DNA from: Rhodanobacteraceae bacterium
GTDB lineage: Bacteria; Pseudomonadota; Gammaproteobacteria; Xanthomonadales; Rhodanobacteraceae
Direction: 5' to 3'
Assembly (NCBI GenBank): GCA_016790075.1
Contig: JAEUPP010000024.1
Coordinates: 1-64,000 of the forward strand
Length of the DNA: 64,000 nucleotides
This document shows positions 1 through 64,000 of this stretch, in pieces. Position numbers and translations under genes: made by a program. The notes under the pieces are model-generated. The model was not told where the DNA came from, made no database searches, and worked only from the letters and a program-made list of their open reading frames with translations. Every line of letters starts with the position of its first letter. Positions within the stretch are counted from its first letter, which is position 1.

Positions 1-2
1 GC

Positions 3-146
3 CGCGAGTTCGGCACCAACCAAGCGTTGGACGCGTATGCGATTTGCGTTCAGCAGCACAGCTACCCCGGCCTCACCAAGAACAAAGAACTCCAGATCGT
101 CCACCACATGTGTTTGGTTCTGGATGTGCTTTCTGGCGCGCTATAG
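3..146 (+). CDS. C-terminal end of an unidentified protein (partial)
   Basis: The third reading frame is open from the left edge to a TAG at 144-146 and encodes about 47 residues. They contain QALDAYAICVQQH and end in VLDVLSGAL. The residue mix is protein-like, but I do not recognise the family and the gene begins outside the window. It converges on the leftward gene at 356-703. The roughly 200 bases between them hold nothing I can name. Confidence 0.4.
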   Translation, partial: REFGTNQALDAYAICVQQHSYPGLTKNKELQIVHHMCLVLDVLSGAL

Positions 147-355
147 ATCCATTGTTGGTGGAGGCGCGAAGTCGCCGCGCCGGCCTCCGATCCCTCGATG
201 CGCCTCCAACAGACCGCCTCGGACGCTTCCACACAACGCATCAAGGCCGCCCGTGTCTTTTCCAGTGGTGGAAATCGGGCCTTAACCTTTCGGTAAACCC
301 GATGTAAGTCGGGGCGCAACACGATGCGTGTCGAACGAATCGCCGGCCTTCGCCA

Positions 356-703
356 TCAACGCCGGTCGGCATCGAGAATCGCGCGGAGATCGTCCGAAAT
401 GGCCATCGGCTGCGTGGCACTGACGTTGGCCCCACCGGTGTTTCCCTCGGGAACCCAGATGCGGGAAAAGGCCGCTGCCGCGACGATGCGGGTGAGCTGG
501 CCGACGATTTCGCGGACGTCCCGGCGCTGCCACGCAACGCCCAGCATGCCGACGTGACTGCGCACGTGCAGCCGGGTGTGGCGCTGACCGAGAACGTGTG
601 CACGCTCAAGGTGCGCAAACGCCCGATCCAAATCGCCCGCCTGTCTGGCGCTCTTCGCCGCCAGCCATTCGTTTGCAAAAGCCTGCGCGATGGTCGGGGT
701 CAT
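356..703 (-). CDS. DUF3703 family protein
   Basis: A 115-aa soluble protein. I chose the ATG at 703 because the family starts with a short helix (MTPTIAQAF) and the longer upstream frame is not protein-like. The helical stretch with FAHLERAHVLGQ followed by HVRSHVGMLGVAWQRRD is characteristic of DUF3703. This family has no known activity but is often found next to CDF or Czc metal efflux genes, as here: the CDF gene starts divergently at 870. The 166-bp divergent spacer probably holds both promoters. Role in metal homeostasis is an inference from context. Confidence 0.7.
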   Translation of the reverse strand: MTPTIAQAFANEWLAAKSARQAGDLDRAFAHLERAHVLGQRHTRLHVRSHVGMLGVAWQRRDVREIVGQLTRIVAAAAFSRIWVPEGNTGGANVSATQPMAISDDLRAILDADRR

Positions 704-869
704 GCACTGCTCCTGGCCGTGGCGGAAACGCGTTCGAAAGCACGGGGCTTTTGATGGATTTTCGGGGGCGATCTTTCGGGCGGCAAGAGCGGGCGCAACG
801 GTTGATCGTCTGCCGCTGGCGTTGGCTCGAACCGCCGCAGACGAACCTTGTTCGTGAAACGGAGCACCG

Positions 870-1796
870 ATGAACGCCGCCAGCAAAGAGTCGACCGACG
901 ATCACGGAATCGCGACCGCGCCCGAGCGGTCGCTGCGCATCGCGCTCGTGCTGACGGGGACGTTCCTGATCGCGGAGGTCATCGGTGGCATCGCCACCAA
1001 CAGCCTGGCGCTGCTGTCGGACGCCGCGCACATGTTCACCGACGTGGCCGCGCTGGCGATCGCGTTGCTGGCCATCCGCATCGGCAAGCGCGCGGCCGAC
1101 CGGCGGCGCACGTTTGGTTACGCGCGCTTCGAAATCCTGGCCGCCACGTTCAACGCCGTGCTGCTCTTTCTGGTCGCGCTCTACATCTTGTGGGAAGCCG
1201 CGGACCGCTTCCGCACGCCGGCGCCCGTGCAGTCCACGGCGATGATGGCGATCGCGGCGCTGGGCCTCGTCGTCAACCTCATCTCGATGCGGTTGCTCCA
1301 GGCCAGCAGCGAAAAGAGCCTCAACGTCAAAGGCGCCTACCTCGAAGTGTGGAGCGACCTGCTCGGCTCGGTCGGCGTGCTGGTGGCCGGCGTGGTGATC
1401 CAGGTCACCGGCTGGACGCTCATTGATCCGATCATCGCCGTGCTGATCGGCTTCTGGGTCTTGCCGCGCACGTGGGTTCTTTTGAAAGACAGCCTCAACG
1501 TGCTGCTGGAGGGTGTGCCGTCGGGGATGGCTCTGGAGAACATCGAAGCCGAAGTGAAGACCATTGCCGGCGTGGTCGCCGTCCACGATCTGCACGTCTG
1601 GGCGGTGTCGTCCGGCAAGGCCTTGCTGACGGCGCACGTGGTGCGTGACGCGACGACCGACGTCGCCGACGCCGCGCTGCTGGCTGCCGTGCGCGAGCGG
1701 CTCAAGGAACGCTTCGACGTACACCACGCCACCTTGGAGCTGGAACGCGCGGCACCGGGGGACGCGGCGACCGAGGAAACCTTCGATCACGCGTGA
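870..1796 (+). CDS. czcD: Cation diffusion facilitator (CzcD/ZitB-like metal exporter)
   Basis: A 308-aa inner-membrane protein exchanging Zn/Co/Cd-type cations for protons. It has six predicted membrane segments and a C-terminal cytoplasmic metal-binding domain (VHDLHVWAVSSG). The transmembrane site-A half in helix 2 is visible as SDAAHMFTD (D and HxxxD). In helix 5 the usual HxxxD reads EVWSD, so Glu occupies the normal His position, which may shift metal selectivity. The ATG at 870 follows GGAGCACC as ribosome-binding site. It lies divergent from the DUF3703 gene and beside a full czc cluster. The symbol is by family; ZitB-like is equally possible. Confidence 0.88.
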   Translation: MNAASKESTDDHGIATAPERSLRIALVLTGTFLIAEVIGGIATNSLALLSDAAHMFTDVAALAIALLAIRIGKRAADRRRTFGYARFEILAATFNAVLLFLVALYILWEAADRFRTPAPVQSTAMMAIAALGLVVNLISMRLLQASSEKSLNVKGAYLEVWSDLLGSVGVLVAGVVIQVTGWTLIDPIIAVLIGFWVLPRTWVLLKDSLNVLLEGVPSGMALENIEAEVKTIAGVVAVHDLHVWAVSSGKALLTAHVVRDATTDVADAALLAAVRERLKERFDVHHATLELERAAPGDAATEETFDHA

Positions 1797-1816
1797 GCCG
1801 TCTGCGGCCGCGCGTT

Positions 1817-2209
1817 CTAGGACACCAGAATCCGCACGTTGAGCACCGCACCCGTGGTCTTCGGGTTGGCCTTGGCGCTGGAAAAAATTCTGCACAGTTC
1901 CGTGTTCCGCGCACTAAGCTTGAGCATCGAGCTGGCTCGCCCCAGCGGGCAGACCACGTCGGCCGACAAGGCGTAGTAGCCCGGGCGCGGGAACCTCAAC
2001 GAAACGGCGATGCGACCGCCCGATGCTGCAAACGCCGCGTCGTCGAACTCTTCCACGGTTCGCTCCACCGTCGCGACGCGCGTCAGGCGGTAGCCGGCGA
2101 CCGCGGGGCCGCATTCGATGGCGATCGTGAGGCACATCACTTCGCTCCGGTTGAGTTCGATCAGGAGCGCGTTCCGCGATCCCACGCGTTCGTCTCGCTC
2201 GATCGCCAT
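1817..2209 (-). CDS. Hypothetical protein, tandem paralogue A
   Basis: A 130-aa protein, taking the ATG at 2209 (MAIERDERVGS) because the homologous neighbour has exactly this length. It aligns end to end with the product of 2422-2814. Shared features are a GYRLT segment, a (D/E)xAxFAxxGGRxAVxLRF segment and a LSADVVC segment, then xSSAKA near the C-terminus. No signal peptide or membrane segment is obvious. Function is unknown. It is the last gene of the leftward run that also holds an AraC-like regulator and the response regulator. Confidence 0.65.
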   Translation of the reverse strand: MAIERDERVGSRNALLIELNRSEVMCLTIAIECGPAVAGYRLTRVATVERTVEEFDDAAFAASGGRIAVSLRFPRPGYYALSADVVCPLGRASSMLKLSARNTELCRIFSSAKANPKTTGAVLNVRILVS

Positions 2210-2421
2210 GCTCTGCTTCCTTCGTTGAAACCACCGCTGCAGTTGCTTGTCGGTCAGCACCGGCCGCCACTCCCCTTCTCGCCGACGGCCCGCCACCGGC
2301 CTGCGGCGCGGCGCGGTGCGCGCGCGCCGTCTGCGCCGTTTGCACGATGAAGGATTCAGTCTGGGGGCGGAGCACGTACGCGGGACTTACCGGCGCGTTA
2401 AGCGCACCGATGCAGCGGCGC

Positions 2422-2814
2422 TCACACCACGTCGAGGACGAAGGCGGCCGATGCGCCGAGGCCTTTTCCCGCGCCTTTGGCGCTCGCGTAGGAGCGGTAG
2501 ACCTCGGACGGTCCCACCGTTAGCTTGATCATGGAGCCGGCGCGCGCGCCGATGCAGACGACGTCGGCCGACAAGCAGTGCTCGCCGGTTCGGTGGAAAC
2601 GCAGCGGAACCGCGACGCGACCACCGGCTTCTGCAAACTGCGCCGCGTCGAATTCCAGCGCGCGACGCTGACCGCTTTCCGGGCACGTCAGCCGGTAGCC
2701 CCCCAGTCCTTGGCCGCTTTCGACGGCGAGGATGAGGATCACGTGCTCGCTGCACGACACCGCGAGCCGCGGCGCCGTTTTCGAACCCGTGCGCTCGATG
2801 CGGAAGATCGTCAT
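2422..2814 (-). CDS. Hypothetical protein, tandem paralogue B
   Basis: A 130-aa protein starting MTIFRIERTGSK, clearly homologous to the product of 1817-2209 with the same length and the same GGYRLT, AGGRVAVPLRFHR, CLSADVVC and YASAKG landmarks. The compact beta-rich pattern suggests a small single-domain fold, but I recognise no family. It starts 34 bp after the end of the AraC-like gene, so the two are probably co-transcribed. A 212-bp spacer separates it from paralogue A, and I see no gene in that spacer. Confidence 0.65.
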   Translation of the reverse strand: MTIFRIERTGSKTAPRLAVSCSEHVILILAVESGQGLGGYRLTCPESGQRRALEFDAAQFAEAGGRVAVPLRFHRTGEHCLSADVVCIGARAGSMIKLTVGPSEVYRSYASAKGAGKGLGASAAFVLDVV

Positions 2815-2848
2815 CGCAACACCCCGTCGGGGACCGGCACCGCGGCAA

Positions 2849-3505
2849 TCACGTCGGGGCCGCCCCTCGGTGATCGGCCAACCCCAGCAGCAGCGCCGGC
2901 GTCAGCCCAAAGAGCCGCAGGAACGTGGCCTGGCACTGGCGCAACGAAGCAAATCCGCTGTCGCGCACCGCGCTGCCCATTGTGGCGCCACGCCGGCAGG
3001 CGGCGGCGACGTCGGCAGCGCGAGCCCATTCTCGAAGCGCTTCTGCCGCTTCCTTCTCCGACGAAGCAGCTGATTCCTCCCCGCTGCCCCCTTGGTTTGG
3101 CAGCAGCGTTCGCACGACGCGCGCGACCTCATCGTCCCGAGCCAAGCTGTAGATCGCGCGCCGCCAATGAGCCGCGCGCTCCCGCCCGATCGCATCGGCG
3201 GAGCTGGTTCGTTGGGCACCGATGCGCTGCGTCGCGTCGAACCGCGCATCCACGAAAACCACTTGTGAATAAAGCCGCACGGGATCGATCGCCAGAGTCG
3301 CGTCCGCAGCGACCACGACACCGTGAACCCGGCGCGGCTCGGCGGCATCCCCACAGGCCACACCGATCCAACTGCACATGGCGACCGCGATGCGCGTTGA
3401 GGCGCAGGCCAAAGAAGGAGCTGGCCCGGCGCGCCCGACGAACCGCGCCCACCCCGGTCCGATCAAGAGGTCGCCGCGCCACGCCGTTTTTTCCCGCGCG
3501 CTCAC
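2849..3505 (-). CDS. Divergent AraC-type transcriptional regulator
   Basis: A 218-aa protein with a GTG start at 3505. The N-terminal part has a beta-rich look (VHGVVVAADATL, VVFVDARFDA). The last roughly 90 residues read as an AraC HTH pair: ACRRGATMGSAVRDSGFASL is followed by CQATFLRLFGLTPALLL, which matches the second helix-turn-helix and the F-x-x-x-F-G-x-T-P signature. It lies 72 bp downstream of the response regulator and just upstream of the two paralogous small proteins, which it may control. The family call is moderate because the N-terminal domain is not diagnostic. Confidence 0.6.
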   Translation of the reverse strand: MSAREKTAWRGDLLIGPGWARFVGRAGPAPSLACASTRIAVAMCSWIGVACGDAAEPRRVHGVVVAADATLAIDPVRLYSQVVFVDARFDATQRIGAQRTSSADAIGRERAAHWRRAIYSLARDDEVARVVRTLLPNQGGSGEESAASSEKEAAEALREWARAADVAAACRRGATMGSAVRDSGFASLRQCQATFLRLFGLTPALLLGLADHRGAAPT

Positions 3506-3577
3506 GGCCGACGCCCCAGGCGCGGCTTGGCGTCGCCGGCGCGGGCGGCGGATTCGCGGCGCGTCTCGCGTCGTGGG

Positions 3578-4258
3578 CTACGCATCGGGCTGGGTGCTCA
3601 ATCGGTAGCCGACGTTGGGTTGGTTGGCGACGAACACGTTGGCCGCGGCCGCGCTGAGCTTGCGTCGCAAGCGGTGCAGCGTGACGTCCAGTCCGCCCTT
3701 GCCGACGTCGGAGCAGTGGCCGTAGACCTGGTCGAACAACCGCTGCCGCGTCACCAGCTGGCCGTGGGCCTCGGCCAACAGCCGCAGCACCAGGAACTCG
3801 CGCGCGGTGAGCGCGAGGCGGCGTCCGGCCAGCGTGGCCGTCATCACGTCCACGTCGATGACCAGGTCGCCCACGACGTGGAGGCGATGCGCCAGCTGGG
3901 GCGGGCGGCGCAGCAAGGCGCGCATGCGCGCGAGCAGTTCATCGGGCGCGAACGGCTTGGTGAGGCAATCGTCGGCCCCAGCGGCCAGCCCGTCGATGCG
4001 CTCGCGGACGGCGTCGCCGCCGGTGAGCACCAGGCACGGAATCGGGTTGCCCGCGCTGCGCCATCGGCGCACCAGGGACAGGCCGTCGCCGTCGGGCAGC
4101 CGGCGGTCGAGGATGGCGCCGCTGTACTGCTGAAGGCTCAGGGCGTAGCCGCCCTGAGCGAGGGTGGTGAACGCGTCGGATTGGAACTGCGCGCGCGCCA
4201 AGGTCTCTCCCACGAGGTGGGCGAGCCGCGCGTCGTCTTCGACAAGCAGGATCCGCAT
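3578..4258 (-). CDS. OmpR/PhoB-family response regulator without an adjacent kinase
   Basis: A 226-aa two-domain response regulator. The receiver starts MRILLVEDD (acidic pocket), has the phosphoacceptor D51 in AILDRRLPDG, a conserved Thr in VLTGG and the KPF lysine. The C-terminal winged helix contains LTAREFLVLRLLAE and a DVTLHRLRRKL recognition helix. It is the last gene of the metal-efflux run, 96 bp after czcA. The usual partner histidine kinase gene is not next to it: an AraC-like gene follows instead. It is the best in-window candidate to bind the TGTAAG-N5-TGTAAG repeats at 13.0, 15.8 and 17.6 kb. Confidence 0.92.
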   Translation of the reverse strand: MRILLVEDDARLAHLVGETLARAQFQSDAFTTLAQGGYALSLQQYSGAILDRRLPDGDGLSLVRRWRSAGNPIPCLVLTGGDAVRERIDGLAAGADDCLTKPFAPDELLARMRALLRRPPQLAHRLHVVGDLVIDVDVMTATLAGRRLALTAREFLVLRLLAEAHGQLVTRQRLFDQVYGHCSDVGKGGLDVTLHRLRRKLSAAAANVFVANQPNVGYRLSTQPDA

Positions 4259-4354
4259 GCCAATAACCGGATGAGTCGGAGGGGCGTCCGCAACGCGGAC
4301 GGACCAAGAGGCGGGGCTGCGATCGCGACCCGAAGGCCGCGATCGCAGGTCGGG

Positions 4355-7537
<3,183 letters not shown>

Positions 7538-8584
7538 TCAGTGGCCATGTTCCGCGCCCCCCTTGCCCTGCTCGGCTTTGAGCACGAAGCTGCCTTCGCC
7601 GACGACTGCATCGCCCGCTGAAACGCCTTCGAGGATTTCAACGAAGCGGCCGTCGTTGCGGCCGGCCTTCACGGACCGGGGTTCCAGGCCGTCGGCGTCG
7701 TCCACGAAGACGGACAGTCCGCCCTCCTCCAGCTCCTGCAGCGCGGCGACCGGCACGGCCAGCGGCACGTCGGTCTTGCCCACGGCGACTTCGGCGCGCA
7801 CGTAAAGCCCTGGCGCCCACTGGCCCTCCGAGTTGTCCAGCAGCACGCGCGCGGTGATGGTCTGCGTGGCCCCGGTGCCCAGCGGCGAGACGAAGACGAT
7901 CTGGCCGTCGCCGCTCAAGCCGCCGTCGGTGGCCTGTACGCGCACGTCCTGGCCCAGCTTCACGCGGGCGCGGTCGCGCGGGAACAGCGACAGCTCGACC
8001 CAGACCGTGCTGAGGTCGGCCACGGTGAACAGCGGCGCGGCCTCGGCTTGCTCGCCGGGGTTGGTGAGCCGCTCGGTGATCACGCCGGCCAGCGGGCTCG
8101 CGGTGGTGTAGACCTGCAGGCTTTCGTTGCTTTCCACCGAGGCCAGCGCCTGGCCTTGGCGCACGCTGTCGCCGACCTTCACGGCGACGCTGCGCACCAC
8201 GCCCGGGAAGCGCGCGGTTACGCTGCGCACGCGCTCGGCGTTGGGCTTGACCACGCCGTAGAGCGGCACGCTTTCCACCAGCGTCGCCGGCCCCGCCGGT
8301 GCGACGGTGAGGTTGGCGGCCTTGCGAGCTTCCGGCGTGAGCTTGATGGCCTCGGCGTGGCCGCCTTCGCCGTGCTCGCCGGCTTCGCCGCCTTCGTGGC
8401 GATCGCCCTCGCTGTGCCCTTCAGTCTCCGCGTGGGCTTCGCCCTTGTCGTGGCCCTTGGCGTCGTCGTGCGCGTGGCCTTTTTCGTCGGTGTGCGCCGC
8501 CGGCGGCGCTTTCTCGGAACCCCCGCAGGCCGCCAGGCTCAACGCGAGCAGCAGCACGGGGATGGAACGCAGCAGTGGCTTCAT
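7538..8584 (-). CDS. czcB: Heavy-metal RND efflux pump, periplasmic adaptor lipoprotein
   Basis: A 348-aa membrane-fusion protein. The start has a lipoprotein signal ending in a LAAC lipobox (SLAACGG), so it is anchored in the inner membrane facing the periplasm. Residues about 28-80 are strikingly His/Asp/Glu-rich (repeated GH, HAE and HEGG units), a likely metal-capture segment, and the protein also ends EHGH. The lipoyl/barrel parts follow (VGDSVRQGQALASVESNE, VTARFPGVVRSVAVKVG). Its start codon overlaps the czcC stop (ATGA), indicating translational coupling. Confidence 0.92.
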   Translation of the reverse strand: MKPLLRSIPVLLLALSLAACGGSEKAPPAAHTDEKGHAHDDAKGHDKGEAHAETEGHSEGDRHEGGEAGEHGEGGHAEAIKLTPEARKAANLTVAPAGPATLVESVPLYGVVKPNAERVRSVTARFPGVVRSVAVKVGDSVRQGQALASVESNESLQVYTTASPLAGVITERLTNPGEQAEAAPLFTVADLSTVWVELSLFPRDRARVKLGQDVRVQATDGGLSGDGQIVFVSPLGTGATQTITARVLLDNSEGQWAPGLYVRAEVAVGKTDVPLAVPVAALQELEEGGLSVFVDDADGLEPRSVKAGRNDGRFVEILEGVSAGDAVVGEGSFVLKAEQGKGGAEHGH

Positions 8585-9852
8585 GGCAGGGTCCTTGAGG
8601 TGCTCAGACCGGTGCCGGTCAGGCGCTCGATCTCGATCAGGGTGAGGTGGTATTGGGTGGCCGAGGCGATGAGGTCGCGCTTGACGGCCAGCAGCTCGCG
8701 CTGCGCATCGACGAACTCGATGTAGCCGTAGCGGCCGCGCTCGTAGGCGTATTCCGTGTTTTTCAGCGCGGACTCGGCGCTGGGCAAAGCGCGCGCGGAC
8801 AGCGCCTCGACTTCGCGGCGGCGATCCAGCAACTCTTGGTAGTAGCCGAACAAACCGGTGCGCGCCCGCACCAGCGCGGCGCTGCGGTTCGCTTCGGCGC
8901 CCGAGCGCCGCGCCTCAGCTTCTGCGATCACGCCCTGGTTGCGGTTGTAGACCGCCAGCGGCATGCCGACGGAAAACATCAGGGCGGTGTCGCCACTGGC
9001 TTGCAAACGGCGCAGCCCCACGCCGACCTCGATGCCGGGGCGGCGGTTCGCGATGGCCAGCGTGATCTCGGAATCGCGCAGGCGCGCTTCGCTCAGATAC
9101 CGCGTGAAATCCGGCGTGTTTTCCAGGTCGGCCAGCAGTGAGGGGTATTCGCCGATGGTGGGCAGCGCGTAGAGGTCCGCCGAAATCGTTTCGAAGTCCG
9201 GCTCCGTCGCGCCCCACGACGACGCCAGTTCGTAGCGCGCGGTCTTCAGCTCGTGCTCGGCGTGCGCGTCCTCGTTGCGGGCGCGCTCCAGCGCCACGAC
9301 GGCGCGTTCCTGCTCGGCCAGCGGCGACTTCGCCGCCTTGACGCGGCGGTCCACCGCCGCCGCCGTGCGCTCGGCCAACTCGACCGCCTGGTGCGTCAGG
9401 GCGTGCTGCTCCTGCTGGCTCACCAAGGCGACGAACCGACGCGCGGTTTCCGCGACGGCATCCAGGCGCTGCACGTGGCCCTCGATTTCCAGCACTTCGC
9501 GTTCGCCGCGGCTCACCGCCACGCGCTTGTCGCGCAGCCCGCCGAGCTCGATCAGCTGGCTCAGCGACAGGCTCAGTTCGGCCGACTTGAACGAACGCAC
9601 TTCGCCCGTGCCCAACACGTTTTCGAGCGACGCGGACAACGTCGGATTCGGCTTCAGCCCCGACTGCGTGATGCGGCCGTCCTGGGCCTTGAGCACGTAC
9701 TGGTAGGCGGAAAGATCCGGGTTGGATTTGAGCGTGCGCTCCAGCGCGTCACGCAAGGTCAGGCCCGATTCCTGGGCCAATACGGGTGAGACGGCGGCGA
9801 CGGACAGGGCCACGACGGCAGCCAGCCGCCGCAAGGCAATTCGGGAAAACAT
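8581..9852 (-). CDS. czcC: Heavy-metal RND efflux pump, outer-membrane TolC-family channel
   Basis: A 423-aa outer-membrane factor with a cleavable signal peptide (AAVVALSVAAVSPVLAQE). Two OEP repeats follow: LTLRDALERTLKSNPDLSA near the N-terminus and SVGMPLAVYNRNQGVIAEAEARR in the second half, with long coiled-coil helices. It forms the exit duct for CzcBA. It lies 61 bp downstream of the P-type ATPase gene and overlaps czcB by 4 bp. Confidence 0.92.
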   Translation of the reverse strand: MFSRIALRRLAAVVALSVAAVSPVLAQESGLTLRDALERTLKSNPDLSAYQYVLKAQDGRITQSGLKPNPTLSASLENVLGTGEVRSFKSAELSLSLSQLIELGGLRDKRVAVSRGEREVLEIEGHVQRLDAVAETARRFVALVSQQEQHALTHQAVELAERTAAAVDRRVKAAKSPLAEQERAVVALERARNEDAHAEHELKTARYELASSWGATEPDFETISADLYALPTIGEYPSLLADLENTPDFTRYLSEARLRDSEITLAIANRRPGIEVGVGLRRLQASGDTALMFSVGMPLAVYNRNQGVIAEAEARRSGAEANRSAALVRARTGLFGYYQELLDRRREVEALSARALPSAESALKNTEYAYERGRYGYIEFVDAQRELLAVKRDLIASATQYHLTLIEIERLTGTGLSTSRTLP

Positions 9853-9913
9853 GACGACTCCACGGCTAGGTTGAAAAGGGGTGACGGGCCGCGCGGGGCG
9901 CGGCCCGGTGAAC

Positions 9914-11929
9914 TCATGAGGTGGCGCGTTCGCGGAAGGCGAGCAGGCGAAGGGCGTTGGCCACGACCAGCAAGGTTGAGCCTTCGTGGAACAGCACGGC
10001 GACGCCCATCGACATGCCGAAAATCGTCGCGGGAATCAGGAAGGCGACCATGCCGAGGCTGGCCCACAGGTTCTGCCGGATGATCCGGCGCGACTGGCGG
10101 CTCAAGCCGATGACGAACGGCAGGTGTTCCAGCCGGTCCGCCATCAACGCGACCTCGGCGGTTTCCAGCGCCACGTCCGACCCGGCCGCGCCCATGGCGA
10201 TGCCGACCGAGGCGGCGGCCAGCGCGGGGGCGTCGTTCACGCCGTCGCCGACCATGGCCACTTCGCCGGCAGCGCGCAGCTTCTGGATTTCCGCGACCTT
10301 GTCCTCGGGCATGAGGTCGCCGACGGCGCGCTCCAGGCCGACGCTGGCCGCGACGGCATCCGCCACGCGCTGGTTGTCGCCCGACAGCATGACCATGCTC
10401 GTCATGCCCAGCGCGCGCAGCCGCTCGATGGCGTCGCGCGCAGCGGCGCGCGGCGTGTCCATCAAGCCGATGGCACCGAGGTAGCGGTCGCCGTGGCGCA
10501 GCGCGAACACGGTGCGGCCCTCGCCTTCGAGCGCTTCGATGCGGGCGGCCAACGACACCGGAAGGCCCGGGCCGTTGATTTCGCTGAAAAGTACCTTCTT
10601 GCCCAAGTGGACGGTCTTGCCCTCCACGTCAGCCCGCAGGCCGCGGCCCGTGAGGCTTTCCAGTCCGCTGGCGGTCGGAATCGGCGTTTCCGGCAGGCGC
10701 TGCGTGCCGTCGCGCACCACGGCCGCGGCCAGCGGGTGGTCGCTGAGGCGCTCCACCGCCACGGCGACGCGCAGCAGTTCGCGCTCGCTGCTGCCTTCGG
10801 CCGCCACCACGTCGGTGACCTGCGGCCTGCCTTCGGTGAGCGTGCCGGTCTTGTCGAAGGCCAGCGCGTGCAGCACGCCCAGGCGCTCCAGCGGGCCGCC
10901 GCCCTTAATCAGCACGCCGCCGCGCGCGGCGCGCGCCACGCCGCTCAGCACCGCGCTCGGCGTGGAAATCGCCAGCGCGCACGGACTGGCCGCCACCAGC
11001 ACGGCCATGGCGCGGTAGAACGACGCACTGAACGGTTCGTCGATCACGACCCAGGCAAACATCAGCAGCACCGCCAGGCCGAGCACGGCGGGCACGAAGT
11101 AGCGCTGGAAGCGATCGGTGAAGAGCTGCGTCGGTGACTTCTGCGCCTGCGCCGAACGCACCAGTTCCACCACGCGGGCCAGCGTGCTCTGGTCGCTGCG
11201 CCGCGTCGTCTCGACCTCGATCACGCGCCCGCGGTTGATGGTGCCGGCGAACACCCGGTGCTCCGCGGGCAGTGCATCGCCGCTGCGCCGGGCGTCCTCG
11301 CGGCTGGCCACCGGCCGCTTGTCCACCGGCACGCTTTCGCCGGTGATCGCCGACTGGTCGATGCTGCTCTCGCCGAGGATCACGAAGCCATCGACGGCGA
11401 CGCGCTCGTCGGGCTTGACCACGACGACGTCGCCGACCTGGATTTCCTCGACCGGCGACTCGAACAACTGCGAACCCCGACGAAGCAGCGCCGTTTCCGG
11501 ACGCAGCTCGCCGAGCGCTTCGATGGCGCGGTGCGCGCGACCCATCGCGTAGCTCTCCAGCGCGTGGCCCAGCGAAAACAGGAACAGCAGCAGCGCGCCC
11601 TCGGCCCATTGGCCCAGCACCGCCGCGCCGGCCGCCGCCACCAGCATCAAGGCGTCGATCTGGAGCTTGCGGGCGCGCAGGTTTTCCCAGGCCTCGCGGA
11701 CGGCGAAGAACCCGCCGGAGACGTACGCACCGACGTAGAGCAGCCAGGCGACGCGACCGCCCTCGCCGGCGAACTGCTCGACCAACCAACCCGCGAGCAG
11801 CAACGCTCCGGCGAGCACGGACGCCACCAGTTCGGCGTAGTTCGCCGAGCCGTGCGCGTGGCCGTGATCGTGACCGTCGTCGGCGTGGTGTTCGGCCGTC
11901 TTGGACGGCGCGGAAGAATCAGCGGACAT
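9914..11929 (-). CDS. czcP: P1B-4-type heavy-metal ATPase (CzcP-like)
   Basis: A 671-aa ATP-driven metal exporter of the inner membrane. I placed the start at the ATG at 11929 because it opens a His-rich tail (HHADDGHDHGHAHG) and overlaps nothing, while the frame upstream is antisense to the PII-like gene. The helix-4 motif is SPC (S315-P-C317) rather than CPC, and the last helices contain HEGSTLL. Both are hallmarks of P1B-4 pumps (CoaT/CzcP; Co, Zn, Fe(II)). The phosphorylated Asp is D359 in DKTGTLTEG, and GDGVNDAPAL forms the hinge. No N-terminal CxxC domain is present. Confidence 0.88.
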   Translation of the reverse strand: MSADSSAPSKTAEHHADDGHDHGHAHGSANYAELVASVLAGALLLAGWLVEQFAGEGGRVAWLLYVGAYVSGGFFAVREAWENLRARKLQIDALMLVAAAGAAVLGQWAEGALLLFLFSLGHALESYAMGRAHRAIEALGELRPETALLRRGSQLFESPVEEIQVGDVVVVKPDERVAVDGFVILGESSIDQSAITGESVPVDKRPVASREDARRSGDALPAEHRVFAGTINRGRVIEVETTRRSDQSTLARVVELVRSAQAQKSPTQLFTDRFQRYFVPAVLGLAVLLMFAWVVIDEPFSASFYRAMAVLVAASPCALAISTPSAVLSGVARAARGGVLIKGGGPLERLGVLHALAFDKTGTLTEGRPQVTDVVAAEGSSERELLRVAVAVERLSDHPLAAAVVRDGTQRLPETPIPTASGLESLTGRGLRADVEGKTVHLGKKVLFSEINGPGLPVSLAARIEALEGEGRTVFALRHGDRYLGAIGLMDTPRAAARDAIERLRALGMTSMVMLSGDNQRVADAVAASVGLERAVGDLMPEDKVAEIQKLRAAGEVAMVGDGVNDAPALAAASVGIAMGAAGSDVALETAEVALMADRLEHLPFVIGLSRQSRRIIRQNLWASLGMVAFLIPATIFGMSMGVAVLFHEGSTLLVVANALRLLAFRERATS

Positions 11930-11969
11930 GGAAATTCCTTGCAGCAATGGTGCAAACAGGAGGTTCGGT

Positions 11970-12314
11970 TTACGGCGCGCGCGGGAGCGGAGGTGGGCCG
12001 CCGGGAGCGGCGGCGCGGACAGCTTCGACGGGCACGACGTACACGCTGCCGTTGCCGAGGTTGCGGCCGTGTACGACGCGGTGGATGGCGTCGACGACGG
12101 CGGCGAGTTCCGCGTCTTCGCACAGGATTTCGAGCTTGGCGTCGGCGACGCTGGCGCCGCCGAGTTGCGGCAAGTGGAACCGCTCGTCGCCGACGACGGG
12201 CCATAGGGCCGCGCGGATTTCCACGACGCTGACGTCGCGCAACCGCAAGGAACGCACTGCATCGACCACCGCCGCGACGCTGTCGCGGGCGATGTAGGCA
12301 AAGATGGCCTTCAT
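11970..12314 (-). CDS. PII-like protein of a metal-efflux operon (PII-NG type)
   Basis: A 114-aa protein. It starts MKAIFAYIARDSVAAVVDAVRSL, and later has KLEILCEDAELAAVVDAI then GNGSVYVVPVEAVR, the beta-alpha-beta layout of the PII/CutA fold. The T-loop lacks the uridylylation tyrosine context of GlnB/GlnK. A PII group associated with CzcA-type pumps (PII-NG) is known, and the position here, 40 bp before the ATPase gene and co-directional with czcCBA, matches it. A sensing or modulating role for the pump is inferred. Confidence 0.7.
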   Translation of the reverse strand: MKAIFAYIARDSVAAVVDAVRSLRLRDVSVVEIRAALWPVVGDERFHLPQLGGASVADAKLEILCEDAELAAVVDAIHRVVHGRNLGNGSVYVVPVEAVRAAAPGGPPPLPRAP

Positions 12315-12491
12315 GAAGGATTTCTCCGGCGAACCCGGCGCGGAGCACGCGGGGCCGCTGACGCGACGAGGGATGTCGGTCGGACGAACCGCGCAAAGGA
12401 CGGCGCAGGACGCACGCTCGGTCAGAACGCGACGTCAACGCAGCGATGCGGTCATCCGGTCAGGCCGGGCGCGGGCCCGGCGCGGGAGAAA

Positions 12492-12905
12492 TCAGGCGAT
12501 GGGCGGACGCAGGTGATCGTCGCGCGGGGCCACGCGAACGGCGGCGGGCGCTACGGCGAAACGGAAGGACGAAGCGGTGAGCGCAGGCACGTCCAGCGTT
12601 GGCGGCTGGAGTGGCGTGACGTGTACGCACGCGCAATGGCACCCGCCTGCACCGGCGTGCCAGCAACTTTCGGAAGCGGCCTCGGCGACGCCGGCGGCTT
12701 TTTCGGTCGCCGCGGTTTGGGATCCGTCGCCAGCGGCGTCCGCATCGGAGACCGATGCAACGACCGCGGAAAGCCCGGCGAACGCGTCCGCCGCGCACGA
12801 TGCAGCGAACCCCGTTTTCACCGCCATCAACCCCACGAACAGCAACGCAACGACGCGCAGGTGGCGGCGCAGACGGCTGAGCAGGTTGGGAGACGGGGTG
12901 TGCAT
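12492..12905 (-). CDS. Small exported Cys/His protein of the metal cluster
   Basis: A 137-aa protein from the ATG at 12905 (MHTPSPNLLSRLRRHL), chosen because a membrane-spanning signal (VVALLFVGLMAVKTGFAASC) follows at a normal distance. The mature part contains CWHAGAGGCHCACVHV, a dense Cys/His cluster suited to binding soft metals, and a Pro-rich end. It heads the leftward metal-efflux run, 177 bp before the PII-like gene, in the place where CzcI-like periplasmic proteins often sit, but homology to CzcI is not evident. Function is inferred from context. Confidence 0.6.
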   Translation of the reverse strand: MHTPSPNLLSRLRRHLRVVALLFVGLMAVKTGFAASCAADAFAGLSAVVASVSDADAAGDGSQTAATEKAAGVAEAASESCWHAGAGGCHCACVHVTPLQPPTLDVPALTASSFRFAVAPAAVRVAPRDDHLRPPIA

Positions 12906-13024
12906 GGTTGGACTGTAGCGTGCAAATCCGGCGTTAGACAATCACAAAATGTGTAAGCGAATGAAGTCGTTATGTTGTTGCGTTTGGTGCGGCGCCGTTC
13001 GTGCGCGCGTCTCACACATACCGC

Positions 13025-13041
13025 CTTACACGGGACTTACA
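13025..13041 (-). promoter_or_regulatory. 11-bp-period direct repeat operator (metal-cluster leader)
   Basis: Read on the minus strand this is TGTAAG-TCCCG-TGTAAG, identical in half-site and spacing to the sites upstream of the two glycosyltransferase genes. Tandem half-sites one helical turn apart are the normal target layout of OmpR-family response regulators. It lies about 120 bp upstream of the exported Cys/His protein gene. The -10 at the equivalent distance is poor here. The rest of the 335-bp divergent spacer 12906-13240 has no gene I can support. Confidence 0.5.
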
Positions 13042-13240
13042 AGTCGATTTAACGATTTGACACACAGATCATCGGCTGCAGCGGGCGCGCGCGAAGAGGC
13101 GATTTCGACGTCGCTTTGTTTTTGAATCGTCCGAGGTCCACGACCTTTCACCGCATCACGATCGCCGTAAGTCCGACGAAAGCAGGGGCTCTTGAGAATG
13201 CGCGCCCACTGCGCACCGAGCGCAGGCCAAGGTCGCCGCC

Positions 13241-14770
13241 GTGCCGCACTCTCGACGCTCCGTTGTGAAACAAAACACACTTGCATACTGCACCGGTGTT
13301 GCCGATGCGTTGCGAGCCGACCGCGCGCTCGCGTTTCTGGTCGTGGTGTTGGCGGTCATTCTGTTGCTTCGGCTCGCCACGCTGGGCCTGTACCCGCTGT
13401 TGGATCCGTCCGAAGCCCGCTACGCCGAGGTGGCGCGCCGCATGGCCACCGACGGCGGGTGGGTCACGCCGTGGTTCGCCACCGGCGTGCCGTTTTGGGG
13501 CAAGCCGCCGTTGGCGTTCTGGACCCAGGCGGCGAGCATGGTGCTGCTAGGCGTCAACGAGTTCGCGGCGCGGTTGCCGGCCTGGCTGCTGCACGTCGCG
13601 ACGTGCCTGCTCATGATCCGCATGGCCAAGGACGAAGGCAACGCGCGCGCCGGCGTGCTGGCCTCGCTGATTTTTTCCAGCAGCCTGCTCGGCGTGGTGG
13701 CCAGCGGCGTGGTCCTCACCGACCCGGCGCTGAACTTTTCCACGTGGCTGGCGTGCTTCGGTTTCTGGCGCGGCGTCGCCTACGGCGATCGGCGCGGTGC
13801 GCTGTGGGGGTTCGTTGGCCTCGGACTCGGCCTGCTCGCGAAAGGCCCGTTGGTGTTCCTCCTGTGCGGCGTCCCCGCCGTGGCCTGGACGACTTACGCG
13901 CGGCGCTGGGCCGCGTGGCGGCGACTGCCGTGGTTCGCCGGCGTCGGCGTCGTCCTCCTCGTGGCCGTGCCGTGGTACGTGCTCGCGGAACTGCGCACAC
14001 CGGGGTTTCTCGACTACTTTTTCGTGGGCGAGCATTGGAACCGCTTCCTCGTCAGCAACTGGGCGGGCGATCGCTACGGCACGGCGCACGCGCAGCCGCA
14101 CGGCATGATCTGGCTGTTCCTCCTCGGCGCGCTGCTGCCCTGGTCCCTGCTGCTGCCGGTGCTCTACGCGCGCCGGCGCGCCCTGGCCCAACACCGCGCG
14201 TACGCCGCGTTCCTCGCCGCCGTCGCGCTGACGACCCCGGCGTTCTTCACGCTGGCGGGCAACGTGCTGTGGACCTACGCCCTGCCCGCCCTGCCCGCCG
14301 CGAGCCTGCTGCTCGCTCACGCGCTCTGCGCGGAGGCGCGGCAACCCCGCTGGCACGCGGCGTTCGCGCTGGCGTTCCCGCTTGGGTTGCTCGCGGTCAT
14401 GGCCGACGGGCGGTTGCTGGAGCGCGGCGAGAACCAGCAGGGCGTCGTGGCGTTGTGGGAGCGGCGCCGCGAAGGCACGCCCGAGCCGCTCTACTACGCG
14501 CCGAGGCGGTCCTTCGCCGGGGAGTTTTACAGCGGCGGCCGCGCGCGGACCGCGGACGACGCGGCCAACCTGCCGCGCGAAGGCGCGTTCTACGTCGCCG
14601 TCAAGGACAGCCGGAAAGCCGCGTGGGCCTGGCCGGAAGGCGTGCGCTGCGACGACGTCGGCCGCACCAGCCAGACCGTGCTGTACCGCTGTTCCCGCCC
14701 GGAGCGCAGCGGGCTGGAGGAACTGGCGCTGCGGCACGCCGCCATTCCCTCTTCCGCCGCGCGGAACTGA
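13241..14770 (+). CDS. GT39/ArnT-like membrane glycosyltransferase
   Basis: A 509-aa polytopic inner-membrane protein of the PMT/ArnT clan, which moves a sugar from a lipid-phosphate donor to lipid A, protein or a polyprenol acceptor on the periplasmic side. The first loop has the family signature LDPSEARYAEVARRM then GVPFWGKPPLAFW; further landmarks are LTDPALNF and LLAKGPLVF. About ten membrane segments are visible. The start is uncertain, since a later start near residue 20 is possible. It converges with the leftward gene ending at 14785. Confidence 0.8.
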   Translation: MPHSRRSVVKQNTLAYCTGVADALRADRALAFLVVVLAVILLLRLATLGLYPLLDPSEARYAEVARRMATDGGWVTPWFATGVPFWGKPPLAFWTQAASMVLLGVNEFAARLPAWLLHVATCLLMIRMAKDEGNARAGVLASLIFSSSLLGVVASGVVLTDPALNFSTWLACFGFWRGVAYGDRRGALWGFVGLGLGLLAKGPLVFLLCGVPAVAWTTYARRWAAWRRLPWFAGVGVVLLVAVPWYVLAELRTPGFLDYFFVGEHWNRFLVSNWAGDRYGTAHAQPHGMIWLFLLGALLPWSLLLPVLYARRRALAQHRAYAAFLAAVALTTPAFFTLAGNVLWTYALPALPAASLLLAHALCAEARQPRWHAAFALAFPLGLLAVMADGRLLERGENQQGVVALWERRREGTPEPLYYAPRRSFAGEFYSGGRARTADDAANLPREGAFYVAVKDSRKAAWAWPEGVRCDDVGRTSQTVLYRCSRPERSGLEELALRHAAIPSSAARN

Positions 14771-14784
14771 GCGACGGTTGGCGC

Positions 14785-15765
14785 CTACACGACGGTGCAG
14801 GCGGCCGCTTCGGCGGGCGCGATCGGGAACGTCTGTCCATCGTGCGCCTTGCTCGCGAAGTGCTGCTGCACGGCTTCCCATTCCGCGCGCGGCACCAGGA
14901 TCCCGTTGTTCATCGACCGGTTTCCGTCGGGCTTCGACTGGCCGGAAACGAACGGGCGCACGTACTGCAGCGCGAAACCCGGCGTCCAGCAAAAGTCGCG
15001 GCGCCCGGCGTGGAGGTAGAAGTTGGTCCAGCGGTAGATCTTGGCGACGTCGTGCCGATCCACCGCGAAGGCCGCGGAAGGGCAATGCAGGCCGATCGCT
15101 TCCAGCAGCTCCGAAACGCCGATCGGCTGGATGCTGCGGTTGCCGGCGTCTTCGTATGCGTAGACGCAAAAGGCCGCGCGCAACCGCGTTTCGATCGCCA
15201 CCCGCAGCAGGGCGATGCCGACGAACGGCGCGCGGTCGATGTGGGTGAGGAGCGAGAACTTGCCGTAGGTGACCTGCTCGGCCGCTTTGTAGATTTCGAA
15301 CGGCAGGTCGAACCGCCGGCTCCACACGCCGTAGGCGCCGGGGCAGGCCAGCAGGGCGTGCCCGGCTTGTTCCAACAGCACCAGCGCGTCGAGCAGGAGA
15401 TCCCGCAACCCTTCGCTGAGCTCGTGCACCGCCGCGTCGCCGAAGCGCACCATCGCGGGAAAATCCGCGTGGGCGATTCGGGTGGCGTAGCGCGTGGCTT
15501 CGGCGGCGAACATCGCCGTTTGCGCCTCGTAGAACCGGGCCGACACGAGCAGCGTGCTTTGCTCGTGCGCGGTGGTCGCCAATCCTTGGCGCACCGCGTG
15601 GCAGCCCGCCATGCTGGGCAAAAACTTCAAGCCCAGGACGCCCGCCATTTCCGTCCGGACGTGCTCGACGCCCTCGTGCGCGAGCCAGGCCGCTGCAGCG
15701 ACCAACGCATCGGCCTGATGCGACGCCAACGCGTCGATGTGGTGGTTCAGCAGTTGACCGGACAC
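14785..15765 (-). CDS. Hypothetical protein, about 326 aa
   Basis: The frame is longer, but the part above 15765 is antisense to the promoter and start of the next gene, so I chose the GTG at 15765 (VSGQLLNHHIDALASHQ). The protein is soluble and helical, with segments FYEAQTAMFAAEATRYAT, LLRVAIETRLRAAFCVYAYE and IYRWTNFYLHAGRRDFCWTP. I do not recognise the family. The RLRAAFCVYAYE and FYLHAGRRDF stretches are the most likely conserved core. It sits between two glycosyltransferase genes but points the opposite way. Confidence 0.55.
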   Translation of the reverse strand: MSGQLLNHHIDALASHQADALVAAAAWLAHEGVEHVRTEMAGVLGLKFLPSMAGCHAVRQGLATTAHEQSTLLVSARFYEAQTAMFAAEATRYATRIAHADFPAMVRFGDAAVHELSEGLRDLLLDALVLLEQAGHALLACPGAYGVWSRRFDLPFEIYKAAEQVTYGKFSLLTHIDRAPFVGIALLRVAIETRLRAAFCVYAYEDAGNRSIQPIGVSELLEAIGLHCPSAAFAVDRHDVAKIYRWTNFYLHAGRRDFCWTPGFALQYVRPFVSGQSKPDGNRSMNNGILVPRAEWEAVQQHFASKAHDGQTFPIAPAEAAACTVV

Positions 15766-15837
15766 GCGCGCCCCCGCTTTGCATCCCGCGACGTGGGCTA
15801 GCTTCCCGGAATCCCGCGGCACCCGTGTGAACCCACG

Positions 15838-15872
15838 TGTAAGCCGGCTGTAAGGCGCGTTCCCCCTAGACT
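15838..15872 (+). promoter_or_regulatory. Response-regulator-type promoter of the 15.9-kb glycosyltransferase gene
   Basis: Half-sites TGTAAG at 15838-15843 and 15849-15854 are separated by CCGGC. Exactly 12 bp later a -10-like TAGACT stands at 15867-15872. The second half-site replaces the -35 region, the arrangement of class II activation by PhoB-type regulators. The same architecture with the same spacing recurs at 17604-17638. With this -10 transcription would begin near 15879, so the GTG at 15878 cannot be the start codon and the ATG at 15929 is preferred. Confidence 0.6.
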
Positions 15873-15928
15873 CGCGGGTGTCTTCCGCCCCGCATTCCGC
15901 GCCGTTTTTCTCCCGCCGATTCCCGCCG

Positions 15929-17608
15929 ATGTGGGCGGTACTGTGGCTCGGCGTCGTCCTGGTGGCGGCGTTCCAGCGCCCACCGATCGACCGGGCGTCG
16001 GTGCGCGCCCTCGGCGCCGCGTGGGACATGTGGAACAACGCACAATTCCTCGTGCCGCTGCACAACGGCCGGCCCGATCCCGACGCGATGCCGCTACTCT
16101 ACTGGCTCGTCCACGCGGGCTGGGCGCTGACTGGGGTCAATGACTGGTGGCCCCGTTTGCTTCAGGTGGGCTTTGGCGCGGCCTGGCTCGGGTTCGGCGC
16201 GGCGCTGGCCAAGCGGTGGGCGCCGAATCCTTCGGACGACGGCGCGCCGTGGCTGCTCGTCGCCGGCGCGCTGCCGGCGTTCGCGGCCCTCCAAATCGGG
16301 GCCGACCTGCTGGCGGCGTCGTGCGTCGTGGCGGCCTGGTACGCGCTCAGCGGCCGGCCCGCTTGGCTGGGCTTCGCCCTCGCCCTGACCGCCGGCGTGC
16401 TGGCGGCCGGGCCGGTGGTGCTGGGGTTCGTGGCGCCGCCGCTGCTGCTGGGGCCGTGGTGGAGCGCGGCGGCGCGCGAGGACCGCCGCCGCTGGTACCG
16501 CCGGGCGCGGCTGTCCGTGCTCGCCGCCATCGTGGCGTTCCTGACGTGGGCCGGTGCCGCGGGCGCGGCCGGCGGTGCGGCCTACCGCGTCCGATTGACG
16601 TCCGTGGAGCCGCTGCGCTCGATGCAGGCCCTCGCCGACGCGATCCACCGGCCGGAGGCGCTCGCGCTGCTGGCCGCGCTGCTGCTGCCATGGGCGCTGT
16701 GGCCGCGGCTGTGGCGCGCCGTCTGGCCGTGGCGCGGGCCGTGGGGCGACGCGGGCCGTTTCGCGCTCGCCGCGGTTCCAACGGGTCTGCTGCTGGCGCT
16801 GTGGGTGCCCCGGGCGACCCTCGCCGGCGTCCTCGCCGTCGGGCCGGTCGCGGCCGCGGTCCTCGCCGGCGCGTTGCGCGATCGCGAACCGGCCGCTTCG
16901 CCGCCCTCGCGCTTCTGGGGGCCATGGCCGTTCGCCTGCCTGCTGCTGACCGCGGCGGCACTGGTGGGCTGGGGCGCGCCGCTGCTCGCGGTTCGCCCCG
17001 ATGCACCGCCGTGGCTCCACCTGCTCGCGTCCTGGAGCGCGGGAATCGCCGTCCTGCTGGCGATCCTCGCGGGCCTGCTGCTGACCGCCCCGCACGCCGT
17101 GGGGGCGCAACTGCGCGCCACCGCGGCGGTGTCGCTCCTCGTGCTCGCGCTCGGCCACGGTGCGCTCACACGGCTGTTCGCCGCAGCGTTCGATCCCGAG
17201 CCTGCAACGGCGCCGATTGCACGCGCCGCGGCCGCCGGACGGCCGATCGCGCGCGTCGGGCGCTACGAGGGCGAACTGCACTTCTACGCGCGCCTGACCG
17301 AGCCGGTGACCGAAATCGCCGAGACCGACGTGCTGGCCTGGGCGCGGGCGCACCCGTCGGGGCTGATCGTGCAATACCCCGAACGCGCGGACGCCGGCGC
17401 ACTGCGCGCGGGCGCGCTCGTGGTCGCCCCGTTTGGCCGCTGCTGGGTCGTGGTGTGGCCGGCCGCGGCCTTCCTCGCCGCGCCGACGCCGCTGTCGGCC
17501 GGGATCCCCGACGCCGCCGGGCTGCTGCAACACGCCTGCCGCTGCAGCGGCAGGCTCGGCGGCGGCCTTTTCGCCTGGCGCGAGCTGCCCGGTGAACGCG
17601 GCGCGTAA
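15929..17608 (+). CDS. GT39-like membrane protein, divergent paralogue
   Basis: A 559-aa protein from the ATG at 15929 with about ten to twelve membrane segments, paralogous to the next gene. Shared landmarks are ALGAAWDMWNNAQFLVP, MPLLYWLVHAGWALTGV, LLGPWWSAAARED and, near the end, GRYEGELHFYARL. The acidic first-loop signature DE-x-RY of active GT39 enzymes is absent, and the KVPLLFW lysine of its sister is replaced (DAMPLLYW). It may be a degenerate or regulatory copy. The 3' end contains the 22-bp palindrome at 17534-17555. Confidence 0.7.
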   Translation: MWAVLWLGVVLVAAFQRPPIDRASVRALGAAWDMWNNAQFLVPLHNGRPDPDAMPLLYWLVHAGWALTGVNDWWPRLLQVGFGAAWLGFGAALAKRWAPNPSDDGAPWLLVAGALPAFAALQIGADLLAASCVVAAWYALSGRPAWLGFALALTAGVLAAGPVVLGFVAPPLLLGPWWSAAAREDRRRWYRRARLSVLAAIVAFLTWAGAAGAAGGAAYRVRLTSVEPLRSMQALADAIHRPEALALLAALLLPWALWPRLWRAVWPWRGPWGDAGRFALAAVPTGLLLALWVPRATLAGVLAVGPVAAAVLAGALRDREPAASPPSRFWGPWPFACLLLTAAALVGWGAPLLAVRPDAPPWLHLLASWSAGIAVLLAILAGLLLTAPHAVGAQLRATAAVSLLVLALGHGALTRLFAAAFDPEPATAPIARAAAAGRPIARVGRYEGELHFYARLTEPVTEIAETDVLAWARAHPSGLIVQYPERADAGALRAGALVVAPFGRCWVVVWPAAAFLAAPTPLSAGIPDAAGLLQHACRCSGRLGGGLFAWRELPGERGA

Positions 17609-17638
17609 GCCGGTTGTAAGCCGGTCGCTGCCTACACT
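17604..17638 (+). promoter_or_regulatory. Response-regulator-type promoter of the 17.7-kb glycosyltransferase gene
   Basis: Half-sites CGTAAG at 17604-17609 and TGTAAG at 17615-17620 lie 11 bp apart. A -10-like TACACT at 17633-17638 follows after the same 12-bp gap as in the promoter at 15838. The predicted transcript would start near 17645, giving a leader of about 20 nt before the ATG at 17665. Confidence 0.6.
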
Positions 17639-17664
17639 GCACCGCTCCAGCCTGCGCCTACCCC

Positions 17665-19293
17665 ATGCAACCGGCTTCGTCTCGTTTCTCGCCACCGGCG
17701 TGGCTGGTTTTGTGGGTGTGCGCCTTGCTCTGGGCCATCTTCCAGCACGGCCCGCTGCCGCTGTACTCCACGCGCACGCTCGGCGTCGCTTGGGAAATGT
17801 GGAATCAGGGCGCTTTTCTCGTACCGCACACCAACGGCGCACCCTACAGCCACAAGGTTCCGCTGCTGTTCTGGCTGATCCACGCCGGCTGGGCGGCGTT
17901 CGGCGTCACCGACGTCTGGCCGCGCGTCCTGCAGGTGCTGATTGCAGCGGGCTGGCTCGTCGCGGCTGCACGCCTGGCGGGCGCGGCGAGCGCCGGCAAA
18001 CCTTCCGCCGCGCCGCTCGTACCGTGGCTGTTGATCGCCCTGCCCTACCCGTTCCTCTTCAGCCTGCAGATCATGTACGAGGTGCTGCTGGCGCTGTGCG
18101 TCGCGGGCGCCTTGTGCGCGCTGACGGGTCGGCCGCGCTGGCACTGGTTTGCCCTCGCCGTCGGGGCGGGCCTGCTGACGAAAGGCCCGGTGATGCTGCT
18201 CCACGTGGTCTTCCCGTGGCTGCTGGGACCGTGGTGGAGCGAGGCCGCGCGCGGCGATCGCCGGCGCTGGTACGGCGGCGGCCTGCTGGCCATCCTGGGC
18301 GGCGCCTCGATGCTCCTGGCCTGGGCCATCCCGGCGGGTTTCGCGGGCGGCGAGGACTACCGCCGCGAACTGTTCTTCCTGCAGACCGCCGGCCGCGTCG
18401 TCGCCAGCTTCGACCACGCGCGCCCCGTGTTCTGGTACCTGCCGATGCTGCTGGTGCTGGCGCTCCCATGGGTGGCCTGGCCGCGCGTGTGGCACGCGAT
18501 CGCGACGGCCCGCGGCCCGCTGACCGACGGCGAGCGCTTCGCCGTGAGCTGGGTGGTGCCGACGTTCGCGGCGTTCTGCCTCATTTCCGGCAAGCAGGTC
18601 TACTACCTGCTGCCGCTGATGCCGGGCGTGGCGATGCTGCTCGCGGCGGTGCTGCGCCGGCAGCAGTCGCGCGTGCTCGCCAACGGTCGGCGCTGGCGCG
18701 CCTGGCCCGTTGCGGGCGCGTTGCTGGGCGTCGCCCTGCTGCTGGCCGCGCTGCCCGTGTGGCGGGCCCACTCGGCGGACCCGCCGCACTGGGTGTCCGA
18801 CGCGTACGCCACCGCGCCGTGGTTTGCCGCCGCGTTCGTTGGGCTGGCCGCCGGCTGCCTGGTGGGCGATCCCCGGCGCGAACTGCAGCGCATCGCGGCC
18901 TGCGCGCTGCTCGCGATCGCGCTCGTGCACGCCGCGTTCGCCCGGTCGCTGTTCCACCACTTCGATCTGCGCCCGGCCGCCGCCGCGCTCGCCCGCGCGG
19001 AAGCCGAAGGGCGCCCCATCGCGAACGTGGGCCGCTACGAAGCGCAGTACCACTTCCTCGGGCGGCTCAGCCGTCCCCTGGCCGAGATCGAAGAACGCGA
19101 CGTGCTCGCCTGGGCTCAGGCCAATCCGGACGGCGTCGTCGTGCGCTATCCGGCGCGCACGGACCCCGCTAACGAGAAAGCGGCCCTTCTGGTCCAGCCC
19201 TTCCGATCCCGGTGGATCGAGATTTGGGACGCCCGGGCGCTGGCGGCGGCGACCCCGTCGGTTGAAGGTGCACGAGACGCGCCGGCGGAATGA
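17665..19293 (+). CDS. GT39-like membrane glycosyltransferase
   Basis: A 542-aa inner-membrane protein with about ten membrane segments. Typical clan landmarks are LGVAWEMWNQGAFLVP, SHKVPLLFWLIHAGW, LLTKGPVMLL and a periplasmic C-terminal part with GRYEAQYHFLGRL then ERDVLAWAQANPDG. The KVPLLFW segment corresponds to the KPPL segment of ArnT-type enzymes. It is a tandem paralogue of the preceding gene with its own copy of the same promoter. Substrate cannot be assigned; envelope sugar transfer is the family-level inference. Confidence 0.75.
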   Translation: MQPASSRFSPPAWLVLWVCALLWAIFQHGPLPLYSTRTLGVAWEMWNQGAFLVPHTNGAPYSHKVPLLFWLIHAGWAAFGVTDVWPRVLQVLIAAGWLVAAARLAGAASAGKPSAAPLVPWLLIALPYPFLFSLQIMYEVLLALCVAGALCALTGRPRWHWFALAVGAGLLTKGPVMLLHVVFPWLLGPWWSEAARGDRRRWYGGGLLAILGGASMLLAWAIPAGFAGGEDYRRELFFLQTAGRVVASFDHARPVFWYLPMLLVLALPWVAWPRVWHAIATARGPLTDGERFAVSWVVPTFAAFCLISGKQVYYLLPLMPGVAMLLAAVLRRQQSRVLANGRRWRAWPVAGALLGVALLLAALPVWRAHSADPPHWVSDAYATAPWFAAAFVGLAAGCLVGDPRRELQRIAACALLAIALVHAAFARSLFHHFDLRPAAAALARAEAEGRPIANVGRYEAQYHFLGRLSRPLAEIEERDVLAWAQANPDGVVVRYPARTDPANEKAALLVQPFRSRWIEIWDARALAAATPSVEGARDAPAE

Positions 19294-19339
19294 CGGACCG
19301 GGGCCGCCACGAAGGCCCGAGGCCCGCGCACCCGGGCGC

Positions 19340-19825
19340 TCACGACTGCAGGTCGGACTCGCCGTTGGGCCGCCGCTCCAACGGCGAGAGGCGGATGGCC
19401 GCGAGCGTCACGACGGTGATGGCCGTGGCCAGCAGTGCGAGCCCCAACGCGCCGAGGCCCACGGTCACGCCGATGGCCGCCGTCATCCAGATTCCGGCGG
19501 CGGTGGTGAGGCCGTGGATCTCCCGCTCGGCGGCCAGCTTGAGGATGGCGCCGCCGCCGATGAAGCCGATGCCGGTCGTCAGCCCCTGCACGACGCGGGA
19601 GATGCCGTCGGACGACATGCCGCTGCCCTGGCAGGCGACGACGAACAGCGCGGTACCCAGGCAGACCAGCATGTGCGTCCGCAGGCCCGCCGACTTGCCC
19701 ATGCTCTTGCGCTCCCACCCGACCGCCGCGCCCAGCAACGCGGCGGCCACCAGCCGGATGACCACGTGCGCCAGTTGGCGGGCGTCCGGAAACCCGGCGG
19801 CGAGTTCGTCCCAAAGCACTTCCAT
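19340..19825 (-). CDS. MgtC/SapB family membrane protein
   Basis: A 161-aa protein with four to five membrane segments. Family motifs are visible: AALLGAAVGWERKS, the LRTHMLVCLGTALF stretch and QGLTTGIGFIGGGAILK. MgtC-type proteins modulate membrane bioenergetics and help at low Mg; enzymatic activity is not known. It converges with the glycosyltransferase gene ending at 19293. A second family member lies at 20664-21140. The 241-bp spacer to the next gene holds only a 21-codon open frame beginning MRPLAFDELL that I do not call as a gene. Confidence 0.88.
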   Translation of the reverse strand: MEVLWDELAAGFPDARQLAHVVIRLVAAALLGAAVGWERKSMGKSAGLRTHMLVCLGTALFVVACQGSGMSSDGISRVVQGLTTGIGFIGGGAILKLAAEREIHGLTTAAGIWMTAAIGVTVGLGALGLALLATAITVVTLAAIRLSPLERRPNGESDLQS

Positions 19826-20066
19826 AGCGACCTCTCAAGGTTTGGCGGGGGTAGACGAGCGCTGGGCGGCGGCGCGCGCGCGTGGCGCACCGGCTGGCGC
19901 GCGATGCGTCCGCTCGCGTTCGACGAACTACTGTCGTCGCGGTGCACTTACCGTCGAATTACGGAGTGATCCAGGTTTTCATGAAGTTTGTGCCGACCAA
20001 GGCGAGCACAGCCCCGGAAACGTTCTCAAACAGTTTGTTCGCCTTGGGCTTGTTCCGGACGAAAGT

Positions 20067-20600
20067 CTACGCAGCCAACTGCGGAAGCGTCAGCCCTTTC
20101 AGCTTTGCCCGTATGGCTTCGAGGCCTTTCTTCCCGATACGGCCTTTGCTGTTCCGATGGCGATCAAACATCTCGCCGGTCCCTAGATGCAGAACGATGC
20201 CGGCGTCGTAATTGTGTGCATGCGGATTGGAGGGGAATGGATCGGCGTCGTTTTTGTGAACTTGCCAGACCTCTCCTTTGATCTTGACGGTCTGCTCGGT
20301 TAGCAGACGAGGAATGTGGTCCGGTATTAACGGCACCTCCAGCACGACTTCAGCCAGAACTTCCGGATGGAACTTGCTGAAGTCGAAGTCGACCAGGAGC
20401 TTTAGGATCGCTTCCGCAGTGAAGTCTTGCGAGAGCAAATCCCCCGGGTTCTCCTCGTCAATCCCGAGGTGTTGGCAGAGTGCCCGTTGGATGTCGAACG
20501 CCGTAATCTCTACACCACGCAATTGCGAAAGAAACTGCCGTGCGGTCGATGAGGCTGCGATGTAGCGGTTCAACGAAGCCTCCCACTCGTTGGTAGACAT
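20067..20600 (-). CDS. Conserved hypothetical protein with a VHKNDADPFPSNPHAHN segment
   Basis: A 177-aa soluble protein. The N-terminal two thirds is helical and acidic (MSTNEWEASLNRYIAASSTARQFL). The C-terminal part carries a distinctive motif, WQVHKNDADPFPSNPHAH then DAGIVLHLGTGEMFDRH, ending in a basic tail (RIGKKGLEAIRAKLKG). I have seen similar C-terminal patterns in uncharacterised accessory proteins but cannot name a family. It lies alone between two MgtC genes; the spacers suggest it has its own promoter. Confidence 0.6.
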   Translation of the reverse strand: MSTNEWEASLNRYIAASSTARQFLSQLRGVEITAFDIQRALCQHLGIDEENPGDLLSQDFTAEAILKLLVDFDFSKFHPEVLAEVVLEVPLIPDHIPRLLTEQTVKIKGEVWQVHKNDADPFPSNPHAHNYDAGIVLHLGTGEMFDRHRNSKGRIGKKGLEAIRAKLKGLTLPQLAA

Positions 20601-20663
20601 ACGTCGCGCTCCTGCTATGGATTCAACCGAGATGCGTATGACAAGGCATCAATCCTTATAATC

Positions 20664-21140
20664 CTACGTCTCAGACTGGTCGCGCTGGACGAACCGCCGT
20701 CCCCAACCGAGGCCGAGCAAGGCGATGACGTTCAATCCGCTGAGTACGGTGGCGATCTCCTCCCGCCGCAGGGCGACCGCTGCACCGATGGTACCCGTGT
20801 TCCAGATGCTCTCGGCGGTCGCCAGCCCAAGCACGTCGCCTTGGTCGTTCTTAAGGATGGCGCCGCCGCCGATGAAACCAATCCCGGCCAGCAAGACCTG
20901 CGGCAGTCGCAACTGAGCATCGCTGTCGATGCCCGGCAAATCGGCGATCAGCAGCGTGTAGCCGCACGCAGCCATCGCCACAACCGGAAACGTGCGCAAT
21001 CCCAAGCCGTGGTAACGACCGCGCTCAAGACCCAGTGGTAACGCCAGCAGGAACGCAAAGGCAATCCGCGCCGTACTTTCGGCAACCTGACTCCAGAGCA
21101 AGATGGACGCCGCCATGAAAACGGCCGGCGTCGCGTTCAT
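20664..21140 (-). CDS. MgtC/SapB family membrane protein, second copy
   Basis: A 158-aa protein with four or more membrane segments, starting at the ATG at 21140. Motifs are AFLLALPLGLERGR, LRTFPVVAMAACGYTLL and LLAGIGFIGGGAILKN. It is distant from the MgtC protein encoded at 19340-19825, so it is not a recent duplication. The 187 bp on its 5' side contain no gene I can support with confidence. Confidence 0.85.
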   Translation of the reverse strand: MNATPAVFMAASILLWSQVAESTARIAFAFLLALPLGLERGRYHGLGLRTFPVVAMAACGYTLLIADLPGIDSDAQLRLPQVLLAGIGFIGGGAILKNDQGDVLGLATAESIWNTGTIGAAVALRREEIATVLSGLNVIALLGLGWGRRFVQRDQSET

Positions 21141-21327
21141 CGGTCTGCACTACCTCGGAATCAAGAAGGATTTGCCCCGCGTGCCGACCAAGGCCGAAAC
21201 CAAGGAAGGCCAGCGGGATTGGAAACGGTTTCGCGCCGCACTGCGCAACGCCTTTCCCGAACGGTGGGGGCGCCTCCAAACCGGGACCGGCTGCGCCCTG
21301 CCCGATCCCACGTAGGTCGAGCCGGAC

Positions 21328-21558
21328 TCACTCGGGCTGCCGGCGGCACGCGGTGCACAGGAACAAGTGGATCCCAGGCGCCATTGCAGCGACCAGAGCG
21401 ACCGCGTCGCTCCACCGCGCGGCCGGAAACCACCCACCGCCCGGCCCCACGCAGCCCTGGGGCTTGTCGCCTTCGTAAGGCCTCGGCAGATGCGGACACT
21501 CGGCGCCGCGGGGGTGGAAGACGGCCTGCTGCGTTTGCAGATCGATGTCGAGGAGCAT
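21328..21558 (-). CDS. Small Cys-containing hypothetical protein at the end of the SOS cassette
   Basis: A 76-aa protein starting MLLDIDLQTQQAVFHPRGAEC, with two Cys pairs or singles (AECPHLPR, LFLCTAC) and a GPGGGWFP turn. Its ATG at 21558 is 10 bp after the SRAP-like stop, the same spacing used elsewhere in this operon, so it is probably translated. The CxxC near the C-terminus could bind zinc. No family recognised. Confidence 0.5.
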   Translation of the reverse strand: MLLDIDLQTQQAVFHPRGAECPHLPRPYEGDKPQGCVGPGGGWFPAARWSDAVALVAAMAPGIHLFLCTACRRQPE

Positions 21559-21568
21559 CGGCCATGCG

Positions 21569-22214
21569 TCACCGAATGGGCGCCCGGAAGTGCCTTTGGC
21601 GGAGCCACTTCTCGATCACTGGTGGCTGCCGGCAGGCTAGCAGGCTGCGCGCCCGTTCGGCGTCCCCACCCAACCAGATTGGCGCGTCCCGGTCGGCGAT
21701 GACCAGTGGGCCGTGGTGGCCGAACCGCTCGTCGTTCTCCCACCAAGCGGTCACCAGACCGAACGTCCGTACCACCTGCCCCTGGGCGTTCTCGAACCGG
21801 CTGAAAAGGCCCGCGACCGCCACGCGCGGCGCTGGCGGCTTGCAGGCCGTGGGCTGGCCTTGCACCTCGGCGAGCCAACCGCTGGCGGCCACCAAGCAGC
21901 GCCACGACCGCGCGGTGCTCGACCACAAGGCGTCGGTGGGGACTTGCGTCAACCGCTTCGAGGGCAGCCCGGTCAGTTGGATCGCCGTCGCCCGCCGCGC
22001 GTCGGCTTTCACGCCGGGGGGGCACCAAGCCCCAGTGCGCGCGCAACGCCGCCGGCCCTTGCGCCGTGGCGACGACGACGAACGCCGGCGACAGGGGCCG
22101 CACCACCTGGCGCGCCGATGGCTGCGCCGATCGCACGACGGCCTCCCACGATGCAGCCTCGGCGGACGATGCGCCTGCGGGCGTTGAATCGGGGTCCAGC
22201 CAGAAGGCCAACAC
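21569..22214 (-). pseudogene. SRAP-like (YedK/HMCES) gene with a frameshift
   Basis: The N-terminal half starts at 22214 (MLAFWLDPDSTPAG), with LRAHWGLVPP being the SRAP core. It goes out of frame at a run of seven C (22016-22022 on the plus strand); the rest continues in the next frame as VKADARRAT, RCLVAASGWLAEV, VAVAGLFSRF and TFGLVTAWWENDERFGHHGPLV. Removing one C restores a protein of about 214 aa. SRAP proteins crosslink to abasic sites through Cys2, which is missing here, and the usual NARxE reads DARRA. The gene begins 10 bp after umuC. It may be a sequencing slip or a true decay. Confidence 0.65.
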
Positions 22215-22223
22215 GGGACGCGG

Positions 22224-23516
22224 TCAAGTTCGCACGACGGGCAAGTCGGCCCAACGCGTCGTGTACGCGGGCGACAGCGCGCCGCGGCGCATGTGCCACG
22301 CGCGCTCGCCGGCCAAGCCGGCCGTTCCGGGGGCGACCGCGCCGCGCCCCCAACGCTTGCCAGCTGCTTCCAGCACCTGGCCCAAACGCTCCCGCCGCGC
22401 GTCGCGAACCGGCGCGTCGTCGAACAGCGTGGCTTGCCGGCCGCTGCGCGGGCTCAGGTCCAGCAGCCGAACCCCCACTTTTTGGTAGCGGAACCGCACG
22501 CGATGCATCGCGCGCACCAGACGCGTTGCGACGCCCACCAGATGCAGCACGTCGTCCGTCGCCGCAGGCAAGTTCTCGCTGGCTACCGGGTGGTGCTGGA
22601 GCTCGTCGGGCGAGAAGCGGTTCGTTTCGAGGAAGACTTCGATCCGGCCTGCCAGCGCCAGTTCGGCCCGCAGTTTCTCAACCGCTCGGACCACGTGCGC
22701 GCGGGCGCTTTCCAGCAGCGGTTCGAGTTCGCGAAACGGTTCGGCGAAGGAACGGGCTGATTGAATCTGCGCTTTCGCTGCAGGCTGATGCTCGACCTCC
22801 AGGCAAGCTTCGCCTCGCAGCTCGCGCACGATGCGTTCGACCACCACGGAGAACCGGGTCCTCAAGCTCGCTGCGTCCGCATCGCGCAGGTCGGCCGCCG
22901 TGTGGATTCCGAACTCCGCGAGCTGGGGCACGAGGCGGCGGCCGACGCCCCAGACCTCGCCCACCCCGATCTCCGCCAAGAGCGCAGCCTGCCGCTGCGG
23001 CGGCAGGCTCGTGAAGTCGCAAACGCCCTGCCAGGACGGCTGTTTTTTCGCCACGAAATTCGCGAGCTTCGCCAGCGTTTTCGACGGGCCGATGCCGGCG
23101 CAAACGGGAAGGCCGCACCACTGACGTACGCGCTGGCGAATCGCTTGGCCCCACGCGCTCGCGTCCACGTGCGGCTGCTTCGTTACGTCGAGAAAGCATT
23201 CGTCGATCGAGTACACCTCCAGGTCCATGCGGGGCACGAACTGGGAAAGGACGTCCACGACGCGTCGGGACATGTCTCCGTAGAGGCCGTAGTTGCTGCT
23301 GAAGGCCACAACGCCGTGCTGCTCCGCGATCGCGCGGCAATGGTGCCAGGGCGCCGCCATGCGAATGCCCAGCGCCTTGGCTTCGTTCGAGCGCGAAACC
23401 ACGCAGCCGTCGTTGTTGCTCAACACAACGACGGGCTTTCCTTCCAGTTCGGGCCGGAACAGCTTTTCGCAACTGACGTAGAAATTGTTGACGTCCACCA
23501 GCGCGATCCGTCGCAT
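22224..23516 (-). CDS. umuC: DNA polymerase V catalytic subunit (Y family)
   Basis: A 430-aa translesion polymerase. It starts [20 protein letters not shown], with the first catalytic Asp and the steric-gate aromatic region. The second acidic pair is in [12 protein letters not shown], and the helix-hairpin-helix segment [17 protein letters not shown] plus the little-finger domain follow. Full family length. It is 22 bp downstream of umuD and is expected to be SOS-induced. I could not identify a convincing LexA box upstream. Confidence 0.93.
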
Positions 23517-23538
23517 GCAGCTCCCCTACTTGCAGGTT

Positions 23539-24138
23539 TCAGAGCTTGTGCAAGACGCGCGTTGCCACGCCCCAGATCTCCAACGTTTCGTTGGGCGCAA
23601 CAATGCGTTCTGGGTAGTGGGGGTTTTCCGAAACCAGCACGGGCTTTCCGCCCCGCATGCGCAGGCGCTTGATGAGCAGCTCGCCGTCCACAGCGGCGAC
23701 CACCACCGAACCGTCTTTGGGCTCCAACGCCCGATCCACGACGACTTCGTCGCCGTCGTGGATGCCGGCACCAAACATCGACCACCCGGAAGCCCGAACG
23801 ATGAAAGTGGCTGCCTCGTGACCCTTTCGAATCAAATGGGCGTTGAGGTCGATCGTCTCTTCCAGGTAGTCGTCGGCCGGCGAAGCGAAGCCCGCCGGCA
23901 CGCGGTAGCCCATCAACGGTATCGCCACCTCACGCCCCGGCTCGGTACGCCGCCAGACGTTCGCGCGCACGCCCTCCTCTTCGGCCATCTTTTGCTCGCG
24001 GTACGCGTCCAGAAACGCGACAACGGCCGGCACCTGGCTTTCCGGGACGCGGACCGGCTGCGTGGGCTCGCCGAAGCTGCCCGTGCCGGGTTTACGGCCT
24101 GCGCCGGGGCGGGGGCCGCCGTGGGGAGGGGGCGTCAT
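23539..24138 (-). CDS. umuD: UmuD-type SOS mutagenesis protein (LexA-like autoprotease)
   Basis: A 199-aa protein. It has an N-terminal extension (GGPRPGAGRKPGTGSFGEP) longer than in E. coli UmuD. The self-cleavage site is probably A82-G83 in VPAGFASPADDYLEE. The nucleophile is S120 in ASGWSMFGAGI and the general base K157 in ELLIKRL. After RecA-stimulated cleavage, UmuD' would join UmuC to form polymerase V. First gene of the leftward SOS cassette. The 246 bp before it up to the next gene hold nothing I can name. Confidence 0.92.
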   Translation of the reverse strand: MTPPPHGGPRPGAGRKPGTGSFGEPTQPVRVPESQVPAVVAFLDAYREQKMAEEEGVRANVWRRTEPGREVAIPLMGYRVPAGFASPADDYLEETIDLNAHLIRKGHEAATFIVRASGWSMFGAGIHDGDEVVVDRALEPKDGSVVVAAVDGELLIKRLRMRGGKPVLVSENPHYPERIVAPNETLEIWGVATRVLHKL

Positions 24139-24384
24139 GGCGCCTCGCTTGATTTACGAACGGGAATCAAGATTACCGCGTACGGCGGCCCGAGACACCT
24201 CCCCGACCGCGTGAACAACCGTCACGCCCGCGCTCAGACCGAAACTGAACGGTCGCGCCGGTGACTTTTCGTGCTTGTTCGCGGCGAGGCACCGGCTCCC
24301 GGCCGGCGCCCACGCTACGTCCAGCAACGCCGGGCGAAGGAACCTCAACGGAGCTTCCATGCTTCGCCAATCTGTACGGGACTG

Positions 24385-24765
24385 CTAACGCTGCGCGTAT
24401 GCGAGTCGGCAAAACACGAAGCTGGCCGGCAACGACAACGCGAACCCGACGAGCCCAGCGCGCACGTCGCTGGCCGTGAGCACGAGAGAAAAGAGAATGC
24501 TCAAGGCATACACGACGGCCGGACCCGCGTAGCCGACCTTCCCCAGCGCGTACAGCACCGGCAAGAGCGCCAATCCGGCGAGTAACACGAGGGCGGGCGC
24601 GAGCAGGACGCTGCCCAAGCTGGCGGACCACGTCCCTGAATCCCCGAGCGGGTGCGTCGCCAGACCGACCGCGGCGAAGACGAGTCCCACCGGAACACCG
24701 GCAACCAAGCTCGCCAGGGCGACGTTGCCGAGCAGGTTATCTGGTCGAGCGGTCAGCATTTCCAT
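24385..24765 (-). CDS. Hypothetical four-helix membrane protein
   Basis: A 126-aa protein taking the ATG at 24765 (MEMLTARPDNLLG). It is almost entirely hydrophobic, with about four membrane segments separated by short loops (ATHPLGDSG, GKVGYAG). No family recognised. It lies between the SOS cassette and the putative T6SS immunity genes and may belong to the latter, since membrane immunity proteins are common, but there is no direct evidence. Confidence 0.5.
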   Translation of the reverse strand: MEMLTARPDNLLGNVALASLVAGVPVGLVFAAVGLATHPLGDSGTWSASLGSVLLAPALVLLAGLALLPVLYALGKVGYAGPAVVYALSILFSLVLTASDVRAGLVGFALSLPASFVFCRLAYAQR

Positions 24766-24897
24766 GGGCAAGCGGTGGCGGACGCCGGTACGGGACACTG
24801 GGAAAAACACTATGACTTGGCGGCTTCCTCGCGCAACCGCATAACGGTCGAAATTGACGGCGCGCTTCGAGGCCGACCGCTCGGGCGTGCGAAGAGG

Positions 24898-25452
24898 CTA
24901 CGGGTCGGCGCTGGGATACCCGGTCAGATAGACGCTGGAGCTGGCGTTGATCTCGATGCCGGTCACCAGCGGGCGCAGCCGCAATACCGGAGGTTTCACC
25001 GATCGATCCAAAACGTCCGTCAACGAGGTGAGCGACAGCACCGCGTTGAAGCCTTCCAAGGTGGGAGCCTCAAAGAACGCGATTCCCGCTTCGAACTGTT
25101 TCGGGTCGAAACCCACCATGAAGATGACTTCGGTCGGATCGATCTTGATCCAACCGCACCGGGCTTCCTGAAGAAACGTTTCCCACGCCGCAAAGTGAAC
25201 CACGATGCCTGCGGCGATCGTGCTCAGCGCTTGCTTGCGCTCTCGGAACGCATCGAGCATGGATGCGGGCGTGGCGTCCGTGTAAGGAAGGCGGTCGCCT
25301 TCCTTGTCGATCACGTATCGAACGTCGGACGGTCGGAGCGACGCGAGCCAGAACAGCGGGACCTGGTAACGGCCGGAATAGGTCAGCTTGTCCCGCCCCT
25401 GACGCGGCGTGCCCTCGGAATCGGAACAGAACAGCATCGAAAAATTGGCCAC
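24898..25452 (-). CDS. Hypothetical protein downstream of the Rhs effector
   Basis: A 184-aa soluble protein starting MANFSMLFCSDSEGTPRQGR. Segments include YQVPLFWLASLRPSDV, GIVVHFAAWETFLQEA and SVYLTGYPSADP. No family recognised. It starts 47 bp after the end of the SUKH-like gene and is co-directional with the vgrG-rhs operon, so a second immunity or accessory function is plausible. Confidence 0.55.
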   Translation of the reverse strand: MANFSMLFCSDSEGTPRQGRDKLTYSGRYQVPLFWLASLRPSDVRYVIDKEGDRLPYTDATPASMLDAFRERKQALSTIAAGIVVHFAAWETFLQEARCGWIKIDPTEVIFMVGFDPKQFEAGIAFFEAPTLEGFNAVLSLTSLTDVLDRSVKPPVLRLRPLVTGIEINASSSVYLTGYPSADP

Positions 25453-25499
25453 ACGAAATCCTTTTCACCGGCGCTTTGGGGCTGCTTCTACCGCATCAG

Positions 25500-26264
25500 C
25501 TAGGCACCGACTTTCTCGACGGCCAGAAGGCCGCTCTCGACGTCGGAGAGCCGCCGCTCTTCGCAGCGGACGACATCGCCCTCTACGAACTCCAATGCCG
25601 CCCTCGGCCCGTCCTGCGATTCGGTTGTGAAGCTCTCGCCATCGATCCGCGAGTCAATTCGGAAAAGGTCGTCACCAACTTTGATTGCAGCTACCTGCAA
25701 CAACTCGTTCTCCGACGAGGAAATCACCCGTACCCAGATGGCGTAAGTACGTTCTTTGTCGTCCTCTGCACGGTCGCCCACAATGTATTCGAGGTAACGC
25801 TCAAGGTTCGAGAACACGCTGTCATCGGCATCGAAGTACTCCCAGACGATGGGCTCTTCCTGTCCCTCCTTCCAGACGAGGTAAGTCTCGTCGAGTTCGA
25901 AGGGGTTGTGTCCGAAGATGGCGCAATCCTCGGGGGCCACGCCTCCGGGCGGATCGTCGCCGTAGCTGTTTTCGGTCCGGAGTTCGATGGACCGTTTGAT
26001 CCGGTCGTCGTTCAACGCGCGCCCGATCTCGGACAGGCTCAGCCAGTTCTGACTGAGGCGCGCGTTGCCCCACGCCCCTGCAAAACGGAAGCGCGCGGCA
26101 AGCATGGGGCTCAACGGTCGCGACACCCCGGGACGCAGCGTGGCGATGCGATCGGAACCTGGTTCCGGCGCCTGGACGCGCTGCTCGCCGTGGTCCGGAT
26201 TGCTGTCGTTCAAGGCCCGGACCCGGCGCAGCAGGTCGTGGATACGATTCTGTGGTTCCGTCAT
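25500..26264 (-). CDS. Putative Rhs-toxin immunity protein (SUKH/SMI1-like)
   Basis: A 254-aa acidic protein. The ATG at 26264 lies 2 bp past the rhs stop, the tight coupling expected of an effector-immunity pair. The middle has CAIFGHNPFELDETYLVW then EEPIVWEYFDADDSVFSNLERYLEYIVG, which resembles the C-terminal half of SUKH (SMI1/KNR4) domains, and residues 1-70 are Arg-rich and less ordered. Immunity is inferred mainly from position; the SUKH resemblance is moderate. Confidence 0.55.
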   Translation of the reverse strand: MTEPQNRIHDLLRRVRALNDSNPDHGEQRVQAPEPGSDRIATLRPGVSRPLSPMLAARFRFAGAWGNARLSQNWLSLSEIGRALNDDRIKRSIELRTENSYGDDPPGGVAPEDCAIFGHNPFELDETYLVWKEGQEEPIVWEYFDADDSVFSNLERYLEYIVGDRAEDDKERTYAIWVRVISSSENELLQVAAIKVGDDLFRIDSRIDGESFTTESQDGPRAALEFVEGDVVRCEERRLSDVESGLLAVEKVGA

Positions 26265-26266
26265 TT

Positions 26267-29200
26267 TCAGCACCCGCCCAGACTGGTGGCCAATTTTACC
26301 GTGTCGTACGTGTAGCCCAATGGCAAATGACGCACGATACCGCCGACATACGAATTTGTCGCTTCCAACTGCGCCATCCAATCCAGAGGTACGGCAGAGC
26401 CGCCCGCGCTTGCATCGGGTACGTGGCCGGCCACGCGGCCAGGACCACATTGACAGCGCATGGAGTCCCTCCACTTGCGAGATTGCGCCTTCTCCAAGGC
26501 GGTCAGTTTTCTACGCGTCATCGATCCACCTTGGTTCTGAATCTGCGTGTTCCACCGTTTGGTGAAGTCCTGCAGCTCCAACGACTCGGCCGAGCCGGCC
26601 GGGAACTTGTCCAAGATGCAGAGCGTGCGGCCGGTTAACTTGAACGTGGTCGGCGCCAGGCCGAGTGGATCCACAGCGTCCGTTGGGTTGTCCACGTAAA
26701 CGTAAAGATTCGCCCCACCCAGCAGGCCTACCGGATCCTGACTGATGAAGCGGCCGACGTCGGGGTCGTAGTGCCGAAAGCGGTTGTAGTGAAGCCCCGT
26801 CTCCCGGTCGAAGTACTGCCCCTGGAAGCGCAGATTCTGCTCGACTGGATCGACCTGCTCCTCCCACTGCTGCACGACCGCGTTGCCGACCGGCCGCACC
26901 ACGCGACGTGCCGGCGTTTGCAGGGAACGCACGCGCCCCCAAGCCTTGTAGTCCGCGGCCCACACGAGATGACCATGCTCGTCCGTCAACTCGCACGGTG
27001 TTCCCAGTTGATCCGTGTGGACGTGGAAGACTTCGGTCGTTGCTGCCCCGGCCGGCGCGGATTCCGTTGGTTGGGGCAGTTGGCGGTTGAGGCGCTCCTG
27101 CAGGCGGCGCTGGCGCTTCAGCGCTGCAGCCCATTCCTCGGGGTACCGCTCTTGCAGGCTTTGCCACTCCAGCGGCAACGAGGTCACGGCAACGGCGTCC
27201 GCCGCTGCCTCACGAGAGGACAGTTCGAGCGAGCTGCGCACGAGCGCGAGCGGTACAAACCCCGAAGCTTCGTAGACGTGCAGCGACACGCGCCCGTCGG
27301 CCGACTCGGTCAGCAGCCGGTTTCCGTCCCAAACGAAGTGCGTCGATGCCACGGGACGCCCCGCGTCCCGGAAACGGCGGGCTCGCCGGCCGCGGTTTGG
27401 TGCGGAAGCACTCTGCGGTCGCCATTGGTGCTTCGCGATGCGTCGACCGAACGGGTCGTAGTCGTAGCGCCATTCTTCGGCACCAGCAACCGTTTCGACG
27501 CGCACGTGCTCCAGTCGGTGTTCGGCGTCCCATTCAAATGCCCGCCGCTCGCCGGCACCCGATCGCTTCTCGACGCAATTGCCCCAGGCGTCGTAGCGGT
27601 AGCGGTGCTCCTGATGAGTGGCCAGGCGGTTCGACCGCTGGACCGCCCATCCGGACGGGTCGGTCGATCGCTCCTCGTCCGTTTGCAGCAGGTTGAATTC
27701 CGGCCGGTCGATATGCCGACGCACCAGCGTTTCCCAGTCTTCTTCCGACCACGCGCGCCCTCCGTCAGCCGAGGGCGGCGCGGGAGACGCGGCGGTCGCA
27801 TCCAACAGGTTTCCGGCCGGATCGAACGCAAACGCCTCCGCGATCGAGCCGAACTGCGCCGCCGCGATGCGTCCAATCGCGTCGTAGGCGTAACGCGCCG
27901 ACCCGCGACGGGCGTCCTCCAGGGACAACAGCTGGCCACCGGCGTCATACCGATACTGGCGGGCGGTTTCGTACGCGCCCCACGGCGCACCGCCGAGGCC
28001 TGGCGCGGTGTTGGGTGGCCTGGTCGGACTCGCCGCCGACGCCTTGGTATGGCTGGACAGCAAGCGCCCCACGGCGTCCCATTCGAAAAACGTGCTCAAG
28101 GGACCTTGGCTGCGCACCGTCTCGCGGTGGAGGCGATCGCGCTCGAAGGCCGCGAGGGTCGCGCCGTCGAGTTCGATGCGATCGACGTGGCCGCTCCCGT
28201 ACAGGCTGTAGCGAAGGACCCGGCCATCCGGCAGCGTGGTGTGCAGGCGGTTGCCCATGCCGTCGTGCTCGTGCGCCAACGCGGTCGTTTGGCCCCCGCG
28301 CGTCCTGACGACCTCGCGGGCGAGCTGACCGGCCAGGGAGTAGTGAAGATCCACCCGTGCGTGCTCGTTGCGCGCCTGGACCATTTTGCCGTCGAGGTCG
28401 TAGCGGTACCGCGCGTGACGTACCTTGATCGCGCCGTCATCCCCGCGCTTCGCGCTCAGCTTGTCCGTCAGTCGGCCGCGCACGTCGCGTTGGTAGCGCG
28501 TTCGCAGCAACCCGGGGGCGCCGGGCGCGAGCAGGTCCGCGCCTTGGGGCACGCCGTCCACCAGGTGCAGCAGCTCGCCCGCCCGATCGTATCCGTAGTC
28601 GCGCCGCCGGCCATCGAACCCTTGCTCCGCCACCAACCGGTCGGCGGCGTCCCATGCGAAACGGTAGACCGCGCCGTTCTCGTTGGTCAGTGCGACCAGG
28701 CGACCGTGCACGTCGTAGCCGTAGCGCAGCGCCGCGCCCGACGAATTCTCGCGTGCGAGCGGCCGCCCAACCGGATCCAGCTCAAACCGCGTCGCCCGGC
28801 CGAGTGCATCGTGGTGGGCGATCAACCGGCCCAAACGATCGTAGGCAAGCCGTTCCACGCCGCCGTCCGCGAGGCGGCGTTCCACCAGACGATACCGGCG
28901 GTTGATGTACCGGTAGGAAAACGAGGTCACGCCGCCCAGCGCGTCTTCGATCGCCGCGAGGTTTCCGGCGGAATCGTATCGGTACCGCGTCGGCTGCCCG
29001 AGGCAGTCGCTGACGGCGATGACCCTTCCCTGGGCGTCGTAGTCGATGATCGAACGACCGCCGCGCGCATCGAGAACGGCCGTAACCTGCCCCCACGCGT
29101 TGTGTTCGTAGGCGGTCGAAGCGCCGTCGGGCGCCGTAACGCGCGTGAGGTTGCCCTTGACGTCGTAGTCGTAGCGCGTGACGCGATCCAGGGGATCCGT

Positions 29201-30967
29201 GCTGCTCAGCAGCCGGCCGTTGGTGGCGTCGCGCTCGAACCGTTCGACCGCTCCATCGGGGTGTTCAACCGCAGCGGCGTTGCCCCAATCGTCGTAAGTG
29301 ATTTCGGTGGCGCGGTTGGCTGCATCGCGAAACACGACCGCTTGACCCACCGCGTTGCGTTCGACGCGCGTAACTGCACCGTCGGGCGCGATCGTGCACA
29401 CCAACTGGTGGTCGCGGTCGCTGAAATATTCGGTCACGCGCCCACCAACGTCGGTCACGCGCGTGTGGCCCGGTGCATACGCAAACCGCCAGCGCTCTCC
29501 CGTCGATGCTGCGCATTCGACCACTTTGCCGTCCGGTGCGAGCCGGTCCCAGGTGTAGCGCGCGGTTACGCCCCCGGGCTCCCCGTGCGACGTCAGGATG
29601 TGGCGATCCCAGGTGAACGAACGCACCACCTCCCCCGCTCCATCCACCACTTCGCGCAGGTCGCCCTCGTCGCTGTAGCGGTACTCGACGAGCCAACGCT
29701 GCTGCTCCGCCGGGAACTGGCCATCCGGCTGCGGCTCGCCCAGCAGTTCGACGGCGTGCGTCAGGCGCGCGCCGGCGGACCCGGGCTGCGAATAGATCAG
29801 GCCGACGCGCCGACCGACGTTGTTGTCGATGAGATACGGCTGGCCGTCGTGCGTGCGGTGCACGCGCACGAAGTTGCCGTTCGCGTCGGAAATCCGATGA
29901 AGGTGAAGGGTGGCGGTGTTCGTCGCGCTGGGAGCCGCGACCGCCTCGGCCGCGGCGACGTCCCCCGCCGGCCCAAACAGCAGTTGGATGCCGGAGGAGT
30001 CGGTCCACCGATACGCGTCCTGCGCGATCCGTGCGAGCGTGCTGCGCTCGTAGACGGAGTAGAAGCTCGTTCCTACCTCAAGCGGAAGAAACCGAATGCG
30101 CCTTCCCTGGGTATCGATGAGGGTAACCGCGCTGGGACCGACCTCGATGCGGTAGGCAATCGGCAGGGCCCATCCCTGCCCCAACGCGCCCACGTCGCCG
30201 TTACTCGACAGGTAACTGCGCTGCCAACGAAAGGGCATCGGACCGTCGAGCACGAAGTCGAGGTCTGCATCCCCCGTCAGGTATTTGATCCCTCGGAGCG
30301 GGTTGACGGGAAAACCGATGCCCAAGCCGGCGGGGCAATCGGCGCAGGGATCGTTCGCTTTCCCATTCGGTTGGCCGCGCTCGACCTTGGTGCCTTTGCG
30401 CTTGCCCAGAAGGCGCTCGCGGATTTTCTCCAACCGCTCGGCCAGCTTCTTGCGCAAGGCGTTCTTCGCAGCCAGGATCTTGCGCGCGTTGAGCAACCCT
30501 TTGCCGGCTTGGTAGATCGACTTGAACTTGCGCAGGACCAGGTCGACGGCCTTGTCCATCAGCATGCCTTCGCCTTGGCCGATCAGCAGCGTCGTCGCCA
30601 CGCCGCCGTAGTCGCCCGATCGCGCCATGGCGGCCACTTCTTCGCCGAAGCCCCCTTCGATCACGGCCTCCATGAAGCCTTCCTGTTCGGAAAGCTCCAG
30701 CAGCCGCTCTAGCTCGGCCTCTTCCTTGTACAGCGCCACCCGCTCTGCGAGCTCGGCTTCGCCTTCGGCGACGCGCCGCGCCTGCTCGGCATCGGCCGCG
30801 TCCTTGGCCCGGTCTTCGTCCGTTTCCGGCGTGAAGTACACGATTTGGCCCGGCGCGTTGCGATTCTTGAACTGTTCGGTGCGCCGCCGCATCCCGGCGG
30901 CCACGGGCGGAGGCTGGTCGGAATAAACGGTGTTGCCGGTGACGGGATCGATGTATTTGTAGGGCAT
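26267..30967 (-). CDS. rhs: T6SS-associated Rhs effector with C-terminal toxin tip
   Basis: A 1566-aa protein from the ATG at 30967 (MPYKYIDPVTGNTVYS). Residues about 55-190 form a helical pre-cocoon part. DPCADCPAGLGIGFPVNPLRGIK then opens the Rhs shell, followed by dozens of YD repeats (xRYxYDxxGxL). The shell closes with GLHYNRFRHYDPDVGRF and the autocleavage-type motif DAVDPLGL. The last roughly 125 residues are the toxin: they contain RKWRDSMRCQCGPGRVAGHVPD, AGG and ATNSYVGG. I cannot assign the toxin class with certainty; an HNH/endonuclease VII-like fold is possible. Loaded on VgrG through the DUF4150 protein. Confidence 0.9.
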   Translation of the reverse strand: MPYKYIDPVTGNTVYSDQPPPVAAGMRRRTEQFKNRNAPGQIVYFTPETDEDRAKDAADAEQARRVAEGEAELAERVALYKEEAELERLLELSEQEGFMEAVIEGGFGEEVAAMARSGDYGGVATTLLIGQGEGMLMDKAVDLVLRKFKSIYQAGKGLLNARKILAAKNALRKKLAERLEKIRERLLGKRKGTKVERGQPNGKANDPCADCPAGLGIGFPVNPLRGIKYLTGDADLDFVLDGPMPFRWQRSYLSSNGDVGALGQGWALPIAYRIEVGPSAVTLIDTQGRRIRFLPLEVGTSFYSVYERSTLARIAQDAYRWTDSSGIQLLFGPAGDVAAAEAVAAPSATNTATLHLHRISDANGNFVRVHRTHDGQPYLIDNNVGRRVGLIYSQPGSAGARLTHAVELLGEPQPDGQFPAEQQRWLVEYRYSDEGDLREVVDGAGEVVRSFTWDRHILTSHGEPGGVTARYTWDRLAPDGKVVECAASTGERWRFAYAPGHTRVTDVGGRVTEYFSDRDHQLVCTIAPDGAVTRVERNAVGQAVVFRDAANRATEITYDDWGNAAAVEHPDGAVERFERDATNGRLLSSTDPLDRVTRYDYDVKGNLTRVTAPDGASTAYEHNAWGQVTAVLDARGGRSIIDYDAQGRVIAVSDCLGQPTRYRYDSAGNLAAIEDALGGVTSFSYRYINRRYRLVERRLADGGVERLAYDRLGRLIAHHDALGRATRFELDPVGRPLARENSSGAALRYGYDVHGRLVALTNENGAVYRFAWDAADRLVAEQGFDGRRRDYGYDRAGELLHLVDGVPQGADLLAPGAPGLLRTRYQRDVRGRLTDKLSAKRGDDGAIKVRHARYRYDLDGKMVQARNEHARVDLHYSLAGQLAREVVRTRGGQTTALAHEHDGMGNRLHTTLPDGRVLRYSLYGSGHVDRIELDGATLAAFERDRLHRETVRSQGPLSTFFEWDAVGRLLSSHTKASAASPTRPPNTAPGLGGAPWGAYETARQYRYDAGGQLLSLEDARRGSARYAYDAIGRIAAAQFGSIAEAFAFDPAGNLLDATAASPAPPSADGGRAWSEEDWETLVRRHIDRPEFNLLQTDEERSTDPSGWAVQRSNRLATHQEHRYRYDAWGNCVEKRSGAGERRAFEWDAEHRLEHVRVETVAGAEEWRYDYDPFGRRIAKHQWRPQSASAPNRGRRARRFRDAGRPVASTHFVWDGNRLLTESADGRVSLHVYEASGFVPLALVRSSLELSSREAAADAVAVTSLPLEWQSLQERYPEEWAAALKRQRRLQERLNRQLPQPTESAPAGAATTEVFHVHTDQLGTPCELTDEHGHLVWAADYKAWGRVRSLQTPARRVVRPVGNAVVQQWEEQVDPVEQNLRFQGQYFDRETGLHYNRFRHYDPDVGRFISQDPVGLLGGANLYVYVDNPTDAVDPLGLAPTTFKLTGRTLCILDKFPAGSAESLELQDFTKRWNTQIQNQGGSMTRRKLTALEKAQSRKWRDSMRCQCGPGRVAGHVPDASAGGSAVPLDWMAQLEATNSYVGGIVRHLPLGYTYDTVKLATSLGGC

Positions 30968-30972
30968 GGCGG

Positions 30973-31341
30973 TCAGCCCACCGACTCGTGGTTCATCCAG
31001 CACGAATCCCCGTGGCGAACGACGGGGATGTCGTTCACCAATACAGTTTCATCGTGGCCCTCGCCCCACACGACGCCTTCCTTGACCTTCGAGTCGAAGC
31101 CCCCGTCCGGCGCCGCGAGTTCGTTCCCCGAGACGCTCGGCGCATACGAGTGCTTGTAGAGAAACGCGGGCTTGTCGGCGAAGAACACGTTCGGCGAACA
31201 CTCGACGCTGGCCGAAAGGTCGGTCACCACCATGTAAGGGAGCACGACCCGGCTGCTGCCCACTTGCGTCCAGCAGAAGTCTGGGCACGTACACACGGCC
31301 ATGAACTCCGAACTCTTTCTTGCTCCTTCGGGCGTGCTCAT
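30973..31341 (-). CDS. PAAR-like DUF4150 tip protein
   Basis: A 122-aa protein. It has a short N-terminal segment, then LPYMVVTDLSASVECSPNVFF and ends with VVWGEGHDETVLVNDIPVVRHGDSCWMNH, the DUF4150 pattern of a PAAR-like cone that caps VgrG and bridges it to the Rhs effector. It overlaps the DUF2169 gene by 4 bp (ATGA) and lies 5 bp before rhs, so the three proteins are made together. Confidence 0.88.
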   Translation of the reverse strand: MSTPEGARKSSEFMAVCTCPDFCWTQVGSSRVVLPYMVVTDLSASVECSPNVFFADKPAFLYKHSYAPSVSGNELAAPDGGFDSKVKEGVVWGEGHDETVLVNDIPVVRHGDSCWMNHESVG

Positions 31342-32621
31342 GCAATTCGTTCCTTGGACGGCAAATGGGCATCCGGCGCGTGGTGAAAGGCGTGCGACGC
31401 GGCCAACTGGAGGTCCGAACGCCGCAACGCGACCACGCCGCCAGCCAGCGGCAGGTTGATGCGGTAGAGCAGCGCGACCTCGCGCGCTTCGGCATCGAGC
31501 AGCACCGTGTCGAGGCGCAGCTCGCGCGATTGTTCGGGCTTTCCCGCCTCATGGATGCAGGCGGCGAATCGAAGCCCGGGCAGATCGATCTGGAACGTCC
31601 GATCGGCCCGGACGGTAGGCGGCAACAGGCCCACCAGGCGCAAACGTGCATCCGGGGACAGCGCGGAAAGCTGGAGATCGGGGTGCGCCCCGTTCCAGTA
31701 CCTCGGGTCGAAATCGTGCGGCAGCAGCGGACGGCGGCCGTCTTGCCACGCGTCGTCGTAGGTGCCCGCGTGCCGGCGCCGCGGTAACCAGGGCTTCGCG
31801 ATCGCGCCCCACCCCCCGACGTCCCCGTCGCCGTCGGGCCGATGGGGTCTGGCGGCACCGGCGGGCCAAATCTGGGCCGCCGACACGACGGGGTTCTGCG
31901 AGGCCAACCGACCGCGCTGCCGCCACGCACCGAACCAGGAAAGCCCCGTCTGCGCGCGGATCGCCGCGATCGACGGCAACCACCCCGTACCCGAGGGGTT
32001 TTCCTCGTTGCAGAAGACGAAGGATCGCTCGCCGTCGCGCAGTTCGAGCCGACCGCCGCGCGCGCAGCTGTAGCGCAGCGGCACCGCAGCAACCGGGACC
32101 GTCCACGATCGGCGCCAAGGGCTGGGACGCAACAGCCCCAACGTCACTGCACACACCAGGCCGCGCCAGAAGCGGCCCAGCGGGTGCCGCCAGCGCCACT
32201 CGCTGGAGCCGTAGACGTCCAGCGACCAATTGCCCGCCGCTTGGAAGGCGGCGGCCGAAGCTGCACCGAACGCGCGTCCCTGTATCGGTTCTTCGATCTC
32301 AAGGCGAACCTGAAAACGGCGAGCGCCCCGCTCCGATGGCGCGTAGGCGGTGCCCTGCACGACGACGTCCACCAGCGGCTTTTCCGGCGCAAGGTCGCTT
32401 TCTCGGTGCAACGCGCATTCCGCTGGGCCGCGCCCAACCTGCTCGAACGGCACTTCCTTGAAGTTGAGGGGCGGCTGCGGATCGCAGGGCGAAACCGCGC
32501 CATCGTGGTCGAATTTCAGCGTGACGCGCGCGACGACGACGGTACGCCGTTCGCCGTGGTGGTTTACGTGCTCGAAACACAACGCGGGGTAGCCGCTGGA
32601 GTTGCGGAATTCTGCAGACAC
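31338..32621 (-). CDS. DUF2169 T6SS effector adaptor
   Basis: A 427-aa protein. The family signature is at the start (VNHHGERRTVVVARVTLKF) and in the C-terminal half (LLPHDFDPRYWNGAHPDLQ, VGLLPP). DUF2169 proteins act as loading chaperones between VgrG, PAAR-like proteins and effectors. It sits between vgrG (14-bp gap) and the DUF4150 gene (4-bp overlap). Confidence 0.87.
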   Translation of the reverse strand: MSAEFRNSSGYPALCFEHVNHHGERRTVVVARVTLKFDHDGAVSPCDPQPPLNFKEVPFEQVGRGPAECALHRESDLAPEKPLVDVVVQGTAYAPSERGARRFQVRLEIEEPIQGRAFGAASAAAFQAAGNWSLDVYGSSEWRWRHPLGRFWRGLVCAVTLGLLRPSPWRRSWTVPVAAVPLRYSCARGGRLELRDGERSFVFCNEENPSGTGWLPSIAAIRAQTGLSWFGAWRQRGRLASQNPVVSAAQIWPAGAARPHRPDGDGDVGGWGAIAKPWLPRRRHAGTYDDAWQDGRRPLLPHDFDPRYWNGAHPDLQLSALSPDARLRLVGLLPPTVRADRTFQIDLPGLRFAACIHEAGKPEQSRELRLDTVLLDAEAREVALLYRINLPLAGGVVALRRSDLQLAASHAFHHAPDAHLPSKERIA

Positions 32622-32635
32622 GGGAGCTGCCTCGC

Positions 32636-34888
32636 TCAGCTGACGCTGTCCGGCTCTACCGCCGCTTTGCCGCCGGAGGGATTGAGCAGCACCTTTTCGC
32701 CATTGATCGTGACGTTCTTGCCCTGCGCGGTGATGTTGACGTCCACGCCGGTGATGGCGACGGTTCCGTCGGCGTTGAGCACCAGAACGGTCTTGCCGAC
32801 TTTCACCGTGAACTTCTTGCCCGCCTTGATGGTGTACTCGTCGCCAACGTTGACGCTTTTGTTCTTGCTGACCCGCGTCGATTGGTTGAGCCCCACCACC
32901 GTGCTCATGATCATCCCAACGTTGAGGCTATATCCCAGCCCCACGTTGTCCATGCGGCCCAGGCCCACGTTCTGCATCGAGGCCATGCCGATGGTTTCGG
33001 TCTTGAACTTGCCGACTTTGACCGACCAGCTCTTGCCGATCTTGTGCGACTCGTTCTTGCCGGTCTTCTTGTTGCGGTTGCTGCCGATGGTCAGCGTTTC
33101 GTTCTTGCCCACCTTGCGCGTGCGGTTGTCGCCGACGCTGTGGGTCTGGTTGTTCCCAATGGAAACCGACTCGTTCTTGCCGACGTCTTCGGTACGGTTG
33201 TCGCCAACGCTGATCTTCTCGTTGTGATCGACGCGTTCGGTGCGGTCGTTGTGTACGGTGATGGTTTCGTTGTGGTCAACCGTCTCGGTGCGGTCGTGCT
33301 TCACGAACACGGTTTCGTCGTGGTCGATGGTCTTCGTGCGGTCGTGCCCAACCCAGTGCGTCTCGTCGTTCTCGACCTCGATGTCCTGGTTCTTCTCCGC
33401 GTGCAGCCAGACCTGTTCCTCGCCCTTCTTGTCCTCGAAGCGGAACGCGTTGGCGTTCTGCCAGGTCGCGCCCATGCTCGAACGCGTCAGAAAACCCGAC
33501 TGCGTGGCGTTGGCGGGCAGACCCCAGGGATGCGGGTTATTGGCGTTGTAGACGCGGCCGACGATGATGGGTTGATCCGGATCGCCGTTGAGGTGATCCA
33601 CCAGCACTTCTTGGCCGATGCGCGGGATGTGGACGCCGCCGAAGCCGGTGCCGGCCCAGGGATGCGAGACGCGGATCCAGCACGAAGAGTTCTCGTCCTT
33701 CTTGCCGTAGCGGTCCCAGTGAAACTGCACCTTCACCTGGCCGTGTTCGTTCGTGTGGATCTCCTGGCCCGCGGGACCGGTGACCACGGCGCTCTCCGGG
33801 CCCATTGTGTGGGGCTTCGGGGTACGGCGTTCTGGGCGGTAGGGCTGGTCGGTGGGGTGGAACTCGGCGGCGATCGTCAGCCTGTGTTCGCCCGAATCTT
33901 CGTTCGCTTCGTAGTCGTTGTCGCTGAAATCGTATTCGGCAGCGACCACGAGGTATTCCCGGTTGTAGCCGCCGACCGCGTGCTTTTCCAACGTGAACAA
34001 GCGACCCGGCGCCAAGCCGCGTGCGCGCCCTTGCCCGTGGCTGCGCTTGTGGTTGGCCTGCAGTTCCTCCAGGCGCACCCGCGCATACGGATCGCCCTCA
34101 CCCAGCGTGGGGTAGCTGCCCGGGTAGTCGAAGATGTCGTAGTTGGCGTGCGGGTGCGACGCCGGCGTGTTGCGACGCGTGGTCAGATCCGCTGACGGCA
34201 TGACGAAGTTGTAGTCGCGCGCCGAATACTTGCCGCTCTGCACCGTGCCGCCAGCGGCCCAGCCGTGGAGGTGGTCTTTGTCCGGGACCGTGTGGTCGTG
34301 CGGGTAGAACGGAATCGTGGCGTAGCCGGGATACGGCGAAGCCAGACCAATATCGTCCGTCAGTACCAGCGTGTGCTCGCCGGCGGAATGATCGAACCAA
34401 AACCAAATGCCTTCGTGTTCCAGCAGCCGCTGCACGAAGTTGGCGTCGGTCTCGCGGTATTGGACGCAGTAGTTCCATTTGCGGTAGCTGCGCGAAAGCA
34501 GCCACTTCGTGGGAAACGGGTACATCGCCAGCACTTGCTTGACGATGTCGGGGGTGCTTTGGCCTTGGAAAATGCGGTAGTCACTGCGCCGCGTCGCGTA
34601 CCACAACCAAGGCTTGAGGTCGGCGATGTAGAGGTGCTGCTTTCCGCGCCGGCCGGCCGAGCGGAAATGCACGCACTGGCCGTTCAAATGGCGGCGCGCG
34701 CCGCCGTCGAGCTCCAGGTCTACTGTGATGGGCCGGCCGAGCAGGTCGTCGGCCGAAAGGCCTTTTTCTTCGCTTTTCAGCATCAGCTGAAATTCGAACA
34801 ATTGGGACAAGGCTTCCCGGCCTTGCAGGCTGTCGAAACGCAACAATTGCGGCCCCAGCGGGGTCGTGACGTTCAAAGCGCGGTTCAT
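32636..34888 (-). CDS. vgrG: VgrG/TssI spike protein
   Basis: A 750-aa trimeric spike of the type VI secretion system, from the ATG at 34888 (MNRALNVTTPLGPQLLRFDSL). The gp27-like part has FEFQLML and YRIFQGQSTPDIVKQVL. The gp5-like OB part has VQFHWDRYGKKDENSSCWIRVSHPWAG and HIPRIGQEVLVDHLNGDPDQPIIVG. Residues about 525-700 are an unusually regular triple-helix needle of (T/N)xxVGxNxT repeats. A C-terminal segment ends GGKAAVEPDSVS. No T6SS structural genes are nearby, so this is an orphan spike cassette. Confidence 0.93.
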   Translation of the reverse strand: MNRALNVTTPLGPQLLRFDSLQGREALSQLFEFQLMLKSEEKGLSADDLLGRPITVDLELDGGARRHLNGQCVHFRSAGRRGKQHLYIADLKPWLWYATRRSDYRIFQGQSTPDIVKQVLAMYPFPTKWLLSRSYRKWNYCVQYRETDANFVQRLLEHEGIWFWFDHSAGEHTLVLTDDIGLASPYPGYATIPFYPHDHTVPDKDHLHGWAAGGTVQSGKYSARDYNFVMPSADLTTRRNTPASHPHANYDIFDYPGSYPTLGEGDPYARVRLEELQANHKRSHGQGRARGLAPGRLFTLEKHAVGGYNREYLVVAAEYDFSDNDYEANEDSGEHRLTIAAEFHPTDQPYRPERRTPKPHTMGPESAVVTGPAGQEIHTNEHGQVKVQFHWDRYGKKDENSSCWIRVSHPWAGTGFGGVHIPRIGQEVLVDHLNGDPDQPIIVGRVYNANNPHPWGLPANATQSGFLTRSSMGATWQNANAFRFEDKKGEEQVWLHAEKNQDIEVENDETHWVGHDRTKTIDHDETVFVKHDRTETVDHNETITVHNDRTERVDHNEKISVGDNRTEDVGKNESVSIGNNQTHSVGDNRTRKVGKNETLTIGSNRNKKTGKNESHKIGKSWSVKVGKFKTETIGMASMQNVGLGRMDNVGLGYSLNVGMIMSTVVGLNQSTRVSKNKSVNVGDEYTIKAGKKFTVKVGKTVLVLNADGTVAITGVDVNITAQGKNVTINGEKVLLNPSGGKAAVEPDSVS

Positions 34889-35303
34889 GGCGAGTCCCTT
34901 CGAGACGGCAAATTCGGGCCAGCAAGGCTCGTGGCGCTGCAACGCAGCCGCCCTACCCAAAACCACTGTTTTCCCCGAACCAACAGAGTACCAAACGATA
35001 TTTGGCGGTTTCCAGGGTCTTCCAGCTCGGCGTTCGCGCGGTGTCGCGAGCAGCGCGATCCTCTCAGGGCGAGCTTCACATTCCTAAATCGAACAAAACC
35101 AAGAGGGTGCCCAACGGATCTGAAGCGGCACGAAAAGCATCGCCGACCGCCGTCGCGCCGATTGCGACGAACCAAGGGCCGGCAAAATTTCCCGGGCCAG
35201 CGTGTTTCCGACGTACATAGCGGCGATCCGGGCGGACGCACCGGTTTGCCCGATGGGCAACTCGGGAGAATGGCCTGGGCACGCCCGCGCGCCGCGAGGG
35301 CAG
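34889..35303 (-). other. Gene-free leader of the vgrG operon
   Basis: This 415-bp stretch between vgrG and the HTH gene has no coding frame I would support. It must hold the promoter of the leftward vgrG-DUF2169-DUF4150-rhs operon. I could not single out a convincing -10/-35 pair. No repeats or hairpins stand out. Confidence 0.4.
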
Positions 35304-35630
35304 TCAGGAAGCCGAGTCGGAGCCCTCGCCCGGGCCAGCTTTCGGCGGCCGCCGCCCCCGTACCGCGGTCTTGCGCGCCGCCGGCAGCTTGGCAAACCCC
35401 TCGCTGACCGCGGCCACGAAGTCGGGCAACGCGACTCGGCACGCCTTGCACCAGTCCCACAGCTGGACCAAATCCAGTCGCGTGATCCCGGTTTCTACGC
35501 TCGAAACCCAGGCCTGAGTCGTCTTGAGCCGCTTCGCGAACGCCACCTGGGTCAACCCGGCCGCCTCCCGCGCCGCGCGCAGTTGCGCGCAGACAAGTCG
35601 GTGTTGCGGGCGATGGATGGACTTCTGCAT
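35304..35630 (-). CDS. XRE-family HTH regulator
   Basis: A 108-aa protein from the ATG at 35630 (MQKSIHRPQHRLVCAQ). The HTH is LRAAREAAGLTQVAFAKRLKTTQAWVSSVETGITRLDLVQL, residues about 15-55. A basic, disordered tail (RKTAVRGRRPPKAGPGEG) follows. It lies directly upstream of the T6SS cassette in the same orientation and may regulate it. The 155-bp divergent spacer to the next gene (35631-35785) has a relatively AT-rich centre suited to promoters. Confidence 0.72.
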   Translation of the reverse strand: MQKSIHRPQHRLVCAQLRAAREAAGLTQVAFAKRLKTTQAWVSSVETGITRLDLVQLWDWCKACRVALPDFVAAVSEGFAKLPAARKTAVRGRRPPKAGPGEGSDSAS

Positions 35631-35785
35631 CAGGTCGCGCCAGGACAAAGGCGGACCTGAAATTAAGGGGCGCATGAATGTACACGAAGCCTTTATATCA
35701 AAAGTCATTGTTTTCTGGTTCGCGAGCGAGCTACTTTGCCCGCGCCGGGCCGGTCGGACCGGCCCACCCGAACGAGGATTCCGCC

Positions 35786-36403
35786 ATGAACGACACCGCG
35801 CTTCCCGCCCCCGCCCCGCAAGCGCCCAGCCCGTTGAACAGCTCCTACACCGCCACGCATCGCCCCGACGGGTGGACCGAATTCCGCGTCATCGGCGCCG
35901 CGGGCCCGTCCGCGCCGTGGTGGCTGCTGATCATCGGGCCGCTTTTCGGTGGCAGCCTCGGTTTCCAGATCGGGCTGCCGCAGACCGTCGGTGGGGTTCT
36001 GGCGGGGTTCTTCCTCGCGTTCTGCTATGCCGTGGGCCGCGCGGGCTCGCTCGGTACGTTCCGCTCACGGCGGGCGCCGGCGGGCACCGTGGTGGCGAAT
36101 CGGTCGGGCATACGGCTGCCGAACGGCCGGTTTATCCCAGCGGATCGCCTGCGCCGGCTCGTCTGCCGTAACGTCCAAGACGGGGTGATCCTGACGTCGG
36201 TCGGCGTGGGCGGCGGGATGGTGGGCGGAATGATCGCGATGGGCGCTGCTCGGCACGCCGCGGACGCCAACATCTTCCTGCCGATCTCGTTCCAGATCGA
36301 CGCCGAGAGCGACGGACAGGCCTACGCGGTGGTCGGCGGCCTGACCGCCGCGACGGCGCGGGCGGTGTTCGACGACCTCTGCCGCGTGCTCGACCTGTCG
36401 TGA
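35786..36403 (+). CDS. Hypothetical membrane protein
   Basis: A 205-aa protein from the ATG at 35786 (GAGGA ribosome-binding site 8 bp upstream). The N-terminal 30 residues are Pro/Ala-rich. Two adjacent membrane segments follow (APWWLLIIGPLFGGSLGF and VGGVLAGFFLAFCYAVG). A cytoplasmic PH-like beta domain then carries GIRLPNGRFIPADRLRRLVCRN. The last part alternates Gly-rich and hydrophobic stretches. No family recognised. Confidence 0.6.
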   Translation: MNDTALPAPAPQAPSPLNSSYTATHRPDGWTEFRVIGAAGPSAPWWLLIIGPLFGGSLGFQIGLPQTVGGVLAGFFLAFCYAVGRAGSLGTFRSRRAPAGTVVANRSGIRLPNGRFIPADRLRRLVCRNVQDGVILTSVGVGGGMVGGMIAMGAARHAADANIFLPISFQIDAESDGQAYAVVGGLTAATARAVFDDLCRVLDLS

Positions 36404-36439
36404 GCGGTCGCGCGGCCTGCAGCCAGGTGCGCGATGCCG

Positions 36440-36721
36440 TTAGGGGCTGCTTCGGGCGCACTCCTGCGCCAGCCATTCCACCACCAGTGGTAACCATCGA
36501 CCCGCTTCCGGTCCCACTGCGGCACCGGACTCCAGCGCACCGCGAAGGGTTTCCGGCATGGCGTTCGCGGGCAACTCGGCGAGCGCGTCTTCCAGAAGAT
36601 CCACGAAGAACGCCTGCGTGCGTGCTGCGGCGGATTCGTCACCCCGCAGGTCCGCAGGCGCTGCGTGAAACCGGGCGGCGTCGCGGACCGCTGCGGCGAT
36701 GCGTTGGACGGCGAAGTACAC
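36440..36721 (-). CDS. Hypothetical protein, 93 aa
   Basis: A short, helical, acidic protein (MYFAVQRIAAAVRDAARFHAAPADLRG, then LLEDALAELPANAMPETLRG). It starts 9 bp after the BON-domain gene, so the two probably form a transcription unit. No family recognised. Confidence 0.5.
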   Translation of the reverse strand: MYFAVQRIAAAVRDAARFHAAPADLRGDESAAARTQAFFVDLLEDALAELPANAMPETLRGALESGAAVGPEAGRWLPLVVEWLAQECARSSP

Positions 36722-36729
36722 GGGGGCGC

Positions 36730-37050
36730 CTACGGGTTGGGCTCGACCTTGACGCGATCCTCCACCCGCTCCACGCCGGACACCTTTTCGACCTCGCGCA
36801 ACGCTGCATCGAGCGTGGTTTTCGTGCGCGCGCTGCCAGTCAGCGTCACCACCCCGTCGCGGACGGCGACTTCGATCCGATGGTACGGCGCCAGGTCGTC
36901 CTGAGCGAGGCGGCGGCGTACGAGGGCCTCGGCGAGTGCGTCGGCGTCCGCGTCGGCTGCGAGGTCAGCGAGGCTCACGGCAGAAACGGGATTGAGGTTC
37001 AACGCGAGGCACGCGGCGAACAGCCAGCGGACGAAATTGAGGGTCGGCAT
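36730..37050 (-). CDS. Periplasmic BON-domain protein
   Basis: A 106-aa protein from the ATG at 37050. A signal peptide (RWLFAACLALNLNPVSAVS) is followed by one BON domain with IEVAVRDGVVTLTGSARTKTTLDAALREVEKVSGVERV, the typical strand-turn-strand GxVxLxGxV pattern. BON proteins bind membranes and support envelope integrity under osmotic stress. Divergent from the LuxR gene at 37160. Confidence 0.8.
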   Translation of the reverse strand: MPTLNFVRWLFAACLALNLNPVSAVSLADLAADADADALAEALVRRRLAQDDLAPYHRIEVAVRDGVVTLTGSARTKTTLDAALREVEKVSGVERVEDRVKVEPNP

Positions 37051-37159
37051 GACAGGGCATCTCCAAGATGCGCCGCAAGTGGCGCGTCCGGGATCGTCTG
37101 CATCCGGGTCGTTCCGCGGCATTCCCACATGGGACTTGCACGCACTGGAGAGGTGAGCC

Positions 37160-38254
37160 ATGGATGCTGACGATCGTTTGGTCGCTTCGCTGTTCGAGAA
37201 CCTCGCCGAGTCCGACTGGGCGTCCGCATTCCTGGACGGCGTGTGCGAAGCCACCCGGAGCCCCGCAGCGGCCGTCTTGCAGGTCGATGTCGCCACGGGC
37301 CGGCAAACCCTCCCCGCTTACGTGGGCCAGGGGCGCGCAGCGGCCGAAGCGTTCGAGCGGAGCCACAGCGCCGGCAACCCGTGGCGCCCGCCCAACGAAA
37401 CGCTGGGACCGCCGCCCGGATCGGTGGTGATTCCGGACGATCGCCTGCCGCTGTCGGCGCTCCGGCGCACGGGTTTTTGGGCCGATTTCCTCCGGCCGAT
37501 GGGCGTCGATCACGGTTGCGGCTTGATCGGATTCCGCTCGCCGCAGAAGGTGCTGAGCATCACCTTGCTGCGCTCGTCGCGCGTGGGAATTTACGGTTCG
37601 AAGGAACGAGCGTGGCTGCGCGGCGTCGCCCCTCACTGGGTGAACGCGTGCAGGCTCAGGGATCGATTGGCCCCGGCCGATCGCGACTGCTGGGATGCAG
37701 CACGAACGCTCGACCGTCTGGGCACCGCCGTCTTCTTTCTGGACGAGCGCGGCCGATGCCATCGATGGAACGCCGCGGGCGAGGCACTGCTGCGCGACGG
37801 GAATCTGGTGCGCCTGCGCGGCGGGCAATTGGTGGCAGCCCACCCCGGTGGCGGCCCGTCGTTTTTGCCGACCGCAGCACCGATCGCCCTTTGTCAGCGA
37901 GATGGACTCGTCGGTGGCCACGCGACCACGCACCCACTTCCGGGACACGGCGGGCTCGGGCTCGCGCGGGGCGTGGTCTTCGTGGAACCCGTGGAGACGA
38001 CCCAACCGAAGGCGCTGCGATGGGCGCTCGGCAACGTGTTCGGGCTGACGCCGCGCGAGGCCGAATTGGCGGAGCGACTGGCGAACGGGTCGGATCTGGC
38101 CCAAGTGGCCGCGGCGATGGGGGTATCGAAGGAAGGAGCGCGGACAAGGCTGAAGGTGGTGTACGGCAAAACGGGCGCCCGGCACCAGGCCGCCCTGGTG
38201 GTCCTGGTGCGCAGCCTCAACGCCGTGCTCGGCCAGAACACGACCGACGTGTAG
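37160..38254 (+). CDS. LuxR-family transcriptional regulator
   Basis: A 364-aa protein. Residues 1-290 hold one or two PAS/GAF-like sensory parts (GTAVFFLDERGRCHRWNAAGEALL is PAS-like). The C-terminal HTH is GLTPREAELAERLANGSDLAQVAAAMGVSKEGARTRLKVVYGKTGA, the GerE-type four-helix fold. The signal is unknown. Divergent from the BON gene by 109 bp. A hairpin with a T-run lies at 38339. Confidence 0.8.
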   Translation: MDADDRLVASLFENLAESDWASAFLDGVCEATRSPAAAVLQVDVATGRQTLPAYVGQGRAAAEAFERSHSAGNPWRPPNETLGPPPGSVVIPDDRLPLSALRRTGFWADFLRPMGVDHGCGLIGFRSPQKVLSITLLRSSRVGIYGSKERAWLRGVAPHWVNACRLRDRLAPADRDCWDAARTLDRLGTAVFFLDERGRCHRWNAAGEALLRDGNLVRLRGGQLVAAHPGGGPSFLPTAAPIALCQRDGLVGGHATTHPLPGHGGLGLARGVVFVEPVETTQPKALRWALGNVFGLTPREAELAERLANGSDLAQVAAAMGVSKEGARTRLKVVYGKTGARHQAALVVLVRSLNAVLGQNTTDV

Positions 38255-38338
38255 CCACAACGCACTCCCTAGGACGTCCGTGACCTTTGCTACGGCGCCT
38301 CGGGAATCAGTACACCATCGTGGGGCAGCGCCGGGAAA

Positions 38339-38361
38339 GACCGCAGGGAAGCGGTCCTTTT
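38339..38361. terminator. Bidirectional intrinsic terminator
   Basis: A 6-bp stem GACCGC/GCGGTC with a 6-nt loop is followed by CTTTT on the plus strand, and by CTTTCCC on the minus strand. It separates the LuxR gene from the convergent gene at 38381. Confidence 0.55.
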
Positions 38362-38380
38362 CTCAGCATTTCCCGTCCTG

Positions 38381-38827
38381 TCAATCGGTGGACGGCTGCG
38401 AGTCCATGCGGCGGAGCGCGTACAGAAGCACCGGGGGAAGGTCTGCAGCGGGGGAGTCTTCGTCGCCAGTTTCATCCACTGGAATCGTCCCGTATGCAGC
38501 CTCCTTGCCTTCCAGGGCGCCGCGCATCGTTCGCTCGCACCCGTGGATGCCGGCGGCAGCCAACAGGACGCTCGCGCCGTGGACGCGAGGGCCGCGCACG
38601 ACAGCTGCGGCAAAGTCCCGCACTGAATCAGAGGCAGCTGCGTCATTCGCCACGCGATCGAAGTCGGCCGCCAGGCTCTCCCACACCGCCGCCGGGTCGC
38701 GCCACGGCCACCGGCGTTTGAACGGACTCGCGGTCTCCAGCGTCCGCTGGACGCGGTACCGCGTTTCCGATGCACTCAGGCGGGCGATGGCGTTCGGGTC
38801 GTTCCAGTTTCGAAAATCCAGCGGCAT
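38381..38827 (-). CDS. Hypothetical protein, 148 aa
   Basis: A soluble protein starting MPLDFRNWNDPNAIARLSASETRYR, with a basic PFKRRWPWRDP segment and an acidic C-terminal end (DETGDEDSPAADLPP). No family recognised. The 273 bp up to the next gene (38828-39100) contain nothing I can support. Confidence 0.5.
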   Translation of the reverse strand: MPLDFRNWNDPNAIARLSASETRYRVQRTLETASPFKRRWPWRDPAAVWESLAADFDRVANDAAASDSVRDFAAAVVRGPRVHGASVLLAAAGIHGCERTMRGALEGKEAAYGTIPVDETGDEDSPAADLPPVLLYALRRMDSQPSTD

Positions 38828-39100
38828 CGCAAGGCTCCTGTTGGTTCAGTCCCAACCTAACGAGTCACCGGAGGCCGTCAAGAGCGGCGCCGGGGATTTC
38901 GGGAGCGGAGATCGATCTTTGTTCATCGCAGGGCTTCGATCGCGCGCCGCGCCGCCGATTGGCCTGTTCCCGCGCCCGCCGTGCGTCTTGCGTCGTTGGC
39001 TGTGCCGACCATCTCACGAAGCGATGGCTAGTGACGGCCGCCTTGACGGCCTCGGAATCTTTGCTTGCATGCGTTCACCTCTGCAGCAAGGAGCACCGCG

Positions 39101-39583
39101 ATGACCGAGTCCGCCTCCGTCGAAATCGGCCCCGAAAACACCCACTGCCGCTACTGGGCGAAGGTGGTTCGGGCCGGGACGCCCCTGCCATTGCCGAGCA
39201 AGGTCTTCCGCGCGGACGACCTGCCGGGCCCTTACCTTCCGATCGGCGACGAAGAATTGTTCGCCGGCGACGTCCTGTTCGCGGGAGAAGAACTGCACCC
39301 CCGTCGTTCCTACGGGTGGAGCTATTCCGCGTTCGTCGCCGGGATCAGCGGGTGCCCGATCGAGCTCGAATACAACAGCGCGGTGAAGGCTCGCCTCAAG
39401 GAACTGGGTCTCGACAAACGCTTGCTCGCCGGCTCAGGTCAACTCGCCGGCCTGGTGCGCGTGGCCCACGCGTTGCGCGCGGGCCTGTGCCCCTATACGT
39501 CCGAGTTACAGCACGAACTGGGGGCGGTGGCGCTCAACCTGATCCTGCCGGTCGCCAAACCGGCGCATCGCGAGCGGCTCTAA
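39101..39583 (+). CDS. Hypothetical protein, 160 aa
   Basis: Starts at the ATG at 39101 after AAGGAG-like GCAAGGAGCACCGCG. It contains HCRYWAKVVRAGTPLPLPS near the N-terminus, a RRSYGWSYSAFVAGISGCPIEL core and RVAHALRAGLCPYTSELQHELG near the end. Soluble; no family recognised. A strong ribosome-binding site and protein-like composition support it as real. Confidence 0.55.
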   Translation: MTESASVEIGPENTHCRYWAKVVRAGTPLPLPSKVFRADDLPGPYLPIGDEELFAGDVLFAGEELHPRRSYGWSYSAFVAGISGCPIELEYNSAVKARLKELGLDKRLLAGSGQLAGLVRVAHALRAGLCPYTSELQHELGAVALNLILPVAKPAHRERL

Positions 39584-39639
39584 GAAAGGAGACGTTGCAT
39601 TTCTTGGGCTCGTCTTCCGTCGCCCCAATGAGAAAAAAC

Positions 39640-39663
39640 AACGCCCACGATGGCGTGGGCGTT
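39640..39663 (-). terminator. Hairpin terminator, strongest in the leftward direction
   Basis: A 10-bp perfect stem (AACGCCCACG paired with CGTGGGCGTT) with a 4-nt loop. On the minus strand the stem is followed by TGTTTTTTCT, a good U-tract; on the plus strand only GGTTCTG follows. It would stop leftward transcripts arriving from the repeat region or from the gene at 40106-41269. Confidence 0.6.
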
Positions 39664-39670
39664 GGTTCTG

Positions 39671-39861
39671 CTACCCCCTATGGGGATCCAAATGGCCTTT
39701 CACGCGTTGGATTCTGAAAACCCTCCGCACTTTTCACTACCCCCTATGGGGATCCAAACGGTCTCTCACGCATTGGAGTCCGAAAACCCTTCGCGCTTTT
39801 CACTATCCCCTGTGGGGATCCGAACACTTGCGTCTTTCACTATCCCCAGAGGGGATCCAAA
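39671..39861. repeat. Four-copy hairpin-bearing direct repeat
   Basis: Four copies of a unit close to TTTTCACTAYCCCC(TATG/TGTG/AGAG)GGGATCC, with AAA following, start at about 39671, 39737, 39803 and 39840. The first two intervals are 66 bp, the last 37 bp. Each copy folds into a CCCC/GGGG hairpin. The sequences between copies 1-2 and 2-3 are themselves similar, so this is a diverged 66-bp tandem repeat rather than a set of unrelated spacers. No cas gene is in the window. Confidence 0.7.
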
Positions 39862-39917
39862 CACTTGTGCGGCTAACCCGAGAAACAGAATTCCTCGTCA
39901 AGCGACCACGGAGAAAT

Positions 39918-39972
39918 AGTAGATCACCGACGCATCGATGTCAAGCGATCGCTAATTCTTTTATGATCTACT
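39918..39972. repeat. Inverted repeat around a 10-bp palindrome
   Basis: AGTAGATCA at 39918-39926 is repeated inverted as TGATCTACT at 39964-39972. Near the centre, AGCGATCGCT at 39944-39953 is a perfect palindrome. The local GC content drops sharply here. It lies in the 522-bp convergent spacer 39584-40105, beside the hairpin repeats. It could be a recombination or protein-binding site; no function is shown. Confidence 0.4.
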
Positions 39973-40105
39973 TCAGCTACTTACATCATTTCGTGCGCCC
40001 CCACGCCAAGCGTACGAAATCACCGCTAACCCAACCGTCGCCACTTTGGTTTTGGCGGCAAGAAAATCCGTTCCACGTACTCCCGGCTGGCGTGTTCCGC
40101 CGAGG

Positions 40106-41269
40106 TCAGATCTCGGCCTCGTTGGGCGGCATCGGCAGTGCAGCAACGGCATCCAGAGCCTCGTCCAAGGCAAACCGCAATCCAGGTTTGTATTGAGCAG
40201 GACAGAACAGCACCCGTTGAGCGCCGTCCACGTCGCCGCGCATCCCTTCGCGAACACCGTGCAACCACCACGCTGCGAGCTCGGCATCGCCGCCGACCAT
40301 TCGACACAGCCGCACACCAGCCACCGCATTGCTGAGCGCCGCCCATTTGTCCAACACGGCCATCTTAGCGACCCCACGCGCAACCGGGTGCGGCACAGCT
40401 CCCCAGGGTGCCGCTGCAGCGGCAAGCAGTTCCGCCTTTACCTCGTCAACCTCACCCGATGGCGCGTGGAGCAACTCCGGCTCGGCGGTGAACGCCATCG
40501 CGCCGAGAACCATCTTACTGAGGCGAGCCGCGTCGTCCTCGGTGAAGTCGAATGAAACGTTCATCTCGGCGCGCGTGCTGTCGTTGAGCCGCGGCATGCC
40601 GTCTGTTGCGTCCGGCCCAACCAACCATCGGGTCCACTGAGGATCCTGAAGATCGGGGTCACACGCGCGCCACAGGTACAGCTTGGCGAACCAGGGATTC
40701 GAAAAGTCCAGCGCGTCGTAGAGCCAGGGATCCACACCCTCCGGCTCGCCCACAAAGGCGCGACGCGATCCCGGCACCAGGTCGTCTAGCCGCTCCAAAC
40801 GCGACGCATCCGGGCTGACCACTCCCCGGACCAAGCGGTCACTGAAATAGCGGCCGGTACTGTCCTCGGCTCCCGAGAACAGTGGACCAAACACGGCGTC
40901 GAGCAGCGCCGGGCGTCGCTGCAGTGGGTCGCTCGCGATCTCCAGATCGGGCAGACTGGCGAAGACCCGAGCCAGCGACAGTGCGTCCGATCGGCGGTGC
41001 GCGGTCCAGGCCCGAGGCCTCGGCTTTCCGACCACATCGACGCGTTCGGTCGTGCCTGCTCGGGCCCCGTTTGCCGGGGCGAATTCCGAAGTACCGGCCC
41101 AATCCCGCACGTCATCAAGGCCGCGCAAAAGGAACCGCAACCAAGCCAAATTGCGCAACCGATTCGAGGGCCGTCCGGCGGGCCGGCCGGGCCTCGGAAT
41201 GCTGGAAAACTTCACTAAATCAAAGCCTTCGAGCATGCGTCGTAAACCCCAAGCGGTTTCGCGTTGCAT
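40106..41269 (-). CDS. Hypothetical protein, 387 aa
   Basis: A soluble protein. A basic N-terminal part (FSSIPRPGRPAGRPSNRLRN) is followed by acidic and aromatic stretches: PWLYDALDFSNPWFAKLYLWRACDPD, NVSFDFTEDDAARLSKMVLGAM and FCPAQYKPGLRFALDEALDAV. An internal start at 41236 is possible. No family recognised. It is divergent from the ParB-MT-A70 gene by 68 bp, so the two may share regulation. Confidence 0.5.
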   Translation of the reverse strand: MQRETAWGLRRMLEGFDLVKFSSIPRPGRPAGRPSNRLRNLAWLRFLLRGLDDVRDWAGTSEFAPANGARAGTTERVDVVGKPRPRAWTAHRRSDALSLARVFASLPDLEIASDPLQRRPALLDAVFGPLFSGAEDSTGRYFSDRLVRGVVSPDASRLERLDDLVPGSRRAFVGEPEGVDPWLYDALDFSNPWFAKLYLWRACDPDLQDPQWTRWLVGPDATDGMPRLNDSTRAEMNVSFDFTEDDAARLSKMVLGAMAFTAEPELLHAPSGEVDEVKAELLAAAAAPWGAVPHPVARGVAKMAVLDKWAALSNAVAGVRLCRMVGGDAELAAWWLHGVREGMRGDVDGAQRVLFCPAQYKPGLRFALDEALDAVAALPMPPNEAEI

Positions 41270-41337
41270 CGACCAGTCGGCGGCCTCGGAAGACTCGCCC
41301 TCGCTGCGCTAATGCAGCGTAAGACGAGTATTCCACA

Positions 41338-42816
41338 ATGAACGCAAACACCACCCTCGCCCGCCGGCTGGCCACGCCCGACCAGGTGGAGGCGCTTAAC
41401 GCTGTCATGGCTCACGTGCCTGCCACGGACGCAGTGACCGATAAGGGACTTATCGCGAGCCTTAAGGCGCATGGCCAGCTCGCCCCGATTCTGCGGCGCG
41501 GCGGTCAGATCGTAGACGGGCGCCGGCGCATCGCAGCCCTGGGCCAACTCGGCGTCGAACCCTGGATCGTCGATCTCCACATGGACGCCGACGCCGGCAC
41601 GCGCATCGACCTCTTGGGCCGCTGCTTCTTCGAACTGAACGCCTGCCGTCGAGAGCTGAGCTTGGCCGTGCGTGCGGCCATCGCCGACGCGCTGGCCACT
41701 TTGAAGCGCGGCGACAACCAACATTCGGGAATCGGGATGAGCCGCGAGGAAGCTGCGGAAACGGCGGGAGTCAGCGCGGACACGCTCGACCGGTTCCGGA
41801 AGGTCAAAACAGATCCCGAGACGCACGCCAAAGTTATGGCGGGCACGCTTTCCCTTCCGCAAGGAGTTCGAGCCGTAGAGGCGCGGGCGGTGGCAGCCAA
41901 GGCGAAGCACGCGTCGCTCTCCGGCAACAGCCTTGAGTCCGATCTGGACCAACTCGCCGAGCAGTCGACCGTCTTCAACCTGCTCTACGCCGATCCGCCG
42001 TGGGACTACGATCGCGGTGAGCAAGCGGCCACGCACGTCACCGACCCGTCTCGCTACTACGCCACCATGCGGCTGGATGACATCAAATCCTTGCCGATCG
42101 CGCGCATCGCCGGCAGGGACGCCGTCCTGTGGCTCTGGGCACCGAGTTGCTACCTTGCGCGCGCCATCGAGGTAATGGCCGCATGGGGCTTCGAGTATGT
42201 AACCAGCGCGGTTTGGGTGAAAGGGCACGGCTCGCCGACGCCCGGTGCGATCCGGCCCGTCCACGAAACGCTCCTCATGGGGCGCCGAGGCAAGGGCCTG
42301 ATCACCGACGGCGCCCCCATGCTGAGCGCTCACGAGGATCGCCGGCGTTGCTACGCGCACTCACAGAAGCCCGCCCACTTCGCCCAAGAACTCGAACGGC
42401 TGTATCCGGACGCCGGGAAGCTCGAGCTGTTTTCGCGGCAGACGCGGCCGGGTTGGGTGGTGCTCGGAAACCAGACCGGGAGCATTCCGGTGATTTGTGA
42501 AGCCGCAAACGACGACAAGGCGGAAAGCGCGGAAGGTTCGGAGGGCGGCCAGAAAGACGCGGTAAAGCCGTCAGCGCGAAGCAAGAGCCCTCGGACCGCG
42601 CACAAGGCACGGCGTGGTGAACGCACGAAGCCGGAAGCTGCACCTCAATCCGCCGCACGCCCGGACGATCGAATGGCGGAGACGCCCGCCGTGCGGAACG
42701 ATGCGGCGCCCACAGAACCGGGTTCTTCCGAATTGACCGAGGCGGCCCAGCAGGAAAACGACGGATCCACCGCACGGGCGAAACAGTCCGCAGACCGCGG
42801 CAGAAAGCAGTCGTGA
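41338..42816 (+). CDS. ParB-like/MT-A70 adenine methyltransferase fusion
   Basis: A 492-aa protein. Residues about 15-80 are ParB/Srx-like (LIASLKAHGQLAPILRRGGQIVDGRRRIAAL), and an HTH-like segment follows at about 125-170 (GMSREEAAETAGVSADTLDRFRK). The MT-A70 domain has the N6-adenine catalytic motif DPPW in LLYADPPWDYDRG near residue 219, and VLWLWAPS. The last roughly 100 residues are a disordered Lys/Ala/Glu tail. Such fusions occur on phages and integrative elements, where they methylate DNA. No cognate endonuclease lies next to it. Confidence 0.8.
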   Translation: MNANTTLARRLATPDQVEALNAVMAHVPATDAVTDKGLIASLKAHGQLAPILRRGGQIVDGRRRIAALGQLGVEPWIVDLHMDADAGTRIDLLGRCFFELNACRRELSLAVRAAIADALATLKRGDNQHSGIGMSREEAAETAGVSADTLDRFRKVKTDPETHAKVMAGTLSLPQGVRAVEARAVAAKAKHASLSGNSLESDLDQLAEQSTVFNLLYADPPWDYDRGEQAATHVTDPSRYYATMRLDDIKSLPIARIAGRDAVLWLWAPSCYLARAIEVMAAWGFEYVTSAVWVKGHGSPTPGAIRPVHETLLMGRRGKGLITDGAPMLSAHEDRRRCYAHSQKPAHFAQELERLYPDAGKLELFSRQTRPGWVVLGNQTGSIPVICEAANDDKAESAEGSEGGQKDAVKPSARSKSPRTAHKARRGERTKPEAAPQSAARPDDRMAETPAVRNDAAPTEPGSSELTEAAQQENDGSTARAKQSADRGRKQS

Positions 42817-42869
42817 TGATGCGACCACACCGTGGGTTGCGCCCGCCCATACGATCGACACGCCGGAGT

Positions 42870-42897
42870 GAGCCGTCCGAATGCCTCCGGACGGCTC
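42870..42897. terminator. Hairpin after the methyltransferase gene
   Basis: A perfect 10-bp stem (GAGCCGTCCG/CGGACGGCTC) with an 8-nt loop about 55 bp past the stop. There is no T-run on either side, so termination is likely but weakly supported. Confidence 0.4.
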
Positions 42898-43036
42898 GCT
42901 CACCGATGGGCCGGGGTCGTGGGTCTCTCTGCTGGTAAGGCAGGGATGCACAAGCAGCACGAGAACTTGAGGGCCGGCCCGCCCGCATGCATTTCGCGAG
43001 CCCCACGGGCCGCCTGGTGAAACAGACGAAACTCAG

Positions 43037-43255
43037 CTACGCGATCCCGCGCAAGGTGCGGAAGTTGTCCCAGGCCTCCTGCATTTCGGCAAACCGGGCC
43101 GAATCGCCGCCGCGATCCGGGTGGTGTTGGCTTCTGAATTTTCGGTAGAGCGCCTGCACTTTCTCCGTTCCCTCGTCCGACCGGCAACCGAACACCTCGT
43201 ACCACGGCTTGGCCCCGTCCGCCCGTGGGAGCGCGGCGACGTCGCGAAGACGCGC
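43037..43255 (-). pseudogene. J-domain (DnaJ-like) fragment, left copy
   Basis: The frame between a TGA at 43256-43258 and the TAG at 43037-43039 encodes KPWYEVFGCRSDEGTEKV, then a helix and the HPD motif in QHHPDRGGD, ending DNFRTLRGIA. This is the core and end of a J domain, but the frame has no ATG and the N-terminal helix is lost. A related fragment in the opposite orientation lies at 60840-61091. It is downstream of the 2130-aa gene in the same direction. Confidence 0.65.
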
Positions 43256-43354
43256 TCATGACCTCCACGCCACCGCGCCGTTCCATCACCTCCGATGTGG
43301 CCGCGATCACCCCCTCGCTGCAAATTATGCAAACAGCGGCACCCGATCTAGTGC

Positions 43355-46300
43355 CTACCCGATGCGCTTCGCTACGCCACTAAGGCGTGCAACCACTGGC
43401 GCGACATGCACGCGGAGTACGGGCTTAGCATCGCATAGAACCCGCAAGAACCAGATCACCAGTTCCGCATCTTCCTTTGTCAGATCTCGCGAAATGCAGT
43501 GGGAAACATGAGCAGCTACAGCCTCGCACCATAGGCCATCGGAGTCCTCGACGCCGCATACTGCGATGCCTGATCGGAGGCGCAAGAACAGCGGTATGCC
43601 GTCACGACACTCGATCAGACGTCGCACGGCATCAGCGAAGAGCCTATGGCGGGAGCTGGCCGCAGCCAAAGACAGACGAGAAAGCAACAATTCCCAATAA
43701 CTCGAAGAGTCGTCAGCAGGATCGACGTCCGAAAGCGCCAGATCGTCAACAAAGGTCGTAATTCTTTCCAACTTTTCTGATGGAGGCGCCCACAGGCTAA
43801 TCAGGTGGGCCAACGCCAGGGCTCGCGTCTCTAAAGCAACACTCTTCTGATCAAGAAGATCATCGAGTTGTTTGACCATAAAATCAGGCAAAGCTGCTGC
43901 GGGCAGCCCTCCTTCAAGCGGACCAGGGAGTGCGCCGAAAACAATGTGGCATTGTGATTCAAGTGACCCCTCCTCCTCTCCGAACACCGAAGCGCCCAGG
44001 AAATCTGCCAACGCATCGCGATGACCGACCAAAGCCGCCCAGACCCGAGCCAAGAGCTCCTGTTTCAGCTGTCCCGACGAAAGCATGAAACCGGACCAGC
44101 GTGGTTCAACAGGGATGTCGGCAAGCGAAGCTACAGCGAACGTGGAGAAGAACTCATTCGCCCAACCGGAAAACTGGCCGAGATCAATATTCGTCCGCAA
44201 CACAACGCGCTCGACCAACGCCGCATGAGCGAATGTCGCCAAGCGTCGCCAGTAGACCGGTGCGTCATGCAGCGCGCCAGACACATGGGCCATCGCGTCC
44301 ACCATTCCGGCCAAGTGAACGGTCAGCGACAGCCGATCGCAATCCTCATGAACATACGACAAAAAAGCACTCAGCAGCTCGGCCACCACGTCTCGCAGGG
44401 CATCGGCGCAATCGGGCCGAGCTAGCAATCCTTGTATAAGCCCCGTTAGCGACCAGAGATCGATCGAGGGGAGCATTTCGCGGATCAGGTCTCGGAGCGC
44501 CAATTCGTCCATTTTGGCAATCGCAAGCAGCGGCACGGTAAGGCTATGTACCGACCAAAGCAGCTCATGCCGGACTTGAGCAGCTAGCTCGACGGCTGGC
44601 TCGCGTTGCCGCAAGGCTAGGACGTAATCCGGCAATGCCGTGTGTCCGTTGGCTGCAGGGACCAAGCGCTCGTAGTACCGCCGAGACAACGGGACCAAAT
44701 CGTATTGAGTCGCTTCTTTCGCGAGTGCGTCTTCAATATGGTTGGCGACACCGATCGGAGAATCCTCCAAGTCTTTGTCCAGCATCTCAAATCGGCTGTA
44801 GTGAACGGGGCCTTGACCAGCCTCCTCCAGCCACCCTTTAACTTCCTGCTCACCTATCCCGAACGATTGCGCCCGGTGGACAATGTATGCCTGTCGGCGC
44901 GCCGGGTCCGGATGCAATAGAGGCGCATGGTCAATCCCAAATGAGCGCTGTTCCGAGGAGTCGATGCATCGGACAGAGGCGTCTTCAGCAACTGCCACCG
45001 ACCAAGCAGTTCCTGCCTCATCATCAACCGACACGGGCTTCGCACTTTCATACGCAACTCCAACGACAGAAAACAGCCTATTCGCATCAAATCTCGGCGT
45101 TCCGGAAAGGTGGACAGTGATTCGATCGGCACTAGGAATCTTCAGCTCTTCCAGGAGCGCACGATCCGCAAAGACTCGATCGCGTAAGGATTTCGGCAAC
45201 TCGTTGACGAAATTCTGAGAAAAAGCCAAGACCGCTTGGCTCACTTGTTCCGAGGTCAATTGCAAGCTACCAGGCGAGTCGGAGCCTCGTTGGGGAACCA
45301 ACTTCAAGTTCTCGACCATCCTGACGTAGATCGTCTCAAACAGTGGTGGTTTAGAACGCGCCACAGGTAGAAGATACCGATCGAGCCATGCCATGTAAGC
45401 TCTGCGACGATGTGGCTTCATGGAGAAGGCACCAAACAACAATCGATTCGCGTTCATGGCATCAAGGTCCAGAAAGCGTGCCCTGTCCCACGGCGCAGGT
45501 GTCTCTCTGAGAAAACCCTCCAAACTCCCGAATTCAACGATCCAGTCGGCCCGCACGGCCGTCTCAATATCGTCAGCGTCATCGGACCAAAGTGTGGCGA
45601 GCGCCTGCTGGGCCTGCGTCCTAACGTCCATAAGCCACGGCAACTCGTCCGGAACAAGCGCCATCTGCGACGTCTGTGCCAGAAGGTAGCTTTCCCTCAA
45701 CGCTCGCAACGCCGGCGATTCGACCAGGGCTCCATCACGAACATTCGACGAGCGAAGCGCCGCCAAAATCTCCTCTTCGATCGCCGGTATGAAAAGGTAG
45801 CCCCCCCGTCGCAACTCTGTTCGTTTGCTCAACCAATCTTTGTCACTGAGCGCTTCCTCTGCCCTCAACCAGTTCAAAACGTCCAGGGTTGTTCTGATGG
45901 GAACCGACGTTCCGTCCGAGAAGACAAAATCCGAGAGCCTATTGGCGGCTCGATCGTCCACCACGATTGCCCCAACGCCGCTCTCACACTCTCCAAGTTG
46001 CGGCAACAGAAAGCGGGAATCGCTGTCGCTTTCGTCATCGGCTCCTCGCTTCGGCGCTCGCAGAAAAAGTACACGCCCTTGTTCCTGCCCATCGATCATA
46101 AACTGGCAAATCGCTTCGATGAGCGCTGTTAGGTGCCCAGTGCTCGCCTCAAACTCCCTCAACGACATGGCTTCCGCTACCACATCCGCATGCACAAATA
46201 GTCTGAACCCGCCATTCTTCAATGTTCTCCACAAGTTCAAACGCTGAAAGTGCGTGACAGTAATGTCGTCAAGATAGAGACAAGCTCCGAGCTCTATCGT

Positions 46301-49300
46301 CGAATCGTCGGGGAGTCCTTGGTCGCTGCGTGTGAGGTAGGAAAACGCCTGGTCCCGAACGTCATCACCTATCAGGCCGTGGTGATGAAGACTACGAACC
46401 AGCTCAACACAACTCCGGAACAATGGCTTCGCCGCACCGAGATCAGCTTTCTTGTCTCCTGTCAGGGATCCAATACGGTCTATTGGTCCGGGCCTAACCA
46501 CGTAGACATCGGGACGTGTTTCACGTTGTAGCTCTGCGACCCGCACCATCTGCGCGAGATCAGCCCCGACTTCTGCTTTCAGTCGAGCCGAACAAGTTCC
46601 CGACGCACTCACGACGTCAATATCATCCGCTGCCACTACAGCGAGCAGTTGCCCGGCCTCTCGAATTCTGCTCGGCTGATGAAACTTCACCTCGCCCAGC
46701 TCGTAGAACAACCACGCCCCTGTGGCGTGCGGGAGATGAATGCAATCGAAAATTTTGAGAACTTTAGGCAGCAGCCCCAATTGACCAAGGGTCAGAAGCG
46801 CTGTTTGGTCAAGCGCAATCTCACTCGGGCGCTGCATCGGCGTACGCGTTCCGCCGAAGAAAGCGCTGATGGGCGTCCGTCGTCTCGGCTCCCTCTGCCC
46901 CTTGTTTGCTTCGGCGGTACCTACCAACAGTGTGGACAGAGGCTGATTGACAGCCTCAGCAACCAAGCCCATGTAGAGTCGAGCCATCCGAATCCCGTCT
47001 GATAGCGCATCGGAGCGCTTGCGCCAACCAGGAATCATCTCCACCACGTCAGCGAGCGTCTTCTCCTGCATCGGCCCGCTCTCATCGGACAGAGCGATCG
47101 CCTTGCGCAACCACTCGCCGGGCTCCTCTTCTTCTTCCCACTGCCCGCGCGTCGCTTGCGTGTACGCGTTCAACAAAACCGTTGCCGCGCCGGGGGCAGC
47201 AATAGCCGCGGTCTTCGTCAGTCGTTTTGCTGTGTGCGTCCGACCGAGCGCCGTCGCCACCCGCGCAAACTGAAGCAATTGTTCCGGCGTATAGCCCAAC
47301 GTTTCCAGCACCGCTTCCAGCAGGCGATCCAGGCTGCCCCAATCCCCTGAGTACACAGCTAAATACATGCCGAGTTCGAGGCGACGTCGAGGGGAAAGGC
47401 GATCGCCGTACTTCCCAACGTGTCGCCTGGCATCCGTCCAGCGTCCTCGCTGGAAAAGTGCGTCAAGGTACATCTCGCTTAGCTTATCCGACTGCTGTAT
47501 CAAAATCGGATGAGAGTCGAGAAACTCAACCACGTCGCCCCACCTATTCTCATTAATAAGCAAGTGCAGAGCGGCAACTGCGTGCTCGCGATCCTTTGTC
47601 AGATCGAACAAGGAAATCGCATGCTCGATTGCTTCGGGTAGTTGCTGCGCCCTCACCAACGCCGCAACCAAGTTTTGCAGCGACGTCGGATCCTGCTCCT
47701 CTTCGGCAGCTTTTCGGAAGGCCGCCAACATCGACTCGTCTACGCCATCGGAAATTTCTAAAGTCAGTCGCGCCCGAATCGCGTCCGGGAGCTGCGTCGC
47801 CTTCGCCAGCTTCTCGACAGCTTCGGATCGTCGCCCCGAGAACACGAGCGCCTGAATCTCCAAGCTTTCCAGGAAGCTCGGATGTATGTACGGGCGTAGA
47901 TGGTCGCGAATTGATGGCAACTGTCGAGCACAGTCCGCTGGCGAGAGCCGGAGAAAGAGGGCGGCTCTGGCCCTAGCGTCGTTCGCCGTTAACCCTCCGT
48001 ACGTTAGGGCTCGCTGATCAATAGTCTTCGCCCACTCCTGCACATCGATTTCAAGACCAGCTGATAGCGCAAGTGGTATCCATTCGGCCCTTCCTTCCTC
48101 GCGCGTCCGATTCCATAACTGAGAAATTTCGGCTTTCGTCGCAACTACTGACGCTCGGTCATGCAGTCCCAACCACAGGCGGTAATCCAACGCCGCCGCC
48201 GCTGTATCGGGCAAGTCGTAGCGCGTTGCGGCATCGTGGAAACGTCCGAACATCTCTGCGGCACGGCGCCGCCAGACGAGTTCGTTCTCCCCATCAACCA
48301 AGGGCAACTCGTCCACGACAGGAGGTCCTTGAGACGCACGCTCACGCAGCAACGGAACCACGCTACAGGCCACGAGAACTTGAGCACCCACCCACCAAAG
48401 CGCGGGGCACACATCGAAGGCACTTTCCGCTACGCGGTCCAGCCATCGCAACGCGTCTTCGTGCTGTTGTTCGCCGAGAAGATCACCGAGTACCAGACAG
48501 TTTCCGTCTGGGTCAAGATCGCTGGGCGTTAACCCTGTCTCGGCGATCCATCGCAAAGCAGCGGACCGATCCTGGTTGCGCATGAGCGCGTAGCGGATAG
48601 TCTGCGAGAGTTCGCCGCGATACGCGCCGACCAATCGCCGGGCCGCCTCGATGTCCGTTCTTCCCAACAGCAGCGCTTCCACCATGCTCACGTGATCTTG
48701 CGGTGCTACTAGCTTCGCTTCTTCGACTAAAGCGGTAGCGAGCTCGGTGTCTTCATCGGCAAGCACTCGCGCGCACCAACTCATCACGAACGCGCGCAAC
48801 TCCTTGCCGCCGATCTGGCTTTTCCCACCAGCGCGAACATCGGCCGCCAAGTCGCGCGCCAGTGCAGTTGTCGTCGCTTCACCGAAGAAGCGTACGACCC
48901 GAAGTCGGCTCAGCCGAGTTTTCAGATCCGAATCCACCTGCTCAATTGGCGGGTTCTTCAGCAGCTCCTCTTGTTCGAGCAATTGCTGATATCGATTGTT
49001 CGGCACTCGCTGTGTCAGCGACTCAGCGATCAACTCTTGCAAGTCCGCCCAACATACTGAGCGGCTTTCTTGCGTTTTCTCGATGCTCTTCTCTATAACC
49101 GCCTTGATCACAGCAGGCACCAGCCTGCGCCCCTCGCTCCACTGAAGACCATGTTGTTCGTGACCTATCTGCGATAGTCTTTTCCCAAGAGCATCGAGAA
49201 TCTGCTGGGTATCGGGCTCGCGTGCTGCCCATGTGACTTTGGCGATCAGTTCCGATGAAGCCTCGGCATCAGACTTTTGCGCGAGAAATCTCTGTAGCCG

Positions 49301-49747
49301 CGATTTGTCAGTCGCAATGGCCCTTAGCACGTTGATGAGCGGAGCCGCTTGACGAGTGCCCTGTTGCACGTCACGCCAGTACGTGAGCCCTGCAAGTCCA
49401 TCCGGTCGATGCACCAGCTCTTTCTCTAGACCGATTCGGCTTGTTGTTCGGAAGACAAAGGTGAGGCTCTTGCTCGCGTTGCGCTCACGGAGGTCAAACA
49501 CGCGGTCGAGAAAGTCCAACACCGACAGCAGCGTTATCGAGGCTTCTTGATGTTTGAACTGGTGAACGTCGGTGCCATTTCTCTCACCAATTGCATAGTC
49601 TTCCGCGACCTCCACAAAGAGGGTTTCCGTCGGCGCCAGATGCGTCCAAGCGAGGGCAGTAGCAACATCCTGGTAGTAGTACCCATGCTTGCTTGCAACC
49701 GCCTCCGTTCCAGGAACGCCTTCCAGACGAGGATTCTGTTCGCTCAT
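43355..49747 (-). CDS. Giant nuclease-solenoid-PIN-like protein, candidate defence gene
   Basis: A 2130-aa cytoplasmic protein. I prefer the ATG at 49747 (GAAGGAAG ribosome-binding site) over 49765. Residues 1-130 look like a Cap4/DUF4297 restriction-type nuclease: GYYYQ at 22-26, then E46...D50 and QFK at 63-65, an E-D-QxK order. Residues about 300-950 are a helical TPR-like solenoid. Near 975 (LDQTALLTLGQLGLLPKVLKIFD) and near 1155 (ACLYLDDITVTHFQRLNLWRTL) are PIN-like segments. The remaining roughly 900 residues are helical and unrecognised. Lower GC than the flanks suggests transfer. A defence role is inferred. Confidence 0.75.
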   Translation of the reverse strand: MSEQNPRLEGVPGTEAVASKHGYYYQDVATALAWTHLAPTETLFVEVAEDYAIGERNGTDVHQFKHQEASITLLSVLDFLDRVFDLRERNASKSLTFVFRTTSRIGLEKELVHRPDGLAGLTYWRDVQQGTRQAAPLINVLRAIATDKSRLQRFLAQKSDAEASSELIAKVTWAAREPDTQQILDALGKRLSQIGHEQHGLQWSEGRRLVPAVIKAVIEKSIEKTQESRSVCWADLQELIAESLTQRVPNNRYQQLLEQEELLKNPPIEQVDSDLKTRLSRLRVVRFFGEATTTALARDLAADVRAGGKSQIGGKELRAFVMSWCARVLADEDTELATALVEEAKLVAPQDHVSMVEALLLGRTDIEAARRLVGAYRGELSQTIRYALMRNQDRSAALRWIAETGLTPSDLDPDGNCLVLGDLLGEQQHEDALRWLDRVAESAFDVCPALWWVGAQVLVACSVVPLLRERASQGPPVVDELPLVDGENELVWRRRAAEMFGRFHDAATRYDLPDTAAAALDYRLWLGLHDRASVVATKAEISQLWNRTREEGRAEWIPLALSAGLEIDVQEWAKTIDQRALTYGGLTANDARARAALFLRLSPADCARQLPSIRDHLRPYIHPSFLESLEIQALVFSGRRSEAVEKLAKATQLPDAIRARLTLEISDGVDESMLAAFRKAAEEEQDPTSLQNLVAALVRAQQLPEAIEHAISLFDLTKDREHAVAALHLLINENRWGDVVEFLDSHPILIQQSDKLSEMYLDALFQRGRWTDARRHVGKYGDRLSPRRRLELGMYLAVYSGDWGSLDRLLEAVLETLGYTPEQLLQFARVATALGRTHTAKRLTKTAAIAAPGAATVLLNAYTQATRGQWEEEEEPGEWLRKAIALSDESGPMQEKTLADVVEMIPGWRKRSDALSDGIRMARLYMGLVAEAVNQPLSTLLVGTAEANKGQREPRRRTPISAFFGGTRTPMQRPSEIALDQTALLTLGQLGLLPKVLKIFDCIHLPHATGAWLFYELGEVKFHQPSRIREAGQLLAVVAADDIDVVSASGTCSARLKAEVGADLAQMVRVAELQRETRPDVYVVRPGPIDRIGSLTGDKKADLGAAKPLFRSCVELVRSLHHHGLIGDDVRDQAFSYLTRSDQGLPDDSTIELGACLYLDDITVTHFQRLNLWRTLKNGGFRLFVHADVVAEAMSLREFEASTGHLTALIEAICQFMIDGQEQGRVLFLRAPKRGADDESDSDSRFLLPQLGECESGVGAIVVDDRAANRLSDFVFSDGTSVPIRTTLDVLNWLRAEEALSDKDWLSKRTELRRGGYLFIPAIEEEILAALRSSNVRDGALVESPALRALRESYLLAQTSQMALVPDELPWLMDVRTQAQQALATLWSDDADDIETAVRADWIVEFGSLEGFLRETPAPWDRARFLDLDAMNANRLLFGAFSMKPHRRRAYMAWLDRYLLPVARSKPPLFETIYVRMVENLKLVPQRGSDSPGSLQLTSEQVSQAVLAFSQNFVNELPKSLRDRVFADRALLEELKIPSADRITVHLSGTPRFDANRLFSVVGVAYESAKPVSVDDEAGTAWSVAVAEDASVRCIDSSEQRSFGIDHAPLLHPDPARRQAYIVHRAQSFGIGEQEVKGWLEEAGQGPVHYSRFEMLDKDLEDSPIGVANHIEDALAKEATQYDLVPLSRRYYERLVPAANGHTALPDYVLALRQREPAVELAAQVRHELLWSVHSLTVPLLAIAKMDELALRDLIREMLPSIDLWSLTGLIQGLLARPDCADALRDVVAELLSAFLSYVHEDCDRLSLTVHLAGMVDAMAHVSGALHDAPVYWRRLATFAHAALVERVVLRTNIDLGQFSGWANEFFSTFAVASLADIPVEPRWSGFMLSSGQLKQELLARVWAALVGHRDALADFLGASVFGEEEGSLESQCHIVFGALPGPLEGGLPAAALPDFMVKQLDDLLDQKSVALETRALALAHLISLWAPPSEKLERITTFVDDLALSDVDPADDSSSYWELLLSRLSLAAASSRHRLFADAVRRLIECRDGIPLFLRLRSGIAVCGVEDSDGLWCEAVAAHVSHCISRDLTKEDAELVIWFLRVLCDAKPVLRVHVAPVVARLSGVAKRIG

Positions 49748-49787
49748 GCTCGCTTCCTTCGCCATATCGTCGAGGCCTTGCGCAAGA

Positions 49788-49916
49788 TGGCTCTGTTCTC
49801 ACTTTAAGTTGGTCGGTGCCACGCCTCTGTAACCGCTATCTCTCGGACCGGAGAAACCCGAGGAATGTCAGAAAACTCGTTTTTCGAAATGCCAACTTGA
49901 AATGAGAACAGAGCCA
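49788..49916. mobile_element. 129-bp MITE-like element
   Basis: The ends are 25-bp terminal inverted repeats, starting TGGCTCTGTTCTCAC and matching at 23 of 25 positions. The 79-bp interior has no coding capacity. No clear target duplication is visible. It lies 41 bp upstream of the start of the 2130-aa gene and interrupts the IS3 orfA remnant on its right side, whose frame runs into the element and stops there. Confidence 0.65.
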
Positions 49917-50005
49917 CGCAGGAGCTCGTTCGCCTGTTGAAGCTCGCGCCCCTCGCGCCCTACTGCCGTCATGCGCTCCTGATCGCTCACCAGTCGCGCG
50001 CTCGT
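49917..50005 (-). pseudogene. IS3-family OrfA transposase remnant
   Basis: The minus-strand frame contains SDQERMTAVGREGRELQQANELLR, the leucine-zipper end of IS3 OrfA proteins, and is broken at 49916 by the MITE-like element. No OrfB or HTH part is recognisable. The remaining sequence up to 50187 has no feature I can name. Confidence 0.55.
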
Positions 50006-50187
50006 CTCGTCGTGCTCAGCGATATTGTAGTCAACGACGCATTTGTGCGCGTAGCCGATCTTAACGGCAATGAACCCATCGCTGACGTACACCAACCGAG
50101 CGGCGCGCTGACGCGCCCGCCTGAAGAAGATCGCCAAGTACGCTCTCAAGAGATGGCCTTCTGCTCGGGCAAGGCTGATCGTCACCG

Positions 50188-51198
50188 TCACAAATAGGTC
50201 TCGTCGATCATGCTCCCCAAATCCCCGACAACCCGCGCCGCTTCTCCGGGAAGGTAATCTTTGGCGCGGCGCCAATCATCGAGACCGATGGGCGGCTTCA
50301 CCGCTGTTGGCGTTACCCGCAGAACGCGTTCCGCGCCGATCAGCAATTTAGCTTGGCCCAAAGCGTTCTCGGATTGGAACGCCAGAGCGCCGTCGATCAC
50401 CGTGCGCCAGGTGAACAGACCGCCCCAACGCAGCATGCGTTCGGTGACGGTGTAGGGCTCGTCGCCGCAACCGAGACTCAAGATCCGGACGTTGTGGCGG
50501 TCCACGTCGAAGCAGGCCAGGGCATCAACCAGTCCAACCATGATGGGGTTGTTCGCCCACAGTCCACCGTCCACGAATCGGTAACCATTGGACTCCAGAG
50601 GCTTGAAGTAAGTCGGGGCAGCTGAGGTCGCGCACGCGACCGTCGTCATCAGCTCGTGCTGGTCCCTACGGTAGTCGGGATGATGCGGCGTCTTGAAAAC
50701 GTAAACCGTTCCGTGGCGCCCGTCGATGGATGGGATGCACAGGCGGCTTTGCGACGCCCCCAGCAGACGATCGCCGAACGTTTCAGAAACCAGCGCCGTG
50801 AGCGCGGCTCGATCGTAACGGTGCAGCGCGAAGTTACGCACGCAATCCCACCGACTCCGCTGCCGCCCCCACCAGTTGTCCGCGTACGGGGGGAAAATCT
50901 CGTTGCCGCGGTTGATGTAGAGATCCGCGATCTCGCGGGCCCGCATGCCACTGGCCAGCCCCAACGCCACGATTCCGCCTGTGGAGGTGCCAGTGATCAG
51001 ATCGAAGCAGCTGGCGATGCCTCCCCCGCCGAGATACCTATCCTCCAACTCGGCCAGCACGCTGGCGGGAAAAATTCCCTTAATGCCGCCGCCGTCGATC
51101 GACAAGATCCGGAACTCGCGGTCGCTCGGCCAGGGCTGCTGGACGCGCCGTTGTGTCAACGCGCCGGCGGATCGCGGCGGCGGGAGTTTTTCGCTCAC
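50188..51198 (-). CDS. capV: CBASS effector: patatin-like phospholipase
   Basis: A 336-aa lipase. The start is the GTG at 51198, which overlaps the E2 stop (GTGA). The oxyanion loop is SIDGGGIKG (33-41), the nucleophile S72 lies in GTSTGG, and the catalytic Asp is D210 in FVDGGLWANN. The C-terminal half contains the regulatory part (PYTVTERMLRWGGLFTW, SENALGQAKLLIG). In CBASS, CapV is switched on by the cyclic dinucleotide from the CD-NTase and degrades inner-membrane phospholipid, killing the infected cell. Last gene of the operon. Confidence 0.92.
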   Translation of the reverse strand: MSEKLPPPRSAGALTQRRVQQPWPSDREFRILSIDGGGIKGIFPASVLAELEDRYLGGGGIASCFDLITGTSTGGIVALGLASGMRAREIADLYINRGNEIFPPYADNWWGRQRSRWDCVRNFALHRYDRAALTALVSETFGDRLLGASQSRLCIPSIDGRHGTVYVFKTPHHPDYRRDQHELMTTVACATSAAPTYFKPLESNGYRFVDGGLWANNPIMVGLVDALACFDVDRHNVRILSLGCGDEPYTVTERMLRWGGLFTWRTVIDGALAFQSENALGQAKLLIGAERVLRVTPTAVKPPIGLDDWRRAKDYLPGEAARVVGDLGSMIDETYL

Positions 51199-51650
51199 GA
51201 CGTCGGCACTCCGTGGGCGCGGCCGCCGCCGGTCCACTCGCCCGTCGCCAACCACCCCTCGTAGCTGGTGAGCCAATCGATCGTCCAGGGCAGCGTGGTG
51301 TCGGCGATGGCCATCGAGCGGGTCCATTCGTGCGTTGCCGGATCGAACAGGCAAAGCGACGACCGGGTCGGGTCAGTCAGGTTCGGGTAGATGTGCGGAA
51401 CCAGCACGCCCGGCGCGCGTTCCGTTTGAAGCTCCAAGATCGGATCCATCAGCCAGACCTGAGGGAATCGGCAGGTTATCCGCATGTCGTCCAGCCAGTC
51501 TTTCAGCGTGAGGGCGACCTGGATGCGATAGGTCTTCGCCAGCGGGCGTAACCTGCCTTCCCAGACGACGTGCCAACCGCCGTCGAACCGGATTTCGAAG
51601 TCGGGATACCGCGCCCTCATTCGGCGCACCTGGTCGATCATGGAGAGCAT
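51195..51650 (-). CDS. CBASS stand-alone E2-like conjugating enzyme
   Basis: A 151-aa protein from the ATG at 51650, 8 bp after the cyclase stop. It has an E2/UBC-like order: a strand-rich first half, PHIYPNLTDPTRSSLCLFDP with the presumed active Cys C100, and a tail WTIDWLTSYEGWLATGEWTGGG typical of bacterial E2-like CBASS proteins. There is no E1 or JAB gene, so the system is the short type II form. In such systems the E2 becomes covalently linked to the cyclase C-terminal glycine and controls its activity. Confidence 0.87.
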   Translation of the reverse strand: MLSMIDQVRRMRARYPDFEIRFDGGWHVVWEGRLRPLAKTYRIQVALTLKDWLDDMRITCRFPQVWLMDPILELQTERAPGVLVPHIYPNLTDPTRSSLCLFDPATHEWTRSMAIADTTLPWTIDWLTSYEGWLATGEWTGGGRAHGVPTS

Positions 51651-51658
51651 CAGAGTAC

Positions 51659-52915
51659 CTAGCCTCCGAAGTAGGTATGTCGGGGCGTATCGCGGACCGC
51701 CGCCGCTACATTGGTCGAGAGAGCGATGGTGGCCGCCGCCGATCCAGGGATGCCGAAGCGGCCGCTGCCGGGAACGTGCTGAGACTGCCCCTGTACGATC
51801 GCCTGCCCCGCACGGCGGTTGAACGACCTGACGGCGTCCAAAGTGGGCCGCTCGCCGAACAGTTCGGACAGCAGCCGCTGCATGGTGGCGAGGTCGCAAT
51901 CACCGCCCAGCACCTCCAGTTTCGCGACGAGCGTTGTGAGATCGGCCACGAAAACGCCCTGGGCCTGCAGCGTGCCTGGCCAGCGGTCCGTGAATACGTC
52001 GCTGCCGCAAGCCGGGTTGCGTACTTCGACCAGCTCGCGATCGTGCTGTGCGCGCGAGAAGGCGGCCTTGAGCTGGCGCGCCTGATGCAGCAACTCCGCC
52101 GACAGCGTTCGGGTCTGGTTGGCGTTGTCCGCCACGAACTTCGCCAGTACAACCGCCGGCGGGCAACGGCCCTCGCGCTGGTCGTACTGCACGTTCCGCC
52201 AGCGCTTGAGGAGCTGCAGCGCGATAAGCGCCATCGACTTCTTGTGCGGCGGAACCTGATCCGGAACGGGCTCCACGTCTGCCTCGGCCAGCAGCAGGCT
52301 CGCCTCATAGTCTGCGGCGCGCGCCTCGTAAATCTTGGCGAACTCCAGTTCCACGGGCGTGCGCGCGTTGAACCACTGAGCGAACCCCCAGGGGTTAGCG
52401 ACGATCCGGCGATCGTCGGCAGTGGCCCACCGGTGCTTCGCGTGAAAGATGAAACCGCAGCGCTCATGCAGATTCAGCAGCCGCACCATGGGGGTCACGT
52501 CCAGATGCATCCCGTCTTTGTATCGAATCTGGATGCAACGGGTGCAACGCTCGGTCATGTCGTGGTAGCGGGATCCCGGCTCGCCGCGAATCGCCAACTC
52601 CAAAACGTCGAGCATTTCGTGCGGCAACGTGTCGGCAGGAAAGTCCAGTTGCGCGATCAGGTCGATGTCGAACTCGTCGCGTTCGAGCTTCGAAGCGATG
52701 GTTGCACCGATCGCCATGGAGCCTTGGGGGTAAAAGATCTCGACGCGCCCCTCCAGCGGACTGCCGGCACGTTCGATCCACTTGTTCACAGCGGCGTAGC
52801 GGTCAACCGCCAGCTTGTGGTTCGTTGCACTGAGTTGGACGCGGATCGCCACATCGGCGAGGAGGAAATCGATCGGCTCCGACAAAGGCAGCCGGACAGC
52901 AGAAAGCATGTTCAT
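51659..52915 (-). CDS. CBASS cyclic nucleotide synthase (CD-NTase, DncV-like)
   Basis: A 418-aa nucleotidyltransferase. The active site is GS at 65-66 (PQGSMAIG), D83 and D85 in EFDIDL, and a third Asp D139 in MHLDVTPM. The length and the KKSMALIALQLLKRWRN helix fit clade A DncV-like enzymes, which make cyclic dinucleotides such as cGAMP. It ends TYFGG: an exposed Gly-Gly tail suitable for linkage to the E2. First enzyme gene of the operon; an alternative ATG is at 52909. Confidence 0.93.
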   Translation of the reverse strand: MNMLSAVRLPLSEPIDFLLADVAIRVQLSATNHKLAVDRYAAVNKWIERAGSPLEGRVEIFYPQGSMAIGATIASKLERDEFDIDLIAQLDFPADTLPHEMLDVLELAIRGEPGSRYHDMTERCTRCIQIRYKDGMHLDVTPMVRLLNLHERCGFIFHAKHRWATADDRRIVANPWGFAQWFNARTPVELEFAKIYEARAADYEASLLLAEADVEPVPDQVPPHKKSMALIALQLLKRWRNVQYDQREGRCPPAVVLAKFVADNANQTRTLSAELLHQARQLKAAFSRAQHDRELVEVRNPACGSDVFTDRWPGTLQAQGVFVADLTTLVAKLEVLGGDCDLATMQRLLSELFGERPTLDAVRSFNRRAGQAIVQGQSQHVPGSGRFGIPGSAAATIALSTNVAAAVRDTPRHTYFGG

Positions 52916-53000
52916 AGGGTCCTCTATCGAAGCCTAGTTACGACGCCGCGGCCGATGAGAACCGCTTCCGGTCTCAACGGCTGCGACGCCTTCGTGGTGG

Positions 53001-53180
53001 TCACTTGGTCTTGGTGCGATCGACCAGCTTGTAGGTCGACCCCGGCTTGGGCGTCGGCGGCAACGGTTCGTTGCGGACAACGGTACGCTCCGGCCCCTTT
53101 CCGCCCCGCGGCCCCTGGATCTGGTACTGGCCCGAGGCCGGGGCCGTCTGGCCGGGCTTGAGTCCGCTCGTTTTGCTCAT
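53001..53180 (-). CDS. YjzC-like small protein preceding the CBASS genes
   Basis: A 59-aa protein starting at the ATG at 53180 after TAACGAGGAG. Its pattern KPGQTAPASGQYQIQGPRGGKGPERTVV, then LPPTPKPGSTYKLVD, matches the YjzC family of small, widely spread proteins with no firm function. It stands first in the CBASS transcription unit, 85 bp before the cyclase gene, so it would be expressed with the system. Whether it takes part in CBASS is unknown. Confidence 0.7.
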   Translation of the reverse strand: MSKTSGLKPGQTAPASGQYQIQGPRGGKGPERTVVRNEPLPPTPKPGSTYKLVDRTKTK

Positions 53181-53228
53181 GGTGAAACTCCTCGTTACAC
53201 ATCCAGGCAACAGCCTGGTTCAGAAAAA

Positions 53229-53244
53229 CCCGCCGGGCGGCGGG
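53229..53244 (-). terminator. CBASS leader terminator-like hairpin, proximal
   Basis: On the minus strand a CCCGCC/GGCGGG stem of 6 bp with a 4-nt loop is followed directly by TTTTT. It lies after the second repeat unit and before the YjzC-like start, so it would stop transcripts of the CBASS operon unless prevented. Confidence 0.6.
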
Positions 53245-53286
53245 GGCTCGTTACAACATCAGGCAACACCACTCATCTAAAAAAAA

Positions 53287-53299
53287 CGTCCACCGGACG
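53287..53299 (-). terminator. CBASS leader terminator-like hairpin, distal
   Basis: On the minus strand a CGTCC/GGACG stem with a 3-nt loop is followed by eight T. It lies after the first transcribed repeat unit. The stem is short, but the U-tract is strong. Confidence 0.55.
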
Positions 53300-53303
53300 G
53301 CCG

Positions 53304-53334
53304 TTCGTTACTGAATGGGGCAACAGACTATACT
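53304..53334. promoter_or_regulatory. Overlapping divergent -10 elements of capH and the CBASS operon
   Basis: Plus strand: TATACT at 53329-53334 would place the capH transcript start near 53341, with a TTCGTT -35 candidate inside repeat unit three. Minus strand: TATAGT at 53332-53327 would start the CBASS transcript near 53320, so that it begins with repeat unit three and meets both hairpins. A repressor bound at the unit would block both promoters. Confidence 0.5.
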
Positions 53335-53369
53335 CTGCGGCCTACACGTACAAGTGCGCGGGGTGCAGA

Positions 53370-53738
53370 GTGGATTTCGGACGTTTCATCGCGCAGCTCA
53401 GAGACGGAAAAGGCTTGAGTCTCAGAGAGTTAGAGAGGCGCGCGGCCGATCTCAACCACGTCTACATCTGGCGACTGGAGAAAGGGGATCGGGACGCCCC
53501 TTCCGAAACGACGGTCGACAAGCTCAGCAAAGCGCTGGAGCTGACGCCGCGCGAGCAGGAGATCCTGAGCCTGCTTTTGAAGACGGAGATCGACGACAAC
53601 CTGTTTGACTTGATGGTCGCGGACCCGCACATCCCCATCGAGGACATCGAGCCGGTCGCCACCATGAGTTTCCGAGGCAACCGGCCGACAGACCAGGCCG
53701 GATGGCGCAAACTGATCGACCTGGTGAAGTCGTTCTGA
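53370..53738 (+). CDS. capH: CapH-like HTH repressor of the CBASS operon
   Basis: A 122-aa protein with a GTG start at 53370. The XRE HTH is FIAQLRDGKGLSLRELERRAADLNHVYIWRLEKGD (residues 6-40). The C-terminal region (DDNLFDLMVADPHIPIEDIEPVATMSFRGN) could dimerise and hold the cleavage site. It is divergent from CBASS and 4 bp before a HEXXH protease gene, the arrangement of the known CapH-CapP modules, in which CapP cleaves CapH to derepress CBASS on DNA damage. Confidence 0.8.
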   Translation: MDFGRFIAQLRDGKGLSLRELERRAADLNHVYIWRLEKGDRDAPSETTVDKLSKALELTPREQEILSLLLKTEIDDNLFDLMVADPHIPIEDIEPVATMSFRGNRPTDQAGWRKLIDLVKSF

Positions 53739-53742
53739 TCCC

Positions 53743-54591
53743 GTGGATGAACTGACCGCCATCGGTCGTGCCAGACGGCTGGTCGCCGGGATCTCATCGG
53801 CTCCCGTTGACGCCTACGGGCTAGCTACCGCGCACGGCATGGAGGTCAAGGAAAGCGATCAACTTGGGGAAGGCGAAGCAGGAAACACCTTCCGCAAGGG
53901 GACGAAAACCATCATCGTCGTCAATAAGAACAACCATCCTTTCCGCCGACGGTTCACAGTGCTGCACGAGCTGGCCCACCATTTCCTCGAATTGCCGTCG
54001 AAACACGGCGCGTCGATCCCTTCCAGCGACCTCGAACGTTTCGTCGGCAGGCCCCCGGAAGAAAAAATGTGCGACGTCTTCGCTGCGGAGTGTTTGGTAC
54101 CCGCGCATCTTATCCGCCCTCTGACGGACTCACCTTTCTCGGTCAAAACCGTTCAGCGGCTCTCGGACGACTTTGAGGCGTCGCGCCCGTGCATCGCATC
54201 GAGCTTCGTCCGCTCCTGCCCGAATCCGATCGCCTATGTTTTTGCTGAGAACGGCCGGATATCGAACGTGCTCACCTCTGCCGCGCTGCGGGAGCACCGC
54301 GTCTTCATTCAAGACGGCAGGCTTCCTTCGAGTTCGGCAGCAGCCCGTGCCTTAGCGAACGACACCTCGTCGGAGAATGCCGAACTGGATGGCACGGATT
54401 GGAGTTCCAGCGATGCGGCGGATCAATTCGTTTGTACCGAGGAAGCCCTCCACCTGCGAGGCTGGAAGCAAACGCTCTCGTTTCTGACCTTCGAACGCGT
54501 GGGATCTGCACGGCACGAGGTCGCAGAACCGGACGAAAGCGAAGAACTGCTGCCCGAACTCACTGGGCATCTGCCGTGGCCGAAAAAGTGA
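53743..54591 (+). CDS. capP: CapP-like ImmA/IrrE zinc protease
   Basis: A 282-aa protein, GTG start at 53743. The metalloprotease motif is H75-E76-L-A-H79 in VLHELAHHFLE, with a downstream acidic ligand in DVFAAECLVP and the IrrE-type helix AHLIRPL. The C-terminal 130 residues are a less conserved sensor-like part ending in a strand-rich region. Its partner is the HTH protein encoded 4 bp upstream. Family knowledge (ImmA-ImmR, IrrE-DdrO, CapP-CapH) supports cleavage of that regulator. Confidence 0.85.
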   Translation: MDELTAIGRARRLVAGISSAPVDAYGLATAHGMEVKESDQLGEGEAGNTFRKGTKTIIVVNKNNHPFRRRFTVLHELAHHFLELPSKHGASIPSSDLERFVGRPPEEKMCDVFAAECLVPAHLIRPLTDSPFSVKTVQRLSDDFEASRPCIASSFVRSCPNPIAYVFAENGRISNVLTSAALREHRVFIQDGRLPSSSAAARALANDTSSENAELDGTDWSSSDAADQFVCTEEALHLRGWKQTLSFLTFERVGSARHEVAEPDESEELLPELTGHLPWPKK

Positions 54592-54700
54592 TCCCGCCAC
54601 CGGCTCGAACCGCACGCGAGATCAGAGTTCGGCCCGGCTTACCTTCCAACAAGCTGCCACTAATTGGCAGCCTGCTCCGACGAACGCCGAAGGAGTAGGA

Positions 54701-54722
54701 GCCTGCCGCTGCAGCGGCAGGC
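54701..54722. repeat. 22-bp perfect palindrome, also found at 17534-17555
   Basis: Each arm is GCCTGCCGCTG. The identical 22-mer occurs inside the 3' end of a glycosyltransferase gene (17534-17555), and a near copy lies inside umuC (22986-23009). Here it stands in the 288-bp spacer after capP and may act as terminator. Recurrence suggests a REP-type sequence. Confidence 0.55.
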
Positions 54723-54879
54723 CCTCCCGCGGCCTATCGACTCCCTGATAAAGGGTTTAAATCGAACGAGCAGTCCAGATCGAGGGCATACGGTCTTCAA
54801 AAAGCTGATCTCACGTCTCGCAGCAAGGCTGCCCTACTGCGCTCATCAAGCTGTACCTTTTCACCAAGCGAGAATTGCT

Positions 54880-56187
54880 ATGGCTAGGGCCTTCGGATTC
54901 GAACTGCTGGATACAAAGCTAGGCGCCATCTTTCAGCTAAGCGCTCCGGCAACGGAAACGAGAACCTTCCGATTCGAAAACTGGAAAGCTGAACTCCGCG
55001 AAGGCGTTCCTTTCATTTGTGTGCGCGGAGAAACGCCAAGCACGTCCAGCCGCGAAAATATCGTTCGGCAAACACACGAGGTCGCGGAGAACGCCTTGGA
55101 TATCCTCGCCGTCGAGGACCGACAGGCCCTAATTATCCAGAACCCTATGGATGGAGTCGTTTGGCGCGTTGGCGAGCACGGCCTCAAGATCGATCTATCG
55201 ACCAGCATTGTTTTCGCCACCGCCGGACTTCCGCTCAAACTCGTGGTCCGCGATGCAGCTGGCAATGTGCTGCCCGATATTCAATACACACCACCGGCCT
55301 ACAACAACGCTTTTCGCTACTTTCGATACTCTCAGGCCGCCAGTAACGTATTCGATGCCTACCGGAATATGTTTCTGGCACTGGAATGCCTGCTCGATCA
55401 CATCGATGGCAAACAGCACGGCGACAACGAGACCGGGTGGCTCGGCCGAGCCCTTACCTCCGCTGTTCAACAACACGGATGTGATCTCGCACCATTCTCC
55501 AAGTCCACAGCAACAGACCCAGTTCAAAGCTTTCTGGATTCACACTACTCGGCGGTCCGATGCGCGTTGTTCCATTCGAAGAGCAGTGTTTCCAACTCGC
55601 TTAGGCCAGGTAGCCTTGACAGCCGAGAACAAGTTCTCCATCAGCTACTCCTAGTGCAAGGGCTTGTCGAACACATCTTAAAATCCATGGCTGGTGTTCG
55701 TCTCACGACCAGCGGTTTCACACACTCAGGCTTTGGTCACTTCCTGGAGAAGCTGGCGCCCCACACGCATCTACTCGTCGCCTCGACCACCTGCCCAACG
55801 ATAGAACAGATACTTCAGCGAACAGGCGAATCAGGTGGCGGTTCCGAGCATGAAGCCGAGTACGACGAATTCAATTCCGACACCGGAGCCATTCAAAAAG
55901 TGACGTTCGACGGTCTTAGACCCGGTACAACTGATGAATGGACGTTCGTTGCGGAGTTTAAACGCTCCGATCTTGCGCTCACACACATCGGCACACTTCG
56001 GTTGGCGTCTCACGTAGACCGGAGTGCGATGGGCGCAGAGGCCATGTTCGTGGTACCGATGATGGAGAAAATGAGCGGGACGCTCCACACCACGGATCTG
56101 GACATCGACGGTGCGAACAAGCTCATCATTCGGGTGCGCTGCGTACTCAGGAACGAGCGATCGCAACGACGAGACTTTACTTCCTAG
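54880..56187 (+). CDS. HEPN-motif protein next to CBASS
   Basis: A 435-aa soluble protein from the ATG at 54880. Residues about 1-155 form a beta-rich part (FRFENWKAELREGVPFICVRG). Residues about 165-270 are helical with FDAYRNMFLALECLLDHI and the R-x4-H motif R227-CALF-H232, the RNase signature of HEPN domains. A last beta-rich part follows (TDEWTFVAEFKRSDLALTHIGTLRL). ApeA-like HEPN defence proteins have a similar order of parts, but direct homology is not certain. Preceded by the capHP pair; own promoter likely. Confidence 0.6.
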   Translation: MARAFGFELLDTKLGAIFQLSAPATETRTFRFENWKAELREGVPFICVRGETPSTSSRENIVRQTHEVAENALDILAVEDRQALIIQNPMDGVVWRVGEHGLKIDLSTSIVFATAGLPLKLVVRDAAGNVLPDIQYTPPAYNNAFRYFRYSQAASNVFDAYRNMFLALECLLDHIDGKQHGDNETGWLGRALTSAVQQHGCDLAPFSKSTATDPVQSFLDSHYSAVRCALFHSKSSVSNSLRPGSLDSREQVLHQLLLVQGLVEHILKSMAGVRLTTSGFTHSGFGHFLEKLAPHTHLLVASTTCPTIEQILQRTGESGGGSEHEAEYDEFNSDTGAIQKVTFDGLRPGTTDEWTFVAEFKRSDLALTHIGTLRLASHVDRSAMGAEAMFVVPMMEKMSGTLHTTDLDIDGANKLIIRVRCVLRNERSQRRDFTS

Positions 56188-56264
56188 GCAAGCCTTTTGC
56201 CGATATCTGCGTCACCAGTTGTCGCTCTGCGAACAACTGGATGAGGACTCCCATTTTTTGCGGA

Positions 56265-56735
56265 TCAACCGCCCTGAAAGTCAAGACGCTTGCGTAACGC
56301 GGCCACACGCCGCTTCACGCCAGCTTTTTCATCAATGGCGAGCGCCTTCTCATAGGCCTCCACTGCCTCGCGGTAGCGCCCTAATGCCTCCAACGCTTCA
56401 CCGCGTATCCGGTGGGCCACTACGGACCAGTCCTCGCGCTCGGCGGCGCCTTCCTTCAGCGCTGCATCCGCCGCACTGAGTGCAGCCTCCGCGCGCGCCT
56501 GGCCGGGCTTTCTTTTGATGAGATCTCTCGCTGCACAAAGTTTCGTCGTGAAACCGCCGCGCTCAAGCTGGGCCTCATTGAACGCTGAAGCGTCCAGGAA
56601 TTCACCGCTCGTCGAATACTTGAATGTTCCGAGCACCTTGAGGTTGACGCACACAATCATCAGTTCACCGGCCTCATCCACGTCGAATGCATAACCGTCT
56701 GCCCAGCCGGTCCTAGGATGACGAACCTCAAAGGC
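56265..56735 (-). pseudogene. TPR protein truncated at its 5' end by an IS5 remnant
   Basis: The recognisable part begins near 56735 with AFEVRHPRTGWADGYAFDVDEAGELMIVCVNLKVLG. It ends in a TPR-like pair (DWSVVAHRIRGEALEALGRYREAVEAYEKALAIDEKAG). The frame continues to 56912, but that portion is antisense to IS5 transposase codons, so the native start has been replaced. Function unknown. Confidence 0.55.
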
Positions 56736-56736
56736 G

Positions 56737-57188
56737 TCGGTAGATGGCACGCTGCTGGAGGCATGGGCCTCGCACAAGAGCTTCCAGCCGAAAAAAGGTG
56801 GTGGCGATGATGATGACGATTTTCGCGGTAAGCCGCGCAGCAACGGCACGCACGAATCTACGACCGACCCTGACGCGCGGTTGGCCCGCAAAGGCAAAGG
56901 TAAGCAAGCCAAGCTGAGCTACCAGGCCAACACGCTGATGGAGAATCGCAACGGCCTGCTAATAGGTGTGGACCTGTCCCATGCCACCGGCACCTCGGAG
57001 CTTGACGGCGCCCTGCGCTTGATCGACGACATATATCTGGGCAAGGACTGCACGCTGGGCGCCGACAAGGGTTACGACACACAAGAGTTCGTCGCTGCGC
57101 TGAACGGTGGACGCTTTGGGTGTTTGCTGCTTACAACCTGGTACGCATCGGCGGTCTGGAGCAATGGTGGAGGCCTGCGCCGACCTGA
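56737..57188 (+). pseudogene. IS5-family transposase remnant
   Basis: Plus-strand codons read SVDGTLLEAWASHKSFQPK, then THESTTDPDARLARKGKGK, LSYQANTLMENRNGLLIG and TLGADKGYDTQEFVAALN. After an internal deletion and frame change near 57115, FAAYNLVRIGGLEQWW follows to a stop at 57186-57188. The N-terminal part of the transposase and the catalytic C-terminal glutamate region are missing, so it is inactive. It cut off the start of the TPR gene on its left. Confidence 0.8.
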
Positions 57189-57416
57189 TGCAAGGCCGGC
57201 GCCTTCCAGCCAGCCCGATCAATGAGCCAGCGCGATTGAACAGGCCTATCACGCTGTCCGAAATGGGGCGATTCTCAACAGGCTGTTAACATTGCTTGGA
57301 GTCCGATTGGTCATGAGGGCGCGGTAAGAGCAAAGACGAGCAAGCTATGGTCAGCGTGGCCGTCGATTCAGCTAACAGAAATCCAAGCCTGTAGCCAAGC
57401 TTGTTGAGGAGCATCA

Positions 57417-58171
57417 ATGAAAAATTTTTTGAAGCGCAACAGTGAGATGATCGGATGGATCTCGGGCATTGGTATTCCCGCTGCTTTGATCATTACCGGA
57501 TACCTTGCGGTTGGCTCTGTTGAGAGTTCCAAGCTCGACTCGGAGTATGTTAAAATAGCACTAAGTATACTTTTCGCGAACCCATCTAAAAAAACGACAG
57601 CCAGATGTCCGGCGGTAGCCTAGAGCAGAAAGACGAAGATATCGAGTTGAAATCGATTGAAAAGAAAGATCAAGCTTTAAGAAGGTGGGCGGTACGCCTT
57701 TTGAATGATAAATCGCCCGAGAAGTTTTCTACTGAAGAACAAGAGGCATTGCTGTTGCCTTCGCCTGCTGTGGCTGCGCGATTCGAATCTTTAGCCGATG
57801 GTGGTAACTCAAGAAAACCAGAGAATCCAGTTGCGCTAAACCAGACAATTGTAGCTAACGCATCTAAGTCAGAATCACCTGCGCCTATCCCCTTGAATAT
57901 TGTGATGCCGAATTCTTTGAGCTTTTCGAGCACGCTGTTACGCGTGTCGGTGATCGAAGTTCCGCCAATCGAATTCGTCGAGCTAAGAAAATCGAACGGA
58001 GGGCAGGTCGCAAAAGGTGAGATTATGACGCTGTCGGATCTTCAAAATATTTTCGCTATAGACAGAACAAAAGGCGGTGGTGGCACCGCAGTGTTCTTGT
58101 ATGAGGTCATCGACCCTCTAGGCCGGAAAGATAGCGCCACAGTCAATATTGTCCTCAATCCGGACCGATAG
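57417..58171 (+). pseudogene. Membrane-anchored hypothetical protein split at an A7 run
   Basis: The first frame (57417-57623, after TTGAGGAGCATCA) encodes a membrane segment (ISGIGIPAALIITGYLAVG) and YVKIALSILFANPSKK. At seven A (57588-57594) the homologous continuation moves to the -1 frame: NDSQMSGGSLEQKDED, then LRRWAVRLLNDKSPEKFSTEEQEALL and a beta-rich C-terminal domain. A bypassed stop separates the frames. The joined protein would be about 250 aa. It may be a mutation, a sequencing slip or a slippery site. GC content is lower than that of the flanks. Confidence 0.55.
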
Positions 58172-58589
58172 TGCTCTCCTGCTTACCACTGACGCAGCTG
58201 ACGCGCCGTTCTTGCTCCCGTCATCGAGGTGACCTACTGTCATCCACCAGTACCCGGCAGTGAGAGCAAGACGGCGTCTCAGCGGGCGCGAACCGATATC
58301 GCCGCTGGGTAGGCGTAATGGGTGCCATGCCCGTCCACCGGTGCGCGTGTTCGGACAAACCCCGGCCAACGCGTGGGCGATCGCCTCTGTTCGGCGATTG
58401 ACTGCCGCGAGTCGGGGAATCCTCTCACTGCACGAGCGAGCGGGCGCTCTACAGGAATGAGTGGACAGGGCAGTCACCATCTGCCAAGAATTGCCGCGAT
58501 CAGAAATACTATTCCTGAGGAATTACTTACACAGTTACTGTGCAGCCAAAAACGGTTAAAAATAAACTAATAAATTCATGTTGTTACAG
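58172..58589. other. Gene-free stretch
   Basis: About 418 bp without a coding frame I can support. GC is high in the middle and low near 58540, where the promoter of the next pair probably lies (TTAAAAATAAACTAATAAATTC). No repeat or IS end is recognised. Confidence 0.35.
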
Positions 58590-58934
58590 ATGGATCAAGA
58601 ATGCTGGGGAGACGAGTTAATGGAGCTTGAAGACGCGCTGATCGAGCTTGAAGCTAAATTGGGGATCGAAGCGCCTTTCGGCGCCGACGAAATCCCGCCG
58701 CCTCGGCGCTTTGCGGCGGTACTGATTGCTATCCGAGACAAGACCTGCCCTGCCTATGAGAAGATCAAGGCGATGGTCAAGAGCGATGAAGCGGATCTGG
58801 GCGTCCAGATCGGCAACATAATTATTGCCGCGTTTGATCTCAGCACCGCAGCAGCAATGACGATTGCGCGCTCGATCGTGATGATCGGTATGAAACGGTT
58901 TTGCGCGACGCCTACGGCGGTCGTCCAGCGGTGA
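58590..58934 (+). CDS. Small helical partner of the HEXXH peptidase
   Basis: A 114-aa protein (MDQECWGDELMELEDAL). The first half is acidic and coiled (ELEAKLGIEAPFGADEIPPPRR), the second more hydrophobic (DLGVQIGNIIIAAFDLSTAAAMTIA). Its stop TGA overlaps the next start as TGATG, so translation is coupled. No family recognised; the arrangement resembles regulator-peptidase or toxin-antitoxin pairs. Confidence 0.6.
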   Translation: MDQECWGDELMELEDALIELEAKLGIEAPFGADEIPPPRRFAAVLIAIRDKTCPAYEKIKAMVKSDEADLGVQIGNIIIAAFDLSTAAAMTIARSIVMIGMKRFCATPTAVVQR

Positions 58935-60130
58935 TGTCGGAGGCAGATTATCTCGCCGAAAGAGCGCGCGTTGACGCCTGGATTGCGACGGATCTGGAAG
59001 TCGCGATGGGCGAGTCCGAGTATGGGCGGTCCCTTTATTCGGCTTGGCAGGCCTCAAGCCGCCCGATTGGGCGCTTGCTAGAAGATTCTTTTGCCAAGAT
59101 TCCGAGTGGCCTTGGACTCTATAATATGGCGCTGACAGGTGCGTTGCGTAGCGGCGAAGCCGATTCGTACTATAAGGCGATGCTGATGCAAGCTCTTGCG
59201 CTTGTGCAGGCTGCCGATCGAGCAAAGAACGGAGTCGCAATCGAGAAAGTTCGGATAACATTCTTGCCATCGAATACCCGTTATGCGGCAATCTACGAGC
59301 CGTATGTCGCCAAGGGCTGGTTGGTGATCGGGATTGATTGGGGCATGTTATGCGCGACTATGACGGTGGCGGCTGTAGTTTCGCACTGTCTCCAGGGCCG
59401 CTTTGAGCCGGGACGATCTGAAATTAGTTGGCTGTTAACGCCAGAAAGCGCGATTGCCCACTTTGACGCGCATCCCAAGCTGATGGCCATGTGGGTCGAA
59501 GGCCTAACTCCTGCGATCATCCCGTCGCTACCGCCCGTTGCCCCTCAGTTCCCAACAGAGCCCCATCGCAGCGCTTTCGGAGTGATGCTATTGAAGGCGA
59601 TGATCTTTGGACTAGTGGCGCATGAGTATGGCCACGCCATGCGTAACCATATGAATGACGAGCGCCGCGCGACGGAACTGCGGGCGCAAATCGAACATGA
59701 GGCCGACGCTATGTCGATCTTTCTGGCAATGTGCGATCCGTGGAAGGTGCTTGCCAGGACGTCTGACGAGTATATCCCGCATCAACGTTATGTTGCGGTA
59801 GCCAGCTGCTTACTCCTTCAATCCATGCTGAAGCACCTGCAGATTGGCGATCGCATGGTCGATGACTTGACCGGCCGCCGGCCCCGAACCTCGACCCATC
59901 CTGACCCCATCGAGCGGTTTCGGGCATTGCGGCAGATTATCGACTTAATCGTACCCGCGGGCTCTGTTCAACGACGGGAGATTGATAGATTTTCCTCATT
60001 TTTGATCAATCTTTTGGACGGGATCTGGAACAGGAGCACTGGGGCGTTGTTCGGGCATCTCCAGCAACAGAGGGAATTGCAGGTCACACCGGCTGAGGCT
60101 GTCAGGGGAAGCGAGCTGAAATTCCTCTAG
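58934..60130 (+). CDS. HEXXH zinc metallopeptidase, uncharacterised
   Basis: A 398-aa soluble protein. The zinc site is H230-E231-Y-G-H234 in VAHEYGHAMRNHM, with the third ligand E256 in EHEADAMS, an M48-like glutamate-based pattern. The last part has HPDPIERFRALRQIIDLI, also seen in M48 peptidases (HPPxxxRI). The N-terminal 190 residues are helical and unrecognised, with FLPSNTRYAAIYEPYVAKGWLVIG before the catalytic part. The gene is followed directly by an IS end at 60131. Defence-related regulation by proteolysis is possible. Confidence 0.7.
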   Translation: MSEADYLAERARVDAWIATDLEVAMGESEYGRSLYSAWQASSRPIGRLLEDSFAKIPSGLGLYNMALTGALRSGEADSYYKAMLMQALALVQAADRAKNGVAIEKVRITFLPSNTRYAAIYEPYVAKGWLVIGIDWGMLCATMTVAAVVSHCLQGRFEPGRSEISWLLTPESAIAHFDAHPKLMAMWVEGLTPAIIPSLPPVAPQFPTEPHRSAFGVMLLKAMIFGLVAHEYGHAMRNHMNDERRATELRAQIEHEADAMSIFLAMCDPWKVLARTSDEYIPHQRYVAVASCLLLQSMLKHLQIGDRMVDDLTGRRPRTSTHPDPIERFRALRQIIDLIVPAGSVQRREIDRFSSFLINLLDGIWNRSTGALFGHLQQQRELQVTPAEAVRGSELKFL

Positions 60131-60467
60131 CAGGCTGTCGAGAAACCCGACGATCAGGGCAGAATCATAGGCCCGATCAATAGCGAAGCCATCGATGCGC
60201 AGCGCCGATATCCAGCAGCTAGGATTGTTCTCGTATGTATCGGTGGGTGCCCGAGTGCCTACGGACCATCCAGTCCGGACACTGCGAGAGCTTGTCGACG
60301 GCGTCTTGCGCGAGATGGATGGGTTGTTCGAGGCGCGTTATGCAAAGACGGGCCGGCCGTCGATTCCCCGGCGACCAAGGTGCCTGATGTGTTGGCGTTG
60401 CGGTCACGCAGGTACTTCGCTTGTCCGGATCTACATACCGAGGAATTCGGTTACTCCGGAGTACTAG
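60131..60467 (+). mobile_element. Left end and N-terminal fragment of an IS5/IS1182-type element
   Basis: CAGGCTGTCGAGAAACCCG at 60131 looks like an IS end. From 60195 codons read MRSADIQQLGLFSYVSVGARVPTDHPVRTLRELV, then LFEARYAKTGRPSIP, the start of a DDE transposase. The frame then loses similarity (from about 60370), so most of the element is missing. The following 60468-60839 (372 bp, AT-rich at first) contains no gene I can support. Confidence 0.65.
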
Positions 60468-60839
60468 GGAAAACCATAGTATTAGATAGTAGATCCGTCA
60501 CATGAGTAGGTAACTCAGAGACTTATATTGGTGACGTCACCGAAGTGAGTGTCACCGAAGTCGTAAGCGGACGGCGGAACAACTTCAAAGCAACTGCCAT
60601 CAACGCGACCACGGTCCGCGGAAAACATTTCGCGATCATAAACGGTCCGCAAACAATCACAGCCTTCGACCTCTGTCTCCGCGTGCATCTTCCAGACCTC
60701 TCCGCTGTGCCTCGACCCAATCTACCAAACGTCCGTAAGGGCGCAACAGCCGCTCCAACCGACCGCTGCCATCTCCGCATGTGGGTGCTGCAGCGGCCAG
60801 CGGGAACCAGGCCATGGAACACGTGCACAAAGCGTCGCG

Positions 60840-61091
60840 ACGCTTCCCGCTTCCTATCGACCGAAACCGTGGTTCGTGATCTTCGATTGTCCGGCCGATG
60901 AGGAAACCGAGAAGGTACGAGGGCGCTACCGCCAGATGCACGGCAAGACGCATCCGGACCGGAGCCGCGATGCAAAAGCGCTCTCGGCACTGCAGAGGCT
61001 TGGCCAACTTTCTGCGCCTGCGCGGGCCGGCGCAGCTCAGCTCGTTGACGGCTCGTGGCTTCGCGTGCAGCAGCATGGCCCGTCAGGCTGA
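60840..61091 (+). pseudogene. J-domain (DnaJ-like) fragment, right copy
   Basis: Plus-strand codons read RPKPWFVIFDCPADEETEKVRGRYRQM, then KTHPDRSRDAKALSALQ: a J-domain core with HPD. The match to the left copy (43037-43255) covers PW-x2-xF-x-C-x2-DE-x-TEKV and HPDR. The N-terminal part is out of frame and the end diverges, so this copy is also decayed. It has the opposite orientation to the left copy. Confidence 0.55.
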
Positions 61092-61163
61092 GCGCCTCTC
61101 GACGCGCCGCATCACTCTCACATCAAGCGTTATTCAACAACGAGGACGCGTTTGCCTACGCCG

Positions 61164-61454
61164 CTAAGGCCCGATGCGGCGTCCGTCCACGTAGATTTCT
61201 CCGCCATCGCCGGTTTCTCGAAGCTGGTCGCACAAAACGGCGTGCACGCTGCGCGCGCCCAGAGACCGCGCCTGGTCCCAGGCAGCGCCGCTGGCGCAAT
61301 CGGAAAGGCTCTCGGTCTGGCCCACGTATACCACCAGGTCTACGTCGCCCTCGGTACGCACGAACAGGACCACCCCGGCCAACCCGTGCCGTTCGGCGTC
61401 GTGCGCGAGCGGCGTCGTCTCGAAATCGCCGAACGGCGTACAAACCCACCCCAT
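61164..61454 (-). CDS. Small GIY-YIG-like protein
   Basis: A 96-aa protein from the ATG at 61454. AGVVLFVRTEGDVDLVVYVGQTESLSD corresponds to the GIY...YIG strands and loop, then WDQARSLGARSVHAVLC is the first helix. The catalytic Arg after YVGQTE reads Asp/Cys here and the usual distal Glu is not evident, so activity is doubtful. It is 241 bp downstream of gmtX in the same direction, and I see no gene in between. Confidence 0.5.
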   Translation of the reverse strand: MGWVCTPFGDFETTPLAHDAERHGLAGVVLFVRTEGDVDLVVYVGQTESLSDCASGAAWDQARSLGARSVHAVLCDQLRETGDGGEIYVDGRRIGP

Positions 61455-61695
61455 CCCGAATTCCTATGTCGCGGCCGTCGGAGGCCGTTCTGCCCGAGAA
61501 TTTTGAAAACGACCGCCAAACCGCGCGCGCGTCCGAGGTTTCCTCCGCTGTTCCCGCCGCACGCGAGCGCGCGCGGCCCGAAACCCCGCAGGCCAGCATA
61601 CGTCCTCCTGGGCGCCGCAGGAGCCCTAGGCCAACGCGCCGGCTGTGTCGCGATCCGGAGCCCCTCGGCGGTCTCGGCGCGCACCGGCGGCGGCT

Positions 61696-62406
61696 TCAAT
61701 GCAGCGAATCACCGCGTTCCGGGCCGAGCCGCTCGAACGTTCCGACGCCCGGCGCTCCGAACGCCTCGGCTATCTTCGTGAGGGCGGTGGCAAACCCAAC
61801 GGGAAAGATTTCCCGGCCGTCCGGCAAGCGCACGCGCCCGCGCGCGTCGATCGCGATCCCAAGGCGCCGCAACCGCTCGGCGTCCAACGCCGCCCCCAGA
61901 GCTTCCCGTTCGATCTGCAGCAGGTCTACCGAGGCGCGCCGGCCGAAGGCGGCGTCCGGCAGATGGGCGTCGCCCTGAGGCGATCCCGTCAGCGTGATGA
62001 CCGCCGAACGGTTCGCGACTTCCTGCGCCATCTGCAGCTGCCGCCGCAGCGACTTCACTTCATCGCGGAGGCCTTCGATGCGCGCCCGCTGCATCGGATC
62101 GCTCACACCGTCGAGCAAACCATCGGTCTCGGCTTTCGACGCCTTGCTGGCCTTGGGGCGGCCGTACAGCGCCGCGTGCGCGGCGATCAGCGCGCGGTAA
62201 GGCGCACCCGACGGATTTCGCAGCGCGCGCTCGGCCGGCCCGCCCTTGGCTTGGCACAGCGCCCCCAGGACGCCCAGGGAATAGTCGGTGCTCCCGCGCG
62301 CGTGCTGCTCCTGGCAGACGTCGTGAACGATCTGCAGGGACCGCCGTCGGCGGGGGTCGGCGCCCTCGGACATCCGCAACAGCACTTCTTCAGGACGCTC
62401 GCTCAT
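61696..62406 (-). CDS. gmtX: Gamma-Mobile-Trio protein GmtX
   Basis: A 236-aa protein. The start overlaps the gmtZ stop (ATGA). The N-terminal part has RRRRSLQIVHDVCQEQHARGSTDYSLGVLG, then GGPAERALRNPSGAPYRALIAAHA, an HTH-like part that is strongly conserved in GmtX. A coiled coil (ARIEGLRDEVKSLRRQLQMAQE) and a C-terminal basic part follow. GmtX, Y and Z define a family of mobile islands that carry defence systems and T6SS effectors. The assignment rests on recalled family pattern. Confidence 0.75.
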   Translation of the reverse strand: MSERPEEVLLRMSEGADPRRRRSLQIVHDVCQEQHARGSTDYSLGVLGALCQAKGGPAERALRNPSGAPYRALIAAHAALYGRPKASKASKAETDGLLDGVSDPMQRARIEGLRDEVKSLRRQLQMAQEVANRSAVITLTGSPQGDAHLPDAAFGRRASVDLLQIEREALGAALDAERLRRLGIAIDARGRVRLPDGREIFPVGFATALTKIAEAFGAPGVGTFERLGPERGDSLH

Positions 62407-64000
62407 TCGTAGTTCTCCGTTGATGGCTCCAGTGAGATCGCTTCACGGACCGGCGGCGCGAGCGCAGGGCGCCCGTCTCGGTCTGCTGCATCGCCGTTGC
62501 CGCTGAGGGCTGCGATCACACCCGCGGCCACCCTCGCCTCCAGCTGCGATTCCTTCCCGTCCAGCAAAGCCAGGGCGCGTTCGCGCCCGAACTGCACGTC
62601 GAGCAGCCGCATCAGTTCGTTGCCGCGAATCAGCGCTTCTTCCTCCGACAGTTCCAACAGCACCGGCAGCTGCCCGCTTCGTACCAACAGCCGGTCGAGC
62701 AACTGCGACCGCCGCAGGCTCGCCGCGCGCGTTTCGTCGCACGGATGAACGGTGGCGGCTTGGCACACCGCATCCATCACGTCGAGATCGGAAGTCGCCC
62801 AGACCGCGGTTTGCAGGTCGCCCAGATCGCCGGCGAGCACGAGGTTCAACCCGCCCTGCCCTGCGCCGATCGCCTTGCACCGCTCGACCAAGCCGTAAAC
62901 CGCGTGCAGCGTGCCAGCGTGGTTGGCCAGCGAGGCGTCGGCGACGTCGAGCCGCTCCTGCGCGCGCCGCACCGCCTGCGGGTCGCCCTCCTCGCGCGCT
63001 TTCTGCGCGTCGAACAGCGCGTCGTTGGCGGCGGTCAGATCCGATTCGGCGCGCTCGCGGGTTTTCTTGGCCACTTCCACGTTCACGCTCGACGCGTTGA
63101 AACGCGCGACGAGCCCTCCCAGGAATGCAGGCCCGGTGATGTGGAAGCGGCAGCGCGTGCAATTGCGCGGGCCACCCGGAACCGGGCCGTACCCGCCTTT
63201 GAGCAGCTTCGGGCCTCCGCGGTCGCACAGCTGCCCGCCCACGGGGCAGATGCCCGTGTCGACCACCATCCAGGAGGCCGGCGCGCTGCGATCCAACGCT
63301 GCGACGCCGGTGGGATCGTTGGCGACGAAGCCTTCGGCTTTGCGCGTCTCCGAGCGGAGATACCGCGCGAACTCGGCCTGGGCGCCGGTGTCGATTTTCG
63401 ACGCCGCTTCCGCCATGCTTTTCTTCATCGTCTCGGGGTCGATCTTGACGTAGTAGAGCGTCATGAGGAGCGCCGCGTGCCCCGCGATGCATTTCGACAA
63501 AATGTGGAGCGGCACGCCGCCCTCCGTGGCCAACAGGGTGATCAACGTCACCCGAAGCGTGTGTAGGTCGTAGCGCGATTTGCGCTGGACGTAGCCGTCT
63601 TCCCGGGGCGGCAGCGCGAAAGTCAGTCGGATGCGCGATCCGTCCAACAGCCGCTGGCCTTGCGTGTACAAACGATCTTCGAGCGAGACGACCGCCTTGT
63701 CCCACAGTCCCAACAGGCGGCCGCCGGTCACCGGATGGTTGGGATCGGTACCGCACGGATCGCGCATCAGGAAAAAAGCCGACCCCGAGCGAGGGACTGT
63801 CGCGAGCGAAACGTTTGGTTCGCGGATCCGGGACCACGCCAACGGCTCGGAAATCGGATTGTATCGACGTTGCCAAGCCTCCAACTGCGCCACGATCCGG
63901 ATGGCCTCGTCGTGTTGCCAGGGAATCGAATAGCCCTCTTCCGCGGCATCGGGAAAGCGATCCGCCGATTTGTTGGTGTTCACGAAAAAGCCGGTGCTGA
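62403..64000 (-). CDS. gmtZ: Gamma-Mobile-Trio integrase GmtZ (5' end outside the window)
   Basis: 532 codons are present; the frame stays open to the right edge, so the start lies beyond. Tyrosine-recombinase residues are visible: HTLR in DLHTLRVTLI, then GH in IAGHAALLMTLYYVKI with the nucleophilic Tyr. A Cys cluster follows (ICPVGGQLCDRGG, CTRCRFH), then a long coiled coil (KKTRERAESDLTAANDALFDAQKAREEG) and a helical end. GmtZ acts with GmtY, expected upstream, to move the island. Confidence 0.78.
   Translation of the reverse strand, partial: STGFFVNTNKSADRFPDAAEEGYSIPWQHDEAIRIVAQLEAWQRRYNPISEPLAWSRIREPNVSLATVPRSGSAFFLMRDPCGTDPNHPVTGGRLLGLWDKAVVSLEDRLYTQGQRLLDGSRIRLTFALPPREDGYVQRKSRYDLHTLRVTLITLLATEGGVPLHILSKCIAGHAALLMTLYYVKIDPETMKKSMAEAASKIDTGAQAEFARYLRSETRKAEGFVANDPTGVAALDRSAPASWMVVDTGICPVGGQLCDRGGPKLLKGGYGPVPGGPRNCTRCRFHITGPAFLGGLVARFNASSVNVEVAKKTRERAESDLTAANDALFDAQKAREEGDPQAVRRAQERLDVADASLANHAGTLHAVYGLVERCKAIGAGQGGLNLVLAGDLGDLQTAVWATSDLDVMDAVCQAATVHPCDETRAASLRRSQLLDRLLVRSGQLPVLLELSEEEALIRGNELMRLLDVQFGRERALALLDGKESQLEARVAAGVIAALSGNGDAADRDGRPALAPPVREAISLEPSTENYE

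Follow-up and report, generated by a model that had tools for sequence, protein, structure and literature searches.

A giant single-gene protein beside CBASS genes in a Rhodanobacteraceae genome looks like a double-PIN variant of the predicted TPR-GreA/B-C-PIN conflict systems

The TPR-GreA/B-C-PIN conflict systems were described by computational prediction, and their immune role was predicted in the same work (Kaur et al., 2021; PMC8195603). According to the main text of that paper, they are mostly standalone genes that carry effectors at a variable N-terminus. In the open-licence literature, which forms part of the whole, we found no experimental test of this class. DS-3 of DefensePredictor is a single-protein, PIN-containing system, and the accessible part of its source reports that defence is lost upon mutation of catalytic residues (PMC13092281).

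The window analyzed here is a stretch of 64,000 nucleotides, positions 1-64,000 of the forward strand of contig JAEUPP010000024.1 from Rhodanobacteraceae bacterium (GCA_016790075.1). It carries a real and intact gene for a giant protein. The single 2130-aa gene originally predicted at 43355-49747 was recovered, and its open reading frame extends to 49765 to give 2136 codons, whereas the longest stop-free run across 200 shuffles of the same bases was 325 codons. The lower GC content noted at the outset also held, at 57.2% for the ORF vs. 65-75% in the first 20 kb of the window (2-kb windows). A promoter scan 5' of the gene gave none, the one terminator-like site found there was comparable to those in shuffles, and Rfam gave no match reaching the gathering threshold over the window. 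The features of the gene and of its CBASS neighbours are as follows.

43355..49765, minus strand: whole gene, 2136 codons with the stop, or 2130 when counted from the ATG at 49747
48956..49747, minus strand: head, predicted DUF4297/Cap4-type PD-(D/E)xK nuclease domain, residues 7-270 of 2136 (AF2, Foldseek and profile search)
49553..49612, minus strand: predicted nuclease active site, E46, D50 and Q63-x-K65 in the 2130 numbering, or 52, 56 and 69-71 of 2136 (census of 15 heads)
47111..48943, minus strand: TPR-like helical solenoid, residues 275-885 (sub-threshold TPR matches; conserved in body alignments)
46850..47056, minus strand: HTH 5' of the double PIN, residues 904-972 (PF24407, HTH_upstream_double_PIN, 45 bits, cut-off 27)
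46436..46819, minus strand: PIN1, PIN-like, residues 983 to about 1110, with invariant D986 (first third of the PF20698 profile, below cut-off)
45734..46288, minus strand: PIN2, PIN-like, residues 1160-1344, with invariant D1270-D1271-R1272, R1319 and E1332 (conserved in 21/21; PF20698 in relatives)
44885..45247, minus strand: permuted GreA/B-C region by homology, residues 1507-1627 (leave-out profile; PF24388 in relatives)
43358..44884, minus strand: C-terminal helical region, residues 1628-2136 (separate gene in split members)
50188..51132, minus strand: CBASS patatin-like phospholipase effector (PF01734, 102.4 bits; PADLOC phospholipase effector, 2.1e-110)
51198..51650, minus strand: CBASS E2-like protein (PADLOC E2, 1.7e-40)
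51659..52915, minus strand: CBASS nucleotide cyclase (PF18144; PADLOC cyclase, 8.8e-156)
53370..54591, plus strand: two genes, CapH-like HTH and CapP-like peptidase (PADLOC capH, 5.8e-8; capP, 2.9e-39)

The giant protein thus consists of a nuclease head and a conserved body made up of the helical solenoid, the HTH, two PIN segments, the permuted GreA/B-C region and a helical tail. Neither Pfam, PADLOC nor NCBIfam gave a full-length match, to a non-defence family or otherwise (the sole NCBIfam line had an E-value of 6.1, far under its cut-off), and a housekeeping family was rejected on this ground; PADLOC holds no model for the protein.

The AF2 model of the head (pLDDT 77.5) contained the helix-strand-strand-strand-helix-strand core. 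Foldseek gave 20 PDB matches at E ≤ 0.001, and every one of them was a HerA-DUF4297, Hachiman, Lamassu LmuA/LmuAB or CBASS Cap4 nuclease (E-values of 2.1e-7 for 9c1m, 3.2e-7 for 8zue, 1e-6 for LmuA and 9.7e-6 for Cap4). A profile search with the head reached 8xav at 7.8e-4. PF14130 was matched weakly in three of seven head rows (best E 0.012), the window's own head not being among them, and Cap4_nuclease of Pfam had no direct match in the window's head. E46, D50 and the QFK motif at 63-65 stand where the original prediction placed them. In the 15-head census E46 and D50 were found in 15/15 and K65 in 10/15; arginine replaced the lysine in the other 5/15, of which one (L030) is borne by a double-PIN body. 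We concluded that the N-terminal ~265 residues are, by their predicted fold, a DUF4297/Cap4-type PD-(D/E)xK nuclease with its catalytic signature kept, in agreement with the PD-(D/E)xK-like head proposed before. Such heads also occur elsewhere: 12 of the 15 sit on proteins without the double-PIN body, and eight of those 12 have a P-loop pattern. Head-only searches were positive in 1/398 genomes of the phylum sample (the window's own) and in 5/233 genomes of the family.

Downstream of the head, in the long TPR-like solenoid of the original prediction, the TPR matches in Pfam were sub-threshold, in the window protein as in its relatives. PF24407 was found in 18/18 double-PIN rows, the window included. 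PF20698 matched the window with an E-value of 1.9e-5 and 25.3 bits, under the curated cut-off of 27.8, and appeared at E ≤ 1 in 15/18 rows; in the segment equivalent to PIN2 it was below cut-off in L004 and above it in L005 (46.8). A single-PIN profile was split over both copies, part of its C-terminal half falling on PIN2 in 18/18. Between residues 880 and 1479, the only acids invariant in 21/21 bodies were D986 in PIN1 and D1270, D1271 and E1332 in PIN2. An AF2 model of residues 885-1725 had no PDB match and no viral structure match at E ≤ 0.001, and the PIN fold therefore lacks structural confirmation, although this search says little on the PINs because helical parts dominate the model. 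The two PIN-like segments are accordingly supported at the sequence level, but not in structure. Querying the sequences of solved structures with residues 885-1725 gave ankyrin and DARPin chains over ~40-90 positions at the HTH (best 3.8e-4), which in our view are chance repeat matches.

The split profile may reflect complementary decay of the double PIN. PIN1 would then supply its first half (D986) and PIN2 its second (D1270, D1271 and E1332) to one working RNase site built around a PIN-like insert. The protein would thus combine two nucleases, and its composite RNase, on a transcription-factor-like domain, would control the timing of release of an exchangeable DNA nuclease. We put this forward tentatively, as a possible but rather doubtful arrangement.

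The original prediction left about 900 helical residues uncharacterized. Among these, residues 1507-1627 can be assigned by leave-out profile as homologous to the permuted GreA/B-C region. PF24388 (Permuted_GreAB-C) was matched at E ≤ 1 in 11/19 homologous regions (best 2.6e-15), with no direct match in the window's own sequence in the Pfam scan; the window scored 70.3 bits against a profile built from the remaining 18 rows, and 45.5 bits once the two closest were also taken out (16 rows). The 19-row scan excluded L036 and L050, in which the region is absent or short, and represented six split members by their second gene. In these split members (L004, L005, L043, L044, L046, and L048) the GreA/B-C region and the C-terminal helical region form a downstream gene of their own.

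The same body is combined with different heads. Across 21 bodies we found Cap4-like, esterase, Mrr-like, caspase, trypsin, PNP, HNH, death-like and other heads; two rows have a short N-terminus without a recognized head. The set excludes L027 (253 aa) and L028 (703 aa) as fragments, L029 (no body ORF over threshold), L045 (broken, two ORFs) and several second copies of the same place. Head labels came from Pfam scans for 16 of the 21, several without a match; L011, L043, L044, and L046 were labeled from a scanned relative, the L049 head (after no match) and the TM label of L005 by eye, and L050 as "none" from its short N-terminus alone, without a scan. Among the 16 scanned heads, seven passed the cut-off and fall into six families (caspase, DUF676 esterase, HNH, trypsin, PNP, and bDLD3). 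Sister bodies with 61% identity carry HNH vs. no recognized head, and bodies 54-55% identical carry caspase or Mrr-like heads. On the body tree, heads of one type fall together: the 12 labels require 11 changes, which is the minimum, so head exchange is not frequent. The three Cap4-type rows form one group.

The PIN pair could be the true effector, by RNA cutting and toxin-like shut-off, with the exchangeable head as a regulator, a targeting part or a second-stage fail-safe. Invariance of D986, D1270, and D1271 in 21/21 bodies despite varying heads, the two rows with a short N-terminus, the loss of the catalytic lysine in 5/15 heads and the DS-3 mutations (PMC13092281) are consistent with it. 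We nevertheless consider it unlikely, as most Pfam-recognized heads are effector enzymes or death-like domains in what the main text of PMC8195603 describes as the effector position, and the window copy keeps its E/D/QxK residues, leaving the head active site intact.

The position next to CBASS was confirmed by the PADLOC matches to cyclase, E2 and phospholipase effector. The giant gene lies on the same strand as the phospholipase gene and directly downstream of it, across a 422-base gap, which together with the Cap4-type head would suit an accessory effector triggered by the CBASS cyclic nucleotide, as Cap4 is. Pfam includes a SAVED model, yet a scan of the whole giant protein at E ≤ 10 gave no SAVED match. 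An effector and regulators are already part of the CBASS, and the two closest homologues have a different gene pair upstream, not CBASS. An accessory role is thus very improbable, and a CBASS-only effector was rejected on the SAVED result and the other neighbours of the two homologues. PADLOC gave no match for 8/10 proteins neighbouring relatives.

Two further genomes within the same family carry near-full-length relatives (37% identity). The body is carried by 4/233 family genomes, its own included, and by 0/7 other genomes of the same genus. A scan of genome contigs with A4 gave no relative and one with A5 gave four Rhizobiales loci. A phage origin of the giant gene was rejected, as tblastn found no match among 50,697 phage records and viral contigs yielded no relative in three pattern scans. 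Integrase-type genes lie near the window copy and near two homologues; two of them and a third gene stand in a row, and a Gmt-associated location is plausible. These genes, and the wide divergence of the body sequences, would also fit a large regulatory or repair protein of mobile elements outside defence. The effector-type heads, the patchy presence, the CBASS neighbour and the solved relatives of the head, which are anti-phage proteins, make that reading highly unlikely.

Encoded by one gene, the giant protein is probably an immunity (conflict) protein that represents the TPR-GreA/B-C-PIN kind with a doubled PIN. Its body would act as a sensor linked to transcription and would release a DNA nuclease in an abortive-type defence. 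Effector-like heads, patchy presence, the CBASS neighbour and head and body homology point to defence, and the single-gene defence system of the original prediction is the most likely role from sequence and predicted fold. Infection would be sensed by the conserved body, which comprises solenoid, HTH, two PINs and permuted GreA/B-C. In line with the main text of Kaur et al. (PMC8195603), its GreA/B-C region would dock close to RNA polymerase, and its two PINs would cut or probe transcripts. Activation would release or oligomerize the N-terminal DUF4297/Cap4-type nuclease, and the head would then cut DNA, so that phage replication is stopped or the infected cell killed. We infer the defence role, the signal, polymerase docking, PIN activity and the order of events. 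With one intact gene and a head comparable to known, assayable relatives, the protein is a good test case, and the separable residue sets E46/D50/K65, D986 and D1270/D1271 could show which of the nucleases is responsible. Should the GreA/B-C idea prove true, the immune sensor would read transcription directly, and several heads on one body would make the protein a bacterial counterpart of modular immune receptors, without a recognized ATPase switch.

Among known nucleases, HerA-DUF4297, CBASS Cap4, Hachiman and Lamassu LmuA share the predicted fold and the E/D/QxK signature of the head, which here shares a single polypeptide with a giant double-PIN body; the C-terminal SAVED ligand domain of Cap4 has no match. 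Eight large proteins (L003, L008, L009, L052, L053, L055, L057, and L063) have a homologous N-terminal head but a P-loop pattern in the remainder and no double-PIN body; in L008, the one scanned, AAA was above cut-off. By its description, DS-3 resembles the giant protein, and no nuclease head is mentioned in the accessible part of its source (PMC13092281). The original prediction could match the gene to no named system; homology now places its body among the TPR-GreA/B-C-PIN conflict systems that Kaur et al. (2021) predicted. To the repeats and the GreA/B-C-type region of their constant body correspond, in the window, sub-threshold TPR matches and a region assigned by leave-out profile. Both have PIN in the constant body (the window's PF20698 match being below cut-off) and a variable N-terminal effector, found here across 21 bodies (16 heads scanned in Pfam) and listed in the main text of PMC8195603 as REase, HNH, PNPase and trypsin among others. 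The giant protein differs in its two PIN segments with an HTH ahead of them, in GreA/B-C being Pfam's permuted form, and in PINs that precede GreA/B-C, whereas the main text of that paper has a single C-terminal PIN; we therefore class it as a variant and not as a plain member. Its head is DUF4297/Cap4-type, and neither word occurs in that main text, whose "REase" could include such heads. The giant protein thus looks like a variant of a known, unproven class; its new points are a head of Cap4 type, the doubled PIN and the split PIN pattern.

The giant open reading frame at 43355-49765 (-) spans 2136 codons without a stop, whereas the stop-free run never exceeded 325 codons in 200 shuffled controls of the same bases. 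Its GC content is 57.2%; the first 20 kb of the window has 65-75% in 2-kb windows. Near-full-length homologues at 37% identity were found in two further genomes of the same family. A profile of the body, the conserved part behind the N-terminal head, matched at E <= 1e-10 in 4 of 233 family genomes, 6 of 369 class-sample genomes and 8 of 398 phylum-sample genomes, each count including the window's own genome and some matches being partial; at the same threshold it matched in none of the seven other genomes of the genus. The shuffled controls, the homologues and the genome counts therefore show that the giant gene is real and intact and has a patchy distribution.

The head was compared with solved nucleases at the profile and model levels. 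A profile of seven heads matched DUF4297 nucleases in the PDB (8xav, 7.8e-4; 9c1m, 1.8e-3), with the motif GYxYQ...E..ED...QxK in register. The AF2 head model (residues 1-284 in the 2130-residue numbering, five sequences, pLDDT 77.5, pTM 0.69) consists of a helix at 14-35, strands at 42-45, 50-55 and 58-65, a helix at 74-89 and a strand at 95-101, and E46, D50 and Q63-x-K65 lie in it at the expected catalytic positions of a PD-(D/E)xK enzyme. Foldseek returned 20 PDB chains at E <= 0.001, all of them HerA-DUF4297, Hachiman, Lamassu or CBASS Cap4. Because their query-normalised TM-scores were 0.42-0.54, the modelled head appears to resemble the DUF4297/Cap4 nuclease family and to be no close copy of any solved member. 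Pfam Cap4_nuclease gave no match to the window's own head and weak matches in three of seven head rows (best E 0.012), the seven scanned including the heads of the two closest homologues, L030 and L035. In a census of 15 heads, E46 and D50 were present in every one and K65 in 10, with R instead in five; the window head retains all three residues. One of the five R-bearing heads sits on a double-PIN-type body (L030), and the other four on proteins without a double-PIN body.

We collected 21 bodies, the window counted, 18 of the double-PIN and three of the single-PIN form. Pfam analysis of 16 heads gave seven matches above the curated cut-off, listed here together with sub-threshold matches.

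Pfam matches to the heads of related bodies (L numbers are loci of relatives)
L007: caspase, above cut-off
L004: DUF676 esterase, above cut-off
L047: HNH, above cut-off
L036: trypsin, above cut-off
L024: PNP, above cut-off
L025 and L026: bacterial death-like domain 3, above cut-off
L006 and L051: Mrr, sub-threshold

No Pfam head match was obtained for the window, L005, L049, L023 or L048. The heads of L011, L043, L044 and L046 were labelled by similarity to a scanned relative and those of L049 and L005 (TM) by eye; the label "none" for L050 denotes a short N-terminus only. The three Cap4-type rows formed one group with full support on a tree of the bodies (rooted at the midpoint for display only). 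L047 (HNH) and L048 (no recognised head) were sisters with bodies 61% identical, and L007 (caspase) grouped with the Mrr-like L006 and L011 (bodies 54-55% identical). Since the 12 head labels need only 11 changes on this tree, the minimum possible, heads seem to have been swapped at depth and not constantly. In the other direction, 12 of the 15 Cap4-type heads belong to proteins without a double-PIN body (L003, L008-L010, L052-L058 and L063); a P-loop pattern occurs in eight of these 12, some of these ORFs being truncated where the retrieved sequence stops. Plasmid records with a Cap4-type head were matched by tblastn in the head part alone, and two family genomes (G009 and G519) had a head match and no body match. 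The varied heads on the bodies and the Cap4-type heads on other proteins lead us to read the head as a putative effector module; no other evidence for this reading is as strong as the exchange in both directions.

Above its Pfam cut-off, PF24407 (HTH_upstream_double_PIN) matched residues 904-972 of the window protein, whereas the match to PF20698, the PIN family of the TPR-GreAB-C-PIN system, fell under its own; at E <= 1 they were found in 18/18 and 15/18 double-PIN rows, respectively, the window included. Of 19 rows, 11 had a match to PF24388 (Permuted GreAB-C) in the region following the PINs, the best at 2.6e-15, with no direct match to the window's own post-PIN stretch. When trimmed to the GreA/B-C part, a profile made from the 18 remaining rows matched window residues 1507-1627 at 70.3 bits; with the two closest rows omitted, the resulting 16-row profile matched 1512-1626 at 45.5 bits. 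The body is encoded by two adjacent genes in four Rhizobiaceae loci (L004, L043, L044 and L046), in Methylophaga (L005) and in L048, with annotated overlaps of 4 bases in L004 and 8 bases in L005. As the split falls near window residue 1500, immediately ahead of the GreA/B-C region, the C-terminal ~640 residues are a separable module.

Within residues 880-1479, the charged residues invariant in all 21 bodies are D986 in the first strand of PIN1 and D1270, D1271, R1272, R1319 and E1332 in PIN2. D1166, the first-strand Asp of PIN2 and counterpart of D986, is present in 11 of 18 rows. A profile of the three single-PIN relatives splits between the two PINs. Its N-terminal part matched about 980-1030 in 17/18 double-PIN rows, strongly in L006, L007, L011, L049 and L051 (independent E 1.5e-8 to 4.2e-14) and weakly in the other 12 (0.002 to 0.48; window 0.19), and it matched the first half of PIN2 in none of the 18 except L048, at minus 3.9 bits. 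All or some of its C-terminal part fell on the PIN2 side in 18/18 (weakest L030, E 0.011). We regard one composite site assembled from parts of PIN1 and PIN2 as a hypothesis. Against it, in L004 and L005 PF20698 covers the whole of PIN2 as a single match, and one alignment supplied both the three single-PIN rows and the double-PIN rows. Two further points also speak against it. PIN2 may act alone in the window's own group, because D1166 is present there. PIN1 may likewise retain a role of its own: its second half has no invariant acid, and position 1108 (within 1105-1108) is D or E in 16 of the 17 rows having a letter. The AF2 body model (residues 885-1725, 13 rows, pLDDT 75.4, pTM 0.60) has strand-helix patterns compatible with two tandem PINs; its stretch 354-393, holding D1270/D1271, has pLDDT <50.

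A CBASS lies directly upstream of the giant gene, with its cyclase, E2-like protein and phospholipase on the same strand and a gap of 422 bases; no sigma-70-like promoter matched within 49600-50400. The two closest homologues have a conserved gene pair in its place.

Upstream genes
Window 50188-54591: CBASS (cyclase, E2-like protein, patatin-like effector, divergent CapH/CapP-like regulators)
L030:13558-15837 and L035:4010-6270: carbon-nitrogen-hydrolase-like gene and winged-helix regulator

PF00795 (carbon-nitrogen hydrolase) matched the first protein of the pair (488/491 residues) weakly in one copy, at 18.1 bits vs cut-off 23.2, and gave no match in the other. Between L030 and L035 this protein is 45% and the winged-helix protein 43% identical, and a blastp comparison (1e-8) with window ORFs of at least 100 aa gave no homologue for either. 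The pair are possible accessory genes of the giant-protein system. Both copies also have integrase and KfrA-type genes nearby. PADLOC matched two of 10 proteins neighbouring the relatives (one of the 10 adjoins L010, a head-bearing protein without a double-PIN body); in the L011 neighbourhood the match was a type IIG enzyme, and in that of L007 an E1-E2-like protein. Since the closest homologues and relatives have other neighbours, the CBASS probably adjoins the giant gene without being its partner.

Further genes were observed in the window and on a Methylophaga plasmid.

Other genes
Window 41338-42816 (+): MT-A70 methyltransferase (PF05063), N-terminal half ParB-like by eye, tail long and polar
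Window 54664-56184, 57605-58168 and 58901-60127 (+): three genes of a low-GC region, no Pfam match above cut-off; the last metallopeptidase-like with an HEYGH motif (by eye)
Window 61696-63983 (-), extending beyond the window (L065 1904-6453): three consecutive same-strand genes, with products of 236 aa (no Pfam match at 0.01), 845 aa (Integrase_2, PF13009, 202.6 bits) and 671 aa (Phage_integrase, PF00589, 38.6 bits)
L005:2860-8446, Methylophaga plasmid: four genes directly ahead of the body gene, one long coiled-coil SMC-like (by eye); PADLOC on three of the four, no match at 1e-5

The integrase row fits the Gmt-associated region of the original prediction.

Neither PIN-TPR-GreABC, HTH_upst_double_PIN, permuted GreAB-C nor their accessions occurred in any paper of the literature library searched. 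Among the matches listed for neighbouring topics were Kaur et al. and papers whose titles point to subjects outside this family, and the literature searched yielded no experimental proof of the TPR-GreA/B-C-PIN class. The double-PIN form has already been noticed by Pfam curators, as Pfam named that context (PF24407). In their text, Kaur et al. (2021; PMC8195603) predict a system with a constant TPR + GreA/B-C + PIN core, in which EAD10 is replaced by one of 13 N-terminal effectors and RNA polymerase is the predicted site of action. The window protein agrees with this system in principle, in its domain families and in several of the head types, and is set apart by its two PINs, the HTH upstream of them, the placing of the PINs ahead of GreA/B-C and a DUF4297/Cap4-type head. 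We therefore rate the window protein, by its domain content, as a putative variant of the predicted TPR-GreA/B-C-PIN class, differing in PIN number and order, HTH and head.
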